A DNA stretch of 64,000 nt from Bacillus sp. ISL-37. GTDB lineage: Bacteria > Bacillota > Bacilli > Bacillales > Cytobacillaceae. This document shows positions 1 to 64,000 of the stretch, piece by piece (positions within the stretch are counted from its first letter, which is position 1; every line of letters begins with the position of its first letter). The notes below the pieces were generated by a model that did not search any database, was not told the origin of the DNA, and saw only the letters and a program-made list of their open reading frames with translations. The translations under genes were made by a program, and so were the position numbers. The stretch spans positions 359,538 through 423,537 of the forward strand of contig NZ_JAGGQL010000005.1 of NCBI RefSeq assembly GCF_018613315.1. The letters run 5' to 3'.

Positions 1-72
1 GTTTCGGAGTTTCTAGGAGGCAACACTAGACAAGCGACTCGAGGGGCTAGGTGCTGGAGCTGGACAATTCTC
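1..72 (+). repeat. Interspersed structured repeat, copy R1 (cut by window edge)
   Basis: This is the 3' part of the repeat family found again near 24.0, 41.4, 49.7 and 52.6 kb. It carries the shared end module (CGACTCGAGGGGCTAGG followed by GCTGGAGCTGGACAA). It also has an upstream module, GTTTCGGAGTTTCTAGGAGG, that is otherwise seen only in copy R2. The 5' half lies outside the window. It sits just downstream of recG and in the same orientation as the other copies. I see no coding sequence between it and the recG stop codon. Confidence 0.75.
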
Positions 73-184
73 GAGGTGAATTTATATAAATTCTGATATT
101 ATCAAATAACCGAAAGCAGATTCAAAACTGAATCTGCTTCCGTCCATGCTATGAATCTTGTAAGAGTAAATAGATTCAGTCAGG

Positions 185-2239
185 TCAATCCAGTTTCTCA
201 TTGGCAAGAGCACCTGTTTCCGCTAGATACTCCCGCAATAATCTATATTTTTCACCCTTCCAGAATGCTTCTGACTGGACGAGCAAGGTCGCGTCATTCC
301 TTGCTGTTTCTAACGCACGGTAATCATGGACCATATCTGCTACCTTGAATTCTGGCAGTCCGCTTTGCTTTTTACCAAAGAAGTCGCCGGGACCCCGCAA
401 CTCTAAATCCTTTTCACTAAGAACAAACCCATCATTCGTTTCGGACATTATTTTCATTCTCTCTTTTCCGACTTCGCTTTTAGGATCTGCAAGCAATATA
501 CAGTACGATTGGTCACTGCCACGGCCGACCCTGCCTCTTAATTGATGAAGCTGTGCGAGACCAAATCTCTCAGCATCATAAATGAGCATGACAGTCGCAT
601 TCGGGACATTGACTCCTACCTCTACAACTGTAGTCGAAACGAGGACTTGCACCTCATTTTCGCTAAAAGCCTTCATGACCTGGTCTTTCTCATCTGAATG
701 AAGGCGTCCGTGCATAAGCCCGACCTTGTAGCGCTCTTTAAAATAAAAACTTAATGTGCTATGGACATCAATTGCATTCTGGACGTCCAGCTTATCAGAC
801 TCCTCGATAAGGGGACAGATGACATAGGCCTGTCTTCCTTTAGCGAGCTCTTTTTCCATGAAGGCTAGTACTCGCTCAAGCATCTCATGTTTGGCCCAAT
901 ATGTTTCGATTGTTTTACGGCCAGCAGGCATTTCGTCGATCACGGAGACATCCATTTCACCGAATACGGTAATTGCCAGAGTTCTTGGTATTGGAGTTGC
1001 AGTCATGAACAGAACATCAGGGTTTTCCCCTTTTTCCCGAAGAACCCGTCTTTGTTCAACGCCAAAACGGTGTTGTTCGTCCGTGATAACGAGACCAAGG
1101 TTTTGAAAATCCACTTCATCCTGAATCAAAGCATGTGTCCCAATCAATACGTCAATTTCACCAAGTTTTAGCTGTTCAAGCATCTCTCTTCTTCGCTTGC
1201 CTTTAACAGAGCTGGTCAGCAAAGCAACTGTTATTCCAAACGGCTCAAGCAACTGTGTCAGTGACTGCGAGTGCTGTTCAGCCAGGATTTCGGTCGGGAC
1301 CATTAATGCACCTTGATAACCAGCAGAATTTGCTGCATAGAGAGCTATCGCAGCAACTACTGTTTTACCTGAGCCTACATCCCCTTGAAGCAGACGGTTC
1401 ATGCGGTAAGGTGATTTCATATCACCAAGGATTTCATTTACCACTCGTTTTTGTGCCCCTGTTAATGGAAAAGGCAGTCCTGTGATGAATGCCATTAGGT
1501 TGTCCAATTCATATGAAATGGCAATTCCTGGACTCTGTTCACGTTCCAGCTTCCTCAATGACTGCATTTTAAGCTGGAATAAGAGAAACTCCTCGTAAAC
1601 AAATCTTCTTCTCGCCTGCTTCATTTCATCAGACCCTGATGGAAAATGCATGATCCTTAATGCATCTCTTCGGTTAATCAACTTATATTTCTGCAGAAGC
1701 TCTGATGGAAGTATTTCACCTATTTCATGGCCGAATTGCGAAAATGCTTGCTTGATCAGCCTTCTAATCGTTTTTACGGTCATTTTCCCTTTAACAGCAT
1801 ACACAGGTTCAAAATCCTGGCTTATCGCATGTTCACCAGGGGACATTTGTGTAGCGGTAATTGTCTGCCTATGCTGATCCCATTTCCCGGTTACAGTGAT
1901 GGTTTCCCCAACATTTATTTTTTGCTTTAAATACGGCTGGTTAAAGAAAGTGGCAATGATTAAGTACCGGCCTACAAGCAGCCTGACTGTAAGGCGGTTT
2001 TTTTTACGGCCATAATAAACAACAGAAGGTTCACTGTGAACTTTCCCCTCAACCGTGACTCTCTCTTCATGCTTGACTTCAGCCAGGTCCTTTAGGCGAT
2101 AATCCTCGTAACGGTACGGGAAGTATTCAAGCAAGTCACCGACAGTCCTGATTTGCATATCTGCCAGAGTATCCGCCATTTCATTGCCGATCCCTTTAAC
2201 AGCTGTTACTGGTTGCTTTTGCTTTAGTTGTTCATTCAC
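185..2239 (-). CDS. recG: ATP-dependent DNA helicase RecG
   Basis: RecG is a superfamily 2 helicase that remodels stalled replication forks and branch-migrates Holliday junctions. The N-terminal wedge/OB region contains FPYRYEDY and RVTVEGKVHSEP. Walker A GDVGSGKT is at about residues 286-293, the DEQH box at about 387-390, then TATPIPRTLA and GRVGRGSDQ. The reading frame stays open up to a GTG at 2353. I chose the GTG at 2239 (684 residues) because B. subtilis RecG is about this long and begins just before the KGIG motif, and because the extension runs into the tandem repeat upstream. A GGAGGT lies about 25 nt before this GTG, too far to be a good ribosome binding site, so the start is uncertain. 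It is the last gene of the block, with no serine dehydratase genes before it. Confidence 0.93.
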   Translation of the reverse strand: MNEQLKQKQPVTAVKGIGNEMADTLADMQIRTVGDLLEYFPYRYEDYRLKDLAEVKHEERVTVEGKVHSEPSVVYYGRKKNRLTVRLLVGRYLIIATFFNQPYLKQKINVGETITVTGKWDQHRQTITATQMSPGEHAISQDFEPVYAVKGKMTVKTIRRLIKQAFSQFGHEIGEILPSELLQKYKLINRRDALRIMHFPSGSDEMKQARRRFVYEEFLLFQLKMQSLRKLEREQSPGIAISYELDNLMAFITGLPFPLTGAQKRVVNEILGDMKSPYRMNRLLQGDVGSGKTVVAAIALYAANSAGYQGALMVPTEILAEQHSQSLTQLLEPFGITVALLTSSVKGKRRREMLEQLKLGEIDVLIGTHALIQDEVDFQNLGLVITDEQHRFGVEQRRVLREKGENPDVLFMTATPIPRTLAITVFGEMDVSVIDEMPAGRKTIETYWAKHEMLERVLAFMEKELAKGRQAYVICPLIEESDKLDVQNAIDVHSTLSFYFKERYKVGLMHGRLHSDEKDQVMKAFSENEVQVLVSTTVVEVGVNVPNATVMLIYDAERFGLAQLHQLRGRVGRGSDQSYCILLADPKSEVGKERMKIMSETNDGFVLSEKDLELRGPGDFFGKKQSGLPEFKVADMVHDYRALETARNDATLLVQSEAFWKGEKYRLLREYLAETGALANEKLD

Positions 2240-2329
2240 GATTATCAAGCGGTATACCGAAAATTCTGACCTCCAGCTCCCGGCCAATCGGTGTTGCCGC
2301 TCCCCCTCCTCACGCTGTTTCTGGAGTCT

Positions 2330-2590
2330 TGCTTTTACCTTTATTGCCTGCACTGCTCATTTTGGGGCAATGCAGAGCCTCTGCTTTTACCGTTTTCGCC
2401 TATGCAGCTCATTTTCGGGCAATGCAGGGCCTCTGCTTTTACCGTTTTCGCCTATGCAGCTCATTTTCGGGCAATGCAGAGCCTCTGCTTTTACCGTTTT
2501 CGCCTATGCAGCTCATTTTCGGGCAATGCAGGGCCTCTGCTTTTACTGTTTTCTCCTATACCACTCATTTTCGGGTAAAGCAGCTGCTAT
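2330..2590. repeat. Tandem array T1, 52-bp units
   Basis: Four full 52-bp units start at 2355, 2407, 2459 and 2511, with a partial unit before and another after. Each unit reads GCTCATTTTCGGGCAATGCA, then GAGCCTCTGC or GGGCCTCTGC, then TTTTACCGTTTTCGCCTATGCA. The AGAG/AGGG difference alternates from unit to unit, so the array looks like two copies of a 104-bp dimer. Each unit contains a small hairpin (GCAGAG-C-CTCTGC). It fills the gap between fakA and recG where B. subtilis has sdaAB and sdaAA. Long open frames cross the array only because the repeat avoids stop codons. Confidence 0.9.
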
Positions 2591-2640
2591 TGCGTTTATC
2601 TAAAATTGTGAAATAACCTATAAAAACCTCTTTATATACA

Positions 2641-2673
2641 AAATGAAATAGAAGGGGAGTCCCCTTCTATTTC
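2641..2673 (-). terminator. Terminator after fakA
   Basis: There is a perfect 13-bp inverted repeat (GAAATAGAAGGGG, loop AGT, then its complement). On the minus strand it is followed by ATTTTGTATATAAA. It lies 59 nt past the fakA stop codon and would separate fakA from recG transcription. Confidence 0.7.
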
Positions 2674-2731
2674 TTAGTACCATATTACAATTTTACTTGT
2701 CCAGCGAGAGAATTTCCATAGCTGGATTAAT

Positions 2732-4402
2732 TTATTCGATCGCGAAAATGAAGGCGTATAATGGCTGTTCTCCATTATGGACTTCAACTTCCACATCGCC
2801 GTAATTGCTTTCAACAAACTCGACGATTGAATCGACATCTTCATCTGAAGCGTCTTCACCTTTTAGGATCGTCAGGATTTCAGAGTCTTCATCAAGCATC
2901 TGATCCAATAGGTCCTTGGCCGCCTTAACTTTATCCTGATCCTTGAGGATGATCTTCCCATCGGCAAGACCCATGAAATCACCTGTTGAAATTTCAAGAC
3001 CGTCAATACTTGTATCACGGACAGCATATGTCAGCTGACCCGTTTTCACATGCTGCATGGCTTCAGTCATTGCTTCTTTGTTGTCACCAGCTTCAGCTGA
3101 TGGGTTAAAGGATAGCAACGCTGTCATTCCCTGAGGAACAGTCTTTGAAGGAATGACCACCACTTCTTCTTCCGCTACCTCAGCAGCCTGCTCAGCGGCC
3201 ATGATGATGTTTTTATTGTTCGGCAGTATGATTATCTTGCGCGCGTTTACTTCTTTGATCGCCGTAATGATATCCTCTGTGCTCGGATTCATTGTCTGGC
3301 CGCCTTCGATTACCGCATTGGCACCAATGCTGCGGAAAAGCTCAGCAATTCCGGAACCCATTGAGACAGCGACGATTCCGTATTCCCTCTTTTCTTTCTT
3401 TGGCTCACTAGCCTGTGTTCGAAGAGGGGTTGTCGATTCTCCGACAATATCAGTATGCTGCTGTCGCATATTTTCAATTTTCATATTGATCAGGTTTCCG
3501 TATCTTTGTCCATAAGTCAGAACCTCTCCAGGCTGTTCTGAGTGGATATGTACCTTTACAACCTCTTCATCTGAAATAACGAGAAGAGAATCTCCATATT
3601 TGCTCAAGTCCTGGCGGAAATTTTCCTCAGAGAACGCTTCTTTCCCTTCAAGCCTAACCATGAATTCAGTACAATAGCCGAATTCGATATCTGCAGTATT
3701 CATGTGGCTCTGAACACTCTTATGGTGCTCAGCGCTGACAAGCTCATTCATGTTCGGCATGGCAGATGGGGAATCAGGAAGCTTTTCTCCCTTCAATTCT
3801 GCAAGGAAACCTTCATAAACGAATACAAGACCCTGTCCGCCACTATCGACTACTCCTACTTCCTTTAGGACTGGCAGCAAGTCTGGAGTGCGGTTTAATG
3901 ATGCCTTCGCTTCTTTCAGCACTTCTTCCATCAAACCAATAAGGCTTTCATGGTTCTTGGCAACAGCTACAGCATGCTTGGCAGCATCCTTTGCTACTGT
4001 TAAAATCGTGCCTTCCACAGGTTTCATGACAGCCTTATAAGCTGTTTCAACACCTGCATTCAACGCAGCGGCAAACTCTACAGAGTTCACAGTTGGCTTA
4101 CTTTCGATTGCTTTTGCAAACCCGCGGAATAACTGGGAAAGGATAACACCGGAGTTTCCTCTTGCTCCCATAAGCAGGCCCTTAGCAAGCGCGGAACCCA
4201 CCTTCCCGATATGCTCCTGTACATTGTTCTTTACTTCCTTAGCTCCGGAAGTCATGGATAAATTCATATTTGTTCCCGTATCTCCATCAGGAACAGGGAA
4301 GACGTTCAGCGCGTCGACATACTTGGCATTCGCCCCCAAATGGTTGGCGCCCTGGATGATCATCTCCGCAAAACGTTTTCCGTCTAGAACATTAATAGAC
4401 AC
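2732..4402 (-). CDS. fakA: Fatty acid kinase catalytic subunit FakA (YloV; DAK phosphatase family)
   Basis: The 556-residue protein matches YloV/FakA, which phosphorylates fatty acids bound to a DegV-type FakB carrier so that they can enter phospholipid synthesis. The N-terminal DhaL-type ATP domain shows FPVPDGDTGTNMN at about residues 35-47, followed by GARGNSGVILSQLFRG. The C-terminal half is the DegV-like portion. It lies 15 nt downstream of yloU, the usual pairing. No FakB gene is in the window. The kinase role is known from S. aureus FakA and is inferred here by family. Confidence 0.93.
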   Translation of the reverse strand: MSINVLDGKRFAEMIIQGANHLGANAKYVDALNVFPVPDGDTGTNMNLSMTSGAKEVKNNVQEHIGKVGSALAKGLLMGARGNSGVILSQLFRGFAKAIESKPTVNSVEFAAALNAGVETAYKAVMKPVEGTILTVAKDAAKHAVAVAKNHESLIGLMEEVLKEAKASLNRTPDLLPVLKEVGVVDSGGQGLVFVYEGFLAELKGEKLPDSPSAMPNMNELVSAEHHKSVQSHMNTADIEFGYCTEFMVRLEGKEAFSEENFRQDLSKYGDSLLVISDEEVVKVHIHSEQPGEVLTYGQRYGNLINMKIENMRQQHTDIVGESTTPLRTQASEPKKEKREYGIVAVSMGSGIAELFRSIGANAVIEGGQTMNPSTEDIITAIKEVNARKIIILPNNKNIIMAAEQAAEVAEEEVVVIPSKTVPQGMTALLSFNPSAEAGDNKEAMTEAMQHVKTGQLTYAVRDTSIDGLEISTGDFMGLADGKIILKDQDKVKAAKDLLDQMLDEDSEILTILKGEDASDEDVDSIVEFVESNYGDVEVEVHNGEQPLYAFIFAIE

Positions 4403-4417
4403 AAATCTTTCCTCCTC

Positions 4418-4780
4418 TTACGGGTTCGTTACACGAACTCCCTGAACGTAAATATTGACCGAGTCAACTGCCAGCCCTACAGTTTTATCAAGAGTGTACT
4501 TTACCTTTGACTGGACATTGTGGGCAACCTCGGAAATTTTCGTCCCATAGCTCACAATAATATACATATCGATATGTACTTCTTCGTTTTCCTGGCGAAC
4601 GATTACTCCGCGAGTGAAATTCTCCCTGCGCAAAATATCTGTTAATCCGTCCTTGATCTGATTCTTTGAAGCCATCCCGACAATACCATAACAATCGACT
4701 GCTGCGCCGCCTGCAATCGTTGCAATGACATCATTTGATATATCAATTTGTCCGTACTTCGTTTTTAGCTCGATGGACAT
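4418..4780 (-). CDS. yloU: Asp23/Gls24 family envelope stress protein YloU
   Basis: A 120-residue Asp23/Gls24-family protein, typical in length and in position before yloV/fakA. The core reads VIATIAGGAAVDCYGIVGMA and ends in VNIYVQGVRV. Family members such as S. aureus Asp23 localise to the membrane through a partner and are linked to envelope stress. The molecular role of YloU is not known in detail. A GGGGGAA ribosome binding site precedes the ATG. It is transcribed divergently from rpmB. Confidence 0.92.
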   Translation of the reverse strand: MSIELKTKYGQIDISNDVIATIAGGAAVDCYGIVGMASKNQIKDGLTDILRRENFTRGVIVRQENEEVHIDMYIIVSYGTKISEVAHNVQSKVKYTLDKTVGLAVDSVNIYVQGVRVTNP

Positions 4781-4934
4781 GATTCGTTCCCCCTTTGGAA
4801 AAATAGCGTTATGCTACAGTTATTTTACTATAAACCAATCAATTTTTAAAGTTATTCCGCACTTCCCTTTATTATTCAGCAAGAATCCCAACTATATGTC
4901 AAGGTTTTTTTCTTTATAGCTTTCGCCAGAACTA

Positions 4935-4963
4935 TTGCAAATGGGAAATTTCTATGATAAATT
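4935..4963 (+). promoter_or_regulatory. Candidate sigma-A promoter for rpmB
   Basis: TTGCAA at 4935-4940 and TAAATT at 4958-4963 are separated by 17 nt and lie about 110 nt before the rpmB start, in the divergent gap between yloU and rpmB. The match to consensus is moderate. I see no other strong pair on the plus strand here. Confidence 0.4.
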
Positions 4964-5073
4964 ATTAAAGTATGTCAGAGAAAAGGTTATCCTGTTAAAT
5001 CGCAGTTCTGACGATATGCAAATAATTGCAGCAAAAAATAGTTTCAGCTTTTGTCAGTTAGGAGGGAAATCAT

Positions 5074-5262
5074 ATGCCACGTAAATGTGTAGTAACTGGT
5101 AAATCAACTCGTTCTGGTAACGCACGCTCTCACGCAATGAACGCTAACAAGCGTACATGGGGTGCTAACCTTCAAAAAGTACGTATTCTTGTAGACGGTA
5201 AGCCTAAGCGTGTTTGGGTATCTGCAAGAGCTCTAAGATCAGGTAAAGTTGAACGCGTATAA
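5074..5262 (+). CDS. rpmB: 50S ribosomal protein L28
   Basis: A 62-residue L28 starting [20 protein letters not shown], the normal length for Firmicutes. It is one of only a few plus-strand genes in the window, as in B. subtilis. An AGGAGGGAAA ribosome binding site precedes the ATG. The protein is rich in Lys and Arg. It keeps Cys5 but lacks the further zinc-ligand cysteines of C+ L28 paralogs, so it looks like the zinc-independent form. It is monocistronic, ending at the hairpins directly downstream. Confidence 0.98.
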
Positions 5263-5282
5263 TTAAAAAAGTTGCAGACCTT

Positions 5283-5342
5283 CTGCCTGGCTCGAGTAGC
5301 CGGCAGGAAACTGCACGGCATCCATGTGGGTGCCTTTTTTAT
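5283..5342 (+). terminator. rpmB terminator (two hairpins)
   Basis: The first stem is CTGCC/GGCAG extended by GGCT/AGCC around a one-base bulge (5283-5306). A second hairpin, GGCATCC-ATGT-GGGTGCC (5317-5334), is followed by a run of Ts. The second has the classic intrinsic terminator form for rpmB. Confidence 0.8.
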
Positions 5343-5390
5343 TTTGTAATAGGTTTTTATTTCTCTATGCTCATTCTTCCCAAATGGCGG

Positions 5391-5420
5391 CAAAATAATA
5401 GCACCCCGTTTCCAGGGTGC
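5391..5420 (-). terminator. spoVM terminator
   Basis: GCACCC (5401-5406) pairs with GGGTGC (5415-5420). On the minus strand the hairpin is followed by TATTATTTTG. It lies 40 nt past the spoVM stop codon. Confidence 0.7.
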
Positions 5421-5459
5421 CCAAGAGTATACTTTCCTTCTAATTCTTTGTAATCAGTT

Positions 5460-5540
5460 CTAATCTTTTTTAAACGCACCTAACATTGCCCGTACGAGGC
5501 CACCTAAAAACCTAGGTAGTTTGATTGTATAGAATCTCAT
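5460..5540 (-). CDS. spoVM: Stage V sporulation protein M (SpoVM)
   Basis: A 26-residue gene read directly from the minus strand: ATG at 5540, TAG at 5460-5462. The peptide begins MRFYTIKLPRFLGGLVRAML and ends GAFKKD, nearly identical to B. subtilis SpoVM. That protein is an amphipathic helix that recognises the convex forespore membrane and anchors the SpoIVA coat ATPase. The helix-breaking proline at position 9, important for curvature sensing in B. subtilis, is kept. A GGAGGG ribosome binding site sits 8-9 nt upstream. It lies between thiN and rpmB as in B. subtilis, with its own terminator. Length-filtered gene calling would miss it. Confidence 0.96.
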   Translation of the reverse strand: MRFYTIKLPRFLGGLVRAMLGAFKKD

Positions 5541-5676
5541 ACCGTCCCTCCTCACCATCTCTCGCAAACCAGTCTACTTTCTGCATCCGTATAGTATATT
5601 CGCGGGTATGCAAAAATTGCTCCTTACATGTGAATCCGTGAATTCAAATCATGAATAGAGCTGTGTAAGAAGACCT

Positions 5677-6324
5677 TCAATCCCTGCTCCTTACAACTAA
5701 TAATATGCCTTCAGAAAATGAAAAAGTACCATGACCTCTAATAAGTTCATTACTAATACATAGTGTCGATCCCATAGGAATATGACAGTCATTTAATGGG
5801 TATTTAAAATTTTTCAGTGTCATTCCGGAGACTGCTGGTGTAACAGGGAGGAAGGAAATATATTTATACTCGTCCAATTTGCTGACGGTGTAGCTTCCTG
5901 GTTTTTTAACAAATAAAATGTTTTTTGCATCAATCATTTCGATATGGAGTGCAGAACCCTGCTGGAGAGGTTTGACGAGAAGCTGGATGTTAGCCATTAA
6001 ATGGTCAAGCCTTCCCCCGGTTGCGCCAAATATCGTTATGGATTCTGGTTCCTGTTCAAGAGCCCAATTTAAAGCTAGTTCCATATCTGTCTCGTCTTTT
6101 TCAGGTTTGAATTTTTTCAGGTCAGTAACCACTTTTTCTATTTCAGCCATTTCTGCTTCTGAAACAGAGTCAAAGTCTCCAAAAGCTGCTGCTGGCTTGA
6201 ATCCCGCTTTCAATAAATAAAATACACCTCTATCAATCCCAACCCAGATTACATCGGTTCCATCATACAATTGGAAATCAGGTATCAGGTTTGCCGGTCC
6301 TCCTGCTACTAAGTTTATTTTCAT
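5677..6324 (-). CDS. thiN: Thiamine pyrophosphokinase
   Basis: ThiN transfers pyrophosphate from ATP to thiamine to give thiamine diphosphate. The 215-residue protein starts MKINLVAGGP and shows GVDRG-like GIDRG, FGDFDS, EKDETD and IFGATGGRLDH, the metal and nucleotide binding signatures of the family. The C-terminal part has GSTLCISNE and GTFSF. An in-frame extension of nine codons upstream exists. I chose the ATG at 6324 because AAAGGAG lies 10 nt before it and B. subtilis ThiN (214 residues) starts at the same point. Confidence 0.95.
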   Translation of the reverse strand: MKINLVAGGPANLIPDFQLYDGTDVIWVGIDRGVFYLLKAGFKPAAAFGDFDSVSEAEMAEIEKVVTDLKKFKPEKDETDMELALNWALEQEPESITIFGATGGRLDHLMANIQLLVKPLQQGSALHIEMIDAKNILFVKKPGSYTVSKLDEYKYISFLPVTPAVSGMTLKNFKYPLNDCHIPMGSTLCISNELIRGHGTFSFSEGILLVVRSRD

Positions 6325-6382
6325 GAAGACAATCTCCTTTTTACAAATCAAGAATCAGTTTGATTAAATCAAACAGTAAGCT

Positions 6383-6418
6383 AAATAAAGCCAGCCGCTG
6401 TTACGGCTGGCTTTATTT
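6383..6418 (-). terminator. Terminator after rpe
   Basis: A perfect 15-bp stem (AAATAAAGCCAGCCG with its complement, 6-nt loop) begins at the rpe stop codon. The A/T-rich outer stem supplies the T tract on the minus strand. It separates rpe from thiN. Confidence 0.8.
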
Positions 6419-7062
6419 TATGGTCTTAAGCTTGCGATGGCTGCTCCTCTGTCTTCCTTATTGAAAACAGCTGAACCTGCAACGAGTACATTCGCCCCTG
6501 CTTCTACACAAAGCTTGGCGGTCTCTTCGTTCACTCCGCCATCGACTTCAATTTCTAGTTCAGGGTTCATTGAGTCAGCGAGCTCTTTTACTTGCCTGAT
6601 TTTCGGAAGTACTGAGGAAATGAATTTTTGGCCGCCAAAGCCCGGATTGACAGACATAAGCAGCACCATATCTATATCCTCGATGATATGCTTCAGGCTA
6701 TCCACTGGAGTTGCAGGATTCAGGACAACCCCTGCCTTAACACCAGTGGATTTAATTAGCTGGATTGTCCTATGCAGATGCCTGCTTGCTTCTACATGGA
6801 CCGTGATGTAATCAGCTCCAGCTTTAGCGAATGCTTCAATATATTGGTCCGGATTTTCGATCATCAGGTGTACATCAAGCGGAAGTTTCGTTACTGGCCT
6901 GATTGCCTCGACAATCAACGGGCCAATCGTAATATTCGGCACGAAATGCCCATCCATTACATCCACATGAATATAATCAGCTCCGCCCCGCTCGACGTCC
7001 TTAATTTCTTCCCCCAGGCGGGCAAAGTCAGCTGATAAGATTGAAGGCGCTATTTTCACCAT
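6418..7062 (-). CDS. rpe: Ribulose-phosphate 3-epimerase
   Basis: Rpe interconverts ribulose 5-phosphate and xylulose 5-phosphate in the pentose phosphate pathway. The 214-residue TIM barrel shows the metal-binding [12 protein letters not shown] near residues 32-43, [18 protein letters not shown] and VDGGVN (phosphate binding). It starts 3 nt after the rsgA stop codon, so the two are probably co-transcribed. The strong hairpin at its stop codon ends the prpC-prkC-rsgA-rpe unit. Confidence 0.97.
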
Positions 7063-7065
7063 GTT

Positions 7066-7947
7066 TCAGTACCTCGGCTTTCTATCTTTGATTTCTAACA
7101 AAAAGTCCTTATAATGCGAATATCTGTATTCAGGCAGAGTTTCAGACTCGACTGCCGCTTTAACTGCACACTTAGGTTCAGCCATATGGAGGCATCCCCG
7201 AAATTTGCAATCCTCGCTGATTTCAGAAATGTCCGGGAAGCATGAATTCAACTCTTCAGCCTCAATTTCGGTAAATTCCAGGGAACTGAAACCAGGTGTG
7301 TCGGCAACTAGGCCATTATTTATGGTAATCAACTCGACATGTCTTGTCGTGTGCTTGCCCCTGCCCAAATGTGAAGATATATCATCAGTTTTCAATTCCA
7401 GATCTGGACGGATCGCATTGAGCAGTGATGACTTTCCAACACCGGATTGTCCAGCAAATACTGAAATCTTCCCCTCGATATGGGGTTTTAATTTTTCCAG
7501 ACCTTCTGAAGTTTCAGAGGAGGTGAAAATCACCTCATAGCTTGCTTTCCGATAATCCTCTGCGTATTCCTCAAGTCGAGACTTTTGCTCTCCATTGGTT
7601 AAATCCATTTTCGTAATGCAGATGAGTGGCTCGATATGGTTATATTCAACAAGAACCAGGAACCGGTCGAGCAGGGCTGAGCTGAAGTCGGGTTCTACAG
7701 CTGAAAATACAAGGATTGCCTGGTCTACATTCGCGATTGGAGGCCGGACTAACTCATTCTTCCGACCTTTGACTTCCATGATATAACCTTCCGTGTCATT
7801 TTCAGCCTGGAAAACGACCTCGTCACCTACAAGCGGTGTTACCTTGTTTTTGCGGAAAACACCGCGGCCACGGCACTGGACAACCCCATCTTCATTCGCA
7901 ACATAATAAAAACCGCTCAGTGCCTTGATAATTTTGCCCTCAGGCAT
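7066..7947 (-). CDS. rsgA: Ribosome small subunit-dependent GTPase RsgA (CpgA)
   Basis: RsgA is a circularly permuted GTPase that checks late 30S maturation. An N-terminal OB fold is followed by motifs in permuted order: G4 ITKMD at about residue 110, G1 GQSGVGKSSLLNAI at about 169-182, and G3 DTPGFSS at about 216. The C-terminal zinc site is built from C-x5-C-x-H-x5-C (DCKFRGCLHMAEPKC). Length is 293 against about 298 in B. subtilis. B. subtilis CpgA is also reported to be a PrkC substrate and to detoxify 4-phosphoerythronate. It lies 18 nt downstream of prkC. Confidence 0.97.
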   Translation of the reverse strand: MPEGKIIKALSGFYYVANEDGVVQCRGRGVFRKNKVTPLVGDEVVFQAENDTEGYIMEVKGRKNELVRPPIANVDQAILVFSAVEPDFSSALLDRFLVLVEYNHIEPLICITKMDLTNGEQKSRLEEYAEDYRKASYEVIFTSSETSEGLEKLKPHIEGKISVFAGQSGVGKSSLLNAIRPDLELKTDDISSHLGRGKHTTRHVELITINNGLVADTPGFSSLEFTEIEAEELNSCFPDISEISEDCKFRGCLHMAEPKCAVKAAVESETLPEYRYSHYKDFLLEIKDRKPRY

Positions 7948-7965
7948 AGCAACACTCCCTGTCTG

Positions 7966-9912
7966 TTAGTCTTGTGGATAATCCACGGTGCCACTATCAA
8001 TGATTTTCCCATCCCGCATAATCTTATAGGTAGCCTTTTCACCAGGAGCAATCAGAAAATCAAGATTAAGAATTATATCCTCAGTGAGTTCAAAGGTGTC
8101 TGCAGGAACCTCTTCCTTGTTGTTCATATCACCTATGAAGACTTTGACTTCTTGAGGTACTCCTTCTTCTGTAGGCTGATAGGGTATGGGCACTTCTCTT
8201 GTTTCCTTTTTCGGTACCGGCTCAGGTCCTATCGAAATAACAACACTTACCTTACTCCCTGGCGGCAGTTGAGTGCCTGCTTCAGGTTTTTGGGAAATAA
8301 CCGACCCGGCTTGTATCGTATCATGAAACGCCTCAGTTCTCTCAATGACGAGGCCAGTGGTTTCTTCATATACATCAAGGTTGCCTTGGTTGTATCCTTT
8401 TAAATCACGCAACGTTACCAATTCTGGCCCCTTACTGACTTTGAATTCCAAAGTTGTCTCCTCAGGAATGACGGATTCACCACCTGATGGATTTTGCTCA
8501 AGGATTGTACCCGCTTCACTATCGTCATGTTCTTCGGTTTTTATGAAATCCTTGAAGCCTTTACCTTCAAGCAGTTTGACGACATCGTCATACGTCCTGC
8601 CAGTATAATCCGATAATTCTACTTTTTCTTTACCTGTACTAATATACAAATCAATTTCATTACCTTCTTTGATCATCTTTCCTGCTTTAGGATTAGTCCG
8701 GATGACATTTCCCTCTTCGACTTCATCATCACTGATTTCTTTTTTATCTCCAATGATAAACCCAGCGGACATGAGTTCAGCGACTGCTTCTTCTACTTCC
8801 ATGCCACTTACATCAGGCACTTCCTTTTCCTTCGGCCCAAATAAGTCAGGACCCATTGTCACCATTACTATTCCCGCAGTCAGGATCAACAAAAACAAAA
8901 CCGTCATGATAATTGGCCATTTCTTTTTCTTTTTTTTCTCAGGCTTTCCATTTAGTTCCTGTGAAGTGGGAGCATCTTTCCTTACGATTGTTTCATCAAG
9001 ATTATGATAAGGCCGGTCATTGGTTATGATTGGTATCGCTTTTGTAGCTTCATCATCTTCCGGAATGACGAACTTTCCTTCATTCAAACGCTTTGAGTCA
9101 AGCGCTGTTCGCAAATCATCTTCCATTTCATCGACATTATCATAGCGATGGAATGGATCCTTCGCAGTCGCCTTGAGGACAATATTCTCAACGCTTTGAG
9201 GAATTTGCGGATTCCACCTTTTTAAGGAAGGAGTTTCGGACTGTAAATGCTTAAGGGCGATGGAAACGGCAGATTCACCTGAAAACGGCAACCTGCCGGT
9301 GAGCAATTCAAACATGACAATCCCAATCGAATAAATATCCGATTTCTTATTCGCCATGCCTCCTCTTGCTTGTTCAGGAGAAAGATAATGAACAGAACCC
9401 AGCACTGAATTGGTTTGAGTAATACTGGTCGCACTCAAAGCCATCGCAATCCCGAAATCGGTAATTTTCACTGTACCGTTACTGTCGATCAGGATATTGT
9501 GTGGCTTGATATCCCGGTGGACAATATGGTTATGGTGGGCATCTGAAATTGCCGATGTAAGCTGCTTCATGATGTCCAGGGCTTCTTCAACTGGAACAGG
9601 TGCATGTTGCTGTATGTACTGCTTCAATGTCTGTCCGGCGACATATTCCATCACAATATAGTATAGCCCGTCCTCTTCACCGACATCATAAATACTGACG
9701 ATATTCGGATGGGCAAGGCTAGTTGCGGATTGCGCTTCTCTATGGAACCTGCGGATGAATTCATCATCATTGGCAAAATCAAGACGAAGCATCTTGACCG
9801 CTACATCCCTGTCGAGAATCATATCATGGGCAAGGTAGACATTCGCCATGCCTCCGCCGCCGATCATATCCTTGATCTTATAACGCCCGCTGATTCTTTT
9901 TCCAATAATCAT
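7966..9912 (-). CDS. prkC: PASTA-domain Ser/Thr protein kinase PrkC
   Basis: PrkC is a membrane kinase whose outer PASTA repeats sense muropeptides or cell-wall intermediates. The kinase domain spans about residues 10-270: glycine loop GGGGMANV at 18-25, Lys40, HRDIKPHN with Asp134, and DFG at 152-154. A KKKKKKWP stretch and a membrane span follow at about 334-353, then three PASTA repeats and a short C-terminal domain. I chose ATG 9912, not the in-frame GTG at 9921, because AGGTG lies 6 nt before it. That gives 648 residues, the B. subtilis length. It starts 5 nt after the prpC stop codon, so kinase and phosphatase are made together. Confidence 0.96.
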   Translation of the reverse strand: MIIGKRISGRYKIKDMIGGGGMANVYLAHDMILDRDVAVKMLRLDFANDDEFIRRFHREAQSATSLAHPNIVSIYDVGEEDGLYYIVMEYVAGQTLKQYIQQHAPVPVEEALDIMKQLTSAISDAHHNHIVHRDIKPHNILIDSNGTVKITDFGIAMALSATSITQTNSVLGSVHYLSPEQARGGMANKKSDIYSIGIVMFELLTGRLPFSGESAVSIALKHLQSETPSLKRWNPQIPQSVENIVLKATAKDPFHRYDNVDEMEDDLRTALDSKRLNEGKFVIPEDDEATKAIPIITNDRPYHNLDETIVRKDAPTSQELNGKPEKKKKKKWPIIMTVLFLLILTAGIVMVTMGPDLFGPKEKEVPDVSGMEVEEAVAELMSAGFIIGDKKEISDDEVEEGNVIRTNPKAGKMIKEGNEIDLYISTGKEKVELSDYTGRTYDDVVKLLEGKGFKDFIKTEEHDDSEAGTILEQNPSGGESVIPEETTLEFKVSKGPELVTLRDLKGYNQGNLDVYEETTGLVIERTEAFHDTIQAGSVISQKPEAGTQLPPGSKVSVVISIGPEPVPKKETREVPIPYQPTEEGVPQEVKVFIGDMNNKEEVPADTFELTEDIILNLDFLIAPGEKATYKIMRDGKIIDSGTVDYPQD

Positions 9913-9917
9913 ATTCT

Positions 9918-10670
9918 TCACCTGCCCTCGTTGAATTCCTGGTATTCGACGATAGCAAGAGTAATATTATCTTCGCCGCCGTACTGGTTTGCCCTTTTGA
10001 TAAATTCTGCTGCCTTATCTTCAAGGGACATTTCTTTGTTAGTTATAACACTTTCCATTTCTTCCTGGCTTACTTTATTGGAAAGGCCATCTGAACAAAG
10101 CAGCAATGCATCTTCCTCTTCAAAGGTGATTGTTTTCACGTCCATCTCAACCGACTCTTCAGTTCCGAGCGCCCTTAAGAGGACATTTTTCCGGGGATGA
10201 TGCTCGGCATCTTCCCTTGAAATTTGTCCAGAACGAACGAGTTCGTTAACAAGAGAGTGATCCTCAGTTAACTGTTTGAATCCCGTTTCGTTTAATAAGT
10301 AACAACGGCTGTCCCCTATGTTTACGATGGTAGCAAACAGATTCGTACAAATGGCTGCCACGATTGTCGTGCCCATGCCTTCACATTCGGTATTTTTCAT
10401 AGAGTGCTCAAATATTTCCTTGTTAACTTGCAATACCGCTTCTTCCATCCATTTTTCTGCTTCTTCTGCTGTATGTATCTGTGTTGAATGTTCCCAAAGG
10501 TCTTTTAAATGATTGGTTGTCATTTCACTGGCAACATCCCCCGCACGGTGGCCGCCCATGCCATCTGCTACGATGGCAAGGCGCTGACCGTGAGGATTTA
10601 CAAAGATGCCGCCATTGTCTTCATTATGCAGGCGGACTTTTCCCCTGTCTGTCATGAAAACAGCTTTCAT
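9918..10670 (-). CDS. prpC: PP2C-type Ser/Thr phosphatase PrpC (Stp)
   Basis: The phosphatase partner of PrkC. The 250-residue protein has the PP2C metal-site motifs RLHNEDN, VADGMGGHRAG, GDSRCYLL, LCSDGLSN and GEDNITLAIVEY. The frame is open for 22 more codons upstream. I start it at ATG 10670 because GAGGTG precedes that codon at good spacing, and because the B. subtilis protein begins at the matching position, just before DTGKIRQHNED. The start lies 4 nt past the rlmN stop codon. Coupled transcription with rlmN upstream and prkC downstream is likely. Confidence 0.95.
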   Translation of the reverse strand: MKAVFMTDRGKVRLHNEDNGGIFVNPHGQRLAIVADGMGGHRAGDVASEMTTNHLKDLWEHSTQIHTAEEAEKWMEEAVLQVNKEIFEHSMKNTECEGMGTTIVAAICTNLFATIVNIGDSRCYLLNETGFKQLTEDHSLVNELVRSGQISREDAEHHPRKNVLLRALGTEESVEMDVKTITFEEEDALLLCSDGLSNKVSQEEMESVITNKEMSLEDKAAEFIKRANQYGGEDNITLAIVEYQEFNEGR

Positions 10671-10674
10671 CTTG

Positions 10675-11766
10675 TCACCTCGTCTCTTCTTTTCTTTCTT
10701 TCGCCCGAAGTTGTCCGCAAGCTGCTTCAATGTCATGCCCTTGTTCTCTTCTGATTGTCACATTCACTCCACGGTCGCGAAGAGTACGTTCAAAATTGAA
10801 GATTTGGCTCTTTGGTGTCCTTACGTAATCACGTTCAGGTACATAGTTGACCGGAATCAAATTGATATGGCATTTCAAACCTTTAACCAGTTGTGCAAGC
10901 TCTTCAGCATGCTCAACCTGATCATTGACACCCCCGAACAGACCGTATTCAAAGCTGATTCTTCTTCCTGTCTTGTTCACATAGTAACGGACTGCGTCCA
11001 TTAAATCAGGAAGCTTGTATGCGCGGTTGATCGGCATCAGCCTGCTGCGCAATTCATTATTTGGAGCATGCAGGGAAATCGCAAAGTTTATTTGCATATT
11101 TTCATCCGCAAATTGATAGATCTTAGGGATGATCCCGCTTGTAGATACGGTAATATGGCGTGCACCAATGTTCATGCCTTTGTCATGGTTCATAATTTTC
11201 AAGAAAGAAAGCATATGGTCATAGTTGTCGAATGGTTCACCAATCCCCATGATAACAATCGAACTTACTCTCTCGTCTGTCTCGTCTAGTGCCTGTTGTA
11301 CTTTTACGACTTGGGCAACGATTTCTCCTGCTTCCAGGTTTCTCTTCAAACCGCCAAGGGTAGAAGCACAGAAAGTACAGCCGATCCTGCAGCCAACCTG
11401 CGTGGTTACACAGACAGAGTTTCCATATTCATGCCGCATGAGCACCGTTTCAATTGATACTCCATCCTGCAGTTCAAATAAAAACTTGATTGTTCCGTCA
11501 GATGATGTCTGCTGAATGATTGTACTCAGGGTTGTCAGGACAAAATGCTCGTCTAGCTTGTCCCTCAAAGGCTTAGCCAAATTGGACATATCTTCAAAAG
11601 AAGCTGCTCTTTTTTTGTAGAGCCAGTCATATATTTGTTCTGCCCTGAACGGTTTTTCTCCTTGATCCTTCAGCCAATCCTTCAGTTCTTCAAGCTGAAG
11701 TGAATAAATGGACTTTTTTGCTGTATCCTCGGTTGCTTCATTTCTAGTTGTTTTTTCTTGTTCCAT
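10675..11766 (-). CDS. rlmN: Dual-specificity 23S rRNA/tRNA (adenine-C2) methyltransferase RlmN
   Basis: RlmN is a radical SAM enzyme methylating A2503 of 23S rRNA and A37 of some tRNAs. The 363-residue protein has the [4Fe-4S] motif [10 protein letters not shown]. The C-terminal cysteine of EAACGQLRA matches the resolving Cys of the mechanism, and [16 protein letters not shown] contains the GEP SAM motif. The length equals that of B. subtilis RlmN. It follows rsmB by 1 nt and is followed by prpC after 4 nt, so it belongs to the def-fmt-rsmB-rlmN-prpC-prkC run. Confidence 0.97.
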
Positions 11767-11767
11767 G

Positions 11768-13117
11768 TTATTCCACCTTCTTTCTTAAACAAGCAATATA
11801 AAACCCATCAGAGCCAAAGTCCTGCGGAAGAATTTGCACATCATAGCCATTGATCAATGGTTTGATAGCCACTGGCATTCTTTCTGCAAATGTTGTATCT
11901 CCTTCGAATTCCGGATGCTCGCGTAAAAATTTTTCGATTACTTCCTGGTTTTCTTCACGGTCAACCGTGCATGTACTATATACCAGTGTCCCCTTAGCTT
12001 TCAAAAGAGGGGCGACTGATTGTAGCAGGCTCAGCTGAATGGTTTGCAACTGTGATAAATCCTGTTCTTTCTTAGTATACTTCATATCCGGCTTTCGTCT
12101 CATTACTCCAAGACCAGAGCAGGGAGCATCCAGCAATACCCTGTCAATTGATTCTTTTTCAAAATGGGTGGCTGCCTGGCGGCTGTCCATTTTTTGAGCT
12201 TCGATATTTTCGAGACCCAAACGCTCAGCATTCTCAGAGATAAGCTTCACCTTGTGCTCATGAAGGTCAAGTGATATCACCTTCCCGCTATTTCCAAGCT
12301 TCTCGGCGATATGAGTAGTTTTCCCTCCAGGTGCAGCACATGCATCAAGAATCACTTCTTCTTCTTGAATGCCTAGTGCGTTGGCAACTAGCATGGAGCT
12401 TTCATCCTGGATGGTCAACAACCCATATTTGAAAGCTTTAGATGAGGCCAGATTGCCTCTCAGACACTTGACTGCTTCTGGCAGAATCGGACTCGGCTCT
12501 ACCTCAAAACCTTCTTCCTCCAGAAGCTCGAGGCACTCATCACGAGAAATTCTCGTCAGATTGACTCTGCCTGTCTGCAGCGGTGCAGTTAAATTCACTT
12601 CACACATTTCCCTTGTCTTTTCCTCACCGAATTGGTCTAACCACCTTCTTACAAGCCACAATGGATGGCTGGTCTCAATGGATATTCTTTCCGCAGGATC
12701 GGCAATGGAATCGAGTGAAGGTAATCCATTTCTCTGGATGCTCCTGAGCACTCCATTCACAAGACTGGCAATGCCCTTATGTCCCCTGCGTTTTGCGATT
12801 TCCACTGCTTCATATATAGCGGCTCTTTCCGGGATTTTATCCAAGTAAACCATCTGGTAAACTGTCATGCGAAGCAAATTAATGACCCAGCTTTGAAGCT
12901 TCTTGTTTTTCTCGATAAAAGGCTTTAGGTAAAAATCGATGGTCATTTTGCGTTGAAGGGTGCCATATACCAATTCTGTAAGCAGCCCTACATCGATCGG
13001 ACTGATTTCATTTTTATCTATCGCGCTGTTCAAGAGCAGATTGCTGTACGCCTGGTTCTTTTCAATTGTTTCCAGGAGCTGCAAGGCAGTATCTCTTACA
13101 TTTTTCTTTTTACTCAT
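11768..13117 (-). CDS. rsmB: 16S rRNA (cytosine-967-C5)-methyltransferase RsmB
   Basis: An N-terminal NusB-like RNA-binding domain (about residues 1-140) is followed by a Rossmann methyltransferase domain. The SAM site is [15 protein letters not shown] at about 258. [15 protein letters not shown] carries one conserved Cys and [10 protein letters not shown] the catalytic Cys. Length is 449, close to 447 in B. subtilis. The start overlaps the fmt 3' end by 8 bp, with AGGAGA five nt before the ATG. Confidence 0.97.
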
Positions 13118-14063
13118 TGATGTCTCCTAACTTAACACCTGGCTCTAAGTTTGCCCCTGCCCCAAGCAAGAATTGCTTCGCATCCATCTTTTTCTTGCCG
13201 GCTGGCTGAAGTTCTGTGATTTTTATTGCGGTTTCATCACCAGTCGCAACAACAAAACCATCTTCTTCAACTTTTACGATCGTCCCAGGTTGGTCGCTTC
13301 CTTTATGGCTTGCTTTTTCGGCACCCCATAGCTTCATTACCGATCCATCCATAGTGGTATAGGCACCAGGCCAAGGATTCATGCCGCGGATATGGTTATA
13401 TATATCGCCGCCAGCTCTGTTCCAATCGATTTTTTCCTGTTCGCGCTTGATGTTCCATGCAAATGTAGCTTCTTCATTGTTTTGTGGAACAGGAGTGATT
13501 TCTCCTTTTAACAGCTTTGGGAGCGTCTCTGACAAAAGGTCTGCACCAGCTGTGCTCATTTTATCATGCAATGATCCAACTGTATCTGTTTCGGTAATTG
13601 GTACTTCCACCTGGGTCAGGATATCGCCAGCGTCCAGTTTTTCAACCATATACATGATAGTTATTCCTGTTTTTTCTTTCCCTTCAATGATGGCATAGTG
13701 AATTGGTGCACCACCGCGAAGCTCTGGCAGAAGGGATGCATGGACATTGATGCAGCCATACTTCGGTGCCTCGAGGAGCTGATTTGGTAAGATTTGACCA
13801 AACGCAGCAGTGACAATTAAATCCGGATTAAGTGCCAGGATTTTATCCAGCTCTTCCTGCTGGCGGATTTTCTCTGGCTGATAAACCGGGATGCCATGTT
13901 TCAACGCTTCTGATTTTACTGGAGGCGGTGTCAGGACCCTTTTTCTTCCAACTGGGCGGTCGGGCTGGGTAACGACTCCTATGACGTCATAGCCCTCGTC
14001 GACCAATCTTCTCAAAACCGGGACAGAAAAGTCCGGAGTCCCCATAAATACGATTCTTGTCAT
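13110..14063 (-). CDS. fmt: Methionyl-tRNA formyltransferase
   Basis: Fmt formylates initiator Met-tRNA using 10-formyl-THF. The 317-residue protein has the N-terminal formyltransferase fold: [15 protein letters not shown], then [18 protein letters not shown] with the catalytic Asn and His, then [11 protein letters not shown] with the catalytic Asp. The C-terminal OB-like tRNA-binding domain follows. Its ATG overlaps the def stop codon (ATGA). Formylation and deformylation genes are therefore translationally coupled, as is usual. Confidence 0.98.
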
Positions 14064-14545
14064 TCCTGGTTCAACTCCTCTAACTCAGCTTCTTCGATAT
14101 ATCTTGACACCTTAGTGGTGAATAACACACCGTGCAGATGGTCAATCTCATGCAGGATCGCTCTTGCCAAAAACTCCTCTGCTTCTAATTCATAGCTTTT
14201 CCCTTTGCGATCCTGTGCCTTTACCTTCACATAGTTGGGGCGAGTGACCTCTCCGTATAATCCCGGGAAACTTAAGCATCCCTCAGGTCCAGTCTGCTCA
14301 CCGCGAGTCTCGAGAATCACCGGGTTGATCAATTCAATCGTACCGTGCTCATCATCAATATCGACAATCGCAATCTGCTTCTTTATATCTATTTGAGGGG
14401 CAGCCAGGCCAACACCATCAAATTCAATCATTGTATCATACATGTCATCCAGCAGCTTTGCCAGTTTTTTATCGAAAGCTGTCACCTTTTCGCATTCCTG
14501 CTCCAAAATGTCTGCTGGGTAATTAACTATTTTTCTTACTGCCAA
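14060..14545 (-). CDS. def: Peptide deformylase
   Basis: Def removes the formyl group from nascent N-terminal methionine. The three metal motifs are present: [18 protein letters not shown] (Cys ligand) and HEIDHLHG (HExxH). The 161-residue length matches the DefA type. The start is a TTG at 14543-14545: GGAGG sits 8 nt before it and the protein begins (M)AVRKIVNYP as in B. subtilis DefA. The overlap with fmt is 4 bp. Confidence 0.96.
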
Positions 14546-14621
14546 AATAAATCCTCCAATAAATCCATTTAAATATTAGTATTAGCTTGTTCAATCATCT
14601 TTTTTCGTAAACTTTCCTGAA

Positions 14622-14675
14622 GGCTCATTCCGTAAACTTTATTGCTCGGAAAGCAGCAATCAATGCAAAAGTTTA
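14622..14675. repeat. Short relative of the 20.8-kb inverted-repeat element
   Basis: GGCTCATTCCGTAAACTTT and the following ATTGCT resemble one terminus of the 20773-20952 element (GGCTC...AAACTTTGTTGCT). A second part, CAGCAATC, resembles the other terminus. An AAACTTT/AAAGTTT inverted repeat brackets it. It sits between the priA 3' end and the def start, 10 nt past the priA stop codon, and could act as a weak terminator. The relationship is by eye only. Confidence 0.35.
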
Positions 14676-14684
14676 AAAATATCC

Positions 14685-17099
14685 TTACATCAGTATATAA
14701 GGGTTCAGGTCGACAGAAATCTGCAACGCTCCTGTGCCTGTTTCCTGCTGGTAATGATCCAGTATTGTTTTTAAGGCATTTTTAAGTTCTGGTTCCTTTT
14801 TGTATTTTATCAGACATTGATAGCGATATCTATCGTTGATCCGTGGGATTGGTGATGCTACAGGACCCAGAACGACTGCTTCATTCGTCAGCCTTGAGGA
14901 GATGAATTTGGCGATCTTTTCAGTAACTGATACGACTTTCATCAATTCTTCATGGCTGACAGTTACCAGGGAAAGGTAATAAAACGGCGGGTACTGATGA
15001 ACCTTCCTGATCAGCATTTCCTGCTGGTAAAACCGGTCGTAATCCTGTGTCCCGGCAAGTTCAACACTGTAATGCTCAGGAGTATAGGTCTGAATCACTA
15101 CCTCTCCAGGAAGCTTGTGCCTTCCAGCCCTCCCGCTAACCTGCGTCAAAAGCTGAAATGTTTTTTCCGAGGAGCGGAAATCAGGCAGATTCAACATTGT
15201 GTCTGCTGAAAGAACACCTACTAATGTAATGTTTGGAAAATCCAACCCTTTCGCAATCATTTGCGTTCCGAGTAAAATGTCTGCCTGGCCCTCCTGAAAA
15301 GCAGTCAGTAACTTTTCATGCGAACCCTTCCTGCCAGTTGTATCGACATCCATCCTGATAATTCTCGCTTCAGGAATCAATTTCAACAATTCTTCCTCAA
15401 CCTTTTGAGTCCCGGTGCCGAAATAGCGGATATGCTCACTGTTACACTCAGGACAAATGGTCGGCACCCTGTCTTCATAGCCGCAATAATGGCACTTCAT
15501 CTGCTCATTATAGCGGTGGTATGTCAGCGTAATATCGCAGTGCGGGCAGTTCATGACATATCCGCAATCACGGCACATCACAAACGACGAATGCCCGCGT
15601 TTATTCAAAAACAGGACAGTCTGCTCTTTTTTCTCCAGCCTGTCTTTTATCTTTTCAAAAAGCTTTACCGAAAACATAGATCGGTTTCCCGTCCGCAATT
15701 CTTCACGCATATCGACGATTTCAACTGTTGGGAGCGCCTGATTGTTCATCCGCTTTGGCAGAGACAGCAGAGTGTACCTTCCTTTTTGCGCACGTGCAAA
15801 TGATTCAAGTGAAGGAGTTGCACTGCCAAGGACAACTGGACAAGCATTTGTTTTAGCCCGCTGAATCGCGACGTCCCTTGCATGGTATCTCGGGTTTTCC
15901 TCTTGTTTGTAGCTCGTTTCATGCTCTTCATCGATAATTATGATCCCGATATTCTCAAAGGGAGCAAAGATCGCTGACCTCGCACCTACAACAACTTTTA
16001 CTTCCTTGCGCTGGATTTTTCGCCATTCATCATACTTCTCCCCAGCCGACAGTCCGCTATGCATGACAGCCACCAAATCACCAAACCGCTCTTTGAAACG
16101 CGTGACCATTTGCGGCGTTAATGAAATTTCAGGCACAAGCACAATCGCTTCCTTGCCTTTCCTTAAGACCTCCTGGATGGATTGCAGATAGATCTCCGTC
16201 TTCCCGCTGCCTGTAACACCATACAATAGGAAGACTTCATGCAAATCCTTTTCAATAGCAGAAAGGACCGGGCTAATAGCCTTTTCTTGTTCTTCTGTCA
16301 GTTCCAGAGCAACTTTCCGTTCAAATTCCCGTTCTGAATATGGGTCTCTGTATACCTCCAGCTCTTCAACTTTCAGTATGCCTTTTTTAACAAGAGATTG
16401 AATTGATGCCTGGGAGATTCCGAGAGTGGAGAGTATCAGCCTCTGTTCCACAGGCTCCGGATGTTCAAGGAAGAAGTCGATTACAGATTGTTGCCCTGAC
16501 GCCTGTGGTGGAAGTTTATCCCGTGTCTCCTTCAGCTGTTCAGTATCAATTGCTGGGTAAACATGCTTGAGCAGCTTTTTGCGCACTCTGTCCTTCACCT
16601 GGTAAACAACTTCTACCCTGCCAGACGCCGCCTCCTTTTGGAGTTGCTGGACAAGCCCCTTCGAAACGGCATCCTCCCATTTAATTTCTCTATTTCCTCT
16701 GAATAACTCTATTAAATTCCCAGACAGGTCGGTTATCTCCGTTCTTTTTGCCAGGACAATTTTCTTTTCATATTTAGCCTTTAATGCTGCTGGAAGCATT
16801 GCCTGATAAGAGGAGATTTTATAGCTTAATGTATGCTCAGTCAACCAGTCACCCAGCTGTAGAAGCTCCTCATTCAATACCGGTGTCAAATCAAGAGGTT
16901 CGATGATTGCCCGCAGCTTCGAAAAACTGGACTCTCCCTTAAGGTCCCTGACAAAGCCCTGGATTTTCCTTGGACCGAAGGGGACGATCACCCTTGTCCC
17001 AGGCTTGATCACATCTTTGTATTTTTCAGGGATTTTATAGTCAAAAGTTTTGTCGGTTTGCTTTGCAGGCACATCGACAATAACACTTGCTATATTCAT
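14685..17099 (-). CDS. priA: Primosomal replication restart helicase PriA
   Basis: PriA recognises abandoned forks and reloads the replicative helicase through the DnaD/DnaB route in Bacillus. The 804-residue protein has an N-terminal DNA-binding domain (FDYKIPEKY), Walker A GVTGSGKTEIY, a DEEH box and SATPSLES. The zinc region has paired cysteines (CRDCGYVMNCPHC, CHYCGYE, CPEC), then the C-terminal GRAGRHKLPGEV. The ATG overlaps the coaBC stop codon by 4 bp. Confidence 0.97.
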   Translation of the reverse strand: MNIASVIVDVPAKQTDKTFDYKIPEKYKDVIKPGTRVIVPFGPRKIQGFVRDLKGESSFSKLRAIIEPLDLTPVLNEELLQLGDWLTEHTLSYKISSYQAMLPAALKAKYEKKIVLAKRTEITDLSGNLIELFRGNREIKWEDAVSKGLVQQLQKEAASGRVEVVYQVKDRVRKKLLKHVYPAIDTEQLKETRDKLPPQASGQQSVIDFFLEHPEPVEQRLILSTLGISQASIQSLVKKGILKVEELEVYRDPYSEREFERKVALELTEEQEKAISPVLSAIEKDLHEVFLLYGVTGSGKTEIYLQSIQEVLRKGKEAIVLVPEISLTPQMVTRFKERFGDLVAVMHSGLSAGEKYDEWRKIQRKEVKVVVGARSAIFAPFENIGIIIIDEEHETSYKQEENPRYHARDVAIQRAKTNACPVVLGSATPSLESFARAQKGRYTLLSLPKRMNNQALPTVEIVDMREELRTGNRSMFSVKLFEKIKDRLEKKEQTVLFLNKRGHSSFVMCRDCGYVMNCPHCDITLTYHRYNEQMKCHYCGYEDRVPTICPECNSEHIRYFGTGTQKVEEELLKLIPEARIIRMDVDTTGRKGSHEKLLTAFQEGQADILLGTQMIAKGLDFPNITLVGVLSADTMLNLPDFRSSEKTFQLLTQVSGRAGRHKLPGEVVIQTYTPEHYSVELAGTQDYDRFYQQEMLIRKVHQYPPFYYLSLVTVSHEELMKVVSVTEKIAKFISSRLTNEAVVLGPVASPIPRINDRYRYQCLIKYKKEPELKNALKTILDHYQQETGTGALQISVDLNPYILM

Positions 17100-18307
17100 A
17101 AGCTTTCATCCTTTTTTAGCAATTGGACAACTTCGGTAAGGATATTCCGGGCTACATCTGCTTTTGGCATCAGTGGCAGTTCGATGTTCGCACCATCCTT
17201 TTTGTAAATGGTGACGATATTTGTATCAGCACCAAAGCCAGCCCCTTCCTGCTTAACGTTATTCGCCACAATCATGTCTGCGTTTTTTCTGGCAAGCTTG
17301 CCCTTTGCATGGTTTTCGACATTATTCGTTTCAGCCGCGAATCCCACAATCACCTGGTCCTTTTTCCTTTGACCAAGCTCAAAAAGGATATCCTTCGTTC
17401 TTTCAAGCTCAAGAGCCTGGTCGCCTTCTTTTTTCTTCATTTTCTCTTCATATACATATTTCGGACGGTAATCTGCGACTGCTGCGGTGCCAATCATGAC
17501 GTCTGCTTCATCAAAATGTGCTAGTGCAGCCTGATACATGTCCTCAGCACTTTCAACTTTGATCAATTCAGCTCCACTTGGAGGTTCAAGGTTGACTGGC
17601 CCGGAAACAAGGATTACTCTTGCTCCCATTTTCACAGCTTCTCCTGCTATTGCATACCCCATCTTGCCAGTTGAGTGGTTGGTGAGGAAACGGACAGGGT
17701 CGATTTTCTCCCTTGTAGGGCCCGCGGTAATCAAAAGGGTTTTCCCCGAAAGTCCCCCGCCCTGGTTATTAAAAAATTGGCTTGCAAGCTCTACGATTGT
17801 CTCAGGTTCCTCAAGACGGCCCTTACCTGTGTATCCACATGCTAAATACCCTTCTCCCGGTTCAATAAATTCATAACCGAAGCTCCTTAGAGTTTCCATG
17901 TTTTTCTTGACAGCAGGATGTTGATACATATGTACATTCATCGCTGGTGCAACCCATACCGGCGCAGTCGCAGCCAGGAGCGTAGTAGATATCATATTGT
18001 CAGCGATCCCGTTCGCAAGCTTGCCGATGATGTTGGCAGTTGCCGGAGCAATTATAATCAAATCAGCCCAATCAGCTAAATGGATATGGGCGATATTTTC
18101 AGGATTTTTCTCGTCGAATGTATCTGTATAAACTTCACTTCTGGACAATGCCTGAAAAGTGAGCGGAGTTACGAATTTAGCCGCTGAGTCACTAAGGATT
18201 ACCTTCACTTCAGCGCCAGCCTGGGTAAGCTTGCTCGTCAGCGCAGCACCCTTATATACAGCGATCCCACCGGTCACGCACAAAAGAATTTTTTTACCGT
18301 TCAGCAT
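17096..18307 (-). CDS. coaBC: Bifunctional phosphopantothenoylcysteine decarboxylase/synthetase CoaBC
   Basis: This enzyme makes 4'-phosphopantetheine for coenzyme A from 4'-phosphopantothenate, cysteine and CTP. The N-terminal CoaC flavoprotein half (about 1-185) has TGGIAVYK, the PAMNVHMY substrate-clamp motif and the ACGYTGKGRL catalytic Cys loop. The C-terminal CoaB half has TAGPTREKIDPVRFLTNHS and GFAAETNN. Length is 403 against 406 in B. subtilis. It is the first gene of the coaBC-priA pair. rpoZ lies 395 bp further upstream, across the T2 array. Confidence 0.97.
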   Translation of the reverse strand: MLNGKKILLCVTGGIAVYKGAALTSKLTQAGAEVKVILSDSAAKFVTPLTFQALSRSEVYTDTFDEKNPENIAHIHLADWADLIIIAPATANIIGKLANGIADNMISTTLLAATAPVWVAPAMNVHMYQHPAVKKNMETLRSFGYEFIEPGEGYLACGYTGKGRLEEPETIVELASQFFNNQGGGLSGKTLLITAGPTREKIDPVRFLTNHSTGKMGYAIAGEAVKMGARVILVSGPVNLEPPSGAELIKVESAEDMYQAALAHFDEADVMIGTAAVADYRPKYVYEEKMKKKEGDQALELERTKDILFELGQRKKDQVIVGFAAETNNVENHAKGKLARKNADMIVANNVKQEGAGFGADTNIVTIYKKDGANIELPLMPKADVARNILTEVVQLLKKDESL

Positions 18308-18481
18308 GTCAGAGAACCCCCATTTTACAACAAACTATCATTATGATTGAACTATAACATTTTTTCACAGATTAAGCATGAAAAAGGCAAGGTAGCTACT
18401 TTAATAAATCGCTGGGACATGAACAGAGTCTTACATAATGACCTACCTTGACTGGGTCACTGTTTATTAGGTTATTGTGTT

Positions 18482-18655
18482 TGTCTATGTGACCTTTTTG
18501 CGGAAAAAATTCCAAGTTTGGGCTTTTAGAACTTATCTATAAGACCTTTTACTAACAAAAATCCCTTTTCGGGCTTATAGAATGTTTCTATAGGACCTTT
18601 TACTAGCAAAAACCCCATTTCGGGCTTATAGAATACTTAAAATGTGCCTGAAAGT
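18482..18655. repeat. Tandem array T2, 51-bp units
   Basis: Two full 51-bp units start at 18520 and 18571, with a partial unit on each side. Each reads GGGCTTATAGAATGTTTCTA, TAGGACCTTTTACTAGC, AAAAACCCCATTTC, with variation. Each full unit has a 7-bp stem (CTTTTAG/CTATAAG in unit 1, CTTATAG/CTATAGG in unit 2). GGGC before the stem, CTTTTAC after it and CATTT(T)C at the unit end are shared with array T1. The array fills much of the 395-bp gap between coaBC and rpoZ. The rest of that gap (18308-18481) shows no gene. Confidence 0.85.
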
Positions 18656-18660
18656 CCTAA

Positions 18661-18694
18661 ATAAAAAATAACAACCCAATAAATAGGTTGTTAT
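18661..18694 (-). terminator. Terminator after rpoZ
   Basis: ATAACAACC (18668-18676) pairs with GGTTGTTAT (18686-18694). On the minus strand it is followed by TTTTTATTT. It lies 8 nt past the rpoZ stop codon and ends the yloC-remA-gmk-rpoZ unit. Confidence 0.85.
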
Positions 18695-18701
18695 CGCGGT
18701 G

Positions 18702-18926
18702 TTATTCGTTGATATTTAACTCTTCATGGCTTCCTGCTGTCTTGAAGTGAAGCTTTTCTGCGTTGATTTCTTCAAGTGCCTTGCCGACGAATTTGTGGGA
18801 AACATACTTGTCTAATTTAGCATCCATGTGAACCTGCATGCTGCGCGCGCGCTTTGCAGCAACCGATACCAATGAATATTTTGAATCAATTTTAGTCATT
18901 AAAGAGTCAATAGAAGGATTAAGCAT
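18702..18926 (-). CDS. rpoZ: RNA polymerase omega subunit
   Basis: A 74-residue omega subunit starting [20 protein letters not shown], with RRAR-like KRARSMQ and [10 protein letters not shown]. Omega helps assemble and stabilise the core polymerase by binding beta-prime. The B. subtilis protein has 67 residues. The ATG directly follows the gmk stop codon, so the pair is translationally coupled. Confidence 0.97.
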
Positions 18927-19550
<624 letters not shown>

Positions 19551-19814
19551 CTACCCTTCATCAATAATATCATCACGGTCATTCAGGCGGTGAGCTACCG
19601 TTTCCGGCTGTACCGCAGAGAGAATGACATGGTCACTGTCCATGACGATGACAGCCCTCGTCCTTCTTCCGTATGTAGCATCTATTAACGATCCTCGGTC
19701 GCGAGCGTCCTGGATGATCCGTTTTATTGGAGCTGATTCAGGACTTACGATCGAAATGATCCTGTTAGCTGAAACAATATTGCCGAAGCCTATATTTATA
19801 AGCTTTATTGCCAT
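19551..19814 (-). CDS. remA: Extracellular matrix regulator RemA (YlzA, DUF370)
   Basis: An 87-residue DUF370 protein, [20 protein letters not shown] through [20 protein letters not shown], almost identical to B. subtilis RemA. RemA is a DNA-binding activator of biofilm matrix operons and osmoprotectant genes there, and forms ring-like oligomers. GGGGGACCATC precedes the ATG. The gene sits between yloC and gmk as in B. subtilis. Whether its biofilm targets exist in this organism cannot be seen here. Confidence 0.95.
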
Positions 19815-19870
19815 GATGGTCCCCCAATCATCAGTTATTTATTTTGGCCTTTAAAGACCCTTTCTAAACG

Positions 19871-20746
19871 CTACTCTATATTTTGTACTTGCTCCTTAAC
19901 CTTTTCCAGGAGGCTTTTCATTTCTACAACTTCCCTGGCAATTCTTGAATCATTCGCCTTGGAACCGATCGTGTTGACCTCGCGATTCATTTCCTGAAGC
20001 AGAAAATCAAGTCTCCTTCCAAGAGGCTCATTCGCCTTCACTATTTCTTGGAATTGACTTACATGGCTTTCAAGCCGGGCAATCTCTTCACTGATATCAG
20101 CTTTATCTGCAAAGAAGGCAACCTCAGTGAGGATTCTGTCCTCATCTGCCTGGCTATCCATAAATTCAGCCATTTTCTTATGAAGCCTCTCGCGGTACTG
20201 CTCTACAACATTCGGCGCCAGCTTGTTCACGCTCGAAATGTTCTCTTTTAGCTGTTCGATATGCTGCAATACATCCTTTTCAAGTGCTGATCCTTCCAGC
20301 CTGCGCATTTGGACCAGCTGGTTGCCTGCATCCTCAACGGCAGAAAGGACAAGAAGTTCGAGTTCTTCATTTTCAGCTTCTATTTCCTCAATATGGATGA
20401 TTTCTTCCCTGCTGACAATATCACGGAGCTCCATATCCCCCGTTATGCTGTACCTGTTTTTAATTTCTGATATGTGATGGACTAATTCGTCCAGGGCTTT
20501 CCAGTCAATATGTACACTTCGGCTAACTATGCCTTCGCCCTCCAAAGTTACAAATACTTCGACTCTCCCTCTTTTTATGTGTTCGCCAAGTTTCTTCTTT
20601 ATTTTTTCTTCCGTTTTCAGGAGCTGTCGGGGCATGCGAATATGGAATTCACAAAAACGGTGATTGACCGTTTTTACCTCGACTGTGACACTGAACCTCT
20701 CTGATTCAGCCCTGCTCCTTCCAAACCCAGTCATACTGACGACCAT
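19871..20746 (-). CDS. yloC: YicC/YloC family endoribonuclease
   Basis: A 291-residue YicC-family protein beginning MVVSMTGFGRSRAESERF, with EVKTVNHRFCEFHIRMPR. The C-terminal DUF1732 region contains FLLQEMNREVNTIGSKAND. Family members (E. coli YicC) are reported endoribonucleases. I start it at ATG 20746, which gives the B. subtilis length. A second in-frame ATG five codons upstream (20761) is possible. Neither has a strong ribosome binding site, because an inverted-repeat element begins 27 nt upstream of 20746. Confidence 0.93.
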   Translation of the reverse strand: MVVSMTGFGRSRAESERFSVTVEVKTVNHRFCEFHIRMPRQLLKTEEKIKKKLGEHIKRGRVEVFVTLEGEGIVSRSVHIDWKALDELVHHISEIKNRYSITGDMELRDIVSREEIIHIEEIEAENEELELLVLSAVEDAGNQLVQMRRLEGSALEKDVLQHIEQLKENISSVNKLAPNVVEQYRERLHKKMAEFMDSQADEDRILTEVAFFADKADISEEIARLESHVSQFQEIVKANEPLGRRLDFLLQEMNREVNTIGSKANDSRIAREVVEMKSLLEKVKEQVQNIE

Positions 20747-20772
20747 TTCAGACACATCCATTCTTGCTAAAA

Positions 20773-20952
20773 GGCTGTTTTCGTAAGATTGCTGTTAAAA
20801 TCCTAACGCCGATTTTAACGTGATAAATGCCATTTTGTAGTTCGGTATTAAGTGTGCTAGCTCTTTTCTCTTAATAATCTTTGTTTGTGAAGAAACATAG
20901 GTCATTTAATCCTATTTTGTAGCCAATAGCAACAAAGTTTGAGAAAAGAGCC
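20773..20952. repeat. 180-bp inverted-repeat (MITE-like) element
   Basis: The ends are imperfect terminal inverted repeats: GGCTGTTTTCGTAAGATTGC at the left, and GGCTCTTTTCTCAAACTTTG read from the right. Within it lies a perfect 11-bp inverted repeat, GCTCTTTTCTC (20860-20870) with GAGAAAAGAGC (20941-20951), and an inner CTTTGTT/AACAAAG pair. No open frame of note exists inside. It occupies the yloC upstream region. The rest of the gap to yloB (20953-21111) holds no gene I can support. Confidence 0.6.
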
Positions 20953-21111
20953 TTCTAAAAAGTCGAGTTTCCTGTAGACCCGTGGAACAGGCTTATTCAT
21001 TTATGTAATCTCTAATACTTGTTTTTTCTCGCGCTCACCTCGAAAGGGAATCTCGAGACCAAGAACGTATTCATTTTCATAAAACTTTTAGCAGTAAGTG
21101 CAAGAAAGTAT

Positions 21112-21151
21112 TACGAAAAAAAAGAAAGGCAATAGAGCCTTCTCTATTACC
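21112..21151 (-). terminator. Terminator after yloB
   Basis: GGTAATAGAG pairs with CTCTATTGCC (21128-21151). On the minus strand it is followed by TTTCTTTTTTTT. It lies just past the yloB stop codon. Confidence 0.88.
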
Positions 21152-21158
21152 TAACGGA

Positions 21159-23849
21159 TTATATCATATTTCTCTTTGTTTTTCTTGCAAAAAATGTTCC
21201 TGCAAGCAAAAATGTAGGAATTGCCGATAAGCCAAGGATTAATAACCAGTCACCGGCCAGGATTGGTACGGTATGGAATATTGGCTGCAGGGCAGGTGAA
21301 TAAATAACCACAAGGACCATGGCCAACGATGAAATGACAGCCCAAACTAAATATTTGTTCTCAAACGGGTTGCGGGCAAAGATTGATTTCTCGCTTCGGC
21401 AGTCGAATACATGGATGAGCTGTGCCATCACGAGTGTAGTAAATGCAATCGTCTGGGCATATACCAGGTCATCCGGATTTCTATTATAGACAATGATAAA
21501 TGCGAACAAAGTCATTAATCCAATCAAGAAGCCTCTTGAAACGACTTTCCAGCCTAACCCCCTGGCAAATACCCCTTCTTTAGGATGGCGCGGAGACCTT
21601 TTCATGACATCTTCCTCAGGCTGGTCCAGCCCTAATGCCATCGCAGGCAGACCATCTGTTACCAGGTTCACCCACAGGATTTGAATCGGCACTAGTGGCA
21701 GCGGTAAACCAATGATCATCGCGAAAAGCATGACCAATATCTCCCCAACATTGGAAGCAAGGAGGTACCTGATGAACTTCCTGATATTTTCATAAATGTT
21801 CCGGCCTTCTTTTATTGCTGCTTTAATAGTCGCAAAGTTATCATCCAGAAGTACGAGTGAAGAAGCTTCCTTCGCTACATCTGTACCAGCAATCCCCATA
21901 GCCACACCAATATCTGCAGCCTTAATTGCTGGTGCATCGTTTACGCCATCGCCTGTCATAGCGACGATATGTCCTCTGTTTTGCAGGGCCTTGACGATCT
22001 TTAGTTTATGTTCTGGCGAAACTCGCGCAAAAACGGAGACATCATCGACGATATCCTCCAGCTCAGAAACGGACATCTCTGATAACGCTTTTCCATCCAA
22101 TACTTTGCTGCCTTTGGTTAAAATACCTAACTGATTCGCAATCGCCTTTGCTGTAATGACGTGATCACCAGTAATCATCACCGTTTTGATCCCTGCGTCG
22201 CGGCATTCTTTTACAGCTGTCTTCACCTCAGGTCGCGGCGGGTCAATCATACCTTGCAATCCGATGAAAACCAGGTCTTTTTCGGCTTCATTTTCATGAA
22301 GGACTACAGTGTTTTGAGGAATCGGTTTGAAGGCAATTGCAATCGTTCTTAATGCGTTGCCAGCCAGCTCGTCAATCGCGCCCTGGACTTTAGAAGTCAA
22401 ATCTTTTGTCAGGCGCTGCTGTCTTTCGTCCCAAAGGATTGAATCACTTAATCCAATCAGAACATCCGGTGCGCCTTTTACAACAGCGAATTTACGTCCC
22501 GTATGATCTTTCACAATCATGCTCATCATTTTTCGTTGGGAATCGAATGGGAACTCATTTACAATTTCAAACTGGTTGAGCAAATTCTCTCTTCTGTAGC
22601 CGGCTTTCATTGCGGCAACCAGCAGAGCACCTTCAGTTGGGTCACCATCAATTGCGTACTCACCATCTTTGTCAATCATTTCAGCGTGGTTGCAAAGCAT
22701 GCCAAATGTCAGCAGCTGCTGCAGAGATTTTTCATTTTGCGGGTCCACGCTTTTATCATTATAAAAGAACAACCCTGTCGGTGAGTATCCGACACCGTCG
22801 ACTGTCCAAGTTTTATTGCCACTCCAAAGATGAGTGACCGTCATCTTGTTTTGCGTCATCGTCCCTGTTTTGTCAGAACAAATAACAGACGCACAGCCAA
22901 GTGTCTCCACAGCCGGCAACTTCCTGACGATCGCATTCTTCCTGATCATTCTCTGGACACCGAGTGACAATGCCACCGTTACAATTGCAGGAAGCCCTTC
23001 CGGGATGGCGGCTACCGCCAAGCTGACACCCGCAAGGAACATCGTATATAGATCATGCCCCTGAAGCACTCCAATCCCTACTACCAATAGTGTTAAGAAA
23101 AGAGCTGCTGTAATCAGGATTTTGCCCAACTGTTCCAGTCTGCGCTGCAGCGGTGTTTCCTGTGTTTCGGCCGTCTGGAGCAAGTCAGCGATTTGGCCCA
23201 TTGCTGTTTTCATACCTGTAGCAACAACAACACCGGTTCCAGTTCCCCTTGTAACCATCGTGCCCATGAACGCCATATTTTCCATATCACCAAGTCCCGG
23301 GTTAGGAATCCTCAACGGACTTGTGTTTTTTTGTACTGGGACTGACTCTCCCGTAAGCGCTGACTCTTCAATTTCCAGACTTCTGGATTCAACCAAGCGG
23401 ATATCCGCACCAATCCTGTCCCCGCTTATAAATTTAAGGATGTCTCCAGGTACGACTTCCTTTGATGGAATCTTGATCCACTCTCCATCACGCAAAGCAT
23501 GGACCTGCGGAGCAGAAAGCTCTTTCAGGGCATCAAGTGATTTTTCCGCCTTCCTTTCCTGGAAAAAACCTAAAATTCCATTTACAAGAACAATGGCTAT
23601 AATGGCGATCGCATCGACCATTTCACCGAGAAGGCCTGATATCAAAGTTGCTGCAAGGAGCACCAGTACCATGAAATCCTTGAACTGGCTGAAGAATAAT
23701 AACAGGGCCGATTGTTTCTCCCCCTCGGCCAATGCATTATATCCATGCTGTTCACGTCTGCGTTTTACTTCCTTTTCTTCCAATCCTTCTGTAAAATCTG
23801 TTCTTAAGGCACTAGCTATTTCATTTTCATTCATCTCATGGAACTTCAT
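21159..23849 (-). CDS. yloB: P-type Ca2+-transporting ATPase YloB
   Basis: An 896-residue P2A-type ATPase similar to SERCA pumps and to B. subtilis YloB. It has the cation ATPase N-domain, the actuator motif LTGESVPVQ, the phosphorylation site CSDKTGTMTQNKM, KGAPDVLI, and the hinge MTGDGVNDAPAIKAADIGVAM. About ten membrane segments are visible. PEGLPAIV and NLVTDGLPA supply likely calcium ligands. Calcium specificity is inferred from family. The annotated ATG lies 15 nt from the AGGAGG. A nearer ATG heads a 3-codon frame ending in an ATGA overlap with yloB. The in-frame ATG at codon 6 is an alternative start. Confidence 0.94.
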   Translation of the reverse strand: MKFHEMNENEIASALRTDFTEGLEEKEVKRRREQHGYNALAEGEKQSALLLFFSQFKDFMVLVLLAATLISGLLGEMVDAIAIIAIVLVNGILGFFQERKAEKSLDALKELSAPQVHALRDGEWIKIPSKEVVPGDILKFISGDRIGADIRLVESRSLEIEESALTGESVPVQKNTSPLRIPNPGLGDMENMAFMGTMVTRGTGTGVVVATGMKTAMGQIADLLQTAETQETPLQRRLEQLGKILITAALFLTLLVVGIGVLQGHDLYTMFLAGVSLAVAAIPEGLPAIVTVALSLGVQRMIRKNAIVRKLPAVETLGCASVICSDKTGTMTQNKMTVTHLWSGNKTWTVDGVGYSPTGLFFYNDKSVDPQNEKSLQQLLTFGMLCNHAEMIDKDGEYAIDGDPTEGALLVAAMKAGYRRENLLNQFEIVNEFPFDSQRKMMSMIVKDHTGRKFAVVKGAPDVLIGLSDSILWDERQQRLTKDLTSKVQGAIDELAGNALRTIAIAFKPIPQNTVVLHENEAEKDLVFIGLQGMIDPPRPEVKTAVKECRDAGIKTVMITGDHVITAKAIANQLGILTKGSKVLDGKALSEMSVSELEDIVDDVSVFARVSPEHKLKIVKALQNRGHIVAMTGDGVNDAPAIKAADIGVAMGIAGTDVAKEASSLVLLDDNFATIKAAIKEGRNIYENIRKFIRYLLASNVGEILVMLFAMIIGLPLPLVPIQILWVNLVTDGLPAMALGLDQPEEDVMKRSPRHPKEGVFARGLGWKVVSRGFLIGLMTLFAFIIVYNRNPDDLVYAQTIAFTTLVMAQLIHVFDCRSEKSIFARNPFENKYLVWAVISSLAMVLVVIYSPALQPIFHTVPILAGDWLLILGLSAIPTFLLAGTFFARKTKRNMI

Positions 23850-23857
23850 GGGGCCAT
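23846..23857 (-). other. Possible 3-codon upstream mini-ORF before yloB
   Basis: AGGAGG (23865-23870) is followed after 7 nt by ATG GCC CCA TGA. The TGA overlaps the yloB ATG (ATGA). The best-spaced start codon therefore belongs to a Met-Ala-Pro mini-frame, not to yloB. It could couple or tune yloB translation, or be a chance arrangement. Confidence 0.35.
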
Positions 23858-23938
23858 CACACTTCCTCCTTGTTTGTCCTACTCTAAAGAAAGCTTATTC
23901 AGCCCTGTCCAAAAAAATGATAAGATGTTTATAGATAT

Positions 23939-24216
23939 AAAAGCGGAGGCGACTGCCCAACTCCGACAAGCGCTGGAGGGCCTGACAGTGAAGTCGCTCA
24001 TTGACTTCATTGGCAGGACCGAAATCGGAAAGTTTAGCCGACTGTCCAGAAACGCAGAAACTGGAGACTCCGACAAAGAAGCGCTTTTTGCTTCTGACGG
24101 CGGAGTTGAAGTTTCGGAGTTTCTAGGAGGCGAAACTAGACAAGCGTCTCGAGGAGTTAGGAGCCGCAGCTGGACAATAGAAAAGCGGAACCGCCTTGGT
24201 CAAACCAGACAAGGCT
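23939..24216 (+). repeat. Interspersed structured repeat, copy R2 (compound)
   Basis: This copy has the 5' end AAAAGCGGAGGCGACTGCCC, the inner hairpin TGACAGTGAAGTC / GACTTCATTGGCA and an extra central stretch. It also has the module GTTTCGGAGTTTCTAGGAGG and the end module CTCGAGGAGTTAGGAGCCGC. Its outer helix AACTCC/GGAGTT differs from AGCCCC/GGGGCT of copies R3 and R4 by paired changes. Directly after it a second, truncated 5' end begins at about 24180 (AAAAGCGGAACCGCCTTGGTC). It lies in the divergent yloB/rqcH gap. No convincing promoter was found there. Confidence 0.8.
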
Positions 24217-24245
24217 TCAGATAAATAGAAAAGGATGTATTTCAT

Positions 24246-25955
24246 ATGTCATTTGACGGATTGTTTACAAGAGCCATCACAAACGAACTTTCCTCCCTTC
24301 TAAAAGGGGGACGAATCAATAAAATTCACCAGCCTTATAAAAATGAAATTATCCTGGCTGTGAGGGCAAACGGAGTTAACCATAAGCTGCTATTGTCTGC
24401 TCACCCGAGCTACGCCAGAGTCCAAATCACAAACGAGCAATATGATAACCCTAACGAACCACCAATGTTCTGCATGCTTCTGCGCAAACACCTTGAAGGA
24501 TTCATAATAGAAGATATTAAACAGGCCGGACTTGATCGGATGATTATTTTTGAAGTAAAAGGAAGAAATGAAATAGGCGATATATCCTACAAGCAGTTGA
24601 TTGTTGAAATCATGGGACGCCACAGCAACATTATCATTGTCGATAAAAGCAGGAACATGATCCTTGACAGCATCAAGCATGTTTCATTTGCCGTTAATAC
24701 GCACAGGGCAATTATGCCAGGGCAAGAGTATGTCTTGCCTCCCCAACAGGAGAAAATGAACCCGTTTGAGGCCCAGGAAGAAGATGTGCTAAGAGTAATC
24801 GATTTTAATGCAGGCAAACTCGACAAGCAGCTAGTTTCAAATTTCGCCGGAGTGTCACCGGTATTGGCAAGGGAAATAGTTTTTAAAGCTGGCCTAGCAA
24901 ACCGTACGACCCTTCCAAAGACCTTCATCTCCGTGATGAGTGAGTTCAGAGAACACAACTACAAACCTTCGATTACTAATGGGAGCAATAAAGAAGCATT
25001 CTACCTGATTCCGATTGAACATTTGAAGGGTGAAGCAAAATCCTTTGATTCGCTGAGCAGCCTGCTCGACCGTTTTTATTTTGGCAAAGCGGAACGGGAC
25101 CGCGTCAAACAGCAGGGCAATGACCTAGAACGTCTGATCGCTAATGAAAAAGAGAAGAATGAGAAGAAAATCTTAAAACTAGAAAAAACTCTTGAAGATG
25201 CAAAAAAGGCTGAACAGTACCAATTATATGGAGAGCTGCTGACCGCGAACATTTTTATGGTCGAAAAGGGCATGAAGGAAATTACCGTTGTTAATTATTA
25301 TGACGAAGATAGTGCATCAATCACGATTCCACTGGAGTCTAGGAAAACACCTTCGGAAAATGCCCAAAGATACTTCACAAAGTATCAAAAGGCGAAGAAA
25401 TCCGTCAATATTGTAAAAGAACAAATTGAAATAGCCAGAGCCGAGGTTTCCTACTTCGATTCCCTCCTGCAGCAGGTTGAAGCCGCTTCACCAAAGGATA
25501 TTGAAGAAATCAGGGAAGAGTTGATTGAGGGCGGATATATACGCGCCCGTCAGAAAAAGGGGAATAAAAACAAGCAAAACCTAAAGCCGCTTCTTGAAAA
25601 ATACCGCTCTTCCGATGATACAGAAATCCTTGTCGGGAAAAATAATAAGCAAAATGATTACCTAACAAACAAGGTAGCTGCACGCGATGAAATATGGCTC
25701 CACACAAAAGATATCCCGGGATCGCATGTGGTCATCCGTAGTAAAGAGCCATCTGAAGAAACGATTCTCGAAGCAGCACAGATTGCGGCCTACTTCAGCA
25801 AAGCACGGAATTCCAGCTCAGTTCCTGTCGACTTTACCAAGGTGCGTCATGTGAAGAAGCCAGCCGGAGCAAAGCCTGGGTTCGTTATTTATGAACAGCA
25901 GCAGACCGTATACGTCACGCCGGATGAAGATATGATTCTGAAATTGAAACACTAG
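24246..25955 (+). CDS. rqcH: Ribosome quality control protein RqcH (YloA, NEMF/Rqc2 family)
   Basis: RqcH binds stalled 50S-peptidyl-tRNA complexes and adds C-terminal alanine tails that mark the chain for degradation. The 569-residue protein has NFACT-N ([15 protein letters not shown]), the conserved Asp-Arg needed for tailing in [11 protein letters not shown] (near residues 97-98), a coiled-coil middle (about 280-420) and the C-terminal NFACT-R domain ([18 protein letters not shown]). It was earlier named FbpA-like fibronectin-binding protein. AAAAGGATG precedes the ATG at modest spacing. It is monocistronic with its own terminator. YlmH, another ribosome quality-control factor, is encoded at 46.1 kb. 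Confidence 0.96.
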
Positions 25956-25963
25956 CATCAAGA

Positions 25964-25996
25964 AACCCGCCAGGTAATCCACCGGCGGGTTTTGTT
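25964..25996 (+). terminator. rqcH terminator (possibly bidirectional)
   Basis: AACCCGCC (25964-25971) pairs with GGCGGGTT (25984-25991), followed by TTGTTAAA. On the minus strand TTTCTTG follows, so it may also serve the convergent DedA gene. Confidence 0.85.
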
Positions 25997-26009
25997 AAAC
26001 TCATATCTG

Positions 26010-26666
26010 TCATGCTATCAGGCTATCGCCTCTTTTTTTCTTTTTATATTGTTTCACAAAACCAATGATGGCAGGAATGAAAGCAGTAGAAGATACCATC
26101 AATAAAGTAAGGAATAAGTTATTCTCTACCCAGGCAATATTTCCTAGTAAAAATCCTGCGGTTAACCAGAACGCAGTCCATACGATTCCTCCAATAAGAT
26201 TGTAGCTTAAAAATGTTCTGTACTCATATCCTGTGTAACCTGAGACAAACGGTACCGAGGTTCGCATGAGCGGTACAAACCTTGAGGCCGTAATGGCTAT
26301 TCTTCCATAGTCAGACAGAAATGTTCTTGCTTTGCCAATCGATTTATCTGAAGTGATTCGATCTAGAAAATGGTTATGAGATTGTAATTTCCCAAGCTGC
26401 TTACCGATGAAGAAATTCTGGCTATCACCCAAAACAGTTGCAATCGCAAAGAGCATAAACAAGCTTTTAAAATCCAAATCTCCCGTAGCCGCCAGAGTAC
26501 CGCTCGCAAAGACCATTGAATCCCCTGGCAAAAATGTCAGGATTACAAAAGCCGTTTTAAAATAAACCATCAAAAACAACATGATATAAATGGCTGCTCC
26601 AAACTCATCAATATAGTAGTGGAGACTACTATCAATGTTTTTCAGCAACTGAATGAATTGATCCAT
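26010..26666 (-). CDS. DedA family membrane protein
   Basis: A 218-residue DedA/SNARE-associated family protein. Family motifs are FLPGDSMVFASG at about 42-53, and SRFVPLMRTSVPFVSG with the conserved Arg residues at about 129-144. About five hydrophobic segments and a basic C-terminus (KQYKKKKRGD) are visible. DedA proteins include UptA-type undecaprenyl-phosphate flippases and proteins affecting membrane potential and drug sensitivity. Which group this belongs to cannot be told here. A GGGGGATGG ribosome binding site precedes the ATG. B. subtilis has the cys genes in this place, so this gene is part of a variable island. Confidence 0.9.
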   Translation of the reverse strand: MDQFIQLLKNIDSSLHYYIDEFGAAIYIMLFLMVYFKTAFVILTFLPGDSMVFASGTLAATGDLDFKSLFMLFAIATVLGDSQNFFIGKQLGKLQSHNHFLDRITSDKSIGKARTFLSDYGRIAITASRFVPLMRTSVPFVSGYTGYEYRTFLSYNLIGGIVWTAFWLTAGFLLGNIAWVENNLFLTLLMVSSTAFIPAIIGFVKQYKKKKRGDSLIA

Positions 26667-26956
26667 TAGTCCATCCCCCTACTAGAACTCCTGTACATAA
26701 ATATTTCGCTATATATCTATTGAAACATATTCTTATGTCAGTTTGCCAAATAGAAGACCAGACTGATTCTTTTTTGTAATTAAAAATGTTTACCCACGCA
26801 ACTTTGTTCATTATTCTACTCACCTTGAAACACAGAATACAAGCAGAAAATGTTATTGGATAAAAAGATAGTTATCTTCAAATAATAACGTCACATTATC
26901 ATCTTTAAAATACATACGTTAATGTTAAATGTGATTTACAGTTGGAGGTTTTTTTC

Positions 26957-27971
26957 GTGGAAGATATTAACCATAACGTTAGCCTGACATCAGGGGAATT
27001 AGCGAACCTCTGGACTCAATACATGAATGACTCACTATCTATTTGTGTACTAAATCATTCCATCAAAAATGTACAAGATAAAGACATCAAGGAAATCCTT
27101 CAATTTGCCCTAAGCATTGCCGAACCTCATATTGAAAAAATCACAGAGTTTCTAAAGCAAGAAAAATACCCGGTTCCAAAAGGGTTTACAATAGAACAAG
27201 ATATTAATCTTAATGCTCCCCCCCTTATTTTCAGATATTTTTATGTTGGTTTATATGCATATCATGACATTACATGGGATGACAGGCTATGCCGGAGCAG
27301 TAGGAACTTCAGTTCGCGCAGACCAAATCACCTATTTTATAGAATGCAATAATGAAGCTATGGCATTATACGAACGAACTGTTCACTTAATGCTAAAAAA
27401 AGGAATATACAGCAGAACACCACGTATCAATAGTCCAGAAAAAGCAGATTTTGTAGACAATAAAAGTTATTTAGCTGGCTGGTTTGGAAAAAAGCGTCCA
27501 TTAAATGCATTGGAAATTAGCGGACTTAGTTTCAATATGCAAAAGACAGCAGTAAAAGTTGTGCTGGAAATTGGATTTGGACAAGTCTGCCAATCAAAAG
27601 AACTCCAAAAGTATTTTAACAGAGGAAGAGATATCTGTAAGAAACATTTCGAGACTTTTAGGTCATTTTTAATTAAAGACAATTTATCTTCTCCAAATTT
27701 ATGGATATCAGAAGTTAGCAATTCAACTGTATCTCCATTTTCAGACAAACTGATGTTATTCCACATCGTCACATTAGTTTCTGCAGCTGTTGGGTTTTAT
27801 AGCGCAGGTTTGTCAGTATCACAAAGGCGGGACCTTGCTTTGGAGTATACAGGACTTGTCACAGAAATCGGGTTATATGCAGAAGATGGGGCTCAGCTGT
27901 TAATAAAAAATGGATGGCTTGAGCGGCCACCGATGGCCGATGATAAAGATGAGTTATCAAATAGCCAGTAA
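26957..27971 (+). pseudogene. DUF3231 (spore coat-like) gene with a frameshift in a C7 run
   Basis: Two overlapping plus-strand frames together make one DUF3231 protein. The first (GTG 26957, preceded by GGAGG at 8 nt) runs VEDINHNVSLTSGELANLWT to the NAPP region. The second carries PLFSDIFML onward to LERPPMADDK. They join exactly if one C is removed from the seven Cs at 27218-27224, giving 337 residues, the usual family length. There are two related halves, each with an LTSGE/LNALEIS-type helix bundle. DUF3231 members (COG5577) are annotated as spore coat-like, and the fold is thought to be ferritin-like. The function is unknown. It may be a real mutation, a phase-variable tract or a sequencing error. 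Confidence 0.85.
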
Positions 27972-28015
27972 AAAACTGACAAGTTCCATTGGGTCTACTG
28001 TTATATTATCGACAT

Positions 28016-28050
28016 AAAAACATGCAGCCTTTCATGGCTGCATGTTTTTT
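28016..28050. terminator. Bidirectional terminator between the DUF3231 gene and pyrE
   Basis: AAAAAACATGCAGCC-type arms pair around TTTCAT (ACATGCAGCC at about 28020-28029, GGCTGCATGT at 28036-28045). There is a T run on the plus strand and TTTTTATG on the minus strand. It would end both the plus-strand DUF3231 gene and the minus-strand pyr operon. Confidence 0.88.
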
Positions 28051-28680
28051 ATTTATGCTCAGCTACTCCCCATTCAGATGGATCCTTCCGCCATTCTGCC
28101 AGGCTATCAAGATTTTCCTTCGTGATCAGCCCTTTTTCCTCTGCCAAGTTTGCAAGACTCGTAAAGTCAGTCAGAGAATATGCTTTGATATTAGCGGCGC
28201 TAAGCTGCTGCCTTCCTTTCTCCAGTTCATATGTAAAAATCGAGACAACCCCGAGTACTTCGCAGCCTGCTTCTCGCAATGCTTGGACTGCCTCAATGAC
28301 ACTTCCTCCAGTGGAGATTAAATCCTCTACAACGACGACCTTCTGGCCTTCGGTCACCTTTCCTTCAATCTGATTCCCTTTTCCATGTCCCTTTGCTTTC
28401 GAACGGACGTAGCTCATTGGCAGATCAAGCAATTCGCTGACCCATGCAGCATGCGGAATTCCGGCTGTAGCAGTACCGGCGACCATTTCTGCCTGAGGAA
28501 AGTGTTCTGAAATCAAGTGCTTCAGTCCTTTGGCAACTTTCCTGCGAACTGCCGGGTATGACAGAGTCAGACGGTTGTCACAATAAATAGGGGATTTTAA
28601 GCCAGAAGACCATGTAAACGGCTGATCCGGCTGTAGGCTGACGGCTTCTATTTCAAGCAATGCTTCTGCTATTTCTTTTT

Positions 28681-28684
<4 letters not shown>
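28049..28684 (-). CDS. pyrE: Orotate phosphoribosyltransferase
   Basis: PyrE joins orotate to PRPP to form OMP. The 211-residue protein shows [16 protein letters not shown] near the N-terminus and the PRPP-binding motif [13 protein letters not shown] at about 118-130. I chose ATG 28684 over an upstream in-frame codon at 28702: GGAAGGG precedes it and it overlaps the pyrF stop codon as ATGA. It is the last gene of the operon, and the terminator begins at its stop codon. Confidence 0.97.
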
Positions 28685-31076
<2,392 letters not shown>

Positions 31077-31080
<4 letters not shown>

Positions 31081-34000
31081 GAAAGCACACCTTCTTTGGC
31101 CGACTCCATCGGCTTTAGGGCATCAGCTGAAAATGTCATAGATTCAATGACTCTTAAAATCGCTTTTGCAGTATCCAGTGAAGTCAGGCAAGGTACTCCA
31201 TTTTCCACAGATTCGCGGCGGATCCTGAAACCATCACGCTCTGGCTGCTTTCCTTTTGTCAGCGTATTGATGACCATCTGTGCTTCTCCCTTTCGAATCA
31301 CATCAATCAGGTTCAGGCCTTCAGAGCCGATCTTTCCGACTGTTTTCACCTTAATGCCGGCAGTTTCCAGGTATTGTGCTGTACCTTCTGTCGCCATCAA
31401 TTGGTAGCCTATATTCGAGAATCTTTTCGCAAGTGCCAATGTCTCTTCTTTATCCTTATCTGCGACTGTAAGCAGGACTGTACCGAATTCCTGTATTTTC
31501 ATACCAGCCGCAATCATGCCTTTATACAAAGCTTTCTCAAGTGTTGTATCCTTGCCCATAACTTCCCCGGTAGACTTCATTTCTGGTCCGAGCGTGATGT
31601 CTACGCGGCGTAATTTTTCAAAAGAGAACACTGGTACCTTTACGAAAACTCCATCCTGCTCAGGTACAAGTCCGGTTTCGTACCCCTGCTCAGGCAGGCT
31701 CTGGCCAAGGATGACCTTCGTAGCGATTTTCGCCATCGGAACATTCGTGATTTTGCTCAGAAATGGTACCGTACGGCTAGAGCGCGGGTTTACCTCGAGC
31801 ACATAGACTTCCTCATTTGCAATGACGTATTGAATATTTAGCAAACCGACAATGTTCAGCCCTCTTGCCAAATCGATTGTATAGTTCACCAGCTTCTGTT
31901 TAATTTCCTCGCTAAGGCTTTGTGGCGGATAGACACCGATCGAATCACCCGAGTGGACGCCAGCTCTTTCGATATGTTCCATGATTCCCGGTATCAGAAC
32001 GTTCTTACCATCTGAAATCGCATCGACCTCCACTTCTTTTCCAGTCAGATAACGGTCGATCAGCACCGGATATTCCGGATTGACCTTCACCGCGTTTTTC
32101 ATATAATGCAGAAGTTCTTCTTCCTTATAGACAATCTCCATTGCCCTTCCGCCAAGTACATAGGATGGACGGACAAGAACTGGGTAGCCGATTTCAGCCG
32201 CAATCAACGCTGCTTCTTCAACTGACTTAGCCGTGCTTCCCTTCGGCAGCGGGATTTTAAGATCAGTTAGTGCGTGTTCAAACTTGTCGCGGTCCTCAGC
32301 ACGATCCAGGTCCTCCAGACTTGTTCCGAGAATTTTCACACCTCTGTCAACAAGCTTTGAAGCCAGGTTAATCGCTGTTTGACCGCCGAATTGGACGACA
32401 GCGCCAATTGGGTTTTCGAGATTGATAATGTTCATGACATCCTCAATGGTTAACGGTTCAAAGTACAATTTATCCGAAATGCTGAAATCGGTGGAGACCG
32501 TTTCAGGGTTGTTGTTGACGATGATGGCCTCATAACCTGCTTCTTTAATCGCTTTTACGGAGTGGACAGTTGCATAATCGAACTCGATGCCCTGACCGAT
32601 CCTTATTGGCCCGGAGCCCAGTACAATGACGCTTTTTCTTTCTGTCACTACTGATTCATTTTCTTCTTCATATGTGCTATAGAAGTACGGCGTTTCCGAC
32701 TCGAACTCAGCCGCACAGGTATCCACCATTTTAAAAACAGGGGTCAGACTGTTCTCAATCCGCCACTGGTATACTTCCTGTTCTTGCACATTCCACAGAT
32801 TGGCTATTACCTTATCAGAAAATCCTTTCTGCTTTGCTGATTTGGCTGTTTCCAGGTCAAACTTCTTTTCAGCAAGCTCTTGCTCAAAAGCTATTAATCT
32901 CTCTAATTTATGAAGGAAGAATAAATCGATTTTGCTCCAACTGTGAAGAGTTTCAATGAAAATGCCTCTTCTGATTGCCTCTGCAAGGTAAAATAATCTC
33001 TCGTCACCAGCTTTGCGGATTCTCTTTTCAAGCAATTCATCGTTGATTTCGCTTTGATTATTTAAAGAAAGGTGGATCACATCGGCTTCCAGCGAACGAA
33101 TTGCTTTTAGCAGCGACTCTTCAAAAGTACGGCCGATTGCCATAACTTCACCAGTTGCTTTCATTTGCGTTCCAAGTGTCCGGTTTGCTGATTCGAATTT
33201 ATCGAATGGCCAGCGTGGGATCTTTGTTACAACATAATCAAGCGCAGGCTCGAAGCAGGCATAGGTTTTACCCGTCACAGGGTTCAGCATTTCATCAAGT
33301 GTCAATCCAACAGCGATTTTCGCTGCAAGCTTGGCAATTGGATAGCCCGTCGCTTTCGATGCCAGGGCAGAGGATCGGCTGACTCGCGGATTCACTTCGA
33401 TTACATAATAGTTAAAGCTGTCAGGGTCAAGTGCGAGCTGGACATTGCAGCCACCTTCGATTTTCAGGGCCCTGATGATTTTCAGGCTGGCATTCCTCAG
33501 CAGCTGGTATTCGCGGTCACTCAATGTCTGGCTTGGCGCTACGACGATGGAATCTCCTGTATGGACTCCGACCGGATCGAAGTTTTCCATATTGCATACG
33601 ACAATGGCATTATCATTGCTGTCACGCATCACTTCATATTCAATTTCTTTGAATCCAGCAATGCTCTTTTCAAGCAGGCATTGACCGACTGGACTGTTTT
33701 TAATTCCGCTTGTAACAATCTCAATCAACTCTTTTTCGTTGCTGCAGATGCCTCCGCCTGTTCCTCCCATCGTAAAAGCAGGGCGAACAATTACTGGATA
33801 TCCGACTCTCTCCACAAAGGTATAAGCCTCTTCAAGATTATGGATGATGTCGCTGTCAGGGACCGGCTGTCCGAGCTCGTTCATCAGGTTCCTGAATAAC
33901 TCCCTGTCCTCCGCCTGGTTGATCGCTTCTAGCTTTGTACCAAGGATCTTCACGCCACATTCATCCAAAACACCTGATTTAGCCAGCTCAACAGCCAGGT

Positions 34001-34289
34001 TCAATCCTGTTTGCCCCCCGAGAGTTGGAAGGATGGCATCCGGACGTTCCTTTCGGATGATCCTTGCCACAAACTCAAGAGTAAGCGGCTCTATGTATAC
34101 GACATCTGCGATTTCCGTATCAGTCATGATGGTTGCAGGATTCGAATTGACGAGGATGACCTTATAGCCTTCTTCCCGCAGCGCGATGCATGCCTGTGTT
34201 CCTGCATAATCGAATTCTGCTGCCTGGCCGATGATGATTGGTCCTGATCCTATGACTAAAATACTGTTAACATCTTTACGCTTTGGCAT
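31077..34289 (-). CDS. carB: Carbamoyl-phosphate synthase large subunit, pyrimidine-specific (PyrAB)
   Basis: The 1070-residue synthetase contains two homologous ATP-grasp halves. One begins at the N-terminus with [20 protein letters not shown] and the second near residue 550 with [19 protein letters not shown]. The MGS-like allosteric domain at the C-terminus ([15 protein letters not shown]) binds regulators such as UMP and PRPP. With CarA it makes carbamoyl phosphate from glutamine, bicarbonate and 2 ATP. Its place in the pyr operon marks it as the pyrimidine isozyme. It overlaps carA by 14 bp and pyrK by 4 bp. Confidence 0.98.
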
Positions 34290-35373
34290 TTGTGACAGCC
34301 TCCTTTTTTTCTGCTTCTACTAGCTCGATGAATTGGTTGAATAATCCGTTCGCATCCTCCGGTCCTGGTGACGCTTCCGGGTGATATTGGACAGTGAATG
34401 CCGCCGCGTTTTTATGGGCCAGACCCTCAACCGTTCCATCATTTAAAGCCATGTGCGTAACCTCAAGCTCGGTCCCTGCGACAGAGTCTTCAGTAACTGT
34501 ATATCCATGGTTTTGCGAGGTCATCGCTACTTTCCCTGTTCGCAAATCCTTCACAGGATGGTTTGAGCCGCGATGTCCGAATTTCATTTTCTCTGTATTT
34601 GCACCGCAAGCAAGTGCGAACAGCTGGTGGCCGAGACAAATCCCGAACAATGGAACTTTGCCCAGCAAGCCCTGAATCATTTCGATTGCTTCTGGAACAT
34701 CCTTCGGGTCCCCAGGTCCATTTGACAGCATGATGCCATCCGGGCTCAAACTGAGAATTTCTTGAGCAGTCGTATTGTAAGGGACGACAACCACATCACA
34801 ATTACGATCATTCAGTTCTCTCAAAATCCCATGCTTCAGGCCAAAATCAACAAGCACAACCCTGTGGCCGCGACCTGGACTCGGATAAGCTGTTTTCGTT
34901 GATACTTCCATTACCTGATTGTTCGGCAGGATTTTGCTTTTAAGAGCCGCAATAATCTCCTGGGGATTTTCATCGATCCGGCAAATTGAACCCTTCAAGG
35001 TTCCGTGTTTACGAATGATTTTTGTCAGCTTTCTAGTATCAATTCCAGCTATGCCCGGAATGTCTTTCATTTTAAGATAAGCGTCCAAAGACAGTTCTGA
35101 GCGCCAGTTGGATGGATACTCGGCATTTTCTTTCACGACGAGACCCCGGACAGCAGGACTGATTGATTCAAAATCATCTCTGTTGATTCCATAATTTCCG
35201 ATTAGCGGATATGTCAGGGTGACAATTTGCCCGCAGTATGATGGATCTGACAGGATTTCCTGGTAGCCAGTCATTCCTGTGTTGAAGACAACTTCGCCAA
35301 TCGTCGCTGTCTCACTTCCAAAGCCTTCTCCAACAAATACCGTGCCATCCTCTAAGATCAACTGCTTCTTCAT
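34276..35373 (-). CDS. carA: Carbamoyl-phosphate synthase small subunit (PyrAA)
   Basis: The glutaminase subunit supplies ammonia to CarB. The N-terminal CPSase domain ([20 protein letters not shown]) is followed by a class I glutamine amidotransferase domain with [14 protein letters not shown] (nucleophile Cys) and the His-Glu pair in [11 protein letters not shown]. Length is 365 against 364 in B. subtilis. The start overlaps the pyrC stop codon by 4 bp. Confidence 0.98.
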
Positions 35374-36653
35374 GCCGTCACAACTCCCTTTTTCCAGACT
35401 ATTTTTCCTTCAGCAATCGTCATTACTGGCCAACCCTTGCAGCTCCAGCCTGCAAATGGTGTATTTTTTCCTTTTGATAAAAATTCATCTGGATTGATTT
35501 CCTTTTCTTCATCAAGATCAATCAATACCACATCGGCCGGCGCGCCAGCTTTCAGTTCTCCATAAGGCAATCCGAATGCTTTCGCTGGTTTGACAGTCAA
35601 AAACTCAAGCAACTGTTTTAAGGTAATGATGTTTGTTTTGACCATATGCGTATATAAGAGCGGGAACGCTGTTTCAAGCCCGACAATCCCGAAAGGCGCT
35701 AGCTGGATTCCCTCTGCTTTTTCCTCGATCGTATGCGGTGCGTGGTCAGTGGCGATAAAATCGATTGTCCCGTCAAGCAGTCCTTCGATCAATGCCTCCT
35801 GGTCCGCTTTGCTTCTAAGTGGTGGATTCATCTTATAGTTGGCATCATTTCCTGTTATGTCATCTTCATTTAAAAGCAAATGATGCGGAGTTACTTCCGC
35901 TGTGACCTTAATGCCATATCTTTTTGCGTCTCGGACTGCCCTGACCGATTCTTTCGTGCTGATATGGCAGACATGATAGTGGCATCCTGCTTCTTCTGCA
36001 AGCAGGATGTCTCTTGCTATATGTACAGATTCACACACTGACGGGATTCCGTTGAGTCCCAGTTCAGCAGCTTTTCTTCCCTCGTGTAGAGAGCCTTTAT
36101 TGATCAATGTATTGTCTTCGCAATGAGCGACGATTGCCATATCAAGCTGTGCTGCCCTTTTCATTGCCTCTAGCATCATTCCTGCAGACTGGACTCCCAC
36201 ACCGTCATCAGTCAGAGCAAAGGCACCGGCTTCCTTCAATTCTGCAAAATTTGTTAGCTCCTGACCTAGTTCACGTACTGTAATTGATGCATATGGCAGA
36301 ACCCTTACAGAAGATGTTTCCTCAATTTTTCTCTGAAGCCATTCCATCTGGTCTTTTGAGTCTGGAACTGGTCTTGTGTTCGGCATTGCAGCTACTGTTG
36401 TGAAGCCGCCCCTAGCAGCAGCCAGTGTCCCTGTTGCAATTGTCTCTTTCTTCTCTCCACCAGGCTCGCGCAGATGAACATGCAGGTCTACTAACCCTGG
36501 AGATACCAGCCTACTTTCTGCATCAATAATTTGCTTAGCATCTGCAGATATTTGAGGACCAACTTTTGTGATTTTTCCGTTTTCTATTAAAATATCTACT
36601 GATTCAAACCCGTTTTCAGTAACTAGTTTGCCATTTTTGATTAGCATCGACAT
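35370..36653 (-). CDS. pyrC: Dihydroorotase
   Basis: PyrC is a zinc amidohydrolase that closes carbamoyl aspartate to dihydroorotate. The protein has the metal motif [16 protein letters not shown] near residue 60 and [10 protein letters not shown] near 300. The frame is open nine codons further up. ATG 36653 (427 residues) is preferred: GGGGGA lies 8 nt before it and B. subtilis PyrC (428) starts MSYLIKNG at the equivalent point. ATG 36647, two codons later with GGAG, is also possible. It overlaps the pyrB 3' end by 38 bp. Confidence 0.96.
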
Positions 36654-37560
36654 ACTCCATTCCCCCATTCCTATTTTCAAGTGCTCTTTTTAATACTGCC
36701 ATCCTAATGTACACACCATTTTCCATTTGTTTAAAAATCCGTGACTTCTGACTTTCAACTAATTCATCTGCAATTTCGACGCCGCGATTGACCGGTGCTG
36801 GATGGAGAATAATGCTACCCTTTTTCATCAACTTTTCTCTTTCAAGCGTTAATCCATACGATTTATGGTACCTATTTTTATCAAACAGAAGCTTGCCATC
36901 ATGCCGTTCATGCTGAACTCGTAGGAGCATGACCACATCAGCCAACTCGATCGCCTCGTCTACTGACATATAGCAGCAGCCAGCAGGAAGCTCACTTTGA
37001 TCCAACCAATCCTCTGGTCCTGAAAAAACAACTTTTGCTCCAAGTCTCACAAGTGCATCTGCATTGGACCTCGCAACACGGCTGTGGAGGATATCACCTA
37101 TGATCGTGACTGTAAGACCTGTAAAACTTCCGAATTCTTGCTGGATTGTCATAAGGTCGAGCAATGATTGTGTTGGATGATGCCCTTTTCCGTCACCAGC
37201 ATTGATGATGGGGATTGAAATCCCTTTTTCTAGTACTGAAAAATAATTGTCTGCACTATGCCTGATGACTACAGCGTCAGTGCCAATCGCTTCAAGTGTT
37301 TTAACGGTGTCATACAGCGTTTCGCCTTTTAGTACACTGGATGTCTGGACCTCAAACGGGATCACCTCAAGTCCCAGCTTGCGTTCAGCCATCTCGAAGC
37401 TCGACTTCGTCCTCGTGCTTGGCTCGTAAAATAAATTGCTGATGAACAGCCTCTCTTTTGGCTGCCAAATCTTCCCTCCGGCAAATTCACTTGCGGACAA
37501 AATAATTTCCTGTATTTCTGTTGCACTAAGCTGTGAAGTCGTCAGTAGATCCCATTTCAT
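36616..37560 (-). CDS. pyrB: Aspartate carbamoyltransferase
   Basis: PyrB condenses carbamoyl phosphate and aspartate. The 314-residue protein shows the carbamoyl-phosphate loop [25 protein letters not shown], and [12 protein letters not shown] near the C-terminus. It is about ten residues longer than B. subtilis PyrB, with a tail that overlaps pyrC by 38 bp. No pyrI regulatory subunit is present, as in other Bacillus. GGAGGGGG precedes the ATG. Transcription is gated by the PyrR attenuator directly upstream. Confidence 0.97.
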
Positions 37561-37586
37561 GGCTGATCCCCCTCCATTTTTTCAAG

Positions 37587-37730
37587 AAAAAAAGCACCCT
37601 GTTTTATGTTCAACAGGGTGCTTGACTATGAGCTTGCCGGCATAATCCCGGTAATACCGGGTTTGCGTGCATCTTGAATAAGCCGGTTCGCTCATAACAC
37701 CCTTTTAAGCCTCTCTGGACTTTATTAAAA
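37587..37730 (-). promoter_or_regulatory. PyrR attenuator in the pyrP-pyrB gap
   Basis: On the minus strand AGTCCAGAGAGGCT (37708-37721) matches the PyrR binding loop (anti-antiterminator). Downstream is an intrinsic terminator, AGCACCCTGTT/AACAGGGTGCT (37593-37622) plus a T run. UMP-bound PyrR stabilises the binding hairpin and lets the terminator form, cutting expression of pyrB onward. The mechanism is known from B. subtilis, and the elements are seen here. Confidence 0.93.
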
Positions 37731-37737
37731 GGTGGTA

Positions 37738-39057
37738 CTATGCTACATCGTTCTTTTTCTCAGTTTTTTTTTCCGTTTCCATTTCAAACATATCTTCTTC
37801 TAATTCCGGGCGTCCAGGCAGTACTAGGTTAAGGATGACACCAATTAGTGCTGCCAGAGCCATGCCATGTATTTCAAAGTTTTCATTTAACTTAATGAAT
37901 GCTCCGCCAATCCCGATTACGAGGATGACTGATGAGACGACCAGGTTTCTTGTGTTGCCAAAGTCGATTTTGCTGTCTACAAGCATACGCAGACCAGATG
38001 AAGCGATGATTCCGAACAGCAGGATGGAGACACCGCCCATCACCGGTGTAGGGATTGAGCTGATCAATGCCGTAATTTTACCGATAAATCCGAATACTGT
38101 CGCGATAATTGCTGCGCCAAGCAGGACATACACGCTGTATACTCTCGTAATCGCAAGGACACCGATGTTTTCACCGTATGTCGTCTTTGGCGGTCCGCCG
38201 ATCAGACCGGAAATCATTGTCGCCATACCATCACCCATGATGGAGCGGTGAAGACCCGGCTCTTTGATATAATCTCTGCCGACAACCTTGCTCAGTACAA
38301 GCTGGTGGCCGATATGCTCGGACAATGTAACGATTGCTACTGGAACCATCAGCATGACGATTTCCCAGCTGATGCTTACATTGTAATGAACGAATGGGAA
38401 GATGAAGTCTGGCATCTCGAAAATATTTGCTTCTTTTACTCCGCTGAAGTCTACGATGCCTATTGCCATTGAGTAAAGATAACCCACAATGATTCCGGCA
38501 AGGATTGGGACCATGCTGAGCATTCCCTTTCCGTAAATCGAGAAGACGATTGTCGCTGCAAGAGTTACTAAAGCCGCAGAGAAATGAATCAAGCTATACT
38601 CTGTAGTTCCAGGGACATTCATTGCCATGCTGACAGCTGTTCCTGCCAGTGAGAGTCCGATGACAATGATGACCGGGCCGACTACAACTGGCGGCAACAA
38701 GCGCATGATCCAGCGGTAGCCCGCCTTCTTGATGATTAGAGCTACAACTCCATAAACCAGTCCAGCAAGGAATGTTCCGATCATCGCGGCACCGGGACCG
38801 CCGCCTGCTTTAGCGGCTATGACAGGAGCAATGAAAGCGAAGGATGATCCAAGGTAAGCCGGAACCTGGAATTTTGTGATGATCAGGAAAGCGATCGTTC
38901 CAAGTCCGCTTGAGATCAAAGCGATTGCCGGGCTTAAGCCGACCAGATAAGGTACAAGGATTGTCGCGCCAAACATGGCGAATAAGTGCTGAAGACTAAG
39001 TGTGAACCATTGGAATGGTGATGGTACATCTTTTATGTCTAGGATTGGTTTATTCAT
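37738..39057 (-). CDS. pyrP: Uracil permease
   Basis: A 439-residue NCS2/NAT-family uracil:proton symporter with about 12-14 membrane segments. Family motifs include QHLFAMFGATILVPYLVGL near the start, the GGPPKTTYGENIGVLAITRV substrate-site region and PTPVMGGVSILLFG. It lies second in the operon as in B. subtilis. AGGAGA sits 7 nt before the ATG. Both its upstream and downstream gaps hold PyrR attenuators. Confidence 0.97.
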   Translation of the reverse strand: MNKPILDIKDVPSPFQWFTLSLQHLFAMFGATILVPYLVGLSPAIALISSGLGTIAFLIITKFQVPAYLGSSFAFIAPVIAAKAGGGPGAAMIGTFLAGLVYGVVALIIKKAGYRWIMRLLPPVVVGPVIIVIGLSLAGTAVSMAMNVPGTTEYSLIHFSAALVTLAATIVFSIYGKGMLSMVPILAGIIVGYLYSMAIGIVDFSGVKEANIFEMPDFIFPFVHYNVSISWEIVMLMVPVAIVTLSEHIGHQLVLSKVVGRDYIKEPGLHRSIMGDGMATMISGLIGGPPKTTYGENIGVLAITRVYSVYVLLGAAIIATVFGFIGKITALISSIPTPVMGGVSILLFGIIASSGLRMLVDSKIDFGNTRNLVVSSVILVIGIGGAFIKLNENFEIHGMALAALIGVILNLVLPGRPELEEDMFEMETEKKTEKKNDVA

Positions 39058-39081
39058 TTTTATATCTCCTCTCTTTTGTAC

Positions 39082-39190
39082 AAAAAAACCCTCTTTGCCA
39101 GTAGATACAAAGAGGGTATGGGTCTAAAAAAACCCGCACAAAGCCATCAGCCATGCGTTCCCCCTTTTCAGCCTCTCTGGACTGCATTTA
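39082..39190 (-). promoter_or_regulatory. PyrR attenuator in the pyrR-pyrP gap
   Basis: The PyrR binding loop AGTCCAGAGAGGCT lies at 39170-39183 (minus strand). It is followed by the terminator ACCCTCTTTG/CAAAGAGGGT (39088-39117) with seven Ts. It has the same layout as the other two attenuators of the operon. Confidence 0.93.
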
Positions 39191-39202
39191 AAAGGGCTTT
39201 AT

Positions 39203-39751
<549 letters not shown>

Positions 39752-39810
39752 TCACTCCTTCTCTGTCTGTGGTATGAAAACGGAAGTTCAGCACGTCTTA
39801 TGTTTCATAT

Positions 39811-39930
39811 AAAAAACCCTCTTGTCTGCATCGGCAAGAGGGTAAACGTGTGGTGTTAGCATGCAGCAAAGCATACATCATATGCCTGTTGCAAATCCGT
39901 TTCCTTCTCAGCCTCACGGGACTGTCTTTA
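39811..39930 (-). promoter_or_regulatory. PyrR attenuator in the pyrR leader
   Basis: The binding loop reads AGTCCCGTGAGGCT (39910-39923), a variant of the AGTCCAGAGAGGCT found in the other two leaders. The terminator is ACCCTCTTG/CAAGAGGGT (39816-39843) with a T run at 39811-39816. Confidence 0.93.
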
Positions 39931-39952
39931 AAGGACTTATTAAACTATAGTC

Positions 39953-39981
39953 ATCTTAAAATAGATGTTGAACTTTGTCAA
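39953..39981 (-). promoter_or_regulatory. Sigma-A promoter of the pyr operon
   Basis: TTGACA (39976-39981 on the minus strand), a 17-nt spacer and TAAGAT (39953-39958). The start point would fall about 7 nt further, just before the PyrR binding loop. The -35 overlaps the last bases of rluD. Confidence 0.85.
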
Positions 39982-40889
39982 CGATTTTCTCTGAAATCGT
40001 TTAAAAGCTCAACGAAATATCCAGGTAGCGGAGCTTCAAACTCTATATACTCCCCTGTCCTTGGGTGATCAAAACCAAGCAGCCCAGCATGCAATGCCTG
40101 TCCGCCAAGATCGAGCGTCTTTTTCGGGCCGTATTTAGGGTCACCAGCCAGGGGATAACCGATGTATTTCATATGAACACGAATTTGGTGTGTCCTGCCT
40201 GTCTCAAGCTGGCACTCAACAAAAGTAAAGTCCTTAAAACGTTCGAGTACATTGAAATGTGTGACAGCATGTTTGCCATTATCGACTACTGTCATGCTCT
40301 GGCGGTCTTTTTGATCGCGCCCAAGCGGAGCATCGATTGTACCATGATCATGCTGGATAATTCCATGAACGAGTGCCTTGTATTTGCGAGTAACACTTTT
40401 GGCTACGAGCTGGTTTACCAGGCTCTCGTGTGCCATATCATTTTTGGCAACCATCAAGAGTCCAGATGTATCCTTATCAATCCTATGGACGATTCCCGGG
40501 CGGAGAACGCCATTAATGCCTGATAAATCCTTGCAATGCGCCATCAGCCCGTTAACAAGCGTTCCCGTCATATGTCCAGGCGCTGGATGGACGACCATTC
40601 CCTTAGGTTTGTTCACAACAAGAACATCTGCATCTTCATAATAAATCTCAAGGTCCATTTCCTCAGCAATTACATCTAACACTTCTGGCTCCGGAATGGT
40701 GATTTCCAGCTTGTCATTCAAGCTGCATTTATAATTTGTTTTGACTTTAGCTCCATTGACAAGGACGCTTCCATCCTTGATCCATTGCTGCACCTGGCTT
40801 CTCGACCATTCTGCATCAAGTGTCGAAATTACTTTATCTATTCTGTCACCAGCCTGTTCCTCACTGATGATGTGTTCCATTTTCTCCAT
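39978..40889 (-). CDS. rluD: RluA/RluD-family 23S rRNA pseudouridine synthase (YlyB)
   Basis: An N-terminal S4 RNA-binding domain ([20 protein letters not shown]) is followed by the RluA-type catalytic domain with [15 protein letters not shown], whose Asp is the catalytic residue, and [10 protein letters not shown]. It has 303 residues, like B. subtilis YlyB. E. coli RluD modifies helix 69; the exact target here is inferred. The start overlaps lspA by 29 bp. A second ATG three codons later is also possible. Confidence 0.94.
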
Positions 40890-41352
40890 AAGCTTTTCTT
40901 TTCGCCTCTCTCTCTTCCCTGATCATGTCAATCATCAGTAATCCTACACCGATCACCAGCGCAGAATCCGCGATATTGAAGATAGGAAAATCGTATCCAA
41001 AAATATAGGTGTTGATGAAATCAACAACTTCCTTTCGGTATACCCTGTCGATAAAATTCCCAATCGCCCCGCCCAGCATGAAACCAAGCGAAACACCCAG
41101 CAGAAGTTTACCTTTAGCTGCTTTTTGAATATAGACGACAAGGCCAATTACCACGATAATGGTAATGACATAGAAGAACCACATTTGTCCCTGCAGGATT
41201 CCCCATGCAGCACCACGGTTACGGTGCGAAGTAATATACAAGAAATTCTCTATGACCTTTATGCTCTCTCCAAGCTCCATGTTTTTGACAATAAACCATT
41301 TAGTAACCTGGTCAAGCAAAATAACAAACAGTGCAATTATGTAATAAAACAC
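40861..41352 (-). CDS. lspA: Lipoprotein signal peptidase II
   Basis: LspA cleaves signal peptides of lipidated prolipoproteins. The protein has four membrane segments and the two catalytic aspartates in GNFIDRV and FNIADSALV. It also has NRGAAWGIL, matching the NTGAAFG box. I start at GTG 41352 (163 residues): GGAGG lies 8 nt before it, and the sequence then begins MFYYIIAL like B. subtilis LspA. The longer GTG start at 41367 would lie inside that ribosome binding site. Confidence 0.95.
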
Positions 41353-41402
41353 AAAGGTAACCTCCACATCAATTCACTACCTTTGAATTTTAGCACATAT
41401 TA

Positions 41403-41580
41403 GGAAAAGCGCAAGCGCCTTGGTCAGCCCCGACAAGCGCCGCCCGCCTAAAAACGCCACATCGTGTGGCTCGCGGGTCTGCAAGTCCTGTGCCTCAGAG
41501 GGCCTGACAGTGAAGTCGCTTTTTGACTTCATTGTCAGGACCGAAGCGACTCGAGGGGCTAGGCGCTGGAGCTGGACAAT
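41403..41580 (+). repeat. Interspersed structured repeat, copy R3
   Basis: The copy reads GAAAAGCGCAAGCGCCTTGG at the 5' end and GGGGCTAGGCGCTGGAGCTG at the 3' end. The ends pair as GCGCCT/AGGCGC and AGCCCC/GGGGCT. The inner hairpin is CCTGACAGTGAAGTC (41503-41517) with GACTTCATTGTCAGG (41525-41539), 14 of 15 Watson-Crick pairs plus one G-T. An optional module with GCCACA-TCG-TGTGGC lies before it. The copy is upstream of lspA and downstream of the DksA-like gene. Confidence 0.85.
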
Positions 41581-41730
41581 TCTCTAGATTTAAAATATCC
41601 TTTCTAATTTTTTTTAATAAAACGACAGATATTATAAGTTTTAGTAAAAAAACTCCTTTTAACAGAAAAGTTCTAACTAAAAATAGAGGTCTAGGATCAT
41701 GATTTTATCAGAAACTGAACTGTCAAAATG

Positions 41731-41845
41731 GTTTATTGGCGAAAAAATATTTTTATTGGCGATTTTCAATTTTTATTGGCGAAAAATTGATTTTATTGGC
41801 GATAACGAGCTGTTTATTGGCGAAAATCAATTTTTATTGGCGACT
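41731..41845. repeat. Tandem array T3, about 20-bp units
   Basis: TTTATTGGCGA occurs six times (starts near 41732, 41752, 41772, 41792, 41813 and 41833), with variable 8-9 nt between. It lies in the gap between lspA and the DksA-like gene. It is a simple tandem array without constant-length unique spacers. The remaining bases of this gap (41581-41730) are A/T-rich, with nothing I can name. Confidence 0.8.
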
Positions 41846-41903
41846 TGGAAATTTTCAGTGATTTTCCCATTACACTTTGAGTGGAAATCAGTTACTTAGC
41901 TTC

Positions 41904-41928
41904 AAAAAGCTTTCTTGCCGAGCTTTTT
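41904..41928. terminator. Terminator after the DksA-like gene
   Basis: AAAAAGCT (41904-41911) pairs with AGCTTTTT (41921-41928). It has A/T-rich flanks on both sides and lies 35 nt past the gene's stop codon. Confidence 0.6.
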
Positions 41929-41962
41929 TCCTTGAACCAATAAATCCGGAATGCATGAAAAC

Positions 41963-42250
41963 TCACGAATAGATTGGTTTTCGACAGTATTGTTCTATTT
42001 GCTCCAATTCACTCGCTGATCTAGCTGTAGGAATTCTCTGCAAAAACTCGTAGGGTAAATATTCTCCAGATATCTCACACTTCCCATACTCACCAAATTC
42101 CATTTTCTCCAATGCTGTTTCGATATCGTTTAATTCATCAACAATGTATTGCAAAATCCTCTCATCTTTCTGGCCGTCATTCAGGTACGCTAACAATTCT
42201 GTTCTCGTTTCGCGGAGCTCATTGTAAATGTAATCAAGATTACCTTCCAT
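41963..42250 (-). CDS. TraR/DksA-type protein (YlyA-like)
   Basis: A 95-residue protein beginning MEGNLDYIYNELRETRTELL, a helical N-terminus, then a shortened DksA-type C-terminus GEYGKCEISGEYLPYEFLQR. Only two cysteines remain (KCEISG and YCRK), so the C4 zinc finger is degenerate. It occupies the position of B. subtilis ylyA between ileS and lspA. DksA-type proteins bind the RNA polymerase secondary channel; YlyA is reported to affect sporulation gene expression. ATG 42250 is chosen because GGGGG lies 7 nt before it. The frame extends 15 codons further up. Confidence 0.82.
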   Translation of the reverse strand: MEGNLDYIYNELRETRTELLAYLNDGQKDERILQYIVDELNDIETALEKMEFGEYGKCEISGEYLPYEFLQRIPTARSASELEQIEQYCRKPIYS

Positions 42251-42358
42251 ATATCTGCCCCCGTTCCTGTTTACAGCTATTATTTCCCGTAACAATTTGC
42301 TGACTCAGCTAAACTTTTTACATGTACTGCAGGATTTCCCAAGCAGGATGATAATTGG

Positions 42359-42396
42359 CAAAAAACAAAAGAACTCCGGATAAAATTCCGGAGTTC
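42359..42396 (-). terminator. ileS terminator
   Basis: GAACTCCGGA (42371-42380) pairs perfectly with TCCGGAGTTC (42387-42396). On the minus strand TTTTGTTTTTT follows. It is 9 nt past the ileS stop codon. Confidence 0.93.
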
Positions 42397-42405
42397 AAGA
42401 GATGT

Positions 42406-45165
42406 TTAGTAATTTTCTTTTACAACAGTTGCACAGCGTTCACATAATGTTGGGTGTTCTTCAACCTTGCCGACTTCTGGTGTGACAACCCAGCATCTCT
42501 CACAAGTTTCGCCTTCAGCTTTTGTAACAACAATCGCTGTATTTTCAAGTTTGATCGCATGATCAGGAGCCTGGTCGTAGCTTCCTGCGACTTCGAACCC
42601 TGAAACAATGAACAGCTGGCTTAAGTTTTCAGAGATTGAATCCAAAAGCTCTTTTGTGCTGTCGTTTACGTATAAAGAAACCTTCGCAGTCAGGGACTTA
42701 CCAATGACCTTCTGATTCCTAGCTTCTTCAAGAGCCTTCAGGACATCGTCACGTAGCTTCATGAATGCATTCCACTTGTTTTCAAGTGCTTCTGCATTTG
42801 CGATTTCCTTTGCTTCAGGCATATCTGTCAGCTGGACGCTGTCTTCCTTCGCTGAAGGAATGAATGCCCAAACCTCATCAGCTGTATGAGAAAGGATCGG
42901 TGCAGTCAGCTTAACCAATGCAAGCAAACTCTCGTGTAATACTGTCTGGATAGCTCGTCGCTCAGAGTTGTCTGTAGCTTCGATATATAAGACATCCTTT
43001 GCAAAATCCAGATAGAATGCACTTAAGTCAAGAGTACAGAAATTATTGACCGCATGGTAGACACCGGCAAATTCATAATTGTCATAAGCATTGTTTACAT
43101 ATTTGATCAATTTGTTCAACTTCACGAGCATGAACTGATCAACTTCACGAAGCTGCTCGAATGGCACGGCATCAGTTTCAGGATTGAAATCAGAAAGGTT
43201 GCCAAGCAAGAATCTAAATGTGTTACGGATTTTACGGTACACTTCAGCAACCTGCTTCAGGATCGCGTCAGAAACACGTACGTCGGATTGATAATCGACG
43301 GATGCAACCCAAAGACGCAGGATATCGGCACCCAACTGGTTCATAACCTTCGCAGGAACGACAACGTTACCGATTGATTTACTCATCTTGCGGCCTTCTC
43401 CATCAAGTGCGAAACCGTGGCTCAGGACACCTTTGTATGGTGCTTTGCCTGTTACTGCAACTGCTGTAGATAATGATGAATTGAACCAGCCACGGTATTG
43501 GTCAGATCCTTCAAGATAAAGGTCTGCAGGGCGCTGGAGGTCATCACGCTCTACTAGAACTGCCTGGTGGGATGAGCCTGAGTCGAACCAAACATCCATG
43601 ATGTCCGTTTCTTTCGTAAACTGTCCATTAGGGCTGCCAGGGTGGCTAAATCCTTCAGGGAGCAATTCCTTCGCTTCTTTTTCAAACCAGATATTAGAGC
43701 CTTGCTCACGGAAGAGGTTTGAGACATGGTCGATTGTTTCGTCCGTAATGATTTCTTCCCCGTTTTCTGCATAGAATACCGGAATTGGAACACCCCATGC
43801 ACGCTGGCGGGAGATACACCAGTCACCGCGATCACGGACCATATTGAATAGTCTTGTTTCGCCCCATGCTGGTACCCATTTTGTTTCTTCAACAGCTTTT
43901 AGCAATTCGCCGCGGAAATCTTTGATCGACGCAAACCATTGTGCTGTCGCACGGAAGATAACAGGTTTTTTAGTTCTCCAGTCATGCGGGTAGGAGTGTG
44001 TGATGAAGCTTAGCTTCAGTAAAGCGCCAGCTTCTTCAAGCTTTTCTGTGATTGGCTTGTTCGCCTGATCATAGAATAAACCTTCAAAGCCTTCTGCTTC
44101 AGCTGTCATAACACCCTTATCATCTACAGGGCATAAAACTTCAAGTCCATACTTCTGGCCAACATGGAAGTCATCCTCCCCGTGTCCTGGTGCAGTGTGG
44201 ACACATCCTGTACCAGCATCTGTCGTTACGTGCTCGCCAAGCATGACAAGTGAAGTGCGGTCGTATAATGGATGCTTTGCAAGGACACCTTCAAGCTCTT
44301 TACCAGCAAGTTTCTTAACTGTTGAAGTATTTTCCCAGCCGATTTCATTCGTAACTGCTTCTAAAAGTTCTTCAGCAACAAGGAATTTCCTACCGTCAGC
44401 TTCTACAACAACGTATGTCAATTCTGGGTGAACGGAGATTCCAAGGTTTGCCGGAATCGTCCATGGTGTTGTCGTCCAGATGACGATTTCAACATCCTGG
44501 TCAAGAACTCCTTTGCCGTCTTTAACAGGGAATCCAACATAGATCGATGCAGAACGCTTATCTTGATATTCAATCTCAGCTTCAGCAAGTGCTGATTCAC
44601 TTGATGGTGACCAGTAAACAGGCTTTTTCCCTTTGTAGATGTATCCCTTTTTGGCCATTTCGCCGAATACTTTGATTTGCTGTGCTTCATATTCAGGCTT
44701 CAAAGTGATATAAGGATTTTCCCAATCACCTCTCACTCCCAGACGCTTGAACTGTTCACGCTGGTTATTGATTTGCTCATATGCATATTCTTCACATAGC
44801 TTCCTGAACTCAGCTACAGTCATTTCCTTGCGTTTTACACCCTTGTTCGTCAATGCCTGCTCGATTGGCAATCCATGAGTGTCCCAGCCAGGTACATATG
44901 GCGAACAATAACCGCTCATTGATTTATAACGGACGATAAAATCTTTGAGGATTTTATTAAGTGCGTGACCCATATGGATATCTCCATTAGCGTATGGAGG
45001 TCCGTCATGCAGGATGAACAGCGGGCGTCCTTCTGTGTGCTTTTGAACCTTTTCATAAATATTCATTTCTTCCCATTTTGCCTGAATTTCAGGTTCCCTG
45101 TTCGGAAGGTTTCCGCGCATTGGAAACTCGGTCTTCGGCATGAGCAAAGTATCTTTGTACTCCAT
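42406..45165 (-). CDS. ileS: Isoleucyl-tRNA synthetase
   Basis: A class I synthetase of 919 residues. The HIGH motif is HMGHAL in [14 protein letters not shown], then the CP1 editing domain ([31 protein letters not shown]) and the KMSKS motif in [14 protein letters not shown]. The C-terminal zinc site has CERCWVV and CERCATV. The frame is open 46 codons upstream, through the T-box. The true start is ATG 45165, with AGGAGG 9 nt before it and [15 protein letters not shown] matching B. subtilis IleS. Expression is controlled by the T-box directly upstream. Confidence 0.98.
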
Positions 45166-45221
45166 TAGATTGATCCTCCTATTTTTACCGTTGCAATCAC
45201 GAAAGAAACAATAGTGAAAAT

Positions 45222-45500
45222 AAAAAAACCTCCTCATCCCTGAAAAGGGACGAGAAGGTTTATATTCCCGCGGTACCACCCTAAATAGACAAGGATTCAT
45301 CATCCTGTCCTCTTAGCATTCTTAACGCGAATGTCACGCCTGTGCTTACTGATCCTAAAGGATGTTCAGCTCGGAACTATCGGGTGATTTTCTGGCTATC
45401 CGCTTGCAATGGGCTTCCACCTTCCCCATTTCGCTGAAAAGCAAGCAACTGGAACGCCATACTGTCCCTGTCATCGTTTCTGTCATGTATTGCACTTTGT
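45222..45500 (-). promoter_or_regulatory. T-box riboswitch of ileS
   Basis: The T-box sequence AGGGTGGTACCGCG is at 45269-45282 on the minus strand. The terminator arms AACCTTCTCGTCCC/GGGATGAGGAGGTT (45227-45260) with a T run follow. Upstream a Stem I with an AGTA bulge (GACAGTATGG) and pairing TGGC/GCCA can be drawn. The 3' side after GCCA reads GAAAATCACC, putting a candidate ATC isoleucine specifier at 45386-45388. Uncharged tRNA-Ile would stabilise the antiterminator. The T-box and terminator are certain; the specifier is my fold. Confidence 0.93.
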
Positions 45501-45506
45501 TATGAA

Positions 45507-45536
45507 ATTATATGCGAAATAACGTCCCCGCGTCAA
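45507..45536 (-). promoter_or_regulatory. Sigma-A promoter of the ileS T-box transcript
   Basis: TTGACG (45531-45536) and TATAAT (45507-45512) on the minus strand are separated by 18 nt. The -35 contains the TGA stop codon of divIVA, so the ileS promoter begins inside the previous gene. Confidence 0.85.
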
Positions 45537-46054
45537 GCCAGTGAATCTTCTTCTTCTCTTGCAGCAGCCTTCAATTCTGTTGAATCCAATTCATATTCAA
45601 GCAGATGATCCCAATCATCGGTGTTCAGCATATCCAGCTGCGCCTCGATCAGCATCTTGAACCTTGTTCTGAATACTTTTGACTGCTTCTTCAATTCTTC
45701 AATTTCCAGGGCGATTTTACGTGCCTTGGATAGAGATTCGTTGATGATCCGGTCAGCGTTCTTTTCCGCTTCCTTGACGATCAGCTTTGCTTCCTTTTGC
45801 GCATTGCGGCGAACTTCTTCCCCAGCTTCTTGGGCAATCACGATTGATTTATTCAAGGTTTCTTCTATATTTGTAAAATGGCCAAGCCTGGAATTCATTT
45901 CATTTAGCTTTTCTTCCATCTCTTTTTTTTCACGGATAATTAGTTCGTAGTCCTTGATCACATTGTCAAGAAACTCATTTACTTCATCTTCATCATACCC
46001 GCGAAATCCTTTATTGAATTCTTTGTTGTGTATATCTAACGGCGTTAAAGGCAT
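45533..46054 (-). CDS. divIVA: Cell division initiation protein DivIVA
   Basis: DivIVA binds negatively curved membrane at poles and division sites and recruits MinJ, RacA and others. The 173-residue protein has the membrane-binding N-terminal domain MPLTPLDIHNKEFNKGFRGY, with the conserved Phe/Arg tip. A long coiled coil (about 30-150) ends in DWDHLLEYELDSTELKAAA. ATG 46054 has GGGAGGT 6 nt upstream, and the open frame above it is not conserved. It is slightly longer than B. subtilis DivIVA (164). Confidence 0.97.
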   Translation of the reverse strand: MPLTPLDIHNKEFNKGFRGYDEDEVNEFLDNVIKDYELIIREKKEMEEKLNEMNSRLGHFTNIEETLNKSIVIAQEAGEEVRRNAQKEAKLIVKEAEKNADRIINESLSKARKIALEIEELKKQSKVFRTRFKMLIEAQLDMLNTDDWDHLLEYELDSTELKAAAREEEDSLA

Positions 46055-46145
46055 TACGCCACCTCCCATTAAGTTATAATCCTTTATGTACTTAAAGCAA
46101 TGATTCGACAAATAAACTAAAAATCCTTCTTCTATTACTATATAA

Positions 46146-46919
46146 TTATTTTTTTCTCCCGGCAATAACTCGATATTTATCTTTTTTTGTTTTCCCGTCA
46201 ATTGTGATGATTTTCGCACGCCCGTAACCACGTGCTGAAATAACATCACCTTCACCGCATTCAAAAGCAGTATTTTCAATCGCAGTCCAATTAACCTTTA
46301 CTTGGCCATGCTGGATGAGTAACTGAGATTTTTGCCTTGAGATATTGAACAGTGCGGACATGACGGTATCCAGACGCAATGACGAAACGGTAGTGTTCAT
46401 TTCATTCCATTCCTCAGTAATTCCCACTGCCATTTCAAGCGGAAGCTCTGACAAGCCAATCGAAGCTCTGCCGATTGATTCTAATTGAAGCCCGATGTAA
46501 TCGGCGATTTCCTCAGCTGCGAAAAATTGCACAACATCTCCGTCAATCAGGATATCTCCAAATTTCCCACGCTTCAAGCCAAGTGACATCAGGCTGCCCA
46601 AAACTTGACGGTGTTCGATATTCACAAACTTCTTTGCATATTCAATACCAAAAAGCTTTACCTGGAAATCATCTTCTTTAACTTCCATATACTCTGGAAA
46701 AAGAAATGCCCGTTTTCTCTCGGTACCTGGTGCACCGCCAAACAGTTCCCACTTAACATCGGGATGCTTGCCGATAACGGTAGACAAGATTTGCTGCTCC
46801 CTCGGATCCAAAAAATCAGTCAATTTCGGGGCATAGTTTTGTTCAACATACTCTTTCCAGTTAATGACCTGATCGATAAATTCCCGTTCCTCGGGACGGA
46901 AATGCTGGTAAATACTCAT
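46146..46919 (-). CDS. ylmH: S4-domain RNA-binding protein YlmH (RqcP2-like)
   Basis: The 257-residue protein matches YlmH in length and layout. An N-terminal domain (MSIYQHFRPEEREFIDQV) is followed by the S4 domain near residues 180-250 (LRLDTVMSALFNISRQKSQL, QVKVNWT). YlmH is reported to bind 50S-peptidyl-tRNA complexes and act in ribosome quality control beside RqcH/RqcP; RqcH is also encoded in this window. It lies between ylmG and divIVA, with AAAGGAG before the ATG. Confidence 0.94.
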   Translation of the reverse strand: MSIYQHFRPEEREFIDQVINWKEYVEQNYAPKLTDFLDPREQQILSTVIGKHPDVKWELFGGAPGTERKRAFLFPEYMEVKEDDFQVKLFGIEYAKKFVNIEHRQVLGSLMSLGLKRGKFGDILIDGDVVQFFAAEEIADYIGLQLESIGRASIGLSELPLEMAVGITEEWNEMNTTVSSLRLDTVMSALFNISRQKSQLLIQHGQVKVNWTAIENTAFECGEGDVISARGYGRAKIITIDGKTKKDKYRVIAGRKK

Positions 46920-46949
46920 TTTGTACTCCTTTTACATTTAAAACATTAA

Positions 46950-46982
46950 TAGAAAATAAGCAGGGTCTGATTCAGACCCTGC
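46950..46982 (-). terminator. Terminator between ylmG and ylmH
   Basis: A perfect 11-bp stem, GCAGGGTCTGA/TCAGACCCTGC, with a 1-nt centre (46960-46982). On the minus strand TTATTTTC follows. It would end the ylmC-ylmG unit, so ylmH may have its own promoter or depend on read-through. Confidence 0.8.
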
Positions 46983-47002
46983 AAGACAAGAAATGATCTT
47001 TA

Positions 47003-47263
47003 TTAAAACCATGCAGCCAGCTGATACAATCCACTGACAGCAAAACGCAATACAAGGAACGCAACGATTGGCGAAATATCAATCATGCCGATTGAAGGAA
47101 CAATCCGTCGGAAAGGCTCCAGGAAAGGTTCGCAAATACGTGCTAAAAATTGTCCGATTGCTGTTTCTCTGGCATTAGGGAACCATGACATGAAAATATA
47201 AATAATCAAGGCCCACTGATAAAGACTGACTATCTGAGCTATTATGCCTATTACTAAATCCAT
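47003..47263 (-). CDS. ylmG: YggT family membrane protein YlmG
   Basis: An 86-residue YggT-family protein with two hydrophobic segments ([20 protein letters not shown] and [18 protein letters not shown]). It has the family stretch [21 protein letters not shown] between them. Homologs sit next to sepF in many Gram-positives and are linked to division or membrane organisation; the biochemical role is unknown. It starts 5 nt after the sepF stop codon. Confidence 0.94.
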
Positions 47264-47268
47264 TTACT

Positions 47269-47709
47269 CTACCACCTCGACTCTTGGTAATCCCGCTCCT
47301 GCATCAGTTCAGAAATATTTCCTGTTACTTCTACATTATCCGGGGTACATAAGAAGATATTCATGCCGATCCGCTGGATATCCCCGCTGATCGCATAGAC
47401 TGTTCCGCTGAGGAAATCTACTATACGCCTTGCCTGATCCTGTTCGATACGCTGCAGGTTCACAACAACTGCCCGGCGATTTTTTAAATGATCAGCAATA
47501 TCCTGTGCTTCCGCATACATTCTAGGTTCCATCAGGATCACTTTCGAAGACTTTTGCACACTCTGCAGGCTTACCACATTCTGCTTTTGCTGAACAGGCT
47601 GTTTATTGGGCTTGAAAGGCTCAGCTTCTCCCTCGAGCATTTCCTCATCATTATAGTCATATTCATCTTCCAGGAAAAAAAATGTCTTAATTTTTGATTT
47701 TAAGCTCAT
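47269..47709 (-). CDS. sepF: Cell division protein SepF
   Basis: SepF tethers FtsZ to the membrane and bundles it into arcs. The 146-residue protein has an N-terminal amphipathic membrane helix ([12 protein letters not shown]), an acidic linker ([10 protein letters not shown]) and the C-terminal DUF552 domain with [20 protein letters not shown] and [17 protein letters not shown] 47709 is chosen: GGAGGT lies 8 nt before it, inside the end of ylmE. The frame extends 7 codons further. Confidence 0.96.
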
Positions 47710-47710
47710 A

Positions 47711-48397
47711 TTAATGCACCTCCGATTCATTGCCTACCAAGGCAGTGCCAATACGCACCATTGTTGATCCTTCTTCAACAGCTATTTGAAAGTCATTTGA
47801 CATTCCCATTGACAGTTCATTACATGGTGCAAATTCAAGTTTCCGCGATTGTATATCTGCTTGCAGCCTTTTCATTGTCCTGAAGCAATCCCTGATCACT
47901 TGCTCATCCTCCGTTAAAGGGGCCATCGTCATCAATCCGCTGATTTCAATATTGGAAAACTGCTTCAGTTCTTTTACAAAACCAATGACATCATCCGGTT
48001 TTAACCCATGCTTGCTCTCTTCGCCGGATGCATTGACCTGGATCAGACATCTCACTTTTGAACCTGATCGTTTATTGATTTCTTTTGCAAGTGACAGCCT
48101 GTCCAATGAATGGATATATGTAACATGCTCAATGATGTTTTTCACTTTTCTCGTTTGCAGCGTCCCAATAAAATGCCAGACCGGCTTGTCCCCTAATTGG
48201 CCAATTTTATGAAGCAGTCCTTCATCCCGATTTTCGCCAAGATGGGTGACCCCAGCATCAACGGCTTCCTGTGCCCGTTCTGGTGAAACATATTTAGTTA
48301 CCGCAATAATCTTGATTTCTTCTGGATTACGCCCGGCTTTGTTACAGGCATCTGCTATTTGATTCTGGATAACCTCCAGATTTTCTCTGACTTTCAT
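47711..48397 (-). CDS. ylmE: Pyridoxal phosphate homeostasis protein (YggS family, YlmE)
   Basis: A 228-residue PLP-binding protein, a TIM barrel without known enzyme activity that keeps B6 and amino-acid pools balanced. The PLP lysine is in [15 protein letters not shown], followed by [17 protein letters not shown], the SGLMTMAP stretch and [24 protein letters not shown]. Its ATG overlaps the ylmD stop codon by one base (TAATG). Confidence 0.96.
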
Positions 48398-49227
48398 TAT
48401 GGATGGCTATCCTCCTTCCAGCCGATATAAGCCATCATTCGGCCTGCATTACCCTTATCCCGTCTGTGGGAATAGAAATGCTCACTATGGCAGCTAGTGC
48501 AATAATCGGTTACATGTATATTCCCGTCTTCTACCCCTGTCTTTAACAGAATCTGACGGTTCAATTCCTTTAAATCGAGAGAATATTGACCTTCACTAAC
48601 TTGATTATATGGTAATATATCGACACCATCTAGTATATTTTTCACTAAATTGATGACTCTCTCATCAACAATATAACATTTTTTGCATATTGATGGGCCT
48701 ATAATGGCAGAAATTTTTTCTGTTTTTGCGCCATTTTGCTGAAATTTGCTGACCATTTCCGCCGCAATACCGTGAACAGTGCCTTTCCAGCCAGCGTGAG
48801 CGACCCCGATCAGCCTGGTCTCCGGTTCAATAAAATAAAGCGGGACACAGTCTGCAAAACAAAGTGTCAGCAGGATCCCTTGCTCATCTGTCAGAAAGCC
48901 ATCCGTTCTTGAAAAAGAAGTATCATAGGTCGTTGAGCCTCTTCCTTGATCCGATTTTCCGATTTTGGCGATGCTGATATCATGAGTTTGTTCTGCTCCA
49001 ACCCATCTGGAAAGGGGAAATTCGATCTTATCGGCCAGCAGGAGACGATTTTCACAAACAGCATTCTGCTCGTCTCCTACATGAAAGCCGAAGTTCAAAC
49101 CCGAAAAAGCATCCTGCTGGCTCACGCCACCGTTCTTCGTTGTGAACCCAACCTCAAGCCCAGGATAACGCTCCATCCACTCTTTAATTTTAAAATATTC
49201 CTGGCTTTCTAAGATGAATGGTTCCAT
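48397..49227 (-). CDS. ylmD: Laccase-domain purine nucleoside-acting enzyme (YfiH/PgeF family, YlmD)
   Basis: A 276-residue multicopper-oxidase-like fold protein. Metal and active-site motifs include LTLCFADCVPLYF, GVAHAGWKGTVHGI and IGPSICKKCYIVD. Family members are reported as peptidoglycan editing factors (PgeF) and as purine nucleoside phosphorylase/adenosine deaminase-like enzymes. The function in Bacillus is not settled. It is coupled to ylmE through a TAATG junction. Confidence 0.93.
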   Translation of the reverse strand: MEPFILESQEYFKIKEWMERYPGLEVGFTTKNGGVSQQDAFSGLNFGFHVGDEQNAVCENRLLLADKIEFPLSRWVGAEQTHDISIAKIGKSDQGRGSTTYDTSFSRTDGFLTDEQGILLTLCFADCVPLYFIEPETRLIGVAHAGWKGTVHGIAAEMVSKFQQNGAKTEKISAIIGPSICKKCYIVDERVINLVKNILDGVDILPYNQVSEGQYSLDLKELNRQILLKTGVEDGNIHVTDYCTSCHSEHFYSHRRDKGNAGRMMAYIGWKEDSHP

Positions 49228-49293
49228 ATTTTTACCTCACACGTTTTTGTCTAGTTTATCACATACAAACCGCAATACAACAGTATTACGATG

Positions 49294-49569
49294 TTACTCA
49301 TCACCGTCACTTTTTTGTTGCAGATATCCCCCGCTGTCTTTATACCGGACTAAAATGACATCTTCACCTATTTTCAGGATATTTGTCCAGGGAATCACAA
49401 CCTCATCTTCCTTTCCGAAGAATCCCAGCACCTTACCTGAACTCCCAATCACAACAGCTTCGATTTTACCCGTATTTAAATTGATTTCAAAATCCTCTAT
49501 ATTACCAAGCCTTTTTCCATCCGAAACATTCACGACATCTTTAACTTGAAATTCTGTCACCTTAACCAT
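49294..49569 (-). CDS. ylmC: YlmC/YmxH family PRC-barrel protein
   Basis: A 91-residue PRC-barrel protein with VSDGKRLGNIEDFEINLNTG and VVIPWTNILKIGEDVILVR. The YlmC/YmxH family is common in spore-formers, and one paralog lies near sporulation genes; no biochemical role is known to me. GGAGGG precedes the ATG. The gene follows sigG here with R4 between them. B. subtilis has ylmA in that gap. Confidence 0.9.
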   Translation of the reverse strand: MVKVTEFQVKDVVNVSDGKRLGNIEDFEINLNTGKIEAVVIGSSGKVLGFFGKEDEVVIPWTNILKIGEDVILVRYKDSGGYLQQKSDGDE

Positions 49570-49716
49570 ATAGATCCCTCCGGATTTCGCTTTGGCATTA
49601 ATTAGCCCTTATATAAAATATATGAAGGGGAAACAGATGTATGAATTACTTCAGTGGATCTTGAATTTTATAGAGTCGTCCTACTTCGTAATGCCCTTGT
49701 ATAAAACAAAGAACAA

Positions 49717-49833
49717 AAAAGCGCAAGCGCCTTGTTCAGCCCCGACAAGCGCTGGAGGGCCGACCAGTGAAGTCGTTCTTTGACTTCATTGGGCGGACCG
49801 AAGCGACTCGAGGGGCTAGGCGCTGGAGCTGGA
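49717..49833 (+). repeat. Interspersed structured repeat, copy R4 (minimal)
   Basis: This is the shortest complete copy, 117 bp. The ends pair as GCGCC/GGCGC and AGCCCC/GGGGCT. The inner hairpin is CCGACCAGTGAAGTC (49760-49774) with GACTTCATTGGGCGG (49782-49796). Compared with R3, two inner base pairs change on both strands together (T-A to G-C, A-T to C-G). It lies between sigG and ylmC. Confidence 0.85.
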
Positions 49834-49885
49834 TTAAAAATACTACATGTATTTATCCAACTAAATAATTTTTATAATTTCCTAA

Positions 49886-49914
49886 ACGATAAAAAAGCTG
49901 CCAAAAGGCAGCTT
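49886..49914 (-). terminator. sigG terminator
   Basis: AAGCTGCC (49895-49902) pairs with GGCAGCTT (49907-49914). On the minus strand TTTTTTATCG follows. It starts at the sigG stop codon. Confidence 0.88.
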
Positions 49915-50692
49915 AGCTTTGGATATTCTTATTCATTTGTTTGATGGCTGCTTTTTCAAGACGGGACACCTGGGCTTGTGAGATGCCGATTTCATCGGCT
50001 ACCTCCATTTGTGTCTTACCCTGGAAGAATCTCTTCCTTAGAATCAACTTTTCACGCTCATTCAGGCGTCTCATACCTTCCTTCAAGGCGATTTCTTCAA
50101 TCCAGTTTGTATCCTTGTTCCGTTCATCACTTAGCTGGTCCATCACATAGATTGGATCTCCGCCATCGTTATAGATCGGTTCAAATAAGGACACGGGATC
50201 CTGAATCGCATCAAGAGCGAAGACAATTTCCTCGTGAGGTACCTCTAGAACCTTGGCGATTTCTTCCGCAGTTGGTTCCCTTGATGCCTCACTCATCAGC
50301 CTTTCGCGTACCTGAAGCGCTTTATAGGCTATATCCCTTAATGAGCGCGAGACTCTGATTGGATTATTATCTCGTAAATACCGTCTAATTTCACCGATGA
50401 TCATCGGGACGGCATAGGTGGAAAACTTAACATTTTGTCCCAAATCAAAATTATCAATGGACTTCATAAGACCTATACATCCGACCTGAAATAGGTCGTC
50501 AACAAACTCGCCCCGGTTGTTAAAACGCTGGATTACACTTAAAACAAGCCTCAGGTTCCCATTCACAAGTTTCTCTCTTGCTGTGATGTCACCGCTTTGC
50601 ATTTCTCTAAAAAGTTTTCTCATTTCCTCGTTTTTAAGAACGGGAAGCTTTGATGTATCAACACCGCAAATTTCAACTTTGTTTCGTGTCAA
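49913..50692 (-). CDS. sigG: Forespore sigma factor sigma-G
   Basis: Sigma-G drives late forespore gene expression after engulfment. The 259-residue protein shows the N-terminal RNKVEICGVDTSKLPVLKNE, region 2 (LVNGNLRLVLSVIQRFNNRG, FQVGCIGLMKSIDNF) and the region 4 helix-turn-helix (TQMEVADEIGISQAQVSRLE). The start is TTG at 50690-50692, 7 nt after AGGAGG. The same ribosome binding site is paired in a leader hairpin (50701-50713). Together with the candidate forespore promoter this suggests restrained expression. It lies 172 bp after sigE. Confidence 0.97.
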   Translation of the reverse strand: MTRNKVEICGVDTSKLPVLKNEEMRKLFREMQSGDITAREKLVNGNLRLVLSVIQRFNNRGEFVDDLFQVGCIGLMKSIDNFDLGQNVKFSTYAVPMIIGEIRRYLRDNNPIRVSRSLRDIAYKALQVRERLMSEASREPTAEEIAKVLEVPHEEIVFALDAIQDPVSLFEPIYNDGGDPIYVMDQLSDERNKDTNWIEEIALKEGMRRLNEREKLILRKRFFQGKTQMEVADEIGISQAQVSRLEKAAIKQMNKNIQS

Positions 50693-50700
50693 TCTTTTCC

Positions 50701-50713
50701 CTCCTCACAGGAG
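50701..50713 (-). promoter_or_regulatory. Shine-Dalgarno-sequestering hairpin in the sigG leader
   Basis: On the minus strand the leader reads CTCCTGTGAGGAG just before the TTG start. CTCCT pairs with AGGAG, which is part of the AGGAGG ribosome binding site, around a 3-nt loop. The hairpin is small but perfect, and it occludes the only ribosome binding site. I recall a report that B. subtilis sigG translation is reduced by a leader hairpin; homology to that was not checked. Confidence 0.6.
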
Positions 50714-50727
50714 CTGCTGTCAAAAAT

Positions 50728-50756
50728 CAGTATCTCCGCAGGAAGGAAAAATATGC
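50728..50756 (-). promoter_or_regulatory. Candidate sigma-F/sigma-G promoter of sigG
   Basis: GCATA (50752-50756) and GGAGATACTG (50728-50737) on the minus strand fit the sigma-F pattern GYATA and GGnrAnAnT. The spacer is 14 nt, against about 16 nt in the consensus. The start site would lie about 30 nt before the sigG TTG. The spacing makes this uncertain. Confidence 0.45.
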
Positions 50757-50864
50757 ACTATTTACCTAAAGCCTGGACTGGATTCAGGAAGAATCAGCCA
50801 GGAAAACCGCCAAGTTATCACTTTTATCAGAGAGAAAAAAATTTTTTTATAGAAAATTTTTCTG

Positions 50865-51584
50865 CTATACCATTTTATTGAATTCTTTACGCAAACGTTT
50901 GATGATTCTTTTTTCCAGACGTGAAATATAAGATTGTGAAATTCCTAGCATATCCGCTACATCCTTTTGTGTCTTTTCCTCGCCACTCCCAAGACCAAAA
51001 CGCAATTCCATGATTTGCTTTTCACGATCGGAAAGTTGCTGCAGCGCTTTAACCAGCAATTTTTTATCCACATTGGACTCAAGGTCCTTTGTGATAATAT
51101 CGTCATCTGTTCCAAGAACATCGGACAAAAGCAGTTCATTTCCATCCCAATCAATATTCAAAGGCTCGTCAAAGGAAACCTCCGACCGCAGTTTATTATT
51201 CCTTCGCAAATACATCAGGATTTCATTTTCAATACATCTAGAAGCGTAGGTCGCTAGCTTAATTTTCTTCTCAGGATTGAACGTATTGACCGCCTTAATC
51301 AATCCGATTGTTCCGATACTGATTAAGTCTTCAATATTAATGCCCGTGTTTTCGAATTTTCGCGCGATGTAGACAACGAGTCTCAAATTCCTTTCGATGA
51401 GAATCGACCTTGCCGCTTTATCCCCATTTGGAAGTTTGTTCAAAAGCACTTCTTCCTCTTCTTTCGTTAAAGGAGGTGGCAACGCTTCGCTACCGCCGAT
51501 ATAATATATTTCATCTGTTTTCAAGCCCAGTTTCATTAATAATTTATACCAGTAATAGGATATCCGAAGCCGCAAATTTTTCAT
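50865..51584 (-). CDS. sigE: Mother-cell sigma factor pro-sigma-E
   Basis: The 239-residue precursor is almost identical to B. subtilis pro-sigma-E. The first 27 residues ([20 protein letters not shown] and following) form the membrane-associated pro-sequence; processing by SpoIIGA falls after Tyr27 in B. subtilis and [10 protein letters not shown] is kept. Region 2 ([19 protein letters not shown]) and region 4 ([20 protein letters not shown]) follow. ATG 51584 is chosen by AGGAGGACAATCA. It lies 44 nt after spoIIGA, its activating protease. Confidence 0.98.
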
Positions 51585-51628
51585 TGATTGTCCTCCTTCT
51601 AAATTATGTATTTCTGAGTATAGTAATA

Positions 51629-52567
51629 TTAGCTTACCTTCACCGTTGGCTCTTGTTTTGCCATCCCTGCCATCATTTTTGGATGGATAATACATTGAAA
51701 ACTGCCATCAGCCGAAAGTTCCTGCGCAGTAAAAGATATTAACCCCTTTTCTGCAATATAAGTTCCTTGGTCTGTATGAATCTTGATCTTGTCAGGATTA
51801 AAGGCAATGATTAACTGATGCTCTTGTCCGACTACCTTGCATGGAATGATTCTCATTCGATTTTCCAGCTGCTGCGAAAAATTTTCATCACCTGACAAAA
51901 CACAATCGGGATTTTCAGCAATTCTTTTGATTTCACTTGGCATACGATCCAAACAATCTGCTATGGATAAAATCATGACTGGCATTTTTGAGATAGGATC
52001 ATAAAGCTGGTTGCCGCTATCTATCAGTCCTTTCATGTTAAAATCCATCTCCATGAACTGCACTTCAACTTTTGCCAGTGATTCATATTGAATCTTTGTC
52101 ATTTCGAATTGTTCAATATTTCTCCTCGAAAAATGCCAGGCGAGCGGAAACCCCAGCAATACAAACAACCAGCTGATTGGATCGCCAAACCCTTTAATAT
52201 GGTTCATGGCCACATTCGATGCCAGATTCATATCAAATTGGATAAAGTAATGTACTCCTGTCAAAGTGCCTCCAAGCAGAAAGGTCGTTACATAAAATGT
52301 CATAAGTGCCTTGAAGAAAAAACGGAATCTTTTATAGCCAAAAGCTGCCAGGACCATCAATATCGAAAAGAACAGTTTCCCCGCTGGGTGCCCCGCTGCA
52401 GCATGAAACGGAGTAATTGATAATATAATGAGCAGTGAACCTATAGCCCCTCCCAAACATAGCCGCCATAGCTTAACCTGTCTTTTCAGGATGATGGCAG
52501 TCAAGTAGAGTAGGAACGTATCAAATAATAAATTCAATGCCCAGATGACATCCAGATAGACCTTCAC
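51629..52567 (-). CDS. spoIIGA: Sporulation sigma-E factor-processing peptidase SpoIIGA
   Basis: A 312-residue membrane aspartic protease that cleaves pro-sigma-E when signalled by SpoIIR. The N-terminal half holds about five membrane segments ([20 protein letters not shown] first). The C-terminal half has the catalytic motif [14 protein letters not shown] with the active-site Asp. The start is GTG at 52565-52567, with AGGAGG 7 nt upstream (52575-52580). Repeat R5 begins at once after that ribosome binding site, so the usual Spo0A-controlled promoter is not in its normal place. Confidence 0.96.
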
Positions 52568-52581
52568 CTATCATCCTCCTA

Positions 52582-52814
52582 AGAAAAGCGTAAGCGCCTT
52601 GGTCAGCCCCGACAAGCGTTGCCCGCCTAAAACGACACATCGTGTGGCTGCGGGTCTGCACGTCCTGTGCCTCAGAGGGCCGACCAGTGAAGTCGTTCTT
52701 TGACTTCATTGGGCGGACCGAAACGTCTCGAGCTGCTCAAAGCTAACGCTTCTCGCAAGATACTCGAAGAAGCACTTTCAGTGATGAAAACTGGCTAAGC
52801 GCTGGAGCTAGACA
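52582..52814 (+). repeat. Interspersed structured repeat, copy R5
   Basis: The 5' end GAAAAGCGTAAGCGCCTTGG starts 2 nt from the spoIIGA ribosome binding site. The copy has the optional GACACATCGTGTGGC module, the same inner hairpin sequence as R4, and about 60 extra bases near the 3' end (including CTTCTCGCAAGATACTCGAA). It finishes with GCGCTGGAGCTAGAC. The GGGGCT outer arm is lost in this copy. Confidence 0.82.
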
Positions 52815-53275
52815 CTAATCAAGTGATAAACTCTATACGCTTATACAGGTACAGAATTCGCATGCGCCTTGTTTGACAGCTGAAAGTGCTGTGTCAGACT
52901 CAGATTCAGAATCTTCATCCCTCTTGCTTGAAATGATCAAGCATGCCAACGGCTAATTAACGGTTCAATCTGGCAAACCGCCCAAACTACTTTGGATGGT
53001 AAAAAACAACCTGGCGTCGAGCAAAGTTTAGCAACCACTGTTGAAGCACGTGATCACCGATTTGCTTCTTGCTCTATCATTCCGTTACGGAAAAGTATAT
53101 CGTCTATGGCCTATGAAGTGTGTCATAATCTGGCACCAAAACAACAGAGATTTTCACTTTTCCCTTCGGATTTTGTCAATTTTCAGATTATTAACTTTAG
53201 GAATAAATGATGCTTGAATTTTTAGTAGGTCATATATTCTAATGTATGTTGTTTAGTAGATTTCTAAAAATAACA
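52815..53275. other. Gap between spoIIGA and ftsZ with no recognisable gene
   Basis: About 460 bp. The longest plus-strand frame (52992-53210, 72 codons) has no ribosome binding site and no similarity that I can name; the minus strand is broken by stops. B. subtilis has bpr (bacillopeptidase F) in this gap; I cannot trace any part of it. The base composition is less A/T-rich than the final 150 bp. It could be a decayed gene. Confidence 0.4.
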
Positions 53276-53308
53276 TAAAAAGGGCATAGCCATTTCGGCT
53301 ATGCCCTT
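53276..53308 (-). terminator. ftsZ terminator
   Basis: AAGGGCATAGCC (53280-53291) pairs perfectly with GGCTATGCCCTT (53297-53308). On the minus strand TTTTATG follows. It begins 12 nt past the ftsZ stop codon. Confidence 0.9.
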
Positions 53309-53320
53309 CTGAAGTATAAA

Positions 53321-54463
53321 TTAGCGTCTTCTGTTACGATTGCGCAGGAATGTTGGGATATCAAGAGCATCATCGCCCTGTGGAGATTGATTGCTTCTTG
53401 GTGCTTCCTGCTGGATTTCTTCACGTTTAGGCTGTTCGCGCTTGATCGCACCCATACCTGGCTTTTGCTGCCCTCCAAAACCTGGTCTTGTTGGCTTAGG
53501 CTGGACGACTTCCTCATTGAAGCCTGTTGCAATCACCGTAACGATAATTTCATCTTTTAAGCTTTCATTGATGACAGAACCGAAGATCATATTTACATCC
53601 TGGTCTGATGCAGTGGCGACGATGTCAGCAGCTTCTTGTACCTCGTATAAGCTAAGGTTCGTTCCGCCAGTGATATTCATAAGAACACCTTGAGCACCAT
53701 CAAGTGAAGTTTCAAGCAACGGTGAGGAAATAGCCTTTTTGGCTGCTTCAGTAGCACGGTTTTCACCCGCAGCGACACCAATTCCCATCAATGCTGAACC
53801 CTTATTGGACATAATTGTTTTGACATCGGCAAAGTCAAGGTTGATCAAACCAGGTGTAGCGATCAAGTCTGAAATACCCTGGACACCCTGGCGTAGAACA
53901 TTATCCGCTTCACGGAAAGCTTCTAGCATCGGAGTGCTCTTATCAACAATCTCAAGCAAACGGTCGTTAGGAATCACGATCAAAGTATCTACTGCTTCCT
54001 TCATCGATGAGATTCCACCGCCAGCCTGTCCAGCACGCTTGCGTCCCTCAAATGTAAATGGACGTGTAACTACACCCACTGTTAACGCTCCAAGATCCTT
54101 GGCGATTTGAGCGATAACTGGAGCTGCACCAGTACCTGTTCCTCCGCCCATACCGGCAGTAACGAATACCATGTCAGCGCCTTTTAGCACTTCCTCGATT
54201 TGTTCTTTGCTTTCTTCGGCCGCTTTCTTTCCGACCTCAGGATTAGCGCCAGCGCCAAGTCCACGCGTTAGTTTCGCACCGATTTGCATTCTGATTTCAG
54301 CTTTTGAAAGGTTCAATGCTTGTGCGTCTGTGTTGACCGCGATGAATTCCACACCTTGTACGCCGTGTTCGATCATTCGGTTAACCGCATTATTTCCGCC
54401 GCCGCCAACACCGATAACTTTTATAGTAGCAAGTGAATCTAAATTTGTATCAAATTCCAACAT
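53321..54463 (-). CDS. ftsZ: Cell division GTPase FtsZ
   Basis: The tubulin homolog that forms the Z ring. The 380-residue protein has [17 protein letters not shown], the [17 protein letters not shown] signature, and the T7 loop with [12 protein letters not shown] variable linker follows ([17 protein letters not shown]...). The C-terminal peptide [17 protein letters not shown] binds FtsA, SepF and EzrA. TAGGAGG lies 7 nt before the ATG, 40 nt after ftsA. It is nearly the length of the B. subtilis protein (382). Confidence 0.99.
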
Positions 54464-54503
54464 GACAAATCCTCCTAATTCGCCGATTTCCTGTTAGCTC
54501 TGA

Positions 54504-55787
54504 TTACTCAAAAAAGTAGCCAAGAAATTTCTTCATTCTTGAGGTGACTTTTTCTTCAGGCTGTTTCTCAGGCTTCGATTTTGGATGCGGCTGTTTTTGA
54601 ACTCTCTTTTCTTTCGGTTCCATTTCACTAAAAGCAGCTTCCATTTTCTTTCCTTTTAATTTTGCGTTTTTATAAGCAAATTGGATTAAGCCGACTGCTG
54701 TCGTGTACTGGGGTTCTCTTACGCCAATATAATCCGGAATGGCGATTCTTACCCTGCTTTGGAAAATATCCTGGGCAAGCTCCAGAACACCCTGCATATT
54801 GGCTGTTCCACCTGTCAGGACAAAACCACCTGGCAAGTCCCTTATGTTCATGTGTTTCAATTCATCCTGGACAAGGGAGAAGATTTCTTCCATTCTTGCC
54901 TCAATGATATCGGCTACTTCCAGCTGATTGAACTGCTGCTGCTGGTCGCTGCCGATGATTGAAACCTCGAATACTTCCTCTTCGGATGCATATTCATAAA
55001 AAGCATGTCCATGCTTCAATTTCAATTGATCCGCTTCTTCAGTTGTCGTGCGCAAACCGATTGATAAGTCCTTGGTGATATGGTCTCCTCCAACCGGAAT
55101 GACAGATGTACCTCTTAAGTGTCCGTTCTCAAACACAGCGACAGTTGATGAACCGCCGCCGATATCAATCATCGCGACACCCATATTCTTTTCATCCTTT
55201 GAAAGCGCGAATACTCCTGCAGCAAGCGGCTGTAGGCCGATATCCACGATTTCAAGTCCAGCACGCTCAACACAACGAAGAGTATTATGTAAGATGGTCT
55301 TTGATCCGGTAATGATCGTTCCTTCCATTTCAAGCCTAACACCGATCATGCCTCTTGGATCATTGATCTCATCAAGACCGTCAACGATAAATTGCTTTGG
55401 AATCACGTCTATTATCTCTCGCTCAGGCGGAATCGATACCACCTGTGCAGCATCAATGACTCTCGCTACGTCCTCATTTGTGATCTCACGATTGTCGCTG
55501 GAAACTGCAACCACACCATGGCATGGCAACAGGGAAACATGATTTCCGGTGACACCTACAATCACCTGGTTAATCTTTAAACCTATCATTCTTTCAGCTT
55601 GTTCGATTGCCCTTTTAATAGAATGAACGGTTTCATCTATATCAACAATGGAGCCCTTTCTTAACCCTTCGGACTTTACATTGCCAACACCAATTATATT
55701 TAAAGTGTCGTTGACCATTTCCCCAATGATTACCTTCACACTGGATGTACCGATGTCAAGACTGACATATATATCATTGCTGTTCAT
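54504..55787 (-). CDS. ftsA: Cell division protein FtsA
   Basis: An actin-like ATPase that anchors FtsZ to the membrane. The 427-residue protein begins with phosphate-1 motif SLDIGTSSVKVIIGE, followed by the SHS2/1C domain and phosphate-2 AMIDIGGGSSTVAVF. A charged linker and the amphipathic membrane-targeting helix TSRMKKFLGYFFE close the C-terminus. GAAGGAGGTG precedes the ATG. The 137-bp gap upstream is A/T-rich; I could not pick out sigma-A or sigma-H promoters in it with confidence. Confidence 0.98.
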   Translation of the reverse strand: MNSNDIYVSLDIGTSSVKVIIGEMVNDTLNIIGVGNVKSEGLRKGSIVDIDETVHSIKRAIEQAERMIGLKINQVIVGVTGNHVSLLPCHGVVAVSSDNREITNEDVARVIDAAQVVSIPPEREIIDVIPKQFIVDGLDEINDPRGMIGVRLEMEGTIITGSKTILHNTLRCVERAGLEIVDIGLQPLAAGVFALSKDEKNMGVAMIDIGGGSSTVAVFENGHLRGTSVIPVGGDHITKDLSIGLRTTTEEADQLKLKHGHAFYEYASEEEVFEVSIIGSDQQQQFNQLEVADIIEARMEEIFSLVQDELKHMNIRDLPGGFVLTGGTANMQGVLELAQDIFQSRVRIAIPDYIGVREPQYTTAVGLIQFAYKNAKLKGKKMEAAFSEMEPKEKRVQKQPHPKSKPEKQPEEKVTSRMKKFLGYFFE

Positions 55788-55924
55788 TCTGTGGCACCTC
55801 CTTCAACAATTCCTAGTGTTTGAACAACAATTTCTTGCCACTATCTAATTGCGTTTCATTTTTTAATTACATTACTTTATTCGTCACAATTAAATATTTC
55901 CCTTTTAAAATATCATTTTTTTTT

Positions 55925-56275
55925 CTACTTTTCACTTGTCGTTGACCATTTCGTCAATATTATTCTCCGGATGACGGCTATATTCTGGAACAGCCTTACC
56001 CCAAAGGCAAAAACTGCTGCTAAATACAAGTCTACACCAAGATGGACACCTAGAAAAGCTAAACTTGCTGCTAATACTATATTAAAAAAGAATCCTGATA
56101 CAAAAACTTTTTCATCATATATATTTTGCAGCTGGGCGCGGATCCCTCCGAACAAAGTATCGAGGGCTGCAAGGATCGCGATTGATAAATAGTTGGAGTA
56201 TTCTTCAGGAATTGTGATATCGGTCAATAGCCCAATGATTACACCGATGACCAACCCCATAATTGGAAGCCACAT
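55925..56275 (-). CDS. sbp: Small basic protein Sbp (DUF1290)
   Basis: A 116-residue membrane protein with three hydrophobic segments and the family stretch AALDTLFGGIRAQLQ. It keeps the position it has in B. subtilis, between ylxX and ftsA. Function is unknown. The ATG overlaps the ylxX stop codon by one base (TAATG). Confidence 0.92.
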   Translation of the reverse strand: MWLPIMGLVIGVIIGLLTDITIPEEYSNYLSIAILAALDTLFGGIRAQLQNIYDEKVFVSGFFFNIVLAASLAFLGVHLGVDLYLAAVFAFGVRLFQNIAVIRRIILTKWSTTSEK

Positions 56276-57054
56276 TATCCGTTGCCTCCCCCTTTGTCTG
56301 TTTTAACGGGTTCCATGTACCTGATCCTGATTGTATCTTGATATGCAGGTACAACCAACATGCTCTCAGGCCTGTTTACGATCACTTCCAGATTATCGAT
56401 GAAAAAATCCTCGGCTACCGTGGAAACCTTCATACGATTGTATAACTTTTCGGCTGAATCTCCATTTTCCGTAATTACCCGAACTTCAATAGGAAAACGA
56501 TTTAAAGAATGTCCATTGATTTTTGTCACCCTGTTTATATCCCGGATGACGGTAGTATTTATGACCCTCTCGCCATCAACGGAAACATGCTTCGCGCCAT
56601 ACAGGTTCAATTCATTCAAAAGCCTTTTAAGCATATCTGGAGAAACCGAAGGCGGATTGTCACCTTCGACAATCAAGTTGAAAGCAGGTTTAATCAAGAG
56701 AGTGATCCCCGGTCCGGTGACCTCGGTCAGTCCAGCCTCATCCTTCAATTCTGCGAGGGTTTCCCGCAGTACCTCTTCCTTGCTTTGCTGCCGCTCAGTT
56801 TCATACTTAGCTATTTTTTCCTCATTAGACCTGATTTCAAGAAGCAGCTTGGACTGTAATTCCTTCTCCTTCATTAAATCCTCACGAAGCTGCCAAGTGT
56901 CACGTGTATCCCTGACTTCTGGTTCCCTGACGGTTTGAAACTGAATGGCGACCATTAATCCAATAATTGCAGCTATAATACTGAAGCTGAGATTCTTAGG
57001 TCGGCCCAATGCATTCACCTTGCTTTCTATTAGGCCATTTCTCGTGGTTTTCAT
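56275..57054 (-). CDS. ylxX: DUF881 family protein YlxX
   Basis: A 259-residue protein with one N-terminal membrane segment (FSIIAAIIGLMVAIQF), a coiled coil (about residues 50-100) and the DUF881 domain (VTGPGITLLI, LLNELNLYGAKHVSVDGERV). The membrane topology suggests an extracytoplasmic domain. It is paired with the paralog ylxW upstream, and both sit in the division cluster. Their function is not known. Confidence 0.9.
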   Translation of the reverse strand: MKTTRNGLIESKVNALGRPKNLSFSIIAAIIGLMVAIQFQTVREPEVRDTRDTWQLREDLMKEKELQSKLLLEIRSNEEKIAKYETERQQSKEEVLRETLAELKDEAGLTEVTGPGITLLIKPAFNLIVEGDNPPSVSPDMLKRLLNELNLYGAKHVSVDGERVINTTVIRDINRVTKINGHSLNRFPIEVRVITENGDSAEKLYNRMKVSTVAEDFFIDNLEVIVNRPESMLVVPAYQDTIRIRYMEPVKTDKGGGNG

Positions 57055-57131
57055 TCAATCCCATTCTAAACAGCCTGTTAACCTATTTCTTGTACGGCAC
57101 TCGTATTTTGGAAAGAAAGCGACGGTCGTCA

Positions 57132-57824
57132 TCATTTCCCCAAAATCGGATCCATTTTAATATTTTCCTTTTCCTCTAACGAAAAAACAACTTGGTCATT
57201 CACAAGCTGATCTTTTACCCCACCGGTAATATTGAGAGCGGAGGAAAGAACATCGGGGTCACCAATAGCAGTGATTTCAAATGGGGCAGGATGCTGGTAG
57301 CCATCAACAGTAATGACAGGGCCTGTACACAATATATATGATTTGTGAGAAATCCGCTGCCCGTTCACAGAAATAGCTGCTGCTCCTGAAATGTACAGTT
57401 CATTGATCACCTTGAATACATGATGCTCGTGGACAAGATAATTATTGATATTCTCCTCATCAGGATCGTATTCTCCATCAGCCAGAGTTACCTTTACTCC
57501 CTTACCACTGACCTCTACCTTGCCAAGGAACATTCGGTATTTCTCAGCGTCCTCAGCCATATTAAAGAAAACCTGCGCTTCTTTGGAAAGGCTGGCCTCA
57601 ATTTCCCTTACCTTTTCCTGCTTGGCATTCAACTCTTTCTGAAGCCCACGGTTTTTTTCTTCCTGTTCTATCAAGTCGTTTCTCAGACTTAAATGCTTCT
57701 CCCATTGCCTGTCCGTCAAGCCCTGGCCTTTCTCACCCTCGTCCTGTGTGACACGGAATGAAAAAGCGACCATAAAGCCAAGTACCAGGAAAACGATTGA
57801 AAGAATTACACGATTACTGTTCAC
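57132..57824 (-). CDS. ylxW: DUF881 family protein YlxW
   Basis: A 230-residue paralog of YlxX: membrane segment ILSIVFLVLGFMVAFSF, coiled coil (LRNDLIEQEEKNRGLQKELN) and DUF881 domain (VSGKGVKVTLADGE, ISGAAAISVNGQRISH). I start it at GTG 57824, which gives the B. subtilis length (231) and overlaps divIB by 11 bp. The longer open frame lies wholly inside divIB. The ribosome binding site is weak, so translation is probably coupled to divIB. Confidence 0.88.
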   Translation of the reverse strand: MNSNRVILSIVFLVLGFMVAFSFRVTQDEGEKGQGLTDRQWEKHLSLRNDLIEQEEKNRGLQKELNAKQEKVREIEASLSKEAQVFFNMAEDAEKYRMFLGKVEVSGKGVKVTLADGEYDPDEENINNYLVHEHHVFKVINELYISGAAAISVNGQRISHKSYILCTGPVITVDGYQHPAPFEITAIGDPDVLSSALNITGGVKDQLVNDQVVFSLEEKENIKMDPILGK

Positions 57825-58611
57825 TTTCTTTTTCAATTTCAACTTCCTCAGCTTCCTCTGCTTCATATGCTTTAAAATAAGAGCCAACCTCAAGATCGAT
57901 GACACCCTTTTTAGAAGGGTCAAGCTGGCTGACAATTGAAGGATAATGTGCCATTTTTTCAGAAAAAGTCCTGAGAGTAGCATTTACCTCGAAACCGTCA
58001 TTCATATACAGCTTAACAAGATATTTATCCGTCTTTACTGGCTGTGAGTGAATTTCAGAGATTGAATTGATGACAACTTCAGGCAGTTCCTCCAGTGAAG
58101 CGATCATTTCATCCAGGACCTTCCCTTCTTTAAAGCCTATTAAGATTGGCGCGTTGACAGGAATTTCATCAATCTGTTTTTCTCCAAGAATATTTCCATT
58201 TTCAAGGACCGGGTAGAAATTCTTTCCCTTTGAAATGTAGGCAAGCCTGCTATATTCTTCAAGCTCAATGGCGACCTTATTTGGAAACTTTACGTTCACA
58301 GTAGCTTGTTTGATTTCCTGGATTTTCTCCAGTTTTTCTTCAACTTCGCCTTTGCCGATTTTCCACACATTTGACTCGAAGCTGAGCCCGCTTTTTTCCA
58401 CGATGTGCTCGTAGGAATAGGACTCATTTCCTGAAACAGTAATCTCTTTCACCTTGCTTAGCGGTGACTGAAAATAGATAACACCGGCTATTAATATAAA
58501 AAACAAAGCCAGAAGCATGATAAGCCTTCGATTAGCTTTCTTGCGTCTTTGATGTTTTAACTTTGGAATCCGATCTTCAATTGAGACGATTTTCCTCTTG
58601 TCCATTTTCAA
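57814..58611 (-). CDS. divIB: Cell division protein DivIB (FtsQ)
   Basis: A 265-residue bitopic divisome protein that stabilises the FtsL-DivIC complex. A basic cytoplasmic N-terminus (KLKHQRRKKANRR) is followed by one membrane segment (LIMLLALFFILIAGVIYF, about 30-47). The POTRA domain (SPLSKVKEITVSGNESYSYE), the beta domain and an acidic tail (EAEEAEEVEIEKESEQ) complete it. It stands after a 257-bp gap from murB. Confidence 0.95.
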   Translation of the reverse strand: MKMDKRKIVSIEDRIPKLKHQRRKKANRRLIMLLALFFILIAGVIYFQSPLSKVKEITVSGNESYSYEHIVEKSGLSFESNVWKIGKGEVEEKLEKIQEIKQATVNVKFPNKVAIELEEYSRLAYISKGKNFYPVLENGNILGEKQIDEIPVNAPILIGFKEGKVLDEMIASLEELPEVVINSISEIHSQPVKTDKYLVKLYMNDGFEVNATLRTFSEKMAHYPSIVSQLDPSKKGVIDLEVGSYFKAYEAEEAEEVEIEKESEQ

Positions 58612-58770
58612 TCCCCTCTTTATCGGCTGAACCCTTTTCCAATAAGAATAACATCTTTTTTTTTAATCTTGCAGGTTAAAGCCATCGTTATAATAAATTT
58701 AGAATCAGAAGCTTTCCCTGGAATTGAAAACAATAAGTATGTACAACTGCACATATTAAGAGAAGAACCA

Positions 58771-58795
58771 ACGGCATGAGAATCTATCATGCCGT
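58771..58795 (-). terminator. Possible terminator after murB
   Basis: ACGGCATGA (58771-58779) pairs with TCATGCCGT (58787-58795). The minus strand continues TGGTTCTTCTC, a poor T tract, so termination may be partial. The rest of the 58612-58868 gap shows nothing else I can name. Confidence 0.5.
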
Positions 58796-58868
58796 TTCTT
58801 ATCCGGACAGCATCCTAATCTAATGAATTATTATATCACAGAATTTGACAGCTTGAACCATTTTCCTG

Positions 58869-59777
58869 CTATTTCCGACCTATAATTTCTACCTCTGTCT
58901 CCATTTTTACACCATGTAAATCAAGGACTGTATCCTTTACATGCTGAATCAGACCAAGTACATCCTCAGCCTTTGCATTTCCTTTGTTCACAATGAAATT
59001 CGCGTGAAGCTCCGAAATTTGTGCCCCGCCGATTTGATGGCCTTTCAAACCTGATTTTTCGATTAAATTCCCAGCATAATTGGGAAGGGGATTCCTAAAG
59101 ACACTGCCGCAGCTTGGAAAGTTATATGGCTGGGTTTCTTTGCGATAATCCTTGTTTTTTTGAAGCTCCGCTACAATTTCATCCTTATTGCCTTCTTGAA
59201 GTTGGAAAATGGCTCCTACGACTACACCTGGCCGCTCTTTCTGGAGGACAGATGTCCGATAAGAGAATTTCATTTCTTTGTTAGTGAGCCATTCAAGAGA
59301 GCCATCTTCAAAAAGCACATAGGCTTTCTCCAGAATTTGTGAGATATCAGAACCATGGGCCCCTGCGTTCATATAAACCGCACCGCCAATCGACCCAGGA
59401 ATTCCGCCAGCGAATTCAAGCCCTGAAAGTCCTTTTCGGCTAATGGTGATCGCAAAGTTGACCAGCGAAAGACCTCCACCAGCTGTCACTCTAGTGCCAT
59501 CGATCTCCAAATCATCAAGCCCGGAACCGAGTTTAATCACAACACCTTCAATGCCTTTATCTGAAACGAGGAGATTCGACCCTCTGCCGATCACGGTCCA
59601 TTCAACATCAGAATCCTTAATGACTTCAACAGCTTTTCTTAAATTTTCTATTGATGAAGGTTCAATAAGTATGTCAGCAGGTCCGCCAATTTTCATTGAT
59701 GTATGGTTTGCCAGCGGTTCATTTTCCTTTACAGAACCGATGTTCAATTCCCTAAGTTTGTTAGCTAGATCCTTCAT
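58869..59777 (-). CDS. murB: UDP-N-acetylenolpyruvoylglucosamine reductase
   Basis: MurB reduces UDP-GlcNAc-enolpyruvate to UDP-MurNAc with NADPH and FAD. The 302-residue protein has the FAD-binding [14 protein letters not shown] and [14 protein letters not shown], then [26 protein letters not shown], the catalytic Ser in CGSVFRNP, and [10 protein letters not shown]. Length equals that of B. subtilis MurB (303). GGAAGG precedes the ATG. It follows murG by 61 bp. Confidence 0.98.
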
Positions 59778-59838
59778 AATTACCTTCCTTTCACGATACA
59801 GCTATTTTGACCATTTTATGCAGCTGCATGCCTATAGG

Positions 59839-60933
59839 CTACTTTTTCGCCAGTTCCTCCATGAGACGGTACAGTCTCTGGGCTGAGTCAGGTATGCCTA
59901 GTTTTTTTGCCGCCTTTTTCATATCGGCCAGCTTCTCTTCATTGCTCAGTATGTGGTCAATACTTTCGACCAACTTAGGCCCTGTAAGATCTTTTTCAAG
60001 CAGCAGCCTTGCTGCTCCGTTTTCGCTTAATGCCCGTGCGTTTTTTTCTTGATGATTGTCGGTTACATATGGGCTCGGAATCAGTATGCTGGGAATCCCC
60101 AATGAAGTAAGTTCAGCAAGGGTAGTCGCTCCTGCCCTTGCTACAGTTAAATCAACACCGGATAGCACCTCGGGCATATTGTGAATAAATGGTTTGATGA
60201 TGACATTTTCGGGATTACCGACAAGTTCAACTTCCTTCTGGACATCTTCAAAATGAACATCGCCCGTAACATATAGAACTTGATATGGTTTACCGCTTAA
60301 TTCCGTGAGGCTTTTTACGACTGCTTCATTGATGGGCCTGGCACCCCTGCTTCCACCAAAAATGAGCACAGTAGGAATTTTAAGTTTTAAACCGGCAGAC
60401 AATCTGCCTTTGATTCCATCTTGCCCAAGTACCTCAGATGCTCTAGGGTTACCAGTCAACACAACCTTTTGATCAGGGAAGAATTCCCTGGCTTCTTCAA
60501 AGCAAATCGCGATTTTATCAACATAACGGCTCAGGAATTTATTCGTCAAACCTGGAACGCTGTTTTGTTCATGGACAATTGTAGGTATGCCCATTTTCGC
60601 AGCCGCATAGACCACAGGACCGCAAACATAGCCCCCAGTGCCAATGACCACATCTGGCTTGAATTCCTTGAGCATTTTTTTACTATCCCTGACACCTTTT
60701 AGGAAACGCAGGATTGTTTTTACGTTTTCAAATGAAATCTTTCGTTTGAACCCTGTGATATGTATGGACTTAAACGGGATGTTCTCCCTTGGCACGAGCT
60801 TGCTTTCGAGCCCTTTTTTCGTCCCTATGTAGAGAAACTCGACATTCTCATCCTTTTTTTGAATTTCCCTTATTAGTGCGAGCGCAGGGTAAATATGTCC
60901 ACCTGTACCGCCGCCGCTAACTGCAATCTTCAT
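59839..60933 (-). CDS. murG: Lipid II synthase MurG (N-acetylglucosaminyltransferase)
   Basis: MurG adds GlcNAc to lipid I on the inner membrane face. The 364-residue GT-B protein has the N-terminal G loop [45 protein letters not shown] and the UDP-GlcNAc site [13 protein letters not shown] 60933 is chosen: GAGGTG precedes it, and the protein then begins MKIAVSGGG like B. subtilis MurG. The frame extends three codons further. Confidence 0.97.
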
Positions 60934-61189
60934 TTTCCACACCTCAACAACTTATCTCTTTTTTAATCGCGTCCATCACGCATGCATTTACACACCAGGT
61001 TTTTCCGGATTGCGTGATGTGAATAAGAATTGTGAAAAGGAGCCTATAAAAAAGGCACTCCCCGGTTTTACCCTATTCTACTATATTCTAAACTTAAGAA
61101 CAGTTTTTAAAGATATTGTTATTTAAATGTAATATAGCATGAACAGAAGTATATTCCTATTCATATTCACATACACAGGAATGTTTTAC
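60934..61189. other. Gap between spoVE and murG
   Basis: An A/T-rich gap of about 260 bp upstream of murG. It contains an 8-bp inverted repeat, CATCACGC (60974-60981) and GCGTGATG (61012-61019), about 30 nt apart. No small gene is visible. A promoter for murG-murB is expected here because a terminator follows spoVE, but I cannot assign one. Confidence 0.4.
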
Positions 61190-61222
61190 AACGAATAAGA
61201 GACCCTGCAGAAGGGTCTCTTA
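61190..61222 (-). terminator. Terminator after spoVE
   Basis: AGAGACCC (61198-61205) pairs with GGGTCTCT (61213-61220). On the minus strand TATTCGTTG follows, a short T tract. It starts 8 nt past the spoVE stop codon. Confidence 0.7.
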
Positions 61223-61230
61223 TTTCATTA

Positions 61231-62331
61231 TTAGTATCTCGAATGTCTGCTGATATTCAGCAGCACTCCGACGGCCATCAGCATCAGTGTCAGGGATGAG
61301 CCTCCGTAGCTCAGGAATGGGAGCGTTATACCAGTAACAGGCATAAGGCCGGTGACAACACCGATATTGATCATGACCTGGATGGCAATCATTGCAATGA
61401 TCCCGGTGGCCAGGAATGTTCCGAATAAATCAGGAGCCCCAAGCGCAATCCTTACTCCCCTCCAAAGCAGTAAGGAAAATAAAAGAAGAATCAATGAACC
61501 GCCAATGAATCCAAGCTCCTCAGCGAGAATTGCGAATATAAAGTCTGTTTGGGGTTCAGGCAGATAAAAGAACTTTTGCCTGCTTTGTCCCAGGCCAAGA
61601 CCGAACAATCCCCCAGGACCGATTGCGTATAGCGATTGGATCATTTGAAACCCGCTTCCGAGAGGATCCTGCCATGGGTCTAGAAACGATGTAATCCGTT
61701 TCATCCTGTATGGCGCAGAAATAATTAGTCCGACAAAACCGGCGACTCCCAGCAAACCGAGTCCGACAAAATGGCTAATCCTGGCACCAGCAATAAAGAT
61801 GATGACAACAGAAGTACCGACCATGACTGTTCCTGTTCCTAAATCAGGCTGAAGCATAATGAGGCCAAATGCCAAAAACACAAGCCCTAAAGAAGGGAAA
61901 AGTCCCTTTTTAAAAGAAGTGATTGCTTTCTGGTTCTCTGACAAAAATTTCGCGAGGAAAGCAATCATCGCAATCTTCATGAACTCTGACGGCTGAACCG
62001 AAAAGGCACCTACTCCAATCCAGCTCCTTGATCCATTCCGCACATTCCCGACTCCAGGAATCAAAACAAGGATCAACAGGACAAAACAAATAATCAAAAT
62101 GACCTTTGCCCATGTTCTCCATGTCCAATAGTCAATATTCATGATGAAAAACATCGCGATGATCCCGACACCTGCAAACAGCATTTGCCTTTTCGCAAAG
62201 AAAAAAGAATCATTGAACTTATAGTCGGCCCAGACAGCACTTGCGCTATAGACCATGATCAAGCCCACTGCCAAAAGCGTAAATGTAACAATCATTAGAA
62301 AAATGTCTGGAGTAGATTTTTTCGTTGGCAA
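61231..62331 (-). CDS. spoVE: SEDS-family peptidoglycan polymerase SpoVE
   Basis: A 366-residue SEDS protein with about ten membrane segments: MVYSASAVWADYKFNDSFFF, SWIGVGAFSVQPSEFMKIA, LQPDLGTGTVM and LPEPQTDFIFAILAEELGF, then LPFLSYGGSSL. The sequence is closest to SpoVE, needed for spore cortex, rather than vegetative FtsW, and position and length fit B. subtilis SpoVE. The start is TTG at 62329-62331, 7 nt after GAGGTG. It lies 101 bp after murD. Confidence 0.93.
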   Translation of the reverse strand: MPTKKSTPDIFLMIVTFTLLAVGLIMVYSASAVWADYKFNDSFFFAKRQMLFAGVGIIAMFFIMNIDYWTWRTWAKVILIICFVLLILVLIPGVGNVRNGSRSWIGVGAFSVQPSEFMKIAMIAFLAKFLSENQKAITSFKKGLFPSLGLVFLAFGLIMLQPDLGTGTVMVGTSVVIIFIAGARISHFVGLGLLGVAGFVGLIISAPYRMKRITSFLDPWQDPLGSGFQMIQSLYAIGPGGLFGLGLGQSRQKFFYLPEPQTDFIFAILAEELGFIGGSLILLLFSLLLWRGVRIALGAPDLFGTFLATGIIAMIAIQVMINIGVVTGLMPVTGITLPFLSYGGSSLTLMLMAVGVLLNISRHSRY

Positions 62332-62432
62332 AGCAATACACCTCGGCTGTATGATTTAGGGCTCATATGCCGCTTCCCATCCAGCCTGCAATTAGGCCAA
62401 GCAACCTGAGTCATGTTGTTCAAGACAAGCCC

Positions 62433-63785
62433 TTACTTAAGCTTATGCACGGCCTCGATAAACATGTCTCCCCTGACCTCAAAAGTTTTGTACTGATCCC
62501 AGCTTGCACATGCTGGAGACAGCAGGATGACATCACCGGGTTCTGAATGTTCAAATGCCACGGGAACGGCCTTTTCCACATTATCGGCCCGCAAAATCGT
62601 TTTTATTCCTGCATCATGGCCAGCCTGTCCAACTTTTTCAGCTGTTTCTCCAAAAGTAATCAATGTCTTCACATTTTTTAATGAAGGAACAAGCTCATCA
62701 AAAGAATTGCCCCTGTCTAGACCCCCGGCCAGCAAGACGATTGGTGCATCGAAAGCTGCGAGGGCATTTTCAGTAGCCAAAATATTCGTTGCTTTTGAGT
62801 CATTATAAAATTTACGTTCATCGATAGTGGCCACAAACTGAAGCCTGTGACGAACGCCTGCAAAGGTAGTAAGCACCTTACTGATGGCCTCTTTATCTGC
62901 ACCTGAAAGCAGCGTCGCCGCTACAGCCGATAGTATATTCTCCAAATTATGCTTGCCCGGCAGGACGATATCCTTTGTTTCAATAATTTGCTCCCCGTTA
63001 AAGCAAACCCAGCCATCCTTCACATAAGCACCACTTTCAAGCACCTTCCTTGTTGAAAAAGGAACGATTTGCGCTCGGGAATTGCGGGCAATTTCCATGC
63101 ATTCCTCCTGGTCGGCATTGACAATCAGGAAGTCTTCTTCAGTCTGGTTTTGTGTAATCCTAGCCTTTGCACTAATATATTCATTTCTTGTACCGTGATA
63201 ATCCAGGTGTGCGTCATACAGATTTGTAATAATGGATATCCGAGGCTTGAACTGGTCGATTCCCATCAATTGAAATGATGACAGTTCAATAACGATCGTA
63301 TTTTCAGCTGTGGCTTCCTGAGCAACACCTGATGCTACCGTACCGATATTGCCTGCAATCAATGGATGCTTGTTTCCTGCCTCAAGCATTTCGAATATTA
63401 ACGTGGTAGTAGTTGTTTTTCCGTTAGTTCCTGTAATACCAATCAGCGGTGCCTCAGAAATCTGGTATGCGAGCTCAACCTCGGTAATTACCGGAATTTC
63501 TTTTTCAATCGCTTTTAGAATCATAGGATTATAGTACGGAATTCCGGGATTCTTGACGACGAGTTCAAAGCCTTCGTCCATCAATTCGATCGGATGGCTT
63601 CCACAAACAACCTTGATTCCCTGCTCAAGCAATCCTTGCGCTTCGGGATTTTCAGAGAGAGGCTTACTATCGTTGACAGTTACAAAAGCCCCTAGTTTAT
63701 GTAGTAGAGCAGCCGCACTGACTCCACTCTTGGCAAGGCCAAGTACTAGTATCTTTTTATGTTGATATGTTTTGATATCTTTCAT
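62433..63785 (-). CDS. murD: UDP-N-acetylmuramoyl-alanine--D-glutamate ligase
   Basis: MurD adds D-glutamate to UDP-MurNAc-L-Ala. The 450-residue Mur ligase has an N-terminal Rossmann-like domain ([18 protein letters not shown]), the central ATP P-loop [15 protein letters not shown] at about 116-130, [12 protein letters not shown], and the C-terminal domain with YNDSKATN and [12 protein letters not shown]. Length is 451 in B. subtilis. The ATG follows the mraY stop codon without a gap; GAGGTG inside mraY serves as its ribosome binding site. Confidence 0.98.
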
Positions 63786-64000
63786 CTAGATCCACACCTC
63801 AATATAAATTCCAAGGATAGCGAAAAGAAGGCCTACAGTCCAGAACGTGACAACAACACGCCATTCTGACCAGCCAATCAATTCATAGTGGTGGTGAAGC
63901 GGACTCATCCTGAATATTCTTTTCCCAGTAGTTTTAAATGAAATAACCTGAAGGATAACGGATAATGTTTCAATCACAAATATTCCGCCAATGATGATCA
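63786..64000 (-). CDS. mraY: Phospho-MurNAc-pentapeptide transferase MraY (3' end only)
   Basis: Only the last 70 or so codons are in the window; the gene continues past 64000. The visible part has the conserved [20 protein letters not shown], which includes the family's triple-histidine motif, and the final membrane segment. MraY links phospho-MurNAc-pentapeptide to undecaprenyl phosphate, giving lipid I. It is the upstream neighbour and substrate supplier of MurG. Confidence 0.95.

What the first reader, a model, noticed from the sequence alone, without database searches (positions are those of the whole stretch)
41403..49833. Interspersed repeat whose two helices show paired compensatory changes
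Seen: five copies (1-72, 23939-24216, 41403-41580, 49717-49833, 52582-52814). The inner hairpin is CCTGACA.../...TGTCAGG in R3 and CCGACCA.../...TGGGCGG in R4 and R5. Position 3 changes T-A to G-C and position 5 A-T to C-G, both strands together. The outer helix is AGCCCC/GGGGCT in R3 and R4 but AACTCC/GGAGTT in R2, again two paired changes. Four compensatory changes in so few copies suggest that the fold, as RNA or as cruciform DNA, is what is kept. Five copies in 64 kb would imply hundreds per genome if the density holds. I do not know a name for this family.
Basis: partly seen in the sequence, partly recalled or inferred. Interest (0 to 1): 0.8.

Follow-up and report, generated by a model that had tools for sequence, protein, structure and literature searches.

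The report
Hairpin repeats homing beside transcription terminators
A short hairpin-forming DNA repeat, present in many copies in this bacterium and its Bacillus-type relatives, tends to insert in one fixed direction right beside the stop signals of genes and keeps its fold while its letters change, so it looks like a small mobile element for which we found no name.

Summary
The five copies are real and belong to a large family: 81 places confirmed in this genome, 20 of 20 same-genus relatives, 181 of 249 genomes and 79 of 106 genera sampled in the order. The core folds into one long bulged hairpin; 23 of its 39 pairs covary above a tree-based null. Copies are mobile: empty sites exist in relatives for window copies R3 and R4 and for five other sites. 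Insertion has polarity: a terminator hairpin lies on the 3' side in 41 of 60 own-genome copies, on the 5' side in 8 of 60 (controls 94 and 74 of 400); same trend in relatives (22 and 0 of 39) and other genera (12 and 4 of 16). An optional module is Rfam RF01690 "Bacillaceae-1 RNA", itself a multi-copy repeat. No mobilising enzyme was found (DDE transposases not searched). Most likely a non-autonomous, terminator-homing hairpin element: a new variant of a known kind.

The parts
1..108 (+). R1: 3' part of a type A copy (core end plus tail, end approximate); begins left of the window
23939..24216 (+). R2: variant copy with outer helix AACTCC/GGAGTT and an extra 3' module, followed by a fragment of a second copy
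   Evidence: model match 23947-24043
41400..41619 (+). R3: type A copy with tail; empty site in L107-L110 and L116
41432..41494 (+). optional module in R3 resembling Rfam RF01690 Bacillaceae-1 RNA (19.1 bits, below the gathering score of 35; nine matches in sister copies of this genome reach 35.5-38.8)
49710..49883 (+). R4: compact type B copy (model match 49719-49834 plus tail ending TATAATTTCCT); empty site with both flanks matching in L108; element also absent from L107, L111, L112, L115 and L119, where the left flank has diverged
49891..49914 (-). terminator-like A-tract and hairpin (AAAAAAGCTGCC AAAA GGCAGCTT) of the minus-strand ORF 49913-50692, next to the 3' end of R4; read by eye
52582..52850 (+). 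R5: type A copy with an extra 5' module and an insertion in the outer 3' arm; 3' end approximate

Best explanation
The repeat is a non-autonomous mobile element of roughly 116-400 bases whose body is one long bulged hairpin. It is moved by an enzyme supplied in trans that has not been identified. It inserts with polarity next to intrinsic terminators, so that on the strand of the adjacent gene the order is usually gene, terminator stem, T-tract, reverse-complement element. The element's own left end, read on that strand, is again a GC stem followed by a T-tract. Because it lands after genes it does little harm, so copies pile up and then decay. The hairpin is kept in the lineages that still move, because the folded strand is what the moving enzyme recognises, and this writes compensatory changes between lineages. 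Other small hairpin modules (Bacillaceae-1 RNA, a 3' module, whole extra copies) lodge inside or behind it. Shown: copy number, fold, covariation, empty sites, polarity beside terminators, nesting. Inferred: an enzyme acting in trans, recognition of the folded strand, near-neutral effect on the host.
For: 81 confirmed places in the own genome; 181 of 249 genomes in the order. Covariation. Empty sites at R3, R4 and X, a type B copy at C55:142177, and S1-S3 of contig C15. Polarity: terminator hairpin on the 3' side in 41 of 60 copies, on the 5' side in 8 of 60, controls 94 and 74 of 400 intergenic points (Fisher p 2e-11 and 0.37). After dropping loci with a further repeat start behind the copy: same-genus relatives 22 and 0 of 39, other genera 12 and 4 of 16 (p 3e-5 each, against the own-genome control). 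Right-hand gene on the opposite strand in 30 of 38 loci. Orientation against replication: 131 of 150 listed copies in four one-contig genomes (origin assumed at base 1). Within one genus, single changes that break a pair (27) are as common as wobble steps (24), as expected of decaying copies; in four leader RNAs the sums are 27 and 59.
Against: No mobilising enzyme was found. Y1 transposase: none in the own genome. Reverse transcriptase: none in G018 and G016, one divergent match in the own genome. IS110 transposase: none in G012, G014 and G016. No type B tail without a core among the places scored. DDE transposases were not searched. There is no constant target-site duplication: joints overlap by 0-11 bases, mostly of A/T run. 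Many of the hairpins also read as terminators in the other sense (30 of 60 on the 3' side, 11 of 60 on the 5' side), so the side is shown better than the sense. The first count for other genera (22 of 30) held a same-genus locus, a duplicate and arrays whose own starts look like terminators; cleaned it is 12 of 16. Some sites are filled in more distant and empty in nearer relatives (R3, S3), which needs precise loss or repeated insertion.
Confidence: 0.6

Rival explanations
1. The repeats are regulatory RNA units, for instance sponges for an RNA-binding protein such as CsrA (proposed for the reverse complement of Bacillaceae-1), and spread because their RNA is useful.
For: Covariation is strong. 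G.T mismatches exceed A.C on the + strand (A1: 40 versus 7 one-sided cells; A2: 86 versus 12 without one fixed column), as for a folded single strand. PMC4333381 (passages read) matches the reverse complement of Bacillaceae-1 to the CsrA site and says the strand is uncertain. In module copies of other genomes the loops keep TCCT (AGGA on the other strand) in 24 of 28 first and 21 of 26 second hairpins.
Against: The compact form has no Bacillaceae-1 module. In the 22 own-genome module copies that fitted the search pattern, the second loop is TCGT in 18. Module hairpins in other genomes show 1 G.T and 0 A.C in 270 cells, so no strand is marked (own-genome copies show 21 A.C, apparently at the outermost pair). 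Copies tend to sit beyond terminators. Unpaired columns also show C>T above G>A per column, which weakens the strand asymmetry.
Confidence: 0.15
2. The compensatory changes come from DNA template switching between the arms of an imperfect palindrome (quasi-palindrome correction, recalled), without selection for the fold.
For: Many both-sided and few one-sided cells compared with leader RNAs (one-sided: both-sided 44:67 in A1 and 57:711 in A2 against 97:17 summed over T-box and three PyrR leaders). Helix 3 runs through all four Watson-Crick types with 2 wobble cells in 462. On the tree of all 64 A1 copies 23 double changes stand beside 32 wobble steps, against 9 and 59 in the leaders.
Against: Within one genus there are 24 wobble steps and only 3 double changes, much like the leaders, so the doubles fall on long branches. 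Bulges and internal loops (for example GGA/GA) are conserved instead of being corrected.
Confidence: 0.1
3. It is a SINE-like retroelement moved by a group IIC intron reverse transcriptase, which also homes to terminators with the same polarity.
For: In relative G008, 14 reverse-transcriptase genes of equal score all have the polarity that the reverse complement of the repeat has; the three loci read are introns directly behind terminator stems. PMC8919778 (passages read) reports that bacterial-C introns insert immediately after rho-independent terminators.
Against: Genomes with many near-identical copies lack such a gene: none in G018 and G016, one divergent 58.7-bit match in the own genome. 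The folded strand seems to be the other one.
Confidence: 0.07
4. It is an REP/RAYT-type palindrome family moved by a Y1 (TnpA-REP) transposase.
For: Short intergenic palindromes in high copy.
Against: No Y1_Tnp match in the own genome (the same search rings in 5 of 14 control genomes). No GTAG/CGTC tag (named in the title of PMC3733652, listing) stood out in the end consensus.
Confidence: 0.03

Closest known systems
bcr1-bcr18 repeats of the Bacillus cereus group
   Same: intergenic, 100-400 bases; bcr1 reaches 130 copies; mobile features; conserved secondary structure reported for bcr10 and bcr18 (passages of PMC6542083 and PMC3446304)
   Different: described as restricted to the B. cereus group and tied to a TTTAT motif; this family was found in 79 of 106 sampled genera and lies beside terminators with polarity. 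Sequences could not be compared (PMC524882 not held).
Rfam RF01690 Bacillaceae-1 RNA
   Same: an optional module of this repeat matches it above the gathering score
   Different: it is only a module; elsewhere it sits in other palindromic sequences, in an rRNA spacer and in a broken 5S copy
Group IIC introns
   Same: target behind intrinsic terminators and same polarity
   Different: no reverse transcriptase; roughly 116-400 bases; present in genomes where no such gene was found
MITEs, e.g. the 180-base MITE of the same genome
   Same: non-autonomous, empty sites, A/T-rich targets
   Different: that MITE has clear terminal repeats and joints overlapping by 3-8 bases; the hairpin repeat has short or weak terminal repeats, a covarying internal hairpin and polarity
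REP/BIME elements with RAYT
   Same: high-copy extragenic palindromes (recalled)
   Different: no Y1 transposase in the own genome, much longer hairpin

Membership tests
Rfam RF01690 Bacillaceae-1 RNA | match at or above gathering score 35 bits | tested here: met
   9 of 15 matches, in 8 of 20 loci, reach it, for the optional module only; window copy R3 scores 19.1, and the 5 compact loci among the 20 have none
bcr1 family | sequence similarity to the bcr1 consensus | not testable with these tools
   consensus paper not held
bcr1 family | TTTAT motif repeated at the insertion joint | tested here: inconclusive
   joints are T/A runs; S1 has TTTAT on one side and GTTAT on the other, others not
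MITE | non-autonomous element with empty sites | tested here: met
MITE | terminal inverted repeats | tested here: inconclusive
   type A ATAAGAAA/TTTCTTAT, type B weak
MITE | constant target-site duplication | tested here: inconclusive
   overlaps of 0-11 bases, mostly within A/T runs
MITE | ends shared with an autonomous transposon | tested here: inconclusive
   no type B tail alone among 51 matches from 40 scored candidates of 159; type A ends and DDE transposases not searched
REP/RAYT | Y1 TnpA-REP transposase in the genome | tested here: not met
Group IIC intron | insertion behind terminator with fixed polarity | tested here: met
   as a strong tendency, not without exception
Group IIC intron | intron-encoded reverse transcriptase | tested here: not met
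   copies are too short to hold one; none found in G018 and G016
Structured RNA | significant covariation against a tree-based null | tested here: met
   23 of 39 pairs; the alignment was fitted to the model
Structured RNA | discrete transcript | not testable with these tools
   no RNA-seq

The most novel reading that the evidence does not exclude
An order-wide class of terminator-homing hairpin elements without any coding capacity: a folded single strand is recognised and placed, in one direction, at the 3' ends of transcription units, and serves as a dock for smaller hairpin modules (the orphan Bacillaceae-1 RNA among them) that insert into hairpins, even into a 5S rRNA copy. It would be the RT-less counterpart of group IIC introns, moved by an unknown enzyme or by host replication and repair alone.
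Probability: 0.2. Interest if true: 0.8.

Novelty: new variant of a known kind. Interest (0 to 1): 0.6.

Why it matters
It gives a very common repeat of Bacillales, for which the searches made here showed no name, a structure, ends, a target and a polarity, and it places a published orphan RNA (RF01690) inside a mobile, nested system. The strand question raised in print for that RNA becomes testable through the orientation of its carriers. It also offers a natural case for asking what moves hairpin repeats in genomes where no Y1 transposase or group II reverse transcriptase was found.

Tried and rejected
Tried and rejected or left open. (1) Reading the strand from wobble pairs: G.T exceeds A.C, but unpaired columns also show C>T above G>A per column, so it is only suggestive; by pairs it is 17 versus 6 (A1) and 23 versus 9 (A2). 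(2) RNA versus DNA from double versus single changes: looked decisive by cells, was not so by events within one genus. (3) A promoter-like TGGACA-N17-TATACT in one type A tail was seen by eye and not pursued. (4) The DnaA-box-like TTATCCACA in type B tails was noted, function not tested. (5) Autonomous partner by tail search: none. (6) Plasmid and phage collections: no match. (7) tRNAs as a wobble control: only one gene found, replaced by T-box and PyrR leaders. (8) Literature: searches listed no paper that I recognised as describing this family; only those terms were searched, most hits were seen as listings only, and most subscription papers are not held. PMC2267715 lists a Bacillus halodurans family Bhal-1 (74 bases, 36 copies; passages read) that could be related; sequence not compared. 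(9) My first genome contigs pattern had a wrong gap length and found nothing; corrected. (10) My first count of terminators in other genera held a same-genus locus, a duplicate and arrays; recounted. (11) Site Y (window 46937) was too diverged for exact joints.
Full report
WHAT IS THERE. The five copies exist at the stated coordinates. A 22-letter core motif matches 3 times in the window (up to 3 mismatches) and never in 100 shuffles.

HOW MANY. BLAST with R3 and with R4 gave 41 and 40 non-overlapping places in the own genome (in one search, 60 matches in all, of which I counted the 41 main ones and left out shorter pieces). Each search scored 40 of 171-179 candidates. In a 424-kb stretch (contig C55 plus window) and 400 kb of relative G018, not chosen by similarity, the covariance model found 29 matches at E <= 0.01; some are parts of one copy, and three (window, L163, L174) are the opposite strand of copies already counted. 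All 20 same-genus relatives have matches, 44 of 61 genomes overall. With model R1, 181 of 249 genomes and 79 of 106 genera of the order sample have at least one match. No match on 72,556 plasmids or 50,697 phages.

ANATOMY. The compact core is 116 bases and folds as one long bulged hairpin, z about -5.6 on either strand for R4. There are two end types. Type A starts ATAAGAAAAGCG and ends with a tail like AATTCTCGAAGTGAAATTTATACTTTCTTATC. Type B starts AGAACAAAAAGCG and ends with a tail like TAAGAAAACTACATGTAGTTATCCACAACTAAATAATTTTATAATTTCC. Tails of both types were recognised by eye in other genera (type A in L141 and L145, type B in L102 and L154). Longer forms carry modules. One is RF01690 Bacillaceae-1: 15 matches in 14 of 20 loci tested, 9 of them at or above the gathering score. 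Others are a 3' hairpin module and whole extra copies nested behind a GACAA. Tandem arrays with a period of about 122-126 bases occur.

COVARIATION. A1 holds 64 distinct compact copies (length 104-122 only), mean column identity 91%. 22 of 39 pairs show both-sided changes against 4.9 +- 1.6 in 500 shuffles and 3-9 in six slid versions. For a tree-based test I used A2 (79 model matches from 49 sources), dropped the two antisense rows, kept 74 distinct sequences (mean identity 62%) and compared G-test scores with 40 null alignments evolved on the tree: 24 pairs pass E < 0.05, 23 of them in the 39-pair structure and one adjacent to it. A2 was fitted to the model and tail E-values are extrapolated, so the numbers lean upwards; A1 was not fitted. 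Individual copies decay: within one genus 27 single breaks, 24 wobble steps, 10 repairs and 3 double changes; over all of A1 43, 32, 17 and 23.

RNA OR DNA. Cells with G.T (150) outnumber A.C (12) in A2 (86 and 12 without one fixed column), and 40 against 7 one-sided cells in A1, which points to the + strand as the folded strand. But unpaired columns also change C to T more often per column than G to A. Leader RNAs of the same genomes (T-box and three PyrR sites, 17-19 orthologues each) have 9-16% wobble cells against 5-6% here, and one-sided to both-sided cells of 97:17 against 44:67 (A1) and 57:711 (A2). On trees, however, the one-genus counts resemble those of the leaders. I leave this open.

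MOBILITY. Filled/empty pairs: R3 is filled in the window and empty in L107-L110 and L116. R4 is empty with both flanks matching in L108 and absent from five more with a diverged left flank. Site X (window 42364) is filled in L109 and L115 and empty in the 16 others with a joint. A type B copy at C55:142177 is empty in G018. On contig C15, S1 (L220:5424-5587) is empty in four relatives, S2 (15579-15933) in four and S3 (10061-10215) in six. At S1, on the strand of the adjacent gene, the empty site reads stem-CTCTTTTTTAT-GGATATAGG; the filled one has the element, beginning TGTTTAGG and ending GCGCTTTTTGTTAT, between TTTAT and GGATA. At S2 the element lies between the stop codon and the terminator, not behind it. 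Joints overlap by 0-11 bases, so no duplication length can be given. R3 and S3 are filled in some more distant and empty in some nearer relatives, which needs loss or re-insertion.

TARGET AND POLARITY. In 38 own-genome loci the gene beyond the 3' end is on the opposite strand in 30 (crude ORF calls, 2 loci appeared inside an ORF). A simple detector (A-tract then hairpin) finds a terminator within 130 bases of the 3' end in 41 of 60 copies and, mirrored, of the 5' end in 8 of 60; random intergenic points give 94 and 74 of 400 (p 2e-11 and 0.37). Read in the opposite sense the detector gives 30 and 11 of 60, as two-way terminators would. For relatives I first counted 25 and 0 of 42 and 22 and 5 of 30. 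The second set held one same-genus locus and one duplicate (without them 21 and 5 of 28) and 12 loci with another repeat start behind the copy, which itself looks like a terminator. Without such loci the counts are 22 and 0 of 39 in the genus and 12 and 4 of 16 in other genera (p 3e-5 each, using the own-genome control). A gene co-orientation of 75% (recalled) would give fewer (p 3e-4). As a yardstick, 14 group II-type reverse transcriptases of G008 all have the polarity of the repeat's reverse complement; three loci compared share 1.9 kb at 99.9-100% and start right behind terminator stems, as the literature says for bacterial-C introns (PMC8919778, passages).

WHAT MOVES IT. Not Y1/RAYT by presence in the own genome. 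Not obviously a group II reverse transcriptase (none in G018 and G016, one weak in the own genome, one each in G010, G012, G014) nor IS110 (none in G012, G014, G016). No type B tail without a core among 51 matches.

BACILLACEAE-1. Of 30 loci printed (3 without the motif at the centre), the module sits by eye in several different palindromic repeats and before a 16S gene (L355); it lies in a 16S-23S spacer (L360) and inside what by eye is a broken second 5S copy (L363; an intact 5S lies upstream). Weinberg et al. list it in a table row 'Y n n' (PMC2864571, passages, column heads not seen), and its reverse complement was proposed as a CsrA-binding RNA of uncertain strand (PMC4333381, passages). 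Own-genome module copies keep the TCCT loop in 17 of 22 first hairpins and 4 of 22 second ones; in other genomes 24 of 28 and 21 of 26.

VERDICT. A real, abundant, structure-conserving, terminator-homing mobile hairpin repeat found across the order; best filed as a new variant of the known kind 'non-autonomous interspersed repeats', with the mover and the RNA question open.

Noticed in passing
L363:1400-1640; L360:1501-1565; L355: Bacillaceae-1 RNA (RF01690) lies inside what looks like a broken second 5S rRNA copy, in a 16S-23S spacer, and just before a 16S gene: it behaves like an insertion into structured sequence.
   Followed up: partly
own contig C55 and G018 stretches, e.g. C55:277807-277991, C55:380309-380490: A second repeat of about 180 bases (GGCTGTTTTCGTAAAGATTG...GAGAAAAGAGCC) is polymorphic between the two genomes with joints overlapping by 3-8 bases: looks like a plain MITE.
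   Followed up: no
window 49835-49883 and other type B tails: Type B tails carry a DnaA-box-like TTATCCACA (15 of 37 exact, 28 of 37 with at most one mismatch; 0 of 50 type A tails), still present in L102 and L154 from other genera.
   Followed up: partly
G008 genome (L368, L372, L374): 14 group II-type reverse transcriptases of equal score, all in one polarity relative to replication; the three loci compared share a 1.9-kb intron directly behind terminator stems.
   Followed up: partly
L234, L284, L285: Records titled Chryseobacterium sp. ISL-80 carry this Bacillales repeat: probably a mislabelled or mixed assembly.
   Followed up: no
own contig C55:43235-43550: A roughly 50-base tandem repeat (with CACGGGCACATGTTTGCCCTTCTTGTGACCGTCATTCG) present in the own genome and absent at the same place in G018.
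   Followed up: no
window 37584-39938 and 45243-45483, minus strand: Three PyrR sites and a T-box leader, ordinary, used here as controls.
   Followed up: yes
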